Shown piece by piece: positions 1 to 64,000 of a stretch of 64,000 nucleotides of DNA. Origin of the DNA: Tubulanus polymorphus (taxonomy: Eukaryota > Nemertea > Palaeonemertea > Tubulaniformes > Tubulanidae). The DNA lies in NCBI RefSeq assembly GCF_964204645.1, contig NC_134031.1:16117307-16181306 (forward strand), given 5' to 3'. The position numbers and the translations under genes are program-made. Numbering within the stretch: the stretch's first letter is position 1; every line of letters begins with the position of its first letter. Under the pieces are notes generated by a model. That model had not been told where the DNA came from. It did no database searches and worked only from the letters and a program-made list of their open reading frames with translations.

Positions 1-2457
1 CCTACGTCAAGAACGGAGACATTCTCTACGGTTACGCACCAGTCTGATTTGTTCGATAAATTCCGTTTTGTCGCCGGTATATTTCGACGTTTTCGGCCCG
101 TTCAACGTTTTGCTAGCTTCGATGCGTTCCGCTTGAAGCGACGAAAGACACCGCGCGAACACCGCTTCCGCTGAAATATCGAGAAATTATTTTATAGGAA
201 CTGAAAATTTGACGATAAGATATATTGCAGAACCGCTTACAAATCAGCGTAGCTGGAACTCCGTATTCTAGAGCTGATATCCCTGTCCATTTACCAGTTC
301 CTTTCTGAAATAAAAAACACAGATTTCTGGTGTGATTTGTTTAACATGGAATTTCACATACGGTATCCATTTTTTCCATTTTCAGATTCACACACATGCA
401 TATATCCTTCTGAGGTTAAAACAAAAATAACATTCTGCAGGAAAGCACATTGAAATTCTATGCAAACTAAATTCTGAAACATTTCACACATTCTTTTTAC
501 AGAAATTTCTTAAATTTTTCAAATTCAAATTTAGTTGCTATCAATCCCTTAACAAGTGCTTCGGAAAAGGTTTTGTTCTCACCTGGCCGGCGCTATCTCG
601 TATTTTTTCTACCAGCGGACTGCCATCTGTGTCCTTGTAAGCCAGGATTGCGGCCGTAATTTCAATCAGGAATGACGATAGTTCACTCTTGTTCCATTCG
701 TTGAATACCTAAATGAAAACAGCCTCTTCAACTCTGAGCCGTAATGACTACTGGAATCTATCAGTTATCTGAATCTATCAGTTACCTTGCTCATCTCATC
801 GGGCTTCATTCCTAACGCATCTTTCATTACGTGATAAGCTTCGCAAATCAGCTGCATGTCTCCGTATTCGATACCGTTGTGTACCATTTTAACGAAGTGT
901 CCAGCGCCCTCGGACCCGACCCAGTCGCAACAAGGTTCGCCGTTCACTTTGGCGCTAATACCCTGGAATATATCCTTCACGTGAGGCCAGGCTTCCTCGG
1001 CACCCCCGGGCATGATACTCGGCCCGTAACGAGCCCCTTCTTCGCCTCCGCTTACACCGGTGCCGATAAACAGTAAACCCTTCTCCTTTAATGATTGACA
1101 TCTCCTCTGAAAAGAAAGGACTTTAACTTGAATTTCAGAATAATAAATTATTCATATGATAGATGAAAGGCGCCTCATATCCTCATTTCATTGACGCCGA
1201 TCCTTCTCAGTAAGACAATCTACTAGTTCAATTGTATTTCATGCCATCTTATTCATACAACTTACATTGGAATCGAGATATTCGGAGTTTCCTCCATCTA
1301 TGATTATGTCACCGGCTTCCAACAATGGAACCTGGAAATGTCACAAATATTCATTCTTAGACAACATTATATTGTGTCAATCACTGACTATGATATACAG
1401 TAGTACTCAAAAGAAATGAATGTGAACTTTATCTAAGCTTAAATTCACTTACAATTCGATCAATGAACTGATCGACTGGTTTACCAGCTTTCACCATTAA
1501 CATCACCCGTCGTGGTTTCTTTAATTTGGCGACCATATCCTCGAATGAGCTGGCGCCGATAATCTTCGTACCTTTCGCTTCATTCGCGAGGAACGCGTCA
1601 ACCTTTTCGACGGTCCTGTTAAACGCACAAACCTGAAATTCAATAAAACGTTTTCATGTTATTTATTCAAATTAAATCAGATAGTAGTTTACAACTTTAC
1701 ACGATTGTTATTATTCATGGTAACACAACCTGTTACATTTTTCATACAAGTGAATGCAATAATTTTGTTACTTTAAGAAACAGGCAAAATATACAGAAAC
1801 TTTAGTTAATTCAGAAACTATAGATTGATAAATCATTTTCTTATCTAAGGTCAGATGGTCACAAGTCGAGGTTATAGGTTATCTCAAGTGTGAGGCTATC
1901 ATATCTTGTCTAGTCTCAGAGATAGCGATAAGTAAAATCATACCTATACTAACTAATACTCTTGTAAGAGATCTTAGACGCCTTAATAAATTTATCAATT
2001 ATTCTCTAACCCTTACAATACCCTTAAACCCTCCAATACCAGTAATTGTGCAACTGGAGTATCCATATTTACCACAAAACCATGATCATTCATATTTAAA
2101 ATGAGGTTTTGGCCCATTACGGCCAATCCTATAACGGCAATGTCTGCTTGTGCTCTGAAATTATAGAAAAAATTTCATTTTAAAAGATAAATGCAATAAT
2201 AACTTAATTTCTAGCCTAATTTTCATAACGTTCGAAAGTCGGAGCGCTCCACTTCCATTACCACCACCAGTGTTTCAGATGTTTTATAAGGATTATCCAA
2301 TTTCATCATCTTTGATCTCATAAAATGCCAGAAACCAATAAAATTATGATTTCATCTACTTCATTATAACTTTCATAAGCCATGTCACACTCGATAAATG
2401 AGGCAAAATTGCAAAAAATACTGCAGAGAATCTGAAATGTCAAACTTACTCGGCCAT
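1..2457 (-). CDS. PGD: 6-phosphogluconate dehydrogenase, decarboxylating (5' complete, 3' end outside window)
   Basis: Oxidative pentose-phosphate pathway enzyme that converts 6-phosphogluconate to ribulose 5-phosphate, CO2 and NADPH in the cytosol. Exons read on the minus strand: 2450-2457, 2073-2154, 1453-1632, 1266-1331, 786-1106, 583-708, 241-304 and 40-170, all with GT-AG borders and matching phases. The start gives [20 protein letters not shown], the Rossmann NADP-binding motif. Further on are [14 protein letters not shown], the family signature [19 protein letters not shown], and the substrate-site stretch [14 protein letters not shown]. The last visible exon ends at FIEQIRL with a donor at 34-39, so roughly the C-terminal 40% lies to the left of the window. 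No frameshift is seen. The family assignment is secure because several diagnostic blocks occur in the right order. Confidence 0.97.
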
Positions 2458-2598
2458 TTTCACTCGTAGAAACAAACGCTAGGTGGCAGCAGCAGCCGGT
2501 GACGTGTTCCATAAGAACTAAGCCGGTCGTTTAGGTTCGAATCCCATCGACGTCTATTTTAAACTTCGAATTAAACTATTTACTGGCAATAGAGCTAG

Positions 2599-2807
2599 GG
2601 AATTACGGTAAAAGTGCAGATCCGCACCTCTCCGCGTAAACGGTTCAATCAATTACATTAAATATCAATGTTTCAGATTCAAAATTCAGTACATCGCCAT
2701 TGGTTGATTTAAGATATCTTCACTAGAAAGATTTTATCCTGGATTCTGTCATTCAGCAGATTGCGTCAATCACGAGATGTGCGGATCTGCACTTTTACCG
2801 GAATTAC
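2599..2807. mobile_element. Short inverted-repeat element (MITE-like), 209 bp
   Basis: The ends are inverted copies: 2606-2627 and 2779-2800 match perfectly over 22 bp, and the similarity extends to 2599 and 2807. The core is GTGCAGATCCGCAC. It lies between PGD and PFDN6 and has no coding capacity. The superfamily is not recognised. Confidence 0.7.
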
Positions 2808-3032
2808 TAACTAAATTCGTCAAGAAAGATAATTTAAGACAGATACAGATCATACAAAGACAGATTTTTTATTCTTAAATAAAAATTAATAATCTTACAA
2901 GGGACTCATCGGACACACTTAAGCGGAAATCACAATTATTGATAAATCCAGTTGTTCTTAGAAAGACTAATTGTCTCATACTCGAAACGAATGTTCATTT
3001 TTTGCGACGAATCATCATACTAAAGCTTCAGT

Positions 3033-4143
3033 CTATGATTTGGCAGCGGCTTTAGCCTGCGCCTGTTGAAATTGATGTTGTAATTTGTTCAAGTTTTCGC
3101 GGTGAGTTTCCTGCTTTTTGTCCAAGTCTTTAAGAGTTCCTTCTTGGCGTTTTCTGAAAGAAATGAAAGTATTCAAAATTATAGAAATACGCTGGGATCA
3201 GTTCATTCATTGAGTTTACAACCTCTCATGCTAGGATACAAACCCGATGGTACCCCTACCCTGGTATAGTCTATCATTGTGGTGTTCCGGTTAGGTTTAA
3301 ATAGAGATGACCAAGACCAGGTCTATAAACTTACATTTCACCATTGATATAATCTATTCGTTTTTGAACATTCTGTTTTGCTTCTTCTAAATCTTGTTTG
3401 ATGAGAACTGGACCGGTTAATTTATACACGTTGTTTTCACTGTTCAAAAGATCCAATTCCTGTGAAAAAAAATTGAATGTGAGAAAACAAAGAAATAGTC
3501 TGAGATGACCTTCAGAAAAAAAGAATGTAGATAAGTTGATAGGCATTCTTCAGTCAGAGGCTCGAGCCGAGGGAGGGGTCAGGTGTAGTGATCGAAACCC
3601 CTTAAATTGTCTAACCCCCTAGGTTGCCCTTCAGTCAGTGTAAAAAATTTAGGTCATAATTTTGCGACAAATGGTTTGTGAATATTTCCCAATTTTCAAG
3701 TTTTTTTTGGAAAATGAAAAGCAATCCGTTCTCAAATGATTTATTCAGGCTACAGGCACTTCATATTTTAAATGCGTCCTTTTTCAATTGAAATAGAACT
3801 GCCACTCAGCTCGGCCTGAATCATATTGCGATATTATTGGTTATCACCTCTTTAACTAGGGTATTTTCATTTAACTGAGCGTCAAGTTGTTGTCGTGCTG
3901 TTAAACATTTCTGATAATCTGAAATAGAACGAATAATGTAATCTAATTAAGACTATGTCTTGATTGATTTGTATATTTTGTACTATTGATTTGATTGATG
4001 ATAGCGATTTTTCTCCTAGACCGAGATGAGTCTCTGGCTATATTCATAGAGCTCAATCAATTAAGAAAATTAATTTAACCTTTTTGGACAGCTTTGAATT
4101 TCTCCAGTTCCGTCTGTAATTTCTTTTGCATGCCTTCACTCAT
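3033..4143 (-). CDS. PFDN6: Prefoldin subunit 6
   Basis: Beta-type subunit of the hexameric prefoldin co-chaperone, which hands unfolded actin and tubulin to the chaperonin CCT in the cytosol. Exons: 4080-4143, 3848-3918, 3335-3459 and 3033-3153. Together they encode 126 residues, against 129 in human. Two coiled-coil helices flank a beta-hairpin segment whose text ENNVYKLTGPVLIKQ is typical of PFDN6, followed by KRIDYINGEIKRQE. The protein starts MSEGMQKKLQTELEKF and ends in a Gln/Ala-rich tail, QQAQAKAAAKS. The phases are consistent throughout. The gene lies 575 bp downstream of the PGD start on the same strand and diverges from the zinc-finger gene that begins at 5485. Confidence 0.95.
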
Positions 4144-4194
4144 GATTTACGAAGAATTTACTGGAAGTCTTTACTTAAATTTACTTCTTAGGAA

Positions 4195-4250
4195 AAGCCG
4201 AGTTATTAATGGCCGTCACTATTGCTGGTGGTTCGAATCCCACAATGATA
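4195..4250 (+). repeat. tRNA-like fragment (SINE remnant)
   Basis: A Pol III B-box-like GGTTCGAATCCC occurs near 4231. No good acceptor stem or A box is present, so this is not a functional tRNA gene. A similar isolated B box (GGTTCGAATCCCATCG) is found near 2534. Confidence 0.4.
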
Positions 4251-4859
4251 ACGATTTATTGCGCAATCTTGCACCAATTAAATCTTATTAATATAAGCTC
4301 CTTCTGATCCTTATGATCTTCTGAAATTCAAACATTTCGTTCGTACATCAAATATCTAAATAGATGATAGATTCTCTTTATTTTCAAATTTTCAATGAAT
4401 TGACAAGTCGACATTGTACATTTCGCAAATCTCTCACACGCACCTGAGCGGAACGAAGTTCGACCAATCACCGTGCTCGTAACATTACGACAAGCGACGC
4501 CATCTTGAATTATTGAAGCGGTGAATTGTACAAAAAATCGCTATTTTCGGCGAATTATCATTGATTTTTACGTTAGATCGGTGATTAGCCTCTGAGGTAT
4601 GTATCGGGGATAGTTGCGGTAATTTGTTTCTAATCATGGGAGGCGTTTTTGTGTCAAAATAGAGCTTATAAAACGAGTCGTGTGATGTGCATGTAGAAAA
4701 CCTGTCGTCGACTATCCCCAACCAACAGGTGGCGCTTCAAATCGTCCCACGTTTTCCCTATCATCCAGTGTATTCCACTCATTTTGATATGCTTCATTGC
4801 ACTGAACGGTAACGTAGTCACATCAGCAAGATGAAGGCCTTTTTCTTATGAAGCTGAAG

Positions 4860-5099
4860 CAGGGGCAGATCTAGGCCGGGGATCTAGACCTTAACTTTGA
4901 AAATGAAGTGCCCTCAAAAATGTCACCGCAAAATTTTTTTGACCAAGGTTTTCTACCTATAATATTTTTTCAACGCATGAAATGACTGAAGCACCCCCTA
5001 GAATGTTGATGAAGTATCCGGAGTACGTGGTGTTTCGTAAAAAGTGACCTTTTTTCTCATTGGACACCCCCCCCATGGAACATCCTAGATCCGCCCCTG
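4860..5099. mobile_element. hAT-like MITE, 240 bp (CAGGGGC...GCCCCTG ends)
   Basis: The terminal inverted repeats read CAGGGGCAGATCTAGG on the left and the complement of CAGGGGCGGATCTAGG on the right. A second copy is at 33162-33408. CAGGG-type ends are common in hAT-superfamily MITEs. No clear 8-bp target duplication could be read. Confidence 0.7.
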
Positions 5100-5261
5100 T
5101 TAAGAAGAGTAAAAAAAGGATAGAGTGACTTTGCATCCATGATAATCGCATGCCATCGGTGTTAACAAAATACGCTGTGGCTTCAGTTACAGGAGTCGTT
5201 AAACGGAGTGCAATAGCTGCGGTTATGGGAGTACACTAGATACACTAGAATTCTGACTTGC

Positions 5262-5338
5262 AATATTGGGATTGGAAACCGAAGCAAAAATTTCTAGCAA
5301 TAGTCAAGTGCTTTACCCACTGAGCCACAGCACACAAC
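5262..5338 (-). repeat. tRNA-derived SINE fragment
   Basis: On the minus strand the text TGGCTCAGTGGGTAAAGCAC (A-box-like) is followed about 40 bp later by GGTTTCCAATCC (degenerate B box). The stems do not pair well enough for a tRNA. Confidence 0.5.
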
Positions 5339-5484
5339 TAGAAGTCATGCTGAAAGTTAATCTATGTAAAGCCTCACCTTACCTTACGCAGATATAGTAC
5401 AGACTCGCGTAACCGTAGACAGTTTGTTCAAAATAACGGCAAAACTAATGTGTTTCTAATCTGAATTTCAGCTTAAGCTTAAAA

Positions 5485-8400
5485 ATGGACTTCAACTCTT
5501 TACACATGATGACGAAACAGTTCCAGAATCAGGCGATGCAACAGATGCAGAATCAGATGATGGGCATGGGAGGCGGAATGCCGATGTTAAACCCGTTAGG
5601 CGCGATGATGGCTGCGGCAAACATGAGACGTATGTATCAATCGTTCGATCTAATCCGATCATGGTTTAGGTGTTTGATCATTGCCCAATTATCTATCATT
5701 AGTTATTAAGTCCTAAAACAGACAGATAGGCTATACGGGCAATTATGCCTTATAAAGTCTTAACCCATTTATGTCTTTATGTCTGCACCTGTCAAACAGG
5801 TCTAATTCTGGTTTTAAGTCATTTAAAGCACAATTCTTTGAAGCTAATAAATCAAACTGGTGTATCCAAAACTTCTACAGCAGACAGATTACTCCCATTT
5901 CACGTTTCCATTTCACCTTCATTCTACCTAATTTCATTAAATTTTGATCTTTTTTTCTGGGTGCTCGGATCCCTACGGGACACAGCCTCCATTGGCTTTC
6001 CAAGCATCCAGCCGTGTATGTATGTTAATTGTTTATAATCTATACATCATTTATACTGCATATGTACATGGCGAAATAAATATTATTATGTTATTAACAA
6101 GTGAAATCTTGGTAACTAACAATAAGTAATGAATAATAGTAACCACACTGCACTTTGATAAGATGCAATTAAAAGCGATATACGGATCATAAGGGTGGAA
6201 TTTTTCGAATGTTCATATTAACTCCAGCACTAGAGGGGTTTAGCAGAAGAAAAATCATAATCTGCCACGTTTCTTAATAAAAAACCTTTACATTTACTTG
6301 GGGAATATTGTCCTTGAAATGGGATGTATCTGGTTCAGAAATGAAAAAGTGGTCGCCCCAACCCTGAAAGAAAGGTATTTAACACATTCAATAACCCGAT
6401 GTATTTTGATTCAGATATGACTCAAGGAGGCCCGCGAGTTCCTAGAAGAAGTGACCGGCCGATGCGTCCGAGTCGTGGTGGACCGATTCGCAACAGCGAC
6501 CGTCGTTATAACAGCGGAGGACGTCATTTCTCGCCCCATCGCGAGGTAGGACAGTTTAAACCGTATATATCTTGTGGGCTAGCTGAGAATAACTTACCAT
6601 CATATAATCTCAGACATGACAATGACTATTCGTTCGAAGTTAACAACTGTTTTTAAGAGCAAAAAAATCAAAATACTCTATAAATCGCAATCAATTCTTC
6701 TATTTATGATGTCAAATTACTCAATTTTTGGTGAAAACTGCTACACTTAGGTATAGTTTGAGTCCGGTTTCATAGTCGAGACTTCAGTGCATAGTGGTTT
6801 TAAATCTTAAAGACTGGTCTTGAGTTGTTGGACCGACTTAGATGGTTGTAGACTGGTCTTAAGTTGTGTAAGCCATGACTATGGAACCAGTCCCCGGTCT
6901 GTAATCTAGGAATTTGGTCGATTGGCTATATTGAAAATAGCTCGGTAGCCTTAGCGGGTTTCGATGATTCGGGAAGGGGCAGTTGGTAAAAAAATGGCTG
7001 ATTAAATGGATTTCTGATCTAACCATACTTGTGTATTTCCCTATTGAAGCGCAGTGGCGGAATTAGGAGATCTCCGAATCGTCATAGCAGCGGTCGCGGC
7101 GGCCGACCGTCGCCGCGGCAACATTCGGACCGTAGTCGACCGACGTCGAGTCGCGGCGGACGAGACCATTACCGCAGCACGAGCGGTCGCAGCACGAAGA
7201 CGGGAACGTCGTCAAGTCATCATCACCACCACCGCAGCAGCAGCAGGAGCGGCAGTCGACACGGCTCGACGTCGACGAGTCACCGCGCGTCGTCTGGGCC
7301 GAGGAGGCACCACGACTCGGCGTCGCTGACGGACAAGCAACGCGACGACCTACGACGCAAACGTCAGGAAGAATGGAAGAAGAAGAGAGCGGTCGAGCTG
7401 AAGGCCGAGAAGAACCCGAACAGTTTGAAGGCGGCGGCGCACAAGGCGTTCGAGGAGTTGGAAACGACGGAACGATCGGCCGCGTCTGTTACGTCTCCGA
7501 TAGGTAAAACAACCGCTAGGTCACACTGCCAACAACGGCGGCCATTGATCAAATGTTTATTTTCAATAGGACCTTCGTCGACAGATGAGTGTCGTGTATT
7601 TACTGCTCATATAGGACGTTATATTCACCATCAGGTTCAGCAGTCGTTATTACGAGGACTCTTCTACTTCTACTACTCGAACAAACCACAAAAAAAAGAT
7701 TATCAAAATTATGTCTGTTTCTGCGTTTCTTTGCCAACGACGAGTGCCGACGATCGAGGCTACAGGACTTTGCGGAAACACGTAGCCGGCTGTTTTATTT
7801 ATCCGTGTTTTTAGCGCCAGCTCCGGCGGCGAGATCGCTGTACACACACACGTACGCACGCATGCATGCAACTGAAAATAAGGACTTGAAAAAAATCGTC
7901 AGCCTATTACTGCTCTAAATGCACTCAAATCGTACAGCGCTGCTTTGCTCGTAAAAAAAAAAAATCATCAGCGGGTTTATGCGTGGAGACAGTTGAGATG
8001 AGATTGCAACGTCTGAATTGATCGATTGATTCTGGAAGATGGTGGTGGTACTCTCGGGACTGTTCGTTGCGATAAATATTACCACCACGCAGTATAATCA
8101 GTTACCGTAGTCGAAGGCAACACCTTAGACGTAGTCTGCCCGTTGAAAACTAGAGACTAATTAGAAAAATTGTCAGATTCTTTAAATTTTAGACAGCTCT
8201 CCTAACTAACTAATCGTATATATTTTCGCAATTAGTTACGAACGACGAGTTTAGCCGAACCCTCGCTCGAACCTTAATTCGTGAACTTGTTGTTGATTTA
8301 CGCGTTTGTATTTATTGTAGAAGATGACGTGCCTAAGTGGCGAAGAATGGGAGTATTCAAAAGGGTACGTATGACCTGTAACTAGAGTTCGAATAAATGT

Positions 8401-11400
8401 TGTGTTTAAATTATGTTACGCCGTTATCTCCGAACGGTAGTACCTGCTGAATCGGGATCATTTCGCATGGAGAAATTGATTCTAGTTTATGAGAAATCCG
8501 GATTAGAAATTATATTTTGCGTATCTATGTCTACATGTATAGTTGGACTCAAAACCATATCTTGAAATCTGGATTAAACTGATTCGGATGAAAGGGGAAC
8601 TGCAGTGACGAAACTATAATTGGCCATTCATTAAGCTCTAGTCGATGTTTAACATAATGCTAGTTGAAATTTCCAGTTCTCCCTTATTAACTCATAAATA
8701 ACAATTTTAATACTGTTATCTGCAGAATTTACGGCAGATGAGATAAAGGTTTCAAATGCATATAAGATACAAAAAAAAGTTTTCACTGCAGTTCCCCTTT
8801 AAGCAGGTTTGACTGTAGTTCGAATATTTGAAAATGTTTGAAAACGGAATCTGATGAGTGATATTGTGTTGTCGATTGTTCCTGTTGAATAGATGTTATC
8901 GAATTTGTGATTTTTTTGCGGATTTTAATTTTCATTTATTCGTCCAAATTATGCACCATTGATATACTGGGAATAATTTGATGATGAAAAGCCATAGGGG
9001 GATTCTCATTAAAAATCACTAATCAGATCTGTTGTTGTTCTATTCGACAGAGAGACAGAGTGGTGAAACCGATAAGGCGTCCTTTGAAAAATTTCAAAGT
9101 TTTTCCCAAGGTAATTCTCGCAAACGACCGATCATTATTATTTTCGCTGAGAACGTGTCTCAGTATATCAGTGGTTTGAATACCTTCTTAAGCGCTTCAT
9201 TTTGTAAGGAAATATTGTTATGAAATTGTAATGAGAAAAAAATGAATATCATATGTGATTTATCCTATCTTCTTCAATGTCGATCGTGTTTACGTACGGC
9301 TATAATCCACGCACTTGAAGTTCGACCATTTTGCCACGCGATAATTCTCGTTAATATCTTGCGATCATTTCGTTTGTTTCTTCGTAGAAATTTATTCCGA
9401 AGGAAATCGTCGAGAAGCAGAAACAGAAGTTGTTGTCGACCCCGAATCTTTTGTCCGACAGGGTTACGACCAGATTGTTAGCCTCGGTCAAAACAAGGTA
9501 CAAACGTGTGTTTCATACTGCGGCTATTGCAGGGCGGGCACTGACTTAAATGCCTGGGAAACTCAGGGAATCAAAAATTTGGAAAACAAATCCGGGAAAA
9601 CAGGGATTTAACAAATTTTGCCAAAAAAACCTGGAAAACTCTGGATTTGGATTGTTGCTGACAATGCTTTTCTTTATCAATACGTGATTCGTAAAATATG
9701 TAATAAAATATGTATAAATTTTAATCCAAGAAATTCTTCACATTTACTCGGGGAATTTTGTGTTCTTACGTTGAGAAAATCTTGACAGAAAGTGGCCGCC
9801 CTGTATTGTGAAATGTTAAGAAGTTTTGCCCCGTATCAAATCTTGCTCTCATTTCTCAAATTCTCTTCATCCGTTTTTAGGACGATGAATTATTGTATCG
9901 TTTGTAAGAAGAATTTCTACGGAACGCGAGAAATTCATTCTCGATCAGAGGCCCATAAGGTAAGTGTTCATATCATAGAATAAGGTCTTCGTTGACCTTT
10001 GATTATTACGCAATATTTTTTAACGCCTCGTTGAGATTTTTATCGACGCAATGTTTTTCCCTCGTGTCTCTAGACTCAACTGAAAAATCGTATCAAGAAT
10101 CTGGGTTTGAATAAACGCTTGAAGACGCGACGGGAAATCGAAAAAGAGAAGAAAGCGAAGGAGGAGGCTGAGAAGGCAAAGGAAGCCAAGCAGCAGGAAG
10201 AAGAGGAAGAGGATGACGAGGATTTCATTTTCCCCGATAATTTGGACGACCTCGTCGTTATGGATGAAGTCGGCGAATCGGATGATGAAACTAAGAAAAA
10301 GGTATCGTATTCATTTATCATAACTTGTACAGGGTCTCGTTGATTCTGTAAAAACTGAAAATGATGCTTTTAAAGGTGCTTGAAATTCTTTAGATTTTAT
10401 CTAGCAAAATACCCAAAACTCAATTTGAGAAATAGGCAATTGGTCTTGTTTGTAGTGCTACAGTAAACTAAGCCAAAATCGGTACAGTAGGACCAGGATT
10501 CTTTCCAATTAGGTGGTTACCAAATTTAAACCTAGTTAAGGTAGTTTTTAAGGATACAAATTTCCTTATAAAACCACTGAATTAACTGTTTACCGAGATA
10601 ACAGCAGGGATCATTCATTTATTACGTACGCATAAAATTTGAAATTTTTAAATCGGCCATTCTTTCATATACATTAAGCATTACAGTACGCAATTGCACT
10701 GACCCCTCCCCCTCCCCTAATGCGTACGTAATAAAATGAATGACCCCTTACCGATTTCGGAGAAGTCTACAGTAATTAGGACATCAAAGTGATGCAGACG
10801 CTTCTTTGAAATTGTCTCCTTTAAAACTCCTTACATCCAGGAATGCACGATCTGTAAGGACCCTGTTATAGCTTAAATAAATGCTTAAAATAAGCAATTC
10901 TGAAAATCCTTACTTCAGGAATCTCCGAGCAAAAGTCGCCGCGACGATCGCCATCGCCACGACCGTCGTCACGACAACAGTAGCAGCAGCAGACGGCACC
11001 ACGACTCGCACCGTCGGGACTCGCATCGCAGCGGGGGTTATCACAGTTCGTCGCGACACGGCGACTCGTCTCGGTATCATCGGAGCAGAGACGATCGCAG
11101 TCGCCGCGGCGGTCATCATACGGATAAAAAAACCACAAATAAGGAATCGGAACACATGACGATGGAACAGGATCCGAACGGTGAGATCTTTTAAGTCGAT
11201 AGGTCAAGGACGTTATTACAATTCCAGGGGCTAGTGGAAACTGACCCGACTGTGAAGTTGGTTGATAAAAAGGACACATTTTCATCGGTAACAGGGTGGC
11301 CACTTACCTGAAAATCAGGGAAAAGATGGGAAAACTTCTTTCTTTAAAAAAAAAAATCAGGGAATTTTGTAAAACAGTTGAAAATCAGGGAAATTTGTTG

Positions 11401-13284
11401 AGATTGCTATTGGATTCTGAGCAGATAAAGTCAGGAAAAACAATATGCAAGTCGGGGAATCGTCAGGGGAAAAGTCAAATTAAAGTGGCCAGTCAGATTG
11501 TTTTGAAAACTCCCAACTGTGAATTTTGTTACTATCGATTACTTATTCATTATACAGGGTTTGAATATATTCTACCAGTGTCGGGATTCTTTTGTAAGTT
11601 GTGCACGAAGTTCTATCACACTGAAAGTGCCGCCAAGAAAAACCACGCGCGTTCGAAACCTCATCAAGAGAAACTACTGGTAAATCAGAATCAGCGAATC
11701 AAACATTTTGCAAATGTATTTGAATTTAGAGTGAGTAGTACGTTGTTTTAATTGTTTTATAGGCGGCTCGGGAAGAAATTGCCAAAGCCAAACTGGAAAA
11801 GGGCAAAAAAGAGAAAGAGGAACGCGAGAAAAGGGAACAAGAAGAAAAGCAGAAGAAAGAAGCAGAAGAAAAGAAAGAAGTCAAGCCCGAAGAGAATAAA
11901 GTATGGATTGGAAAAGTTTGACTCAACTGGATCTAGCTCCACGTCGATTCCTTACTGAAATGAGAAACGGTTGTTCGTTTGTTTTCAGGTTGACGGAGAA
12001 AAAGCCGATGACGAGAAAACCACTGAAGTGAAAGACGAAGAAATGACCGAATCGGAAGCCGTTGTCAAAGTCGAGGAGACGGCTACTACGGAAGAAAATG
12101 AGGACAGTTCGGCAACTGAAGCGAAAACAGAAATTAAAACAGATGAGTGTATGTATTCGATACAAATACTTCGATAAGTCAGGGTGGCCACTTATCTGGA
12201 TATCAGGGGAATTTTCTTAAAGAAAGTTAGGGAATAGTCAGGGAATTTTGTAAATAAGCTGAGAATCAGGAAAAGTAAGGGAAATTAGTTAAGACAGCTT
12301 AATCACAAGTAAAATCAAAGTTTCCGTATATGTCTTACATATTTGACTGCGTTAATTGATTGGATTCTTAGCAGATCAAAGCGGAATATGACGTGCATGT
12401 CGGGGAATAGTCAGGGAAAAAGCAAGTCAAATTTAAGTTGCCATCCTGTCAGCTATTCAGAAGAAGTAGATTGTTCTTCTTTTAATTCATACCATGTATG
12501 TGAGATTGCAGCAATCTCTATTCCAGCGGCAGCAGTGGAAACAGTCGAGAACGAATCGGAAGAAACCCCGGTCACATCTACAGCTGATGAGACGAAGATG
12601 GACGCGGAAATAAAAATTCGACCGGAGTTTAACGACGAAACCGATGAGAAGTGCGACGAAAACAGCGATAAAGAGGTCGAAGAGGAGATCATTGATGCTG
12701 ATGAGGATACAGAGGAACTGATTGTTCAGGTAAATGTAGGTTGATATCCAGCTAAACAAACCTGATTTAATAGTTTCGAATTAATTTTGATTGGGTACAT
12801 GAATTGGGTACTGGCTACTAATTCCACCTGAAAGTGCCAGGCTCGCTAGTGTAACGCTTCTTCAGGTCAATTAAGATTTAAGAAAAGAATTTCTCAAATT
12901 CTTTGGACAACGAATGAAAAGCCCGCAATATAATGAAAAACTAGAGATGAGAATTTGACAGCCTAATTCAGTGGGCCATTTCCTGAACTATGGAACCCAC
13001 AGAATTAGGCCGAAATGTCAAATTTTCATCTAAGTCTCATGAATTCTATGATTAATCAGAGTTTATCTAGTTAGCTAATTTTTGGATTTGAAAACTGAAA
13101 ATTATTGAAAATCAACTGATTTTGATCGAGCATGTCCGATATCTTTGCGTCGCGATCTGAACGGGATAGGGACGGTGTATCAGTGCCCTAATTTGTAAAC
13201 GTCGTCGTTTATTTCCAGGAATGTGAAGACGAATTGTTGGACGACGATTTGCTCGATATCGACGATACTCAAATCGAATCGTAA
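5485..13284 (+). CDS. Matrin-type zinc-finger nuclear protein (CIZ1/matrin-3/ZNF638-like)
   Basis: Exons: 5485-5629, 6415-6545, 7050-7503, 8321-8364, 9051-9110, 9388-9497, 9881-9959, 10074-10301, 10919-11180, 11558-11679, 11763-11900, 11989-12148, 12527-12729 and 13219-13284. They encode about 733 residues. The order is a Met/Gln-rich N terminus, an Arg/Ser/Gly- and His-rich region (residues 93-243), a first finger C-x2-C-x10-H-x5-H (about 317-341), an acidic stretch followed by DDLVVMDEVGE (about 380-410), an RS/His-rich exon (418-504), and a matrin-type finger C-x2-C-x13-H-x6-H preceded by GFEYILPVSGFFC (505-545). A Lys/Glu coiled coil and a very acidic tail complete it. This arrangement matches nuclear-matrix RNA/DNA-binding proteins of the CIZ1/matrin-3 group; the exact orthologue is unclear. 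A 30-nt microexon ending near 6016 may also be used, since it keeps the frame. A role in RNA processing is inferred. Confidence 0.85.
6762..6897. repeat. Inverted-repeat element in zinc-finger gene intron
   Basis: The ends CCGGTTTCATAGTC and GACTATGGAACC are inverted relatives, and the inner part repeats AGACTGGTCTTGAGTTG-like words. It resembles the element at 17532-17878 in word content. Confidence 0.4.
8591..8800. mobile_element. MITE with 18-bp terminal inverted repeats in intron
   Basis: AAAGGGGAACTGCAGTGA at 8591-8608 is repeated inverted at 8783-8800. It is 210 bp long, non-coding, and lies in the intron between exons 8321-8364 and 9051-9110. Confidence 0.75.
9530..9800 (+). repeat. 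Dispersed repeat family A (GGTGGCCACTTA/CAGGGAAATT type)
   Basis: A degenerate copy rich in GGGAAAACAGGGA-like words. Better copies begin CAGGGTGGCCACTTA at 11289 and 12179. The family recurs in both orientations across the window. Confidence 0.5.
10330..10865 (+). mobile_element. Dispersed element family C with nested family B MITE
   Basis: It starts CAGGGTCTCGTTGATTC and ends AAGGACCCTG. Relatives with the same order of internal words lie at 19000-19423 (inverted), 29940-30388 and 39348-39693. Here the copy is split by a family B MITE at 10607-10747. The CAGGGTCC/GGACCCTG ends suggest a DNA-transposon MITE. Confidence 0.65.
10607..10747. mobile_element. Family B MITE (GGGTCATTCATTTATTACGT ends), nested
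   Basis: Near-perfect inverted ends: GGGATCATTCATTTATTACG and the complement of GGGGTCATTCATTTTATTAC. About 140 bp with a pyrimidine-rich centre. Other copies are at 14641-14797, 35028-35424, 38963-39115 and a short one at 55142-55223. It sits inside the family C copy. Confidence 0.75.
11289..11490 (+). repeat. Dispersed repeat family A
   Basis: It begins CAGGGTGGCCACTTACCTG, followed by repeated AATCAGGGAAA words. It lies in an intron of the zinc-finger gene. Confidence 0.6.
12179..12440 (+). repeat. Dispersed repeat family A
   Basis: It begins CAGGGTGGCCACTTATCTGG and shares several internal words with the copy at 11289. It is intronic. Confidence 0.6.
12898..13055. repeat. Dispersed inverted-repeat family E
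   Basis: GAGAATTTGACAGCCTAATTC is mirrored by GAATTAGGCCGAAATGTCAAATTTTC. A second copy at 16750-17030 is interrupted by another element. Confidence 0.6.
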
Positions 13285-14091
13285 AAACGTAACCTACTTA
13301 ACTTAAAACATAGTAAAGCACAATTTAGGTGTAGTGAAATTTGCGGATGTATATAAGACAATAGTTGTATAATACCAGGGGTATCCAGTTTCTCGGGATT
13401 GTTGCTCAAATTTATGTTCGTTGTAAATAGAAGCAAATTTCCGTTCAGCGGATTTTTATCAAAAATAGAAATGTATGTAAATAGATATATATGGAAATAT
13501 TTGATTGAATAAGTTGCAGATGAGATGTATATTTCGACATTGTGTTTGTCAGTTGATCAGGGGACGTCGTAGTCTTAACGAATGATATGATGATAAATTT
13601 CTCTTGTAAATAATCAATTTTAAGCTGCAGACAAATTGTGTTGCATTTAAAATGAAATAGTAATCACACCTCGCCTCAACAATCCATTAGCTAATTATTA
13701 TGAGCGGATTTGTAATCCGTATTGTATATAACGAAATCTCTTTGGTAACCGGTCTGAACGCTATAAGATTGTGTGTATAAGTTTAATGATTGCCATGTAT
13801 TTTTTTGTCAGATTAGATTATTCATGTATTGTGCCAGTGAGACCTTGAACATCTCTATAGTGTGGGGGTTTACTGCAAAACCATCAAACACATAACAGTC
13901 ATATAGACACATTTGACCTTAGGCAATTTATTGGAAGAATACTAAATTATCTTCTTGTTTTCTGTAAGTTTAAGTATTTCATCAGGACCAATAATAGCCG
14001 ATTATTCTGCTGTCTCTCGCGTTTAATTTATAAACTTATATGTAATCTCGATAAGATCTGTAGAAAAATATGTTGCAGTAAAAATCCTCAC

Positions 14092-14097
14092 AATAAA
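14092..14097 (+). terminator. Candidate polyadenylation signal AATAAA
   Basis: This AATAAA lies about 0.8 kb after the stop of the matrin-type zinc-finger gene, in AT-rich 3' UTR-like DNA. Confidence 0.45.
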
Positions 14098-14279
14098 CAT
14101 TTCATATGAAAAATATCTTCAGTTTTGACTTGAGTGATGGCTTGGCAAATGGGAATTGGATTTGGTTCACTAGTTCAACTCCGGTTTCGTTGTGTCCTCC
14201 GAGGATTCATATTCATAAGAGGAATGCACGATTATCTGAGACTTCATATCAACAAGGCTAACGTCATTTCAGCCCTCTA

Positions 14280-14639
14280 AAGCCTAGCGCACATCGACAC
14301 TGCGATTGGAGACAACTAGTTGCAAGGCAGTTTTCGGCGCATGAGAGGAACTGGCTGGATACGATCAGTTGCTTGAATGTGTCGATTTGAGCGAGCTTAC
14401 GATTGGTAAGCGTCGATCGATCTCCAGTTCCAGCCAGTTGCCCATGTTCTACTTTTGAGCAACTGGTTGTACTCAATCGCAGTCATATCTGTCGATGTGC
14501 GCGCTCTGGATCTCGACGATCGACACACGCCATGTAGTTGCTGCTACTGACCGGTTGTAACTAGATTTCGATGTGCGCGGGGTTATCGTTCGGTAGCAAC
14601 TAGTTGTCTCCAATCGCAGTGTCGATGTGCGCTAGGCTT
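14280..14639. mobile_element. 360-bp element with perfect 44-bp terminal inverted repeats
   Basis: 14280-14323 and 14596-14639 are exact inverse copies; the outer end reads AAGCCTAGCGCACATCGACA. The interior repeats shorter words from the ends, such as TCGATGTGCGCG and GATCTCCAGTTCCAG. It is non-coding. Confidence 0.85.
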
Positions 14640-14640
14640 A

Positions 14641-14797
14641 AGGGATCATACATTTATTATGTACGCATAAAATTAGAATTTTCCAACCCCCCTCCCCCTG
14701 TACGCAGAATCGGCCATATTTTCATATACATTAAGCATTACAGTATGCAATTGCGCTGACCCCTCCCCTAATGCCTACGTAATAAATGAATAATCCC
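14641..14797. mobile_element. Family B MITE
   Basis: It has the same ends and internal order as the copy at 10607, including CATATACATTAAGCATTACA. It abuts the 44-bp inverted-repeat element directly. Confidence 0.7.
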
Positions 14798-15304
14798 AGA
14801 GCTATACATGAAATCAGGAGCCATTTTTTAAAAATATCGAAGACAAGTTCACCGCGTTTTGCCTCGAGTCAAAGGAAAGTTTTATTTTCTAGCAATCTTA
14901 TGTACATTGTCATGTGTTTCAGTAATGGAATGTTGACATTATGACATAATAGAATTCTATTTCAAGATAGTTAAATTAGAAAGATTAGCTTAACTAAAAA
15001 TATGAATCGACCAACATCTCAAGTAGATACATCGAATTAAGTACCTAACATATGATTTAGGACATTTTTCATAAAATTGGGACTTTTCAAACATCCATAC
15101 AATTTACTTTTTTATTTCATTAAAAAACAATCAAGACAAACATAATAGTAAAACGGTGTAATAAATAAGTCGATTAGAATATCGTGTATGCTTGAGTATA
15201 AGACAATCTTATCAAAATTTACAAATTACCGGTATATATATGTGAAGAAATATATTTTTGATCTGCAATTGGACCTAATCTGCTACTTCACGCGCATATC
15301 ATTC

Positions 15305-18300
15305 TCAATGCGGCGTTATTTTGAATCGTGATTTGATGTTTCGATCTTCATCCGAATACGGATACCACGTGATGTAATTCGTGCTCCACGCATTGTTGTA
15401 GATATTATACGCCACTCCGGTTACGTTTGAAATCGGACGCATATCTATAGGCAGAGCGTTCTGCGACATTTTCGACGTTATGGGCGAAACGAGAATCAAG
15501 TCAGAAGACGTGATTCTCAATCCGTGAGAAGAATCTCCGTAATAGAAACCTTTATCGCTTCCTATGATAAAGAAATATAAATTTCAGTAAGAAATTTCTC
15601 AAAACGTGATTAAGGACTGTTCAAATGCAAATACCACCAATTTTTACAAAGAAGTGATTTTTCTACCCTTCCCTCCTCAAAATACATACATTTTGAATAC
15701 TATCTTACTTAGATTATAACAGAATTTGCTTAATTTAGATTTTTTAATTGGACGAAATATTTGGTCCATTTAACCTGGAACCGTGTAAACTATGATTCAA
15801 AATTCGGATTTTACTTATTTCAGAGAAATCTGGGCAGTCCCTATTCATCAGAATTAAGCAAGTTCTATTTACTTCTAAAATGCATAGAAACATTACAGTA
15901 GAATTTGCTTAATTCAAATTTTTCAATCGGACGAAATATTTGGTCTATTCAGCCTGTAACCATGTAAACTATTATTCACAATTCGGATTTTACTTAATTC
16001 GGAGAAATCCCTAGTCACCAGAATTAAGCGAGTTCTACTTTACTTAGTCGGATAAAATGTATAGAAACATCAAAAGAACACAAGGATGTATATCGACATA
16101 CCGTGTTGATGTTGACTTCCGTTCATCATGACGTTTGCCATATCTATCGGTAATCCAAGCTTGTACAACGTCCACTTAAAACGAGGTTGAGGACGGGGCT
16201 TAAACACTACCCACAATGCTTCGGCCAATCTTGTCGTCGTTTTGTCCATCGTAAGATACTCGACTTCAACATCTGTTTAACAAATACTCGGATTAAATGA
16301 ACTGCGAGAATCATTTCAATACAAGGTCCTTACAGGTCAGGGAATCAAAATTTTCCAGATATTTTCCTGATTATTGTCCAAAACTTTTCTGATTGAATCA
16401 TTAGATACTCTCTCAGTGGGGATTGATTCTTATCAAGAGGTTCCATGTGCCACCCTGATCACCAGCAATCCACAATACCCTGATTTCCTGGACCTGTCAG
16501 AACTGTGTCAAAAGCTACCGGTATATTAATCTTGTATGATTCTTACCATTGTTGACAACTTTGTATTTAATCCACAAATGGTTCGGGGCTCCGTACCAGA
16601 AATGTGGCCACTCTTCGTCGGGTATGGCTCTCACTATTACATCACATGAGGTTTCTGGTGAAACAAAATGCGAAACATTAGTAAATAACATCCGATGATA
16701 GTTGGTTACAAAAGGAATCAGAATTAAACAAGCGATTGTCAGATATTAACGAAGTAAAAATCCACAATATAACGAAAAACTAAATGAGAATTTGACGGCT
16801 CAATTCTATTAGCCATTTCCTATGGAACCCACAGAATTGAACCATGGGCCAGTTGCTCAAAGGTTGGTTTGAGTTAACCAGTGGATAGTTGACATAGTGA
16901 CAATTAAAAGTTCTTTGTTACTATGGTATCTATCCACTGGTTATCTTCAACCAACTTTTGAGCAACTGACCCCATAACGTCAAATTCTCATCTAGTTTTT
17001 CATAAAATTGTGCGTCTTCACTTCATCGGAATTAAAGTCTAGACTTACGCGTGTTCATATAAGCATCGGTAACGTGAATCATCCAATCTCTACTTTCTGG
17101 ATGAGCTAACGTCTTATCGGAGTTCACTTTACCGAATGGAATTCCGTGAAGAAGCGGATAGTAGTTGAAATTATCGGCCATTATCCTAAAATCGGTTTGA
17201 TTGTAGGTCGTATACACGAACTTAGCTAACGGATATTCCTCAGATGCCCATTCAACCTGGAAATCGAAATACAGGCGAATCTCATTACAAACAAACTTCA
17301 TTGCGCTAAAATATCTCATCGAACATGACTAATTTTCTCACGCGATTATTAGGTGTATAAAGTCTATTGATGGCACCGTCTTTACCAATACTAAATATGA
17401 TACCACTTTTACATTTCATATTCGAAACATCGGCAACTCTAGCGTAATCTACACGGATAAATATAGAAAATGCTTTTATTGATCGTGCTTATTCAACGTG
17501 AAACCTGGGAATCTCTACGTGGGCACTCCAGGGGCCAGTTGCGCTGTCGAGGCTTATAATTTAAGACCAGCTCGGTTCTGACTGGAAGTCTGATATTTAA
17601 TCTCAGTATTTAGAGCTAACAAGTAAAAGCCCGCATTCGATGTTTAACAACTGTATTTCTTAATTACTGTAATTCATTATTATATGATTTTGGTTTCTTT
17701 GATGATGGAGTTTAGAACTCCGAAACTGTCAGACAATAAACGCTTTATTATCAATCAACTGTGGGTTTTTTACTTGTCAACTTGGTTCTATAGCCCAACT
17801 AACCAACCAACTTTAAAGACAAGTCTTAAGATTGAAATCCATATTTGGAGTTAATTCACGACAGTGCAACTGGCCTCCAGCAGTTTTTTTTTTCAAATAA
17901 GGAGCATAAGAATTCATAAGCAGTCAGGATTACATAAAATCATACCAGTTAAATCTGGAGCTGAAGCCTTCGTTTTGTAGATTTCATCTTTGATGTAAGG
18001 ATAAACGGGATGGGCCTGCAGTATATCGACTCCGAAGTTGAAACATTCTCGTTGACCATGCCAAGTTTTCTCAACCATTTGATATATTTTGGCTGAAATA
18101 AGATCATTCGAATCCTCGTAAAAATTCATCGCTCAACGTTTCTTAAGAGTAGAATATCGTAAATATTTGCAGACATACTTACTCGTTCTGACCTTCTCAA
18201 ACTGCTGATTGCTCCAGTTGACCAAGTCTGAAACTCCACCCGAACCCCATGTGTGTTCCATCGGTTTAATCAAAAACCTCATAGCATTGACAATAACCGG

Positions 18301-21300
18301 ATCATCCATCGAGCACATTCCTAAAATCACAAATGTTTCAAATCCATTAATTTTCAAGTACAGCAGTCTCTTAATCACTTTAAACAAGATTTTCATTGAA
18401 ATCACAGGGGCTAGTCACAATCAAGCGGGGGTCTAAAATAAATGCTAAAGCATCCTAAGAACCACCTAGGCTATTACGAATAAGAAATAGGTGGTAACTA
18501 CGAAAGCTACCACCCCAAGCTTAATAATAATAATGATATATTTCCTTATATAGCACATATCTATACAACAATCGATGCGCTTCACAATATAGGCCTAAAA
18601 CACAGTACAGAGAAATTGTTAAAATGACCAAGTATACATGCATAATAAAACAATACAGAGGTTTTTTTTTAAAAAAAACATTCATTTTAAAAAATGAAAC
18701 AGAAGCCTCAGAGTCAATTTCTTTTTGATTTCACAATCAAGTCTCACCTGATTGTACACATTGCTCCATCACTCTCATTACGGCGCAATATTCAGCTGTT
18801 TTGCGAGGATCTGATGAAATACCAGTTATCCAAACGTCGCCGATTTCTTCGGTCGCAATAGGCAACAACGATTTGTACGGAGCCAACGCTGCAAAGAAAT
18901 CGCCCATGGTTGACGCAACGATTTTCGCGTTTGGAAATTCTGCACGCAAAATCTCGTGGTACCCCAAAATCTCCTGAAATAACAAAAGTTGAGAAGTTTC
19001 AGGGATCTACAGATCAGTCATTCCAGGATAAAAGGAGTTTTCAAGTTTTAAAGGAGAAAATTTCAAGGTGAGTCAACATTACTTTAATTCATATCCCAAT
19101 TACTGTAGATTCCTCCAAAATCAGTACTGTTTATCTCAGTGAACCACTAATTCAGTGGTTTTGTAAGCAATCTTTTATCCTTTACGCTAGGTCTACCTAA
19201 ACTCAGTTTCTAATTCTGTAACCGCCTAATTGGGTAAAAAGATGTATCGATTCAGGGGAAGTCCATTTTACAACTACAAACACAAATTTTTAATTGCCTA
19301 TTTCTAACAATTTTAAGGAGTTTCAGGCATTTTGTTCGAATCAAAGGTGTATCAAGCAATTCAAAGGCATTCTCCATTTTCAATGAGTTTTTAAGGAATC
19401 AAGGAGTCGTACTAGGGACCCTGTATTTTTAGAACCCGAAAATATGTTCAAATGCATCGATGAAATCGCTCTATGATCTCATAAACTCACAGCCACACTC
19501 CCTGGTGGTCCACTGTTGTCCGTTCTAAAGGCAAAACAGAGAGCTTCAGGAAAACCATCGACCCAGTGACAATCATCCACTGATAACCCAGAAGGCGCAG
19601 CGGGATAAGGTCCAGGATTATTTGGATAACCACCTACAAATGAAAGCAGATAAGAATGAAAAAACTTTAATAGAACAATAGCTAATTTCACACTATTCTT
19701 TAGTGAAAAGCAGTTTTTATTAAATAATGTATATGTAACTGTTTGAGAAATGCTCTATTGCCTTTGGTCTTAAGTTATCTGGAGACTTTTTCCGGAATCC
19801 CTACATGTATTTCTATTTGCTTACCTTTGTGAATGACCGCTAATATTTCAGCACCGTTGTACCTCCAGATAAATGGAGTCGGTCCTGCGAAGTCGGTCGG
19901 CGGAGAACCGGGATTTATACCGATCGAAATAGCTTGAATATCGCTCTTTACCAGGTATGGAATGACCGCTTTCGTCGTACCTGAACCAAAAACGATACGC
20001 AGATTTTAAAATCAAATCAAAACTTCTCTCGGAAATTCTTGGGAAAAACTTCTTAGAGGCAAACACTACCTGGGACATCGCGTTGACTGACGGCGCGTGC
20101 TTTCCTACGAATTCCGAACCGGTCGTCCAAACGTCTGCTGACGTTCAAAGCCGATTCCACGAATAAACCATTACCATTCTCAAACTGCATATTCATCGGG
20201 CCGGCGTGCCAGGTAATAGCACCCTCTCTGATCGCATTCTCAAAGCTTTTCACCTGCGTCGCATTTGGGCACTGTAGAAACATTATAAAACGCTAATTTT
20301 CAGAATATAAGAATCAATCAGCAGTAATTAAAACGACAACCCAAATAAAATGGTGTTAGCTAAATCAAGCATAAATTGTAGTTTCACTTATGCCCTCATC
20401 CACAAATGCACTGGAGCCCTGCAGCAGATTGTGGCTGGGTTGGGTTTAGCGTCGCTCAAGGTCCTTGTCATGAAAAAAATTATGACAAGCCCCTGTGTGG
20501 GTATGAGCCTCATCTTTTGTTTATGACATGCTAACTATCAAGCAGTGCGTGGCAATCGAGGATTCCACTTATGGCAGGTGAGGATCCACCAGGTGCGCTA
20601 GTGGTTACTCGGTTACCGCGCTGCAATTTCTTCGACATCTGCATTAAATTCGAATCAACTTTTCTCATCGACCAATCAATTTTCAGTAAAACTATACCAT
20701 ACACTCATTGGGGACGCCTATTTTTTGATGATGACTTGTTTTACAAAATTTCCATTTGGGAGCCAAAAAGTCCAGTTGAAAGTTCATTGATAATGAACTA
20801 ATTTTCACTACGTATAAATGAGTGTATTATTACGCTATCTGGTGTGCGCCGGTACCCCATTATTCTAAGAAGCATGATGGTGGATTATACCTTTATATCA
20901 ATTCCTGATATGGTCAGATCTTTCGGGCAGTCTAAATATAAACTGACGAGCCATGGGTGAGTGGTGTAAGTGAATTTCTCCACGTAACCTTGTTTTATCA
21001 AGAGATCGTGAGTGCTGATCGCGCGAGGAAAGTAGACGGAGAAATAACCGTTGACTACTTCGAGCAGGTATCCGAATCCACCAGGAATCCAATAACCAAC
21101 ATCTGAAATCAAGGATAGCAAATTATACACATAATCTGGCAATTGTCAAGGAATTTTTATGATCGAATTATGAAGCTATTCTCTTCTTACCTAAGTGGTT
21201 CATGTAGATCAAATGGACTTTCGTTACATGGTTGTGAAGTTGTTGCTGGTTTGAATCAACCTAAAAAATTTGAAATTTGATTACATTATCCAAACAATTA

Positions 21301-21805
21301 TCAGTCCCCACTAGATTTTAATGATCTAATTAGAAACATTTCTGTAGAATATGAATTTGATATGAGTAATTACGACATTAAATGAAAACGGCAACCCAAA
21401 TAAAATGGTGTTAGCTAAACCAAGGTATTAATTGTACAGTTTCACTTAAGCCCACATCTACGAATGCACTGGAGCCCTGCGGCAGATTTTGGCTGGGTTG
21501 GGTTTAGTGTCGCCCAAGGTCCTTGCCATGTGGGAATGAGCCCCATCCATCTTTTGTTTAGAGGTGCCAAACTAGAAGACCATTCTTGCCCTTGTTTGTG
21601 TGTTGGTTACCAATCTCCACAAAAATGTCAGTCAGGTCAAAAAGTTGCAATAATCTTTTTTTAGTTCGTTCTTCTTCCTCTGGGGATTTTTGGGTACCCC
21701 TGGTCCCTGTCTCAAATAATAATCAAAGATTGCAGCGTTTACCTGAGAAAAACAGAACAAAACGACAAAAATTTGGACAAGAATCTGTTTGTTGGTTCCT
21801 GCCAT
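15305..21805 (-). CDS. DUF5054 / GH38-like glycoside hydrolase-type protein, predicted secreted
   Basis: Exons: 21743-21805, 21191-21260, 20891-21102, 20070-20271, 19825-19980, 19491-19633, 18748-18973, 18183-18320, 17946-18092, 17342-17448, 17049-17256, 16547-16654, 16102-16272 and 15305-15561. All phases close, giving 735 residues. Exon 1 encodes a signal-peptide-like hydrophobic start (ILVQIFVVLFCFSQ). Next come NHLDVGYWIPGGFGY, with an H-x-D pair like the metal ligands of GH38 alpha-mannosidases, ITWHAGPMNM, SIGINPGSPPTDF, GGYPNNPGPYPAAPSG, and the DUF5054-like blocks EEIGDVWITGISSDP and MEHTWGSGG. I recognise the whole as a DUF5054-type protein, a family with a GH38-like N-terminal barrel. 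The substrate is unknown; action on extracellular or lysosomal glycans is inferred. Introns carry several repeats. The upstream side is occupied by the foldback-like element. Confidence 0.85.
15716..16045. repeat. Tandem pair of ~150-bp inverted-repeat elements in intron
   Basis: Two direct copies, 15716-15865 and 15893-16045, share GGACGAAATATTTGGTC and GTGTAAACTATGATTC. Each copy begins AGAATTTGCTTAATT and ends with the inverse AGAATTAAGCRAGTTCT. Confidence 0.65.
16335..16512 (-). repeat. Dispersed repeat family A, inverted copy
   Basis: It ends with GTGCCACCCTGA, the complement of the usual TCAGGGTGGC start, and contains TTTTCCTGATT-like words. It is intronic. Confidence 0.5.
16750..17030. 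repeat. Family E copy split by a family D element
   Basis: It carries the same words as 12898-13055 (CAATATAACGAAAAACTA, GAGAATTTGACGGC, ACGTCAAATTCTCATC). Bases 16853-16976 are a foreign inverted-repeat insertion. Confidence 0.65.
16853..16976. mobile_element. Family D MITE (GGCCAGTTGCTCAAA ends)
   Basis: The ends GGGCCAGTTGCTCAAAGGTT and the complement of GGGGTCAGTTGCTCAAAAGT are inverted. About 124 bp, largely self-complementary. Relatives are at 31432-31562 and 36003-36232. Confidence 0.7.
17532..17878. mobile_element. Inverted-repeat element, ~347 bp
   Basis: The ends GGGGCCAGTTGCGCTGTCG and CGACAGTGCAACTGGCCTCC are inverted. The inner arms (ACTTTAAAGACAAGTCTTAA) are also partly palindromic. 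It lies in an intron of the DUF5054 gene. Confidence 0.65.
19000..19423 (-). mobile_element. Family C element, inverted copy
   Basis: It starts CAGGGATCTACAGATCAGTC and ends TAGGGACCCTG, with the complement of the internal words seen at 29940 and 39348. It is intronic. Confidence 0.6.
20329..20480 (+). repeat. Family F repeat, copy 1
   Basis: It shares ACCCAAATAAAATGGTGTTA, GCACTGGAGCCCTGC and GGCTGGGTTGGGTTTAG with 21384-21530, in the same orientation. Both copies lie in introns of the same gene. Confidence 0.6.
21384..21530 (+). repeat. Family F repeat, copy 2
   Basis: Same words and order as copy 1 at 20329, roughly 85-90% alike by eye. It lies in the first intron of the DUF5054 gene. 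Confidence 0.6.
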
Positions 21806-22261
21806 TTTCTGAGATCATATGATTTTATAATGATAACATAAACATTGCGCAATGCACAGGAAGTTCACCACACGACCTTGACTCTTATTTCGGTGACACC
21901 TATCCACATTTTGACATTTACTTCCTGATTGTGGAAATACTGCATATGAGTTAAACTGCAGCGTCCCGTGAGAGGACCCGGGCCTGTGACGGGACATGGG
22001 TCCTCTCACGGGACAAATGTAGAATTCTTACATGAAACGTCGATTCCAATGCTAGCGGTTTCGAGTCCCAATATTCTTATGTATTCTGCCTATAACGATT
22101 ATGAATAAATAAATTCAACTATCGATTGTAATTATTACATTTTCCATTTTGATTTCATTTATAAATACATAAAGGCCTACCGAAAAATTCTAATTTACTG
22201 CAGGGCCAGGGGGACAATAGGGGATGTGAATGCACGTTTTTCACGCAGGATTTTACAACGG

Positions 22262-23280
22262 AACCCGCGATTCAAGTTACCGTCCCGTGAGAGGTCCCGA
22301 TTCAAGACAATGTCCCGTGAGAGGACCCGATTTTAAATACTGTCCCGTGAGAGGACCCGGTTCAACACACTGTCCCGTGAGAGGACCCGATTTTAAATAC
22401 TGTCCCGTGAGAGGACCCGGTTCAACACACTGTCCCGTGAGAGGACCCGATTTTAAATACTGTCCCGTGAGAGGACCCGGTTCAACACACTGTCCCGTGA
22501 GAGGACCCGATTTTAAATACTGTCCCGTGAGAGGACCCGATTCAACACATTGTCCCGTGAGAGGACCCGGTTCAACACACTGTCCCGTGAGAGCACCCGA
22601 TTTTAAATACTGTCCCGTGAGAGGACCCGATTCAACACACTGTCCCGTGAGAGGACCCGATTTTAAATACTGTCCCGTGAGAGGACCCGGTTCAACACAC
22701 TGTCCCGTGAGAGGACCCGATTCAACACACTGTCCCGTGAGAGGACCCGATTTTAAATACTGTCCCGTGAGAGGACCCGGTTCAACACACTGTCCCGTGA
22801 GAGGACCCGATTTTAAATACTGTCCTGTGAGAGGACCCGATTCAACACACTGTCCCGTGAGAGGACCCGATTCAACACACTGTCCCGTGAGAGGACCCGA
22901 TTCAACACACTGTCCCGTGAGAGGACCCGATTTTAAATACTGTCCCGTGAGAGGACCCGATTCTAAATACTGTCCCGTGAGAGGACCCGATTTTAAATAC
23001 TGTCCCGTGAGAGGACCCGGTTCAACACACTGTCCCGTGAGAGGACCCGATTTTAAATACTGTCCCGTGAGAGGACCCGATTTTAAATACTGTCCCGTGA
23101 GAGGACCCGAATCAACACACTGTCCCGTGAGAGGACCCGATTTTAAATACTGTCCCGTGAGAGGACCCGATTCAACACACTGTCCCGTGAGAGGACCCGA
23201 TTCAACACACTGTCCCGTGAGAGGACCCGATTCAACACATTGTCCCGTGAGAGGACCCGATTTTAAATACTGTCCCGTCT
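22262..23280 (+). repeat. 30-bp satellite array, left arm (about 34 units)
   Basis: Each unit is a fixed 20-bp core TGTCCCGTGAGAGGACCCGR plus a 10-bp cassette that is either TTTTAAATAC or TTCAACACAC. The core holds a GTCC...GGAC inverted repeat. Because 30 is a multiple of 3, an open frame of 360 codons runs through it; this is judged non-coding. Confidence 0.9.
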
Positions 23281-23810
23281 ATCCGGAATTGGGAAACATT
23301 GCGGAAGAGTAAAAGGGGAAATATGAAAGAATTGATGATAACCTTTTTTACCGTGTAAAGTAATAATTGATAATTAAATGATAAGAAATAATTTAGTTTG
23401 GCGACAAAGATTAAGTAACCTAAAATGCTAAATTGATTTCGAATTCCAACGTATGTTGTTTATGTTCAAATATGAATAATATAGTCTTCGAATGTAATAT
23501 GGTTTACAGATTTTGATAAATAAATAACTGAACATAATTTCACATATATACGATTTGTTTTATGTTTTAAGGGGACATAGCCAATTTGGCTTTTAGTACG
23601 TACATCCAGCCATCATTGTACGCATATTGTTGAAATAATAATTTCTTGTTGTAATTTTTATACATGGCAAAAATACATTATCATTATGAACATGGGACTC
23701 AACATTGACAAAGTGGACAATTTCATTAGGTCTACCAATCGTAGATCAGTGGATCCAGCCAACGGACGGCGAAGGACTCAAGTAACTAAATCGGGGCCGG
23801 GTAGAAACCT

Positions 23811-25112
23811 GTCCTCTCACGGGACAGTATTTAAAATCGGGTCTTCTCACGAGACAGTATTTAAAATCGGGTCTTCTCACGGGACAGTATTTAAAATCGG
23901 GTCCTCTCACGGGACAGTGTGTTGAACCGGGTCCTCTCACGGGAGAGTGTGTTGAATCGGGTCCTCTCACGGGACAGTGTGTTGAATCGGGCCCTCTCAC
24001 GGGACAGTGTGTTGAACCGGGTCCTCTCACGGGACAGTATTTAAAATCGGGTTCCTTCGCGGGACAGTATTTAAAATAGGGTCCTCTCACGGGAGAGTGT
24101 GTTGAACCGTCTCCTCTCACGGGACAGTGTGTTGAACCGGGTCCTCTCACGTGACAGCAAGTTGATTCGGGTCCTCTCACGAGACATTATTTGAAACCGG
24201 GTCCTCTCACGGGACATTATTCAAAATCGGGTCTTTTCACGGGACAGTAAGTTGAATCGGTTCCTCCCACGGGACAGTGTGTTGAACCGGGTCCTCTCAC
24301 GGGACGGCAAGTTGATTCGGGTCCTCTCACGAGACATTATTTGAAACCGGTCCCTCTCACAGGACAGTATTGAAAATCGGGTCCTCTCACGGGACAGTGT
24401 GTTGAATCGGGCCCTCTCACGGGACATTATTTGAAACCAGGCCCTCTCACGGGACAGCAAGTTGAATCGGGTCCTCTCACAGGACAGTATTTAAAATCGG
24501 GTCCTCTGACGGGACAGTGTGTTGAATCGGGCCCTCTCACGAGACATTATTTGAAACCGGGCCTTCTCACGGGACAGTATTCAAAATCGGGTCCTCTCAC
24601 GGGACAGTATTCAAAATCGGGTCCTCTCACGGCACAGTATTTAAAATCGGGTCCTCTCACGGGACAGTATGTGAAATCGGGTCCTCTCACGGGACAGCGT
24701 GTTGAATCGGGTCCTCTCACGGGACAGTATTTAAAATCGGATCCTCTCACGGGACAGTGTGTTGAACCGGGTCCTCTCACGGGACAGTGTGTTGAACCGG
24801 GTCCTCTCACGGGACAGTATTTAAAATCGGGTTCCTACTCGGGACAGTATTCAAAATAGGGTCCTCTCACGGGAGAGTGTGTTGAACCGGGTCCTCTCAC
24901 GGGACAGTGTGTTGATTCGGGTCCTCTCACGGGACAGTGTGTTGAACCAGGTCCTCTCACGGGACAGTGTGTTGAATCGGGCCCTCTCACGGGACAGTGT
25001 GTTGAACCGGGTCCTCTCACGGGACAGTATTTGAAATCGGGTCCTCTCACGGGACAGTAAGTTGAATCGGGTCTTCTCACGGGACAGTGTGTTGAATCGG
25101 GTCCTCTCACTT
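23811..25112 (-). repeat. 30-bp satellite array, right arm (about 43 units, inverted)
   Basis: Complement of the left-arm unit. The cassettes are more varied here: AGTATTTAAAATCGG and AGTGTGTTGAATCGG, plus minor GCAAGTTGATTCGG and ATTATTTGAAACCGG forms. The core is CGGGTCCTCTCACGGGACAG. Confidence 0.9.
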
Positions 25113-25859
25113 TGAATTCTCTCTCGAGAGTGATCTAGGGCCATTAAGTTGCCCCCTCCACTTTTACTTTTGTTTGCAGTGTAACGCTTAACAAACGGTT
25201 ACTAACACCATTGGCACCAAAATTGTCAAGATACATTCACTTTATTTTCGATTAGTATGAGTCAGTCTATACACTAAAAATTGAAATTTCGATAGCTGTG
25301 GTTCTGTCTTCTCTTGATCCGATCTTCATTATTACATTTAATGTTTCGATTTGATGATATCATTGATCTGAAATAATAAAATTACGAACAAATTTCGATT
25401 ATTAACATGTTCTTAACATTATTTTGAGTGTATATAGTAACCAATCGAGTGCAGTTTCTTTCGACATTTCGTCTATGAAATGCAAAGTTTTCATTTTCCA
25501 TCGGGACCTGTGACGGGACAAGGATGTCCCGTCACAGGCCCCAGGTCCTCTCACGGGACATGCTGCATAGCTGCAGTTTAACCTGTTTCAAATACTGGAC
25601 ATTTTTCCCGGATATATCTGACGAATATCGATATGACAGCAGTCAGAGTGTGTCAGTTTCATTCATTTGGGTTGCTTTCTTAATCTTTGTAAGTAATAGC
25701 GTTTTCAGAAGTCTTTTTTTCAGCAGTTTGATGACTAAAAGTATTTTTGTAACTTATTCATAAAAAAAATGAGAGGGTATCAAAGTTTTGCAAAACACTT
25801 TCTATGGTCTTTCTATTATATATGGTGTCTGATAAGGGCCAAATACAATAATTTTCACA

Positions 25860-26260
25860 CGATCTTGATTATAGAAAAACACAAAACGAAACTACAGTAA
25901 TAGGGCGAAAACAAACTTTTCGTTTTTGCTATAGGGCGCAAAAACGAATTTTACCGCGCAAAAACGAAATATTATAGAGCAAAAACGAAAATATTTGTTT
26001 TTGCTCTATGATTTTTTGTTTTTGTGCCATGAAATTCGTTTTTGCGCCCTAGAAAAAATGAACTTTCGTTTTTGCTCTATTGAATTATCTTCATATGACC
26101 TCGACTATAGAAAAACGCAAAACGAAACTTATGGAGCAAAAAGGATGGCGCAAAAACGAAAAATCATAGAGCAAAAACGAATATTTTCGTTTTATTGCTC
26201 TAGGCCTATGATATTTCGTTTTTACGCGTTAAAATTCGTTTTTGCGTTTGTAATAGGCCT
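25860..26260. repeat. Clustered GCAAAAACGAA motifs in both orientations
   Basis: About twenty GCAAAAACGAA / TTCGTTTTTGC words alternate with TATAGAGC/GCTCTATA and GGGCGC spacers. The block exists as two imperfect copies starting near 25862 and 26098 (each with CTATAGAAAAAC-CAAAACGAAACT). It is strongly self-complementary. It is probably a decayed palindromic MITE pair. Confidence 0.6.
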
Positions 26261-26477
26261 TTTGGCATTGATTGACTCATCATAAGAGTTGCATTGTTCT
26301 CACTTTCACACCGTCGAACTAGGTTAATTCCATGAATTATTGAAAAAAAGAGTTGCCAATTAACTTCCTAGTTCGACACTTTTAACCCCGGTACGTATTA
26401 ACCATGATGAGAGATTTCACTTCCTTGTTTTTATTTTTCTTTTCGCATTTCAGCGGCGCTATCGTAGAATTCCGAAA

Positions 26478-34544
<8,067 letters not shown>

Positions 34545-35027
34545 GGAAAATCGTTTCGTTTTTATGATGACTGCATACATGAATTTACGTGTCACTTTAA
34601 TATCCGGTGTATTTACTTCCTATTTTAGTTGAATTCTTTATGTTTTAATTTACTATTTCGTCTCTCCCTTTAAACTTTGAAAAAGTTTTGTTTTGAAAAT
34701 GTTTTTTTTTTTTATTTAGCGGGCGTATGCGTGTACGTGCGTATGTTTGCGTGCACTGAAATAGATAATGCCTGAATGGTCTAGCAGTGGTTCATCGATA
34801 TATACCATAGTTTTGAAAGCTGTATTGGTGCTATAATTCATGACGCAGTATTCTATGTGTATTTTCCATCGGAATTTAAAAGCTTTATTATATTTCAGAC
34901 TCCATCCATTCCTTCCCCTGCTTAAAGCACTATTTTATAGTAGTATTCTTTAGTTGAATCCGCTCTAAATTTCGTTCAATTCATAGACTGCTGATTGTTT
35001 ATGTTTAATGTGTAAAAAAAAACATGA

Positions 35028-35424
35028 GGGCACCATTCATTTATTACGTATGAGCATTGGAGGAAGGGGGGGTAATCGATATGTCTGCTGTGCACAAGTC
35101 TGTACGGGGAAGGGGGTCAAATGATATGTTGTACGAGGGATTTCTGTGACAACTAACAACCGATACAGGGATCGGATTCGAAAGTTGATACCCCAAAAAC
35201 TAATAATTACTAATGATACTCGGCGCTACCGATCTAATATCAATATAGAATATACCATGAAACCATGCAATGTGCATCTGTTTAAAGCTGGAAATACTTA
35301 TCATTAACGAGGTAATTCCAAAGGTAAAAGTTTATGCAGGGGGTGGCTCTAAATGAACGTATGCTTGTGTACAGGGGGTTGAAAAATCGAAATTCTATGC
35401 GTACGTAATAAATGAATTGTCCCT
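35028..35424. mobile_element. Family B element, long form (~400 bp)
   Basis: The ends CACCATTCATTTATTACGTA and GCGTACGTAATAAATGAATT are inverted. The centre is longer than in other copies and contains GTACGGGGAAGGGGGT and words of the piggyBac-like family (CTAATGATACTCGGCGCT). Confidence 0.6.
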
Positions 35425-35866
35425 AGATAAGTTTACTAACACCAGTAATTAAGAAGTAAAGATCATGACGTTCTGTTATTTGTAAAAAAAAGTCATTCAG
35501 ATTCCGTAGATGATTTTCATGTTGATTTTCGATGTTTTCGTGTACTGATGATAAGGTCATTTTTAACCGAGTGTCATTTTAAAGTTTGAAAAGATAATAA
35601 CTCGTTAAAAGAATTTTTATTCTAAGTGAATAAGCGATTGTAGATTATGTTTTAATTCATGAGATTTTAGTTGTGTCATAATCGAGAGTAATGGATATAT
35701 CTATAGATGTCGACATTTAACCGATACAGATTTGATACCGGTAATTCCTCACTAAATGAAGTGATTGATACAATTATGTGATCACGTTATTGGTGCTAAG
35801 TATGCATAAAATACTTTTTAGATTTAAACTGTGTATATTTTTAGAAACTTGTTGGTGCAATCGAGA

Positions 35867-35872
35867 AATAAA
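35867..35872 (+). terminator. Candidate polyadenylation signal AATAAA
   Basis: AATAAA about 1.3 kb after the PI3K stop, in AT-rich DNA. An earlier site inside 34545-35867 cannot be excluded. Confidence 0.35.
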
Positions 35873-36002
35873 TATTGTACTTAAGTAATATTTGATAAAA
35901 AAAGATTTACATGCATCTTAATTGGTATGTTTCGTGCATCTACTGATGGTTTAGGCTTGCGATCTTCAAGTCCAGATCTTTGGGGAACTTATTGTACACC
36001 AG

Positions 36003-36232
36003 GAGCCAGTTGCTCAAAAGTTGGTTAAAGACAAACGCCAGGGTCCAGTTCCACAGAGTAAAGATTTGACAGAGTTAACTCATTGAAAATGAACTAACTT
36101 AAACTCAGAGTTTACTCTAACTTACAACTGTGGTACTTGGTCCTGATAAATACCATCATAACAATGAACTTTTGTCTCAATGACAACTATCTACTGGTTA
36201 ACTCTAACTTTTGAGCAACTGGCTCCTAGTAG
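36003..36232. mobile_element. Family D element with nested inverted-repeat insertion
   Basis: The outer ends GAGCCAGTTGCTCAAAAGTT and ACTTTTGAGCAACTGGCTCC are inverted. Inside, GGTCCAGTTCCACAG ... CTGTGGTACTTGGTCC forms a second inverted pair (about 36046-36147). Confidence 0.6.
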
Positions 36233-36877
36233 TTCATTTACTGTTCCCCAAGGCAGGTTATCTCTTACTTCAGTCCATGATACTGTCTTTACTAGAAGAA
36301 AGCGCTCACTGATGAAGCCACAACAAGACTGGTAAAAGTTGACAAGATTGACTGGATTGACCTTACAAATGAAATAAAGATACCAAAATTTGTATATTAC
36401 TAATTAACTTCTATTGGAATGTACATACATTTATAACACAAAGCACATCAATAAGCCCTATTTACATAATAACCAATTATTACATGGATTGCATTTAACT
36501 GAATGAGGGATTTTTAGGAATGGTTTTACCAGTACATGAAATTACATTCTTGGAAATTTTAAATGATGCAAGTCATGTTTAATAATTCTAACCCTTTTGT
36601 ATAAAACATTCAATTAAAATTGAACATTGCTGAAGTAAAGCATAGATCAAATGACACTTGAGCTTTACCTATCATTTCAAATAAAAAGTTACATCAAAGC
36701 CTATTCTCTATTTTGATTGGAAACAATCAAGTAATTCTCACACATCCTAACATTCACAGCTCAGGATAATTCAACCAGACAAAGTTTTAGAATCACACAC
36801 TTTCATGAAAAGCACCATAGTTTAATACGAATCAAGATATCATATTTTTGATCATTTGAACGGCTCCAATGGAAAGT

Positions 36878-38089
36878 CTATTTCGGTGGTCCTGGCGATG
36901 GTGGATCCAATAAAGCCTTGCGTCTGGCAGTTTCTCGCGATACATTATAATGCAGCTTTCCCAAACGTTCCTACAAGTATAAAATATCTGATAAATTCGA
37001 TTGAAATATGATTCGATTGAGGCGGGTGATATTTTGCCAATGCGGTATTATCCCTAATTCCTGACAATTCGTTCGGATTGGCTTATTTACACCATGCATG
37101 CACACCCAGGCTCACAACTTATAAAATTCAAGGAAAGTGTGGAGAACAGAGTTAGAAAAAATAGAGCAGTATTCGAACCCGGGCCAGCATATTGCCAGCG
37201 CAGCATCTTCCCTCTGGACCACCAAAGCTTATGGAATCCGACTGAATGTTTAAACTACATATAGCACTTAACCTTACCCTAACCATATCCCTGGCTGCAA
37301 AACAGATCCTAAACCTAACCCTCTGGACCCTCTTAACTCTAAACCTATCGAACCCCTAACCCTAAACCTAATAAAATGATTCCATTGTTATTCTTATTAG
37401 TATATCTTATTACACAAGGATGTCAGCAAAATAGTCTTTACTAAAATAATGCTGTGTCGGCGAAGTATCCACTTCCTTCAAATAAAATGAATTCAAGTTA
37501 TGTTTATACCTGTGCGTTTTGAAGAATATTATTGACTAGACTGACGCGTCTTCTGGCATTATTCAATTTTTTCACATATGGATCGAGGTCGATTGGAACT
37601 CCTTTAGCTTCAGATATACGACGTAAATCTATAAGAAAATGCAATCTTAACGAAGAAACTGGCCAGTGCACACAGTGATTGGGTGTATTTAATTTAATTA
37701 AGTTCATGAATTTAAGATTAACGACAGCAGAGAAGAGTGAAGAAAGGGGGCTGGAAGAACTGACCATCAGCTAAACTGTCAATCTGCTGACGCAACTCTA
37801 CTTGACTCTGCCTGAAACAAAGAGACAAAAAATACGACCATCTGTCAAAAAATTGTCAAATTAACCCACCGTCATGTGGCGCCACCTAGCATAACATTCT
37901 ACGTTTCATACCAGATTCGAGCGTCTACAAAACTAACCTGACCGATATAACCCTTTCATCGACTTCTTCCACAACTGGTTTCAATAATCCGATAAGTCCC
38001 TCGGCGATTGCTTCTTTATTTGATGCATCGAGCGGCTTTGAATCGCGATTTTGCAGCAAAGTACTCGCACTTCCTGGTACAGCGGCCAT
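36878..38089 (-). CDS. SNAPIN: Snapin (SNARE-associated; BLOC-1/BORC subunit)
   Basis: Small coiled-coil subunit shared by the BLOC-1 and BORC complexes, acting in lysosome-related organelle and synaptic vesicle traffic. Exons: 37938-38089, 37765-37811, 37510-37628 and 36878-36970. The product is 136 residues, the same length as human snapin. Diagnostic text: AEGLIGLLKPVVEEVDERV, QSQVELRQQIDSLADDLRRI, then the near-invariant IDLDPYVKKLNNARRRVSLV and NNILQNAQERL, and a Pro-rich end PPSPGPPK. The start at 38087-38089 (MAAVPGSA) was chosen because it has a good context and fits the family length; an in-frame upstream ATG at 38158 would add 23 residues. Confidence 0.95.
37165..37228 (-). repeat. 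tRNA-derived SINE head
   Basis: On the minus strand TGGTGGTCCAGAGGGAAG (A-box region) is followed by CCGGGTTCGAATAC (B box). Stems are imperfect. It is followed on the plus-strand side by degenerate CCTAAACCTAACCC words (about 37260-37375). It lies in the last snapin intron. Confidence 0.6.
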
Positions 38090-38369
38090 TTTGTTGGTTT
38101 TCCCCAAATTCGTTACTCGCATGCCACAACAGGAAACGCCACGGGAGACTCCAATCATAATCCGCTAAATCTTAAACGAAACATTGCCCCGGAATTAGTA
38201 TTTTAAAAAAACAAATTTAACTTTAAGAACTAAGAGGAACATCGAACTATAACATTTTTACACAATTTGAATCAAAATCTAGTGAAGTATGCCATATCTC
38301 TGCATAGATAAATCAGATAGGTGAATATTTTCATTCGGTAAAATTCATTAGTGAATTTGCCACTTCATA
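38090..38369. promoter_or_regulatory. Shared divergent promoter interval, snapin / ALAD
   Basis: Only 280 bp separate the two start codons, which point away from each other. No TATA-like box is obvious. The inference of a bidirectional promoter rests on spacing alone. Confidence 0.55.
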
Positions 38370-41316
<2,947 letters not shown>

Positions 41317-41465
41317 TGCATGTATGACCATTTACCCACCGCTGCAAAATTTATGCGGTGATTGTGTGAAACCTTTCTTTTGATGTTCAGATTGACCGTG
41401 GAAGTTATTTGAGAATGTTTTATGCCATTTTAGTCTGCTGCATGACGTACCACGCTGTTTATTGA

Positions 41466-41471
41466 AATAAA
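41466..41471 (+). terminator. Polyadenylation signal AATAAA of ALAD
   Basis: AATAAA 150 bp after the ALAD stop. Confidence 0.6.
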
Positions 41472-41814
41472 CTTGTTAAACTGATGTCGTATCTTCGATA
41501 TTCTCTTCTTGGTAGTAACACTCACAGCTTCTCAATGATCAGTAGTCATTTAAACTGAAAGAATTTTCATTAAAAAATGGATACAGTCAAAGCCCGTTGT
41601 AACGCCATGATCAGGACCAAGAAGAATATGGCATAATAATAATAATAATGAATTTGTCGCAGAATCATGTGTTCATGGAATGGATTTGAGTCGGATTTGG
41701 CGTATGTTCTTGGAATGTTAATGTTAGGCCTAGTGAGCTTGGTCATTATAATTGACTTGGACTGTACATAAACCCTGAAACATGTTTCCTTTGCCTTTTA
41801 ATATAGTGGTAGCC

Positions 41815-42125
41815 ATTGACCCAATTCTAAAATTTTCAAAAGCAGGATGGCCCCTTTCATTTGACTTGCCTTTTCTCTGACTATACCCTAACATGCACGT
41901 TGCTTTCCTGGACTTGATCTGCTAAGAATCCACACTATTAACACAGTCAAACACGCAAGACATAGATGGAAACTGTTTGATTTTACGCATGATTAAGCAA
42001 TCTCGACATAGATCCCTGACTGTTAGCTTTTTTACAAAATACCCGTCCCTGACCTTTTTAAAGAAAAGACATGTCCACAACAATTTGAGAATTCCTGTAC
42101 CATTCTCGACCATGAAAGTAAAATG
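41815..42125 (-). repeat. Dispersed repeat family A, inverted
   Basis: Runs of TTTTCTCTGACTATACCC, CCTGGACTTGATCTGCTAAG and CATTTGACTTG are complements of words in the copies at 11289 and 12179. Confidence 0.5.
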
Positions 42126-42834
42126 ACAAAATACCTCATGTTAGAAAGTATAATTTTAGTTTTATTGCTTTATGTAAAACTTAAGCTGATACATTTTACT
42201 CCATGGACGAAATATGTTTATGATTATGGCACAACGTACAAAAAAATTACTTTACAAAATTCTTGACTGCCGAAAAGCAACAGAACTATCCAACCGATAA
42301 ACCCTTACATGGCAGGTGTTCTAACAACCAGACAAAAATTTGGTTCTTAATTTCGTAATCTCAGTAAAATAATGTGTAAAATGAATGATATTTCCGTGTG
42401 AATAACAGGATTCTACAATAGCTACTAAAATAATCATATTACTACATCGAATTACATATACAATGTAATAGAGTTCTAGACAATATCTTTTTTTGTACTA
42501 ACGAAGCATGCGTATAATATATACAGTATATATATATATATATGTGATGTACATATAAGGTAAACTAGTGATTTACTAAATATATTGTATAAATTGATCT
42601 GTATATTATGATTGTATGAAACCCTGTTTCTTAATAGTGTCAAACACATTAAGCCATAGTGAAAAAAATGCATCCATTACTTACAATGAAACCACAGAAT
42701 CTTAGAATCAAAAGCCTTATTCAATTTAAGTTACATGGTAATATATACTTTTGGTGTTGCGGTTAATAATTGTGGCCAAATATATCGATCGATTCGAATC
42801 TTTTTCGAAAAAACCAAAATCATTCGCGCTGGAA

Positions 42835-43334
42835 TTAGACGTCGCACAATCGACCGGCTCCCTGATCCGACGTGCAATCATCGGGCATACCCTGCGACGA
42901 AGACCTCTTCGACAAATCCAACACTCGTTGCCGCAACAACTGAACGGCGTCCATCATGAAACTCTGTTCTTGTTGCTCGAACGGTAGCGTCAAATCGAGC
43001 ACGTCGCTTTCTTTCTTCCCCTCTTCAACTGTTTGAGAATTACTCGTCACGTAGTTATTATTCGACGAGTCGTCCGTCTGGAATTGCGGCGGCCATCGTT
43101 TCAGTTTCTTCTCTTTCATGCGTCGATTCTGGAACCAGACTTTGATCTGTCGTTCGGACAGACCGAGCTCGGCGGCGATCTCCGTGCGACGGTGCTTCGA
43201 GATGTAGTGATTGGCGAAGTACTCGCGTTCTAAGCCGACACGTTGTTGACACGAGTAAACCATACGATAGCACCGGCCGCCGTCGCGATACTTAAACGCT
43301 CGCAGACGGATGTCTCCTCCGCCGCTGCCGCCTT
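42835..43334 (-). CDS. Alternative terminal exon: homeodomain
   Basis: Acceptor TTTACAG precedes 43334; the exon starts in phase 1 and ends with TAA at 42835. It encodes about 165 residues. A full 60-residue homeodomain is present, with R5, Y8, L16, Y20 in place of the usual F, and the third helix ERQIKVWFQNRRMKEKK, so W48, F49, Q50, N51 and R53 are kept and M54 is Antp-like. RMVYSCQQ recalls caudal (RVVYTDHQ), while RRMKEKK differs from caudal's RRAKERK. I place it in the HOX-like (ANTP) class, divergent. The tail holds DVLDLTLPFEQQEQ and a Leu-heptad-like VQLLRQRVLDL. No hexapeptide-bearing 5' exon of a separate Hox-type gene is seen nearby. Confidence 0.85.
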
Positions 43335-45020
43335 CTGTAAACAAAGATTTTAAAAACATTTTAACTTCTCGAAACGGCGCGAAAAACTATCATGAATGCA
43401 GAAAACAATTTCAAACGATTTGTATGAGTACCGTAGTATAATAATATTGGATATATTTTTTTATGAGATTTCAGTTCTGACAAGATGAAAGCGATTTGTA
43501 ATCAAAATTGAAATCGACAACAGAAAGCTTGATTCGTAGTAGGCAAAATTTCATGCAAAATCACTAGCAAACGCATGCCATTAGTGTCTCACGTCATGCA
43601 ACTTACATCATGCAACTGCAATCATTTCAGCAAATAATTTATAATCAAGTTACCCTGATTTACTTGTATCCTTCAGATGGATCTGCTTTTACCATTACAA
43701 CCTTTAGAAAAAGCCCAGACTTTAGACTATTTCCCTATTAACTCTTGCGCATAAAATTGGTTTTGTTTGTATAATGATTTATTACAGAGACTGTCTGGTA
43801 ATAATACTTAAAGATCAATAAACATTTGAGGTTATGAAGTGAAAATAACTTCTATCAAATGGTAAATTGCTAACTGGATTCTGCAATAATCAGTACATCA
43901 TGGTTAATACATGGTTCAAGAGACAAATCTATAAAACATGATAGGGTTATTATGTCATTTCAACATCATTGTATTCCAGATGATATGAACCCAAGCGGGG
44001 TGTACGTGACAACTTGATTGACACTAGGGGGCACTGAAGTCTGCGTCTGCGATTCTAGATTAACGTTCGCGTTCATCCACTGTAACAAATCAGAATTCAC
44101 AGTCGGTAAAGTCGATGCATTTGAATCCCCCGCTGTAACCGAATTCGTAGATGGGTCCACCAGGGTTTGACTAGAATTGAACGAAGCTAGCGAACTTAAC
44201 ATGTAGTTTCTGTAACACCGTGTTTTCATGTGCTGTTGCAGGTTGTCCTTCCTCGTAAATGCTTTGTGGCATATGCTGCACTTGTGCGGTTTAATTCCGA
44301 GATGCGCCATACGGTGGCGCTGTAAATGATGCGACAAAACGAACGCCCGGTTGCACATTTCGCAGACGTATTTGCGTTCAGCTGAACACCCTGGTCTCCT
44401 TCCCTGCCATGAGGAGGACGTGGCGAACCTTCCTGTAACAATTAGAAAGAAAAGAAGTGTGATGCAGCAAATGACCGAATATGTCATCGTGACGACTACA
44501 AAATTACGACTAAGTAATTCGTCGCAGGATCAAATAGTGAATATTCCGAAATTAATGCAAATTCAAACTGATTACTTACATTCTGTCGAAAAAGGGAAAA
44601 AGAAATCATAAGAAAGGGCAAAACTGAATGGAAAAGGTCGGATAGAAAGAAGGCATAAAATAATGACAACAAAAATACAGTTAACAACAAAGGACAAAGA
44701 AGACAAAGGAAGGTAATAATAAAATGATTCTACGCAAACTCGGTATCGGATTCATCGAGTACCCAGATTAACAGGCTTGAAAAAAACTAAATCAATTCAA
44801 TGTACAATATGTAAAATATTTGAGAATTTATTTTGCATAAGAAGTGACAATAAAATAATTAGTTACATTATGCAGCGATATAAAAATGACCACAGATATT
44901 ATCTCCACATTGTTCAATTTACATGTGCATCAACGTATATACGAACAGTAGTAAAAATTCACTAGTTTCAACTATGTACAGAGTTTAATGTATATAAAGT
45001 TTCGTAGGTATCTTTTACAC

Positions 45021-45070
<50 letters not shown>

Positions 45071-48000
45071 GGTATAAACGACGCGTAGGAAAACGCCAAA
45101 AACTTCTCATCATGTGTAAAAGCCAGCAACCACCCTTTAGAGAGAGAGATAGAGAGAGACTATCATAGTAATATATTGGTAATGTTTTTAATATCACAAT
45201 TTTTCCGAGCCAATTTTTGTTGCAGATGAACTCATTCACAACGCGTAACTTTACTTATTATACTGCTCAAAACATGGAAGGTGGCACCTCGAATTACAAC
45301 AGGATCGTTCAATATCGAATTAAGTATCTAACACTAGAAAAAGCGGTATTTTCAAAATCATAATTTTGAACATATAAATTTCTATTCCTGCGTTGATCAA
45401 AGCTGCCATCTTTACTCTCAAGGTTCTTAATTTGAGCATTTTCATTTGGGCCAGCCATGAATCCTAATTTCTCGATGTTACTTTCATGATTTTGTAATAA
45501 AGAACTGAATTCACTTGCCTACAAACTACGGGGCAATATCGAGTATAAAGTATTGTCAATATTATGATCGAGGAAGGCATCAATTCGGAATATTGAAATC
45601 GTGGTCATGTAAAAAAGAATCAAAGACAAGAATTTAACCAGTTTAAAAAAAAAAAAACAATTCTGTTGACTAAACCTACTGCTACCTAAACAAAACACTA
45701 TCGTTCAATAATATAGAAATTTCATAAAAAGATTTTTAACAAGATATATTCATATGCCGAGAATACGTGGAATGTATGAAGACGGAATATCTTAACGATA
45801 TAATAGTACGTAAAATTGATAGAAAAAGATTATGCATTTTTACACGTTGTATATATGTGTGAGTGTGCGCGGAAGGCAAATTTATGCGCATCCATTAGAA
45901 AATAATTTGCATAGCCTAGAGTGCGTTTCAACGAAACTAGTCACAAATCGACTCTGATATTTTCACCAGCAGAATAAATGGAAAAACTAAAATACGACCG
46001 AGGGTTTAAGTCTAGGAGGAAATAAAGGCTATGCAAAGTTTCAGATCATATACAGTACATTTGAAAAGAGTTGAGATTTTTTTGGAATGTTAATAGTATT
46101 AACGAATTCAGATCTATCTTCAAGAGATATATAAATATCTATGTATAATATATCGTATAATATAAGACTCAATTGAGAGAAGAGTTTGTAAAAAAAAACA
46201 ATAATTCTGAAAATAATAGTTGTATACCAAAGCTGTAGGTTAGAATCTTGCTCCGAGTCACATGATCGTAAATTAACTAATTACGACTCCATAGTCCTGT
46301 CTAATTGACGACTACGGGAGTCCAGAAGACTAAAATTGTCCGTGCCGTCGTTGAGATTCTTTGCGGTCTAATAGAGAGATGAACAAAAAATTTCCGAGAA
46401 GACCTGGTTCGGTTAATAGCAGCACAATTATTATGGTTTCATTCGCATAACCTGTAAAATGACTCTGACAGCCAGAGTGGTTATGTATTTATATATACAA
46501 AGTTTAATTCCATCAAAACAAACGTTATTGATATTCAACGGTACTCACGCACGCGCGCGCGCATCTGAACGTTGGAATGTTTTATATCATTATGCCGTTA
46601 ATATATAAAAAAAATAACTGCCGCGGCTGCGCGGGGCAGCGCATAATGCTTCGCCACGATCAATATGTTCATGATATATCATTCAATATTATTCAAACAT
46701 TAAGATGAAAATTCTAACGAGTATATAAATATATATGTATATAAAAAACGTGTCGAGTCGAGATTCGTAGAAATAAGAAAAACATTTCGTACTATACGAA
46801 AGTGTGGAGATTCGAATAATGATAGAAATTATGCTATGTTTTAAGTACGAGTTTACACGTATTCACTAAAAAAAGCACATTTTTTGCTCGCGCCAGGCCA
46901 GGCGACGCGAAAAAAACATACCTCTCACCGTCATGATGATTATGATGATGATGATAATAATATATTTTACTTTTCATATACATATATTTCTTGGATAATA
47001 AAATAACGACCATCCTTGCATAGTTAGAATTATCGTAACCAGTAGTTCTTGGCACCAAGTTTTAGGTACGGAGTTAAACGCACCCCTATCAACATTTTCG
47101 AAATAAACTACGCCCGATCATGTTTTCACCTACTAAAAAACCGCACAGTCTAATGGGGACGTGCAATGCCAGGTTTCCCCACCAGATGGCGCGACAAATA
47201 CTCGGCCTTTCGTCGTAAAAATCAAACCGAATTTTTAGGCTTCCGAATCCACACGTTATCATATGACCCAACAAATATACTTTAAATTCATTTTTCTACT
47301 TAGATACCGGTGTAGTTTCCATAGTATTTGATCTAATTAAGAGAGAAGTTCATTCAAGTTTTCATTGAAACGTAGAAGATATTGAACGGGAAAGACCGAG
47401 TAACTACTAGCGACACCTGGCGGGTCCTCGCTTGCCACAGGAGCGTTGGTAGTTCCCCATTATCGAGCGTCATCCCGTTGATTTGTCGTTCAAACTGAGA
47501 ATACGATCGATATATTGAACATGATTTTTTCGATTAAAACAAAAATTCACTAAAAACCACTCGATTATAATATCGCTCGCTAAACGAATAACTATCAACG
47601 CGAAAATAAAAGAAAGAGAGGTATAGACAGCGAAAATACGCAACGCAAACTACACGACTTCAAAAATGAAGCGCGCGAGTCGAAAGTCGATCGTCGATTT
47701 AAGTAACTGGCGCCGTGGTCGGTTCTTCTTTCAGCAACTTCTGTCGACACGTCTTCTTATGTCGCGACAAGTTACTCTGCCAGCGGAAGATCTTCAGGCA
47801 ATTCTCGCACTGCAGCTGCTGGAACATGTGCATGCCCTTGATGTGCTGTCGCAGGTATCGACTCTCCGTGAATATGTCGCCGCAGATCTGGCAGATGAAC
47901 GACGTGCCCGACATGCTCGCGTTCTGCAGCTTGCCGGCGCATGTGCGCACGTGCTCGCGGTACTCGGCGTACATGAATCGGCGTCGACAGCCGCTGCACG

Positions 48001-51000
48001 TGTACGGCCGGATTCGCCGATGCGATTCCATGTGCTCCATGTACGTTTTCTGACTCGAAAAGCTGACGACGCAAATCGGACATTTGTAACAAACGCCGCC
48101 CTTCGCGATGCTCCCCGACGCGGCGACGCCCGACGACGACGTCGGCGACAGCTTGTTCTCGTTGTTGGCACAGTTCGACAACACGGCAACGGACTCTGTC
48201 GTCGCGCCGATTCCCGTCGCGCCCGAACGATGCTGCAGCAGTTGCTTAACGTGATTCATTCTCAGATCGAGGCTCTCCGGTTCCGGGCCTAAAAATACAG
48301 CAATTTTTGAATGAAAAAAAAAAAATGAAAAGAAATTCTCGCAAAAACCGTTGACCTCAACTCGATCAATCGGAATAACTAAACAGAATTCAGAAAAGAA
48401 GAAAGATTTTTTTGTTAGAAAAATGAAGCAGTATGAAAAGTGAAGTGATATTTCGGTTGTTTTTGAAATGGCAATCGAAAGCGAATTCCAGTTGGCCTGA
48501 GCAGAACAGTGCGAGCCTCTCTCCGATAGTAGTCCACGAAAAAAAAAGAGCGTTAAAAAGTCTCGGCTAGTTACGTTAGATATGTGCGTTACTAAATATA
48601 CACGTCTTAAAAAAAGAATGTCAGAGTGACAAGCTCAAGAGACACCCTCATCCTACATCCTAGCAGGCCAGGTGATGATAGACAGTGAGTGCACCAGCAG
48701 GCCGGGTGATGATAGACAGTGATTGCACCAGCAGGCTTGGAGATGATAGACAGTGACTGCACCAGCAGGCTGGGCGATGATAGACAGTGACTGCACCAGC
48801 AGGCTGGGAGATGATAGACAGTGACTGCACCAGCAGGCTGGGCGATGATAGACAGTGACTGCACCAGCAGGCCAGGTGATGATAGACAGTGACTGCTCCA
48901 GCAGGCTGGGAGATGATAGACAGTGACTACACCAGCAGGCTGGTAGATGATAGACAGTGACTGCACCAGATGGCTGGGTGATGATAGACAGTGACTACAC
49001 CAACAGGCTGGTTGATGATAGACAGTAACTGCACCAGCAGGCTGGGTGGTGATAGACAGTGACCGCACCAGCAGGCTGGGTGATGATAGACAGTGACTGC
49101 ACCAGCAGGCTGGGTGGTGATAGACAGTGACCGCACCAGCAGGCTGGGTGATGATAGACAGTGACTACACCAGCAGGCTGGGTGATGATAGACAGTGACT
49201 ACACCAGCAGGCTGGTAGATGATAGACAGTGACTGCACCAGCAGGCTGGGTGATGATAGACAGTGACTACACCAACAGGCCGGGTGATGATGGACAGTGG
49301 CTACACCAGCAGGCTGGGTGATGATAGACAGTTACTGCACCAGCAGGCCGGGTGATGATAGACAGTGTAGCCCTATTAGAGATAAGCAAAGAAAATGAAT
49401 TGAGAGCGAAGCAAACCCTACTACCAAATGTGAATGACGAAGTAAAGTATAAGTAAAGCGTCCAACAAAAAATAAAATCCTGTGCGACCTGCTGAGTCAT
49501 AGCAACGTGTACTAGAAGTTAGATCTGCGGTAAGTAGGCAGCCGGCCAAGTGAACTATCGCAGATAAGACAACAACCTTTCTAAACCGTCGAAATCTTCA
49601 CCACTTGATGAAGAAATATCTCCGTTGATTACGAAATCTAAGTCCAGATTGCGTTATCAGTTAATAAATCTAAGCATCTAAACATGCATTCTGATCTAAG
49701 AGTTATATTGTTAGTAATCAATCGCCCTTTTGATTTTAGTTAAATTAATCTTCATTAGCGGTTTTGAGCACCATGCAAAATATAAGCCCAGTGTTCATAT
49801 ACATTTTGACTGCAATATTCTTAGATTAGCATAATATTTTGTTCATGCAAATTTTATTCTAGCATTATTACTGATTAGTAGCAATGTCTTAGTCGAAACA
49901 TAGAGACAAATCTCGCGTCTATCTCTTGAATATTTACGTTCGATTCCGACATCGATTTTTAATTGATTCGGCGAAATTAATACATCGGATTCTTCTAGAT
50001 TAGACGATATGAGTACAACGAAGACGATGACAAAATACACGTACACACAGCGTTGTGATCACAGAGATACAGAGGAGGAAAGAGAAAGGAGGAATGAGTA
50101 AGGAGGCAGAATGAAAAGGAAAGAAACCAGGTGCCACAGCGAGCGGTTGTTAGTTTAGAACGAAATCGTGAAAACGGAACAGAAATCGAGGCACAATTTT
50201 CAGTCGAATTTGAAATTACTTTTCACATCGATTTCTAGAAATTTCTACGAACGTCTAATTCGAATAAATAAATGAAATCTACTAGAGGCAAACATGCATC
50301 GATTGATTGTTTCATCAGCGCGGCAACGAATTACAATTTTTAACGCGGTGCGTATAGAAGCTATGACTGAAGCTGTACAACAAGTTTTGAACTCATGCAA
50401 GGTGGCGCCACTTTCCGCCTGTTTACAAATTTGGTTTTCCCGGATTTTTCCATGTGGTTACACGAAATTCAGCGAGTGAACCAAGAGAAATATCTAGATT
50501 GCAAAATGCTACGATTCTTAGATTTTTCATTGAATCACGTACATGTGTACTGATAAAGAAACCTGTGGTCGATAACACTATCCAAGTGTTTTTGGTTTTA
50601 GGTTTTTGGTCAAATTTATCAAATTCTCTTGAGTTTTCCCGGATTTTTTCCAGGTTTTCCAGGTCAGTATTCACCAATACGTCGTATACCTCAATCATAG
50701 CTTCCGTTCTTTTTCATCAATCACGATAAAATCATAATAATCTAAGAAACCGAGCATCACTCACCTGCACGTTCCATCGCGACCGTCTGCTCGTCGGCGC
50801 CGTCCTCGTCGATGAACAAATCGGATTCGTTCTCGAGTTCGTGCGAGATCTCGAGCGTCGTCGAGCCGCCGTCGAACGAAGGTTCCTCTTTCACTTTAAT
50901 CGTGTCCGGCGTCGCGCGGCGACAGTTCATTTCGACGACGCCGCCCTCTTTTTTCACGATCGGCGTCGACTGCGCGTTCGGTATCGGCGCCGCGTCTTGA

Positions 51001-53600
51001 TGGTTGAGGTTGATGTCGCGCGCCACGCCGCTGCCGTGGTTCCACCGTTCGACGCTCGGCGAAAGCAACGATTTGTTGCGTACTTTTTTCTGGTGTCCGC
51101 CGATGGAAGTGTTCGACTGACGGAACTGTTCGCGGATCAGATCTAACGGATTGCCGCCACCGGTGGCGCCACCACCGACGAGGCTGTTATCGCAGTTTTG
51201 AAACGCAGCCATCTGGTAAACGGCTGTGTTGTTAATTTGTTCGGAAGCTTCTGCTAAACTATCGATATTATCATTATTATTATTATTACTACAACTGTTA
51301 TTGGAAGTGGGCGACATTCTACTGGACGCGGCGGTCGACTGCAGCAGCCCGGCGGCCGCCGTTATATTCGTCGGCTGCGGCTGAATCGTTGCCATGGAGA
51401 CAAGTGGATTTCGTGGAAGGAACGGATTGACGGGGATGGCGGTCGATATGTTTTTGGCGCAGTCGGACATACTATGGCTAGACGACATACTCTCGCTGGA
51501 AACGGAATGTCTTTGGCGTTTTAACGGCATCGAAGGAGCGTTGACGACGCCGCCGCTGCTGCTGTTGTTGTATTCGGATTTTTGGAACGACAGATTTTCA
51601 TCGTGCCCGCGGAAACGTTTCTTGTTGGCGTTGTCGCTGCGATACTCGAGTACGTATTCATCGTCCTCGTCGGAGACAACCTGGTCGACTGATATACGCA
51701 ACGGCTGACTTCTTTTACCTGAAGCACAATGTATAGGCATTGAAAAATCAAAAAAATCTCACCTCTTATTTGACTTTTTTTACACCTTTCCCTGACATTC
51801 TTTTAAATAAAAAAAAATTCCATGACTTCCCTGAATTTCAGGTTAATGGCCACCAACCTGTTTCAGTGTACTAGAAAGGTAGGTTTTACATATATCAGCA
51901 CTTTCACTACTACGCGCAGTTGAAATTGTGAATTTTTGAGTTTATTTTGTAATCAAAAATACATTTCATAACCCTTATCCTATTTTTGATAAATTTCAAT
52001 AACTATTTTTGAGAGGATGTGCACTAATATATCGGGGGCTACACTGGTTGCCTGTAGATTCAATTAAACTGATATCAAAATCCAAAGTATCTGTGAAGAT
52101 GCTTATTACTATTGATCCTTATATTATATAATTTATATTACATCATTCATTGCCAATAGTATTACGCAATATACCAGTATGTGTTATTTTTCAAGGCGTC
52201 AATAAACTTTCAAGTTTCTTGCTCGTACTTTCATTGTTAATTAACATAAGCGCTTTACAGATTGAAATAGAATTTCTAAGAGACTTCAACGCAGCTGGTG
52301 CATAAATTCTGATCGAAATATTTCTAGAGTAGACACTTTTCTCAAATTTTCCACAGATTTTCATTGAATACAGTATTTCACAGATTTTTCATTCAAATTA
52401 TGTTCACATCAATCTTTCCCCTGATTTGATTAATTCTTCAAGACGTAGAATATTCATTCATTTGAGGTCTATTCCTCTGATGACTTACGTCTGTTTTTCG
52501 CCGCACGCTTTGATTGCCATTTTAACCAGGTCGGTTCATCTACTTCTAAAACTAGATCTTCTATCACATCAATTTGGTCCCGTAAGCAATTTTTCAAGTC
52601 GTCCATGTGAACATGGAAAGGAATGTCTGAAAAATAAAAATACCGATATAGCCTAAATAGTTAAAACCCCTAAATCAGTCTGTTAACCCTTTCAGTGCGT
52701 CTACACTGCAGTGCAGTGTAATGATCGGTGATGTATTTTTGCTGGTACACCGCACTACGGTGTATTGATGTAATGAGTAATTAGTTTTTATCTCTACTGA
52801 AAGATGGCAGCACCTGTCAAACATAGTGAAATACTAGTAACTAATGATACACCGCGCCGCCGTGTAGACGCATTGTAGTGGTATACCCGTTATTCAAACG
52901 AATAGGGTGGAATTTTTTAAAATTTTCAAATTATCTCCAGCACTATCGGCTATTGGTAAGTCAGCACTGAAAGGGTTAATCTATCCGTGAATTTGCCCTG
53001 ACAATCATACAATCGAATTGGTATTGCATATGAGTCGGATTGGTACCGAAAAACCTGCGCAGTGAGGCAGGATTTTGTGCCGCGGCCGAGTCTTGCGATG
53101 CCATGGTTCGAATTCCTGCCAAGGGAGGAGGGGAAAGTGGCCACCCTGATCTACACTGCAGTGCGGTGTATTAATTGGTGATTGACTTCGGTGATACAAT
53201 ATTGATTCAATATCAGTTATCGCTATCAAAAGATGGCAGCACCTGTCAAACATTGCGAAATACAAGTACCTTAGTAACTAACACAGCACCACAGTGAATA
53301 TGCTCAATATCGGTATTCCCATTATACAAGGCACTAAGGGGTAAGAATTAGTTAGCACTGAAATGGTAAAGTGACCCCTCAAATTCATTTCCAAGAACCT
53401 AACCGTCTGGATTTCTTCAAATATATTGCCGCCAGGATTCAATCCATGAACCCTAAAGGATGACACATTAGGGAACCACTCAAAACCTTACACACGCTAC
53501 AGGTTTTTTCTGCTTACCTAATAAAATCATCTTAAAAATGTCTTTGTTCTTTAAATTGTAGAGTTTTCTTTATATCATTTCAGTTCACCAGATCCGTTTC
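42835..53600 (-). CDS. Transcription-factor gene with alternative 3' exons (two C2H2 ends, one homeodomain end); common part
   Basis: Common exons: 53518-53600 (5' UTR plus ATG at 53530, only M-I-L-L and one base), 52489-52626, and 50765-51718. The joined start reads MILLDIPFHVHMDDL, then an acidic helix-like stretch ending in EVDEPTWLKWQSKRAAKNR. The 954-nt exon is low-complexity: Ser/Asn-rich with KKRFRGH, PLKRQRH (basic, nuclear import-like), a poly-Asn run and an IKVKEEPSF SUMO-type motif. It ends in phase 1. Downstream lie exactly three exons that start in phase 1 and end in a stop: 47699-48288, 43966-44432 and 42835-43334. The predicted isoforms are 564, 523 and 534 residues. No BTB domain is present. 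The N-terminal module is not recognised but recurs in the gene at 58511. Alternative splicing is inferred from phase and layout. Confidence 0.75.
43778..43783 (-). terminator. Candidate polyadenylation signal for the 43966 zinc-finger exon
   Basis: AATAAA on the minus strand, about 185 bp after the stop at 43966. It supports this exon being a true 3' end. Confidence 0.5.
43966..44432 (-). CDS. Alternative terminal exon: two C2H2/C2HC zinc fingers
   Basis: Acceptor GTTACAG, phase 1, stop TGA at 43966. Fingers: CEMCNRAFVLSHHLQRHRMAH (C2H2), then after the linker LGIKPHK the second, CSICHKAFTRKDNLQQH ending H-x4-C, a C2HC variant. A Ser/Thr/Asn-rich tail of about 95 residues ends FISSGIQ. It is one of three mutually exclusive ends of the minus-strand factor gene. 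Confidence 0.85.
44433..47698. other. Long intronic/3' UTR stretch inside the factor gene
   Basis: AT-rich with no exon seen. It contains an (AAT)n run at about 45028-45070, a GA-rich patch near 45140, and an alternating GC stretch near 46553-46563. It probably includes the 3' UTR of the 47699 exon. Confidence 0.5.
45028..45070. repeat. (AAT)n microsatellite
   Basis: About 14 uninterrupted AAT triplets. Confidence 0.95.
47699..48288 (-). CDS. Alternative terminal exon: four zinc fingers (C2H2 and C2HC)
   Basis: Acceptor TTTTTAG, phase 1, stop TAA at 47699; 195 residues after the junction. Finger order: CPIC...HMESH (C2H2), CSGCRRRF...HVRTC (C2HC), CQICGDIF...HIKGMH (C2H2), CENCLKIF...HKKTC (C2HC). 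Alternating C2H2 and C2HC fingers near the C terminus resemble lola-type ends of insects, though the sequence is not close enough to claim orthology. GC content and codon use are clearly higher than in surrounding introns, as expected for coding DNA. Confidence 0.88.
48659..49368. repeat. 34-bp minisatellite, about 21 units
   Basis: The unit is CTGCACCAGCAGGCTGGGYG then ATGATAGACAGTGA, with point variants. It lies in the intron between the long common exon and the first terminal exon of the minus-strand factor gene. Open frames in it are an effect of the repeat. Confidence 0.95.
51775..51855 (-). repeat. Dispersed repeat family A, short inverted copy
   Basis: TTCCCTGAATTTCAGGTTAATG followed by GGCCACCAACCTG, complement of the usual CAGGGTGGCC head. 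Confidence 0.5.
52687..52975. mobile_element. piggyBac-like MITE, 289 bp, flanked by TTAA
   Basis: TTAA at 52683-52686 and 52976-52979 flank the ends CCCTTTCAGTGC and GCACTGAAAGGG. TTAA target sites and CCC-type ends are the piggyBac hallmark. The interior shares GATGGCAGCACCTGTCAAAC with 53150-53372 and, inverted, with 26970-27245. Confidence 0.85.
53070..53118 (+). repeat. tRNA-like SINE fragment
   Basis: Contains GTGCCGCGGCCGAGTC and a B-box-like GGTTCGAATTCC; no complete cloverleaf. Confidence 0.45.
53150..53372. mobile_element. piggyBac-like MITE, truncated copy
   Basis: CTACACTGCAGTGCGGTGTA and AGATGGCAGCACCTGTCAAA match the copy at 52687. The right end GCACTGAAATGG is mutated and the left end is missing. 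Confidence 0.65.
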
Positions 53601-54801
53601 CTGAAATGAAATTAAAAAACATTGATTTGAAATACCTAGAATTATAATTATGATTAATTGAATTCATGACACATGTTTGATGACTAGCCTCTAAAATGAG
53701 GTGTTGAAGCATATTTAAGTCAAAGCCGCATTCGCACTACATTACTTACTAACTTGAAGGATGATCCTTCTTTATTTAGTAAGTTAGTACAAACCCCAAT
53801 TTAATAGAATCAGAGAATGATTGGACCAAGGCCGTGTTCACATACATTCTGAACTGGACGTTTTAGTAATGAGAAGGGCTAACTTCATGGGAAGGATGGA
53901 ACCAGGGTTTGTACATTAGGAAAGAGGTAACCAAGGCTAGAAATTCATGGAAAAAGGTTGGTCACGTTATTTTACAGCAAAAAACTGAACATTTTATCAC
54001 AGACTATTACTAAACTCTCGGGGTTTATTAGGCCAATTTTACTCAGTGATTTCCTAACCCTAAACCTAACCCTAATCCTAACCACTAGTCCCCTATTCTT
54101 GAATCTTACCAAAAGGTATTCTTACAGTTAATTTTCCGCTCAGATAAAATTCAGTTCGGATCCCTATAGTTATTTGTTCTTATTTCGACTGAAGCGACCT
54201 CTGGTGACACTCGCTTACCGGGGTAAGTAGGCAAGCGGACACCGGAAGTGTATCATGTCGAAACTGTCGCAGGATTACTCGCTTCCCTCGGTATCCTTTC
54301 AATTCAATTCAATTTAAAAATGTACGCGCTATCTAAATCTGTGCATTCAAAACGATTAGAAACGAAATCAATTTGTTGGATTTCGATAATTGAAATTTGA
54401 AAAAAAGATGCTACGTTTCGGACTCTCTTAGAGACCCTTATCGTCTCGAGTTGCTCGGCGTGCGTAGAGATGAGTCCTCCCGCCAATACTGTTAAGCCGA
54501 GGTTAGCAATTCCGAGACCGGCCGGCCCAGTCGTTAGGTTTTTTTCCCACAGAAAATTAATTTCTCATTTCCTGAATCTCGTGAATGCTGCGCGCCGCGT
54601 TTTTCGCAAATAGAAGCCTCTTTCGTTTAAGAAATCACCATCGTATTTAATTCAAATAGACATCTTTCATCCAAGAACTATGAACTCACTCAACACTAAT
54701 CAAATTTAAGTTCAGATTCACTAAACTAATTTTAATGTGAACAAAAAAATTATATGGAAAACGAACACAATGATCTCGGATAGTTTTAAGCTCTTTTAGT
54801 T
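53601..54801. other. Upstream region of the minus-strand factor gene
   Basis: No coding exon is supported. It includes telomere-like CCTAACCCTAAACC words (about 54055-54085) and an ETS-type CACCGGAAGTG site near 54240, and should hold part of the promoter and the 3' UTR of the methyltransferase gene. Confidence 0.45.
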
Positions 54802-56725
54802 TTAAGTCGATGTGTTCGATGAAGCTGTTTTGGTTATAAAGTTCGAGTTCACGAAACACATATCAGCCTGCCATCGATACGTTTCACCTTTACCGCGAAA
54901 TGGCACTTTGTTGAGCATATGAAATGGTTCGAATCCCATTTCTGACATCTTGCGAATGTCAGCTGCGTATATTCCCATGTTCATTACCATGTTACCGAAT
55001 ACATGGTACTCGACCAGATATTGCTTGACTCTATTCAGCATACCGTCTGCTAGAATATTGTGTAGAACGGCGAATTCATTACCTTCGATATCGATCTTTA
55101 AAAAGTCGATTACCATCTGAAAGCAGGGAGAATTATCATTAACGATCATTATTACGCAGGCATAAAATCTGTACGCTCAGAATACCGTTCCATTAATTCG
55201 TTTGTATGTAATAAATGAATGGTCCACGATTTGACGAATAGATGTCTCAAATTCATTGTCTTGAAATCGTAATTCAAGCCGCTTATCAAAAAAATATTTC
55301 GTTCGCTTACATTTTCTCGTTTGATCATTTTTAGGATCGACTTCAAAGTGCGAATTTTCCATATTTGATCGGTTCTCACGTATTCATCTTTTCTCGGAAC
55401 GAAACTGTCCGAGTCGGCACCACCAATACCGAGGTCGTAAAACCAGACTTTTTTCGAATGTTTGTGATCAGGTTTTCCCATACTGAAATATGAGGTCATA
55501 TTCAATATACTCGATTCTATGATTATTGCGAGATGCACTCAATCGATCATGTCTACACACACCTGGGGTCAAACGCATACACTTCGCAACCGTATTTCTC
55601 CATCGCATCATCGAACTGCCACAAATTACCAATTCTACAAGAGGTACCATTCGCGTGAGAAGTAATCTAATGAAATCTATTCCCAGTTAATAACAAGACT
55701 TTAAAATATTCGAAAAGAGAATTTCAATTACTTTCAGCACATGAAATATAGCATTTACTGTACTAATGTCTATTTATTAATAGATAATTATATTAGTATA
55801 TTAATACATAATAAGTACCCATCACAATGAATGAAGAAATGTCTCAAAAGTTTATTTAGATATTTCTAATGTTTGAATAAACCTTTGAGACATTTCTTCA
55901 TTTTTGCGGGATTTTACTATATCGATTTATCGCGGATATCGTGAGCTACAACTGATTCATTCGGGATTTGCTGTAGTTTGGAGCAATTTTCAAGTTGATA
56001 AATTCGCGTCGCAAAAAAGACACTTGCCCAAACGAAAGCGCTAAGCAGCCAGGTTTCGGAGAGAATGGTTCATCGTGGCAGCCGAACCAGCTTCCTTCTT
56101 CTTCGCGTATACCATATAAAACGCGTTTCTTACATTTGTAAGTTGGACCCTTTTTCAAATATCTGAAGACATACATGATGTGTAAATTGATCTCTTCGCG
56201 GGTCCTCATTGTTTCACGGGCATTCATTTTTGAAAAAACAATCGAATACTTTACTCACGCTCCTATCAATGCTTCACCTTCCCACCACTTTAAGTTCAAT
56301 TGACTTTGAGAAACTATTTAAAAAATCCACCAAAATGATCATTGTTCACATCAACATAGGCTTATTCAACTCACTAATGAAATCACTATAAATATATACT
56401 CATTCACATCCAAATGGATCCGACGTATTTATCAACAGAATTCTAGGTCTTTATTCGTTCGAAAGCATACTTACTTACATAACGCTACGGAATGAAACTT
56501 ACCCTCCGTTTTAGATGCATTGTTATCCAGGCCTCTGACGAAAACGTAACGAAGTGTCGACTGTTTATTGTATAATTGCTGTTCAAAGGTAATATAGATA
56601 TAGATTAAAAATTCACCGGGATTGAGTATAAAATTATTCCATTAACCTACACATACGTGTATGAGGATGATTACGACAACGACCAAACCGATCACCGCAG
56701 CAATATTCTGATACGAACGATTCAT
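54802..56725 (-). CDS. FkbM/METTL24-like methyltransferase, single-pass membrane protein
   Basis: Exons: 56657-56725, 56503-56578, 56259-56313, 56028-56204, 55563-55634, 55311-55482 and 54802-55116; 311 residues with every phase matched. Exon 1 is a type II signal anchor (AAVIGLVVVVIILIH after MNRSYQN), placing the enzyme in the Golgi/ER lumen or outside. Then KWWEGEALIGA, a Cys-containing segment CKKRVLYG, FSPKPGCLALSFGIGNLW, the SAM-fold block GCEVYAFDPSM, WFYDLGIGGAD, and the signature DFLKIDIEGNEFAVL near the C terminus. This order is that of METTL24-like FkbM-family proteins, SAM-dependent methyltransferases whose substrate is mostly unknown. The intron after 56028 has a GC donor. The gene lies between the two divergent paralogous factor genes. 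Confidence 0.9.
55142..55223. mobile_element. Family B MITE, short form, in methyltransferase intron
   Basis: CGATCATTATTACGCAGGCA at one end and GTAATAAATGAATGGTCC at the other. Confidence 0.5.
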
Positions 56726-58510
56726 CGTTTTTTACGAACACGCTACTGTTCAGGTTTTCCTTCTTCAGTTATGTTAACCGTAAATCTGAACACAATATAT
56801 ACCAGCTATTAACCGGTGACAATTGAAGACATCTGCCATGGATCAACCATATTGCACGAGAGTCCTCGAATATTATTATATTAGTTCGACGCGGAGGCTC
56901 GGGGGGTAATAAACTTCAGCAGTTTATTGCAATATCAATGTTATAACTATTGGGTTTTTTCTTCATGCTACATATTGGAAAAATGAACCCTATACCAACA
57001 TCAAACGGTTTTTTCGTTAAGGGTCCCCCGAGTCGGGGGCCCGACTGATCATCTTCGAGTCGGATCGAGCTGTATCACACTGTGAACTGGGTCTGTTTCT
57101 TTCAAAGTTTTAAAGTCCTTATGTGGATCAACATTAATACCTTAGTTCATCTACAATCGCCGAAACTCATGAATGGCGGGGGACCCCTAGTTTGACCGCC
57201 CGGGTTCCGGCCCCGAGAGTCGACATTCTGTCGAGCTAAACGAAACCGAATGTCTGTTAGTCGGAAATATATTCCGGAAATAGTTCGAAAATCAAGCGCA
57301 TTCGGTTATTAGTTCCGACCACTAGTCGACTAAATACGAAAACCGAATTTGGCCCTGGTTGACGCTAAATTATGAACCATTGACGCTTGTTGACGCTGCC
57401 GGTGACGATATTTTCTGGCACCATTCTTGATCCAACGCATTTGCAGCGGCTTAATTTATAAGTTATTATAAATACAACACGAAGAATTCTCTTCACCTTA
57501 TATGCTCTCTATTCATTAAAATGCCGATAAATGAAGTCTATCCCGTTACGCGATTTACACCTTACCTAAGTCGAATCCTTGTTTTAGCGTAATGTGTGGC
57601 GCTGCTGTGTTATTGGCTTGGGTAAGTCGTGTTTTATTATCATGATTCATCTTTCCTTATATTGCACTTCGTGATTATTTTCTTAACACTCCCGTGAAGC
57701 CCACAGACTTTAGAAGTTCTTAATTACTTGCAAATTGAGTAATCATGTAAAGCGTGCAACGGAATCGCTGCCATAAACATCCAAAATCATCACTACTACT
57801 TATCATCACACTCACTTGCCAGAGCAGGCCCCAGTGCCAGGGTTGCAGGCATCGACGTACCATAAGAAGAACCACTCAAGACGATTTTTTATTCAAGTCC
57901 GTATAAACTCAGATAGTTCTGCTGGGCACTATTACCTAATATGTGGTTAGGTAGTATTTGAATCGAATTGCCAATTTAATGACTAAAGTAAACGTGAATT
58001 TTCTGTGATTGAAGAAGCCGCCATTTTGTTTTTTTATCTATTGACTACTACACCTGCAATCACAATAGGCACAAATCGCTGCAGGCGCGGTGGGCAGATA
58101 AATGAATGATTTGTTCCAAATTGCTTGAATAAATGCCTAGTATAATTCCCTATCTAGTCATTGTACTTGTGCCAGTGAAACCCGCAGTGCTGCACAACTT
58201 TGAATGCACAGTTAACTCAAGGCTTACAACACGCCACGTCCAAAAATAGAGCAACCTTCATTCTTGTTTCTTTCAATGCAACCACAGTTCACAGATTTTT
58301 GTCTGCAATCGAAACTATTTTCATCAAATAAACTAATTGAATATTGTTTATGACCGTTTGGAAACAACCTTAGACTAGATTTCGCTGGCCTAGAGTGTCG
58401 ATGCTATCAGGGTCGTATTCCTGTCCCTAGAGGGCTACCTCGGTTGTTGAGCTATACTCCATCCATATGCTTTTTATCCATTGATCAATAAGCCAAGTTG
58501 TTTCTTTCAG
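56726..58510. other. Divergent intergenic DNA upstream of the plus-strand factor gene
   Basis: It should contain promoters for both the methyltransferase (-) and the factor gene (+). A GC-rich stretch with GGGTCCCCCGAGTCGGGGGC lies near 57019. No exon is supported; the upstream 5' UTR exon implied by the acceptor at 58510 is not identified. Confidence 0.45.
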
Positions 58511-61500
58511 TATGAATTAGCCTGCTGTTATCTGATTTTGAGTGTCCATCATAATTGAATGTGTGCTTAAAAATGATGCTTATGCTCGGTAGGTTTTGAG
58601 AAATGACCCTGAAATAATCAAGATGCCTTATAGCCTAACGTTAAATGATGGAACGTTTTCATCTTGTTTGTCTAGATATCCCGTTTCAAGTTTCTCAGGA
58701 AGACTTACAACGATGTTTAGAGTCGAATTTGGAGCTGATCGAGAATATAGTTATAGATGTCGATGAGCCGACGTGGTTGAAATGGCAGGATCGCAGACAA
58801 TCCCGATGTACGTAGTCGCTATACTCTCGTGTAGCTATGGGGGAAAACAGGACCCATAGAAGTCGGCCAAATATAACTCTGAAGTTACTGAACATTAAAA
58901 GTTCCTCACCTAAAGATTATAATGGTTCTAAACGATCTTAGAGATTTGTTTACTTTGTCCTGTTTTCTTCATTCAGTTTTAACTTTTAATTCGGATAGCA
59001 GTTATCTGGCCATTACGATCACATGGTCTCGTTAAGAGAAGAAATATTGGTTGGATTTTGATTAAATCCTTGTAGTAATGCTAAGAGTGAGTGACCTACC
59101 TAGTGCGTTGAATCATGGCTTTAGATAAGCCTAACCCAGTACATTAAATTCAAATGCCATGATCAGGTTCTTACAGATTACAGAAATCAAAAGAATTCAG
59201 GATTTATTTTTCCCCGCAGAAAAATGAAAGAAATCTCACTGATATTGGGGAAAATCAGGGAATTTGAATTTTGGTGTCTTGTTATCGCCAGTGACAAGTA
59301 AGAGCATAAGGAAACAGTCCGCACTGAGAATATTTTATAAATTGATCAGGGAATTTATGGTCTACCAAGTATAGCCTATGGGTGAAGGAAAATAAGGGAA
59401 ATATCAGGGTAATTTGGATTCCCTGTTCTTTTTGTTTGAGCCGTGTACCCGGTATATCCCTCAGTGCATTTTGCATTTTGTTATAGACCAGAACTCGGAT
59501 TCAAACTGAATATCAAATTTTTTCCAGATATGCAGCAGAATGCCATCTCAGATGACCAGATGGGAATGGCTGTTGCCGATGACGACGACGATATATCCTT
59601 CATCAAAGAGGAAAATATCGGTCACGACCAGTACAGCGCCGAAAGCCTACCCTACAACTCGAATCAGAACGCATTCCCGTACGGCAGCACCTCCGGTCAA
59701 ATGATCAGATCTCCGTATAAACAATTCCAGCATCGAAAACGTCGACGCCAGCCGTCGGCGAGCGCGACGAAAAACTCAACCGCGTCTCAAAAACGCCGCA
59801 ATCAAAATTTGTCTCGACAAGCGAAATATAATCCGCAACAGGCGCCGTACGCGTTGCCGCACGACCCAGCGGGCTCGTGGAGCGCGACGGAGGCCGGGGT
59901 ACGCGTACCTCCGTTACACGGGGGCGACACGAGCGGTCAGGGGACGTTTCAAACGGAGCAGACGGCGGTGAAACCGGAGCCGTCGTCGAGTGACGGTCTG
60001 GGCGGCGCCGACGATTACGGCAATTACGACGCGGATGCGCGGCAATCGTACGGGGAAAACCCGGGCGACGATTTCGCGGAAGGCGGCGGCAGGAATTACA
60101 CGGCGGATACGAGCGGTATGAACGACGACGGGTTGTATTTAAAGCGCGAGGACACTGACGGACAGTTGGAACAACGCCAGATGGATCCTCACGCTGAAGA
60201 TGCCACAAACGACGATAGTTTTTTCGCGGTCGATGATTCAATGAATTCTTCCGATGCTCAATCTGGTTCTGGTAAGTTTCACGTGAACAATGTCTGGAAT
60301 GTGGTGGTAGCGTGATCTCTTCTTGTTTTCGATGAAAAACAGTTTTCATTTATTTCGTGAAGTGGTCATTGGATGTGTATTATAGAACCCCACAACGTAG
60401 AAGATTTAAAGTGAAAATCTGTTGTACGATATTATGGCTAGAAAGAATGCTTCAGCCATTTCAGAGATTTATTTGAAATGAATATGAACTGCAATGTTAC
60501 CGGTACATTAAAGAAAAGTTGTTCAAGAGGTTACCCGAAACAAGGTCACCCGAAAAGTATCAGTGTAATAGATTTTCAATGTAAATCTTCAATATTGTGG
60601 GTCTTTATGTACAAAACATAGACTGCAACAAGTCTTCGATTGATTTAGTCATTGGATTGTATTCTGCAACCAAAATGATGTATTAGAAGTAAATTTTTCT
60701 CGAAACAAGAAGAAATCAACTTTACAGGTTGAGAATATGAAGATTTAGGGTATCATGTATCAAACTTTGATTTCATGTTATTGTAGAGTAGGAACGGGCA
60801 ATTTTGATAATTATTGGCCTGGTTTCAGTTTAACCGGAGATTTGCTGAAAAAAATTATGCGACGATAGAAGATCGCCGTGATGTAGAAGCTGTGAAAGAA
60901 ATTGATATTTATTGTTTTTCTTTGTCGCAAACTGTATAAGTGTTGTTTTTTGTCACATCTACCGTAGATTAGAATTGTTATTTTGATGAAGCACCGCAAT
61001 TGTCAATTATTCGTAAATGAGGGAGGGGGGTTAGAAAAGAACTGCTGAGTATGATAAGTGGGTAAAAGGCATGTATATCATATAGAGGTATTTTCAAATA
61101 CTTGAATACTGTTTTGCTGAATTCGACAACAAGGCTTTTACTGTGTGACTTAATCCCGAATATGGATGGAGCATTACCGATGCATCATGGTATCGATACA
61201 GAGGATGACTTTAGGTAGAGGATAGTTTTGGTTTTGGTTCTGGATACTGTCTGTTCAACTGGTGGATGAAGCATCTATTTTATGATATGGAACAGGATTT
61301 CCAATTATGGATCGGAAACGTCTTCGTCAATCTAGAACTTACGCCTTTTTGAGTCCATGAGGAATATGACGACACTACCGCCGCGACCGACCCAGTGACT
61401 GGATGGAAGAAACTTTCGTATTGACTGACTCCGATTTTTCTGTCATTTTCAGACTGGTTTGTGACGACGCGACGTAGCGGAATCGGGCAGTCGCAGCGCC

Positions 61501-63770
61501 GAAACAGTCGGTCGATTCCGTCTGCCGGAGGTGGCGTCTGTCACACCTGCGGTCGTACGTTCAAATATCGCGGCGATTTAAGGCGTCACATGCGAATACA
61601 CCTGGGAATCCGACCGTACGTTTGTGACGTGTGCGGACAGTCGTTCATTCAGATCGGAACGCTCTATTTACACGCGCAACGCATTCACAATTTAATTCTG
61701 CAGAGAAAACGAAACTCCTCGATTTAATTTCTTTCCGTCGTTCGCACGCGATCGAAACATGAGGCCGGAATCTCGCGGGTTTCGGAGGATTACGAGTCCA
61801 TGGCCGTAGAGATTCTAACACATTCTAAGCTGTCATTTGAACGTCTTTTTTTCTCCCCCTCTTTTCAGGGATGCGTCTCTCGACACTCGATGCGGATTCC
61901 GCGAATCCGAAGGAAGCCTATTGTCCCATCTGTCACAGATGTTTTGCCGGCGCGTACCGTCTTAAGATCCACATGCGCGTGCACGTCGGCGTCAAGCCGT
62001 TTCTGTGTAGATTTTGCCAATACAAGTTTTCCGATTACTCGAACTGTAAACGTCACATCAGTCGCAAACACACGTCCGATAAACAGGAGATTCTACAAGC
62101 AGTTGTTCACGTTTACAAACTTTAACTCTGCTATATTTCGTTTTCGCTGCAGTTAAACAGGATTTCCCCCCGTAATCGAATGTGATACGAATCCCTCGCT
62201 ATGATTTATAGAAAAGAAGTCACTTTATCCGTGATGTTTTGCGCCTAGGTTTTTTCGTCGCATGGTCACTCGCGTATAACGCCAGTTCGCGGAGTATCGT
62301 ATATGAATTTGATTTGTTCCAGCTAGGGCCTTAATGTTTCATTTACGGAAGATTTTTTTTACTGTTCTATGTAGTGGAACCTCGTTATAAAGACCTCAGA
62401 TATAACGATTTTTTGGTTATAACGAACTAGAATTACATCCCAAATAGTGGATTTCAATGATTTTCTTACTCGATCTACCGAACTATCGGTTCTAGACTTT
62501 CTGGTCCCCGGAAGTTTGTTGTAACGAGGTTCCTCTATAGTATATGATTTGTAGTTACGTGTTCAATAAAAGAATGTATTAATCGAAACGCGTTCTAAGT
62601 CTGAAGTTACTTTTTCGATTATGAGATAAAAGCATTTTGAGGTTTTAAGAGTAATTTTTATTCAGTGTCAGTATTGAGCTGGTTGCGGGTCTAGGGTCGG
62701 AGAATTCTTGTGATACATCATTCTAAGTCGTAATTTCAACAATATTTCTCCCGATCTTTTCAGGGTTGCGTCGCGTGCCAGCTCAAACTGCTGCCGGTTC
62801 GGCTAATTCGAAGGAAGTTTTTTGTCCCATTTGTCGCAAATGTTTGGCCAGTACGTACGGACTTAAAATCCACATGCGCGTGCACATCGGCGCTAAGCCG
62901 TTCTGGTGTCGGTTTTGCCAACGCAAGTTCGCCGACTATACGAACTGTAAACGTCACATCAGCCGTCGGCATACAAACGATAAACAGGAGATTCTACGAG
63001 CGATTATTCGCGTTGACAAATTGTAACTTCGATTTTCCAAAAAACGATTTCGCTGCATTTGTGAAGGGGATTTTTCTGAAATTAAAATACCTCTCTGTTA
63101 TCTATAAAACGAGGTCATTTTATCGGTGATATTTTGACCCTAGGATTTGCTACGTATCTTCACTTGCTGCCAAGCGCTAGTTAATGGAATATTGGATGTA
63201 AATTTAGTTTGTTCCAGCTAGAACCTTTAAGTTTCACGTTTCATTTGCACGAAATTTTGTAGTGTGTTTATATAGAATATGATTTATTATTTGTACCCAT
63301 GTGTTCGATGAAAAATATATTAATGAAAAAATTCTAAGTCTTCATTTCACTTTCTGTTTTGAGATAAAATTGCAGATGAGATGTTAGGATAAAAACTTTC
63401 AGAAGAGAGTTCGCATAGTCAGTATTGAGCTGGTAAAGGGTCTAATTTCGGGGAATTCTTACTCATTCCAAGCTGTCGTTTGAACTATATTTTCCCCATC
63501 TTTTCAGGGTTGCGTCGCGTGTCAGCTCAAACTGCTGCGGGCTCCGCTAATTCGAAGGAAGTTTATTGTCCCATCTGTCGCAAATGTTTGGCTACTTCGA
63601 AGGGACTTAAGATTCACATGCGCGTGCACATCGGCGCTAAGCCATTCTGGTGTCGATTTTGCCAGCGCAAGTTTTCAGATTATACGAATTGTAAACGTCA
63701 CATCAGCCGTAGGCATACGAACGATAAACAGGAGATTCTACGAGGAGTTATTCGCATCGACAAATTGTAA
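58511..63770 (+). CDS. Paralogous transcription-factor gene with at least four alternative zinc-finger 3' exons; common part
   Basis: Common exons: 58511-58588 (5' UTR plus ATG at 58573, M-M-L-M-L and one base), 58676-58807 and 59528-60271. The start MMLMLDIPFQVSQEDL matches the minus-strand gene, as does VDEPTWLKWQDRRQSR; exon sizes and phases are also alike (132 against 138 nt, 744 against 954 nt). The long exon has an acidic DDDDDISFIKEEN, a basic HRKRRRQ patch, and SUMO-type motifs IKEE, VKPE and LKRE. It ends in phase 1 at 60271. Four phase-1 exons with their own stops follow, at 61453, 61869, 62764 and 63508, giving isoforms of 388, 382, 384 and 384 residues. More copies may lie right of the window. 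Two upstream ATGs in the 5' exon are in line, so the exact first codon is uncertain. Confidence 0.78.
59165..59425 (+). repeat. Dispersed repeat family A, degenerate
   Basis: AAAATCAGGGAATTTGAATT and AAATATCAGGGTAATTTGG are the typical words. It lies in the intron before the long common exon. Confidence 0.45.
61453..61727 (+). CDS. Alternative terminal exon T1: two C2H2 fingers
   Basis: Acceptor CATTTTCAG, phase 1, stop at 61727. After a basic Ser/Arg-rich lead (RRNSRSIPSAGGG) come CHTCGRTFKYRGDLRRHMRIH and, after LGIRPYV, CDVCGQSFIQIGTLYLHAQRIH. Clearly different in sequence from the three exons that follow, so an older copy. No AATAAA is seen before the next acceptor. Confidence 0.85.
61869..62125 (+). 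CDS. Alternative terminal exon T2: two C2H2 fingers
   Basis: Acceptor CTTTTCAG, phase 1, stop at 62125. Fingers CPICHRCFAGAYRLKIHMRVH and, after VGVKPFL, CRFCQYKFSDYSNCKRHISRKH, then TSDKQEILQAVVHVYKL. It is followed by a polyadenylation signal at 62565 and carries a MITE in its 3' UTR. First of three closely related copies. Confidence 0.87.
62373..62540. mobile_element. MITE with GTGGAACCTCGTTATAA ends in the T2 3' UTR
   Basis: The left end AGTGGAACCTCGTTATAA mirrors the right end TTGTAACGAGGTTCCTCTAT, flanked by TA, about 168 bp. TA flanks suggest a Tc1/mariner-type target. It is absent from the matching place after T3. Confidence 0.7.
62565..62570 (+). terminator. Polyadenylation signal AATAAA after T2
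   Basis: Sequence GTTCAATAAAAGAATG; the homologous place after T3 (about 63302-63320) reads GTTCGATGAAAAATAT and has lost the AATAAA. Confidence 0.6.
62764..63026 (+). CDS. Alternative terminal exon T3: two C2H2 fingers
   Basis: Acceptor TTTTCAG, phase 1, stop at 63026. Fingers CPICRKCLASTYGLKIHMRVH and CRFCQRKFADYTNCKRHISRRH, tail TNDKQEILRAIIRVDKL. It differs from T4 by only about ten residues, mostly in the first finger helix and tail. Confidence 0.87.
63508..63770 (+). CDS. Alternative terminal exon T4: two C2H2 fingers
   Basis: Acceptor TTTTCAG, phase 1, stop at 63770. Fingers CPICRKCLATSKGLKIHMRVH and CRFCQRKFSDYTNCKRHISRRH. The unit T3-T4 repeats at about 744 bp including intron and UTR text, so the copies arose by tandem duplication of the whole terminal-exon unit. 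Further copies beyond 64000 are possible. Confidence 0.87.
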
Positions 63771-64000
63771 CCAGTTCTGGAACTGTTTCTGGCGGATGTT
63801 AAAATGTGGCGAATATCCACGACAGCATCACCCAGCAGGAGTAAATCTTAAATCTTAGTATGAATTGTATCTGTGGGCAGGTCTTATTTCTTCGGAGCTA
63901 TGAGTTTGTACTGTTAGAATTTCCCAATACTGTTAAGCTAAGCTCAGGTCAACTTTAGTAGACCTGGACCCAGTTCCACAGTTGTGTGTTAAGGTTCAAT

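Follow-up and report, generated by a model that had tools for sequence, protein, structure and literature searches.

The window analysed here is a stretch of 64,000 nucleotides (C7:16117307-16181306) from the 267.8 Mb genome of the palaeonemertean Tubulanus polymorphus. Reading and translation of window positions 42835-53600 revealed a gene on the minus strand, gene A (LOC141908832), that comprises three common coding exons and three stop-containing 3' exons, with junctions in phase 1 throughout, among the common exons and at the ends alike. The first coding exon (53600-53518, minus strand) has an ATG at 53530, starts with MILL and ends in phase 1; its coding part is 53530-53518, and the resulting N terminus is identical in isoforms X1, X2, and X3. 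The second common exon (52626-52489, minus strand) encodes a helical N-terminal domain (DIPF..WLKWQ..), and the third (51718-50765, minus strand) encodes a linker and ends in GCAG followed by the phase-1 donor GTGAGT.

Three terminal exons follow on the same strand, each beginning in phase 1 and containing a stop: a C2H2 zinc-finger exon at 48288-47699 (isoform X1), an exon with two C2H2 zinc fingers at 44432-43966 (isoform X3), and a homeodomain exon at 43334-42835 (isoform X2). Their acceptors (..GCTGTATTTTTAG before 48288, ..CTAATTGTTACAG before 44432, and ..ATCTTTGTTTACAG before 43334) are located approximately 2.5, 6.3, and 7.4 kb downstream of the donor at 50765. At least one AATAAA is found 3' of each end on the minus strand, at 44827-44832 behind the first zinc-finger end, at 43778-43783 behind the second, and at 42161-42166 behind the homeodomain end. 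This layout is one of mutually exclusive alternative terminal exons.

In a Pfam scan, the zinc-finger ends matched PF00096 (E=7.7e-13 and 2.2e-11) and the homeodomain end matched PF00046 (E=1.9e-20) across profile positions 2-57 of 57, with the match located at 43105-43272 on the minus strand. In composition the homeodomain exon resembles coding DNA: its G+C content is 0.54, compared to 0.31-0.32 in the flanks, and reaches 0.65 at third positions. An initial annotation of this DNA had given coordinates, frames, and phases for the third common exon and the three ends, all of which were reproduced by our translation, and had described two zinc-finger ends and one complete homeodomain end, in agreement with the Pfam assignments.

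Gene models and the predicted joins

Joining the window exons gave translations identical to LOC141908832 X1, X2, and X3 in NCBI/UniRef (three of three). The first 368 residues are common to these isoforms, and X2, which consists of the three common exons and the homeodomain exon, is 534 amino acids long. When the X2 product was used in a protein search, the top three matches were LOC141908832 X2, X3, and X1 of T. polymorphus. The joins in X1-X3 are known from NCBI/UniRef gene models; RefSeq alternative models are usually backed by RNA-seq for every intron. All three joins from 50765 anticipated by the initial annotation are carried by these models, which also support its proposal that one gene makes factors with a common N terminus and two unrelated DNA-binding folds.

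An AlphaFold model of X2 (17 sequences) had a mean pLDDT of 53. The N terminus was predicted to be helical (approximately 70-74), the linker was mostly below 50, and the homeodomain blocks reached means of 91-98, with one further helix behind the homeodomain. The second exon encodes approximately 45 residues, which were modelled alone as three helices (mean pLDDT 80, six sequences). Because the full-length model instead contains two longer helices for the same domain, its predicted fold varies between a three-helix and a two-helix form. We rejected the assignment of a known fold, as a Foldseek search gave no match in the PDB and the best hit in a profile search had E=0.1. The Pfam scan detected neither BTB nor any other Pfam family in the common part (best match E=0.13, to an unrelated family).

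Paralogous loci and a possible second homeodomain end

A genome search for the N-terminal domain at E<=0.001 gave 34 matches with the more productive of two queries and 27 with the gene A query, not each of which is necessarily a working gene; 15 of the 34 are located at C8:11.41-11.64 Mb. One cysteine, two tryptophans, and one arginine (C, W, W, R) are invariant in 15 aligned copies. Three protein searches found no member of this family outside T. polymorphus, a weak negative given that two of them scored the 8000 and 7987 candidates with most words in common and that most matches listed were homeobox proteins. One search returned three family proteins among seven candidates, all from LOC141908832, and another returned 53 proteins at E<=1, four of which were family members, all from T. 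polymorphus.

One paralogue, gene B, is located within the window on the plus strand. An exon at 58676-58807, in phase 1 on both sides, encodes an N-terminal domain that is 52% identical; a common exon at 59528-60271 ends in phase 1 with the donor GTAAGT; and four two-finger frames follow (61425-61724, 61841-62122, 62727-63023, and 63429-63767), with further finger frames past the window edge. In a stretch fetched from C7:17.690-17.709 Mb, a single N-terminal copy precedes 18 same-strand frames that each encode two or three fingers. Because paralogous copies also precede multi-finger arrays, this family is a system of the lola kind whose N-terminal domain is a different one. This large unnamed N-terminal family of the ribbon worm may do the job that BTB does in insects.

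A further paralogue on C8 (10.775-10.797 Mb) contains, on one strand, an N-terminal copy at C8:10797119-10796973, a common exon (frame 10795267-10796418, donor GTAAGT), nine two-finger frames, and, in the last position, a homeodomain end of 96 residues. The database protein LOC141910263 matches the first 404 residues of the C8 prediction exactly and then continues into the first finger end, which confirms the gene. None of the proteins listed by the search carries the homeodomain end, nor was this form seen in RefSeq, and we infer the join of this end to the common part. A scan limited to phase-1 acceptors found such a site in all ten C8 ends, with that of the homeodomain exon at 10774917. We dropped the statement that no 5' exon exists for the C8 homeodomain, since unfiltered frames give a possible exon of 162 bases (10775648-10775487) downstream of the last finger frame and ahead of the homeodomain exon. 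This candidate contains no ATG, is in phase 1 on both sides, and has no other match in the genome; the joined C8 product was predicted without it, and it may represent an additional exon of a homeodomain isoform or else come from a separate gene.

Two of the 27 N-terminal copies found with the gene A query have a homeodomain on the same strand within 25 kb downstream (at 9.4 and 22.3 kb), compared to 0.145 expected, based on a list of at least 115 homeodomain matches (150 of 170 candidates scored). The other 25 copies have none on their own strand, or none within 467 kb, and seven further copies, whose positions were compared by eye, have no homeodomain near them. Proximity was rejected as proof for C8, as approximately 0.14 such neighbours are expected for the other 26 copies once the window locus is left out.

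That same expectation leaves room for the C8 homeodomain exon to belong to an unrelated homeobox gene behind the finger array, which would make the window locus the sole case; the 162-base candidate just upstream could be part of such a gene, and the lack of a database product with the homeodomain end points the same way. However, the homeodomain exon lies approximately 1.7 kb past the last finger frame, a distance within the spacing of the other ends, and the most pyrimidine-rich of its five acceptor candidates (0.81) is in phase 1. The 162-base exon, itself in phase 1, would also fit between the C8 common and homeodomain exons. We regard an unrelated gene as a serious possibility that falls a little short of probable, and the C8 locus as a possible second zinc-finger/homeodomain case in this genome.

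Source of the homeodomain exon

Pfam, tree, and PDB sequence searches all place the window homeodomain in the ANTP class. The PDB sequence matches begin with one engrailed construct, and the next six are CDX-2 or CDX-1. In two trees, the window homeodomain groups with Cdx (92/86 and 90/88). For the second tree, 35 of the 115 homeodomain matches in the genome were fetched, eight of the 35 being dropped as they fell outside the motif filter. In this tree, placement in a clade with posterior Hox is equally good (log-likelihood 0.49 higher, p-AU 0.516). A firm class was therefore rejected, given that Cdx and posterior Hox fit alike over sixty columns, and the domain is best described from its sequence as caudal/posterior-Hox-like. 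The C8 homeodomain is weakly labial-like. A single origin for both homeodomain ends was also tried and was not adopted: the best joint trees were 7.89 and 11.79 log units worse, and the AU test did not reject them (p-AU 0.078 and 0.142); both homeodomains are long branches.

The second tree identifies a Cdx (C5:5608620) and a posterior Hox gene (C6:5318228) elsewhere in the genome, and therefore the window homeodomain is extra to both. Ten Hox-type homeoboxes are located at C6:5.32-5.63 Mb, and Cdx lies 20 kb from a second homeobox at C5:5.59-5.61 Mb; the window homeodomain, on C7, is outside both the Hox (C6) and ParaHox (C5) regions. A YPWM-type hexapeptide, as expected of a Hox/ParaHox gene in the exon before the homeodomain, was not found in the 368-residue common part of gene A, in which tryptophan occurs only at positions 38, 41, and 276. 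The window homeodomain thus resembles Cdx and posterior Hox in its group and in the phase-1 start of its exon, and differs from them in being attached to a zinc-finger gene, outside the clusters and without the hexapeptide.

Phase agreement was considered as proof of linkage between the homeodomain exon and the common part and was rejected, as the best acceptor candidates of other Hox/ParaHox homeodomain exons are also in phase 1 (five of five, two of which have a weaker candidate in another phase). Because exons of this type tend to begin in phase 1 anyway, the phase fit is weak and non-independent evidence of linkage. For the window homeodomain frame, another acceptor candidate, in phase 0, exists further upstream, with a pyrimidine fraction of 0.69 compared to 0.62 for the phase-1 site.

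The source of the homeodomain exon was most likely a caudal/posterior-Hox-type terminal exon, and the phase-1 start of such an exon would have allowed it to fit in frame into an array of finger ends. Since both kinds of exon begin in phase 1, a captured homeodomain exon would have been in frame at once behind the finger array. If this is true, it suggests that a common intron phase of terminal exons offers a simple route by which another gene can capture a Hox-type homeobox. A broader conjecture, which we hold as possible if rather doubtful, is that Hox/ParaHox terminal exons are plug-compatible with finger ends through phase 1 and were captured at least twice, once in the window (caudal/posterior) and once on C8 (weakly labial-like), with the window homeodomain perhaps being Post1, which is seemingly missing in nemerteans. 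Zinc-finger-swapping genes would then have gained the ability to produce homeodomain factors as well.

Choice of ends and comparison with known systems

Gene A is very probably a lola-like transcription-factor locus in which a common part is joined to either of two zinc-finger ends or to a homeodomain end, a reading that draws on its anatomy, phases, and domains and on the joins in database gene models. The common part would consist of a short helical N-terminal domain and a mostly disordered linker, onto which one of the three mutually exclusive terminal exons would be spliced. Because a phase-1 acceptor, a stop, and a poly(A) signal are present at every end, the acceptors would compete with one another, their choice being coupled to cleavage and polyadenylation, and the homeodomain form would require that both finger exons be skipped. 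Through the common domain, all forms would presumably have identical partners, and the end, judging from the domains present, would decide the DNA bound.

The homeodomain exon might instead belong to a separate homeobox gene that has a 5' exon, small or non-coding, inside gene A or past it, X2 being a read-through product or an annotation chain. Phase-1 starts look normal among Hox/ParaHox homeodomain exons, the open frame includes an in-frame ATG (MFLKSLFT) a short distance before the acceptor, and a short stand-alone protein would miss the length filter of the protein search, all of which could be accommodated by such a gene. However, the minus strand at 43335-47698 contains no frames of at least 80 amino acids except the finger end, a cut-off that admits shorter exons, and the frames of that size at 48289-50764 overlap the first finger exon frame or a 34-bp tandem repeat, apart from one 96-residue frame. 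The databases, moreover, place the exon in LOC141908832 with the exact predicted join. We therefore consider a separate gene unlikely. Alternatively, each end could have a promoter of its own and be added by trans-splicing, as happens at mod(mdg4) (PMC12692577) and, in part, at lola (passages of PMC1947980). Cis-splicing suffices at gene A because all of its parts lie in order on one strand within 11 kb, and trans-splicing appears very improbable here.

The reading of gene A as one locus with exchangeable ends invites comparison with Drosophila lola, in which, according to passages of PMC1947980 and PMC11426971, a common BTB part is spliced to alternative C-terminal exons, most of them with zinc fingers. 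Gene A is similar in splicing one common N-terminal part to alternative C-terminal exons, and it differs in that its N-terminal domain is not BTB and in that one of its ends is a homeodomain. The comparison with lola made in the initial annotation thus holds for the architecture and fails for the N-terminal domain. The lola ends that lack fingers are described in those same passages as fingerless, not as another DNA-binding fold. At mod(mdg4), common exons are likewise followed by more than 30 alternative 3' ends (PMC12692577 and PMC5666082). Unlike gene A, mod(mdg4) has mostly FLYWCH ends and a BTB N terminus, and its mRNAs are trans-spliced, probably a further difference. The text describing the FLYWCH ends contains neither 'homeodomain' nor 'homeobox' (PMC11426971).

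CUX1/CASP (ceh-44/cone-1 in C. elegans) resembles gene A in that a homeodomain protein and an alternative product, here a Golgi protein, have a common N-terminal part and arise through alternative 3' exons (passages of PMC11789633). The alternative to the homeodomain in CUX1/CASP is, unlike in gene A, a Golgi membrane protein and not another DNA-binding fold, and the Pfam scan detected neither CUT domains nor a Golgi membrane end in X1-X3 at E<=0.01. In the passages cited, neither lola, mod(mdg4), nor CUX1/CASP exchanges zinc fingers for a homeodomain. The initial annotation had known of no described zinc-finger/homeodomain swap, and searches of one open-access library, which lacks most subscription journals, listed none. 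We judge gene A to be a variant of the lola type that is without known zinc-finger/homeodomain precedent in the literature searched. It is known that zinc fingers can differ between the alternative ends of a gene while the fold stays the same; if our reading is true, splicing can exchange whole DNA-binding folds with the regulatory half held constant, and one gene could recognize DNA through two unrelated protein folds.

A gene model from Tigriopus californicus, TCALIF_11436, annotated as 'similar to br Broad-complex', also joins an N-terminal part to a homeodomain. It differs from gene A in that it combines an N-terminal BTB with two homeodomains, and it suggests that something similar may also have evolved in another lineage.

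Gene B and other features of the window

Gene B, a divergent paralogue of gene A (LOC141908832), lies on the plus strand at window positions 58645-63767 and continues along contig NC_134031.1 past the end of the window to approximately 16186975. It opens with the same N-terminal domain as gene A, followed by a common exon and then by a run of finger ends. Between genes A and B, on the minus strand, a methyltransferase-like gene was recognized by eye (54802-56750). A long repeat region at 22230-25134 carries open frames on both strands (CPVRGPDST.. and TGQCVESGPL..) and is likely not a gene.

Repeat and short motifs in gene A

The intron directly preceding the first zinc-finger end contains a minisatellite of 20.8 copies of 34-bp units (48662-49367). 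The homeodomain end (42835-43334) contains VLDLS and VLDLT, and the first finger end (47699-48288) contains SLDLR; we take these to be putative motifs similar to those that bind CtBP.

The domain family on contig C8 and a copepod comparison

Contig C8 of the T. polymorphus genome, the source of family proteins P0059-P0061, has 15 matches to the N-terminal domain at 11.41-11.64 Mb. A Pfam scan of P0060 returned no match; on reading, its C-terminal stretch presumably resembles a SANT/Myb-type helix set. Elsewhere on C8, a possible 162-base exon (10775648-10775487, minus strand, phase 1 on both sides) sits between the last finger frame of the gene A paralogue there and the C8 homeodomain exon, and has no second match anywhere in the genome.

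P0022, a Tigriopus californicus protein model annotated as similar to Broad, combines a BTB domain with two homeodomains, a combination that may have arisen independently in the copepod.
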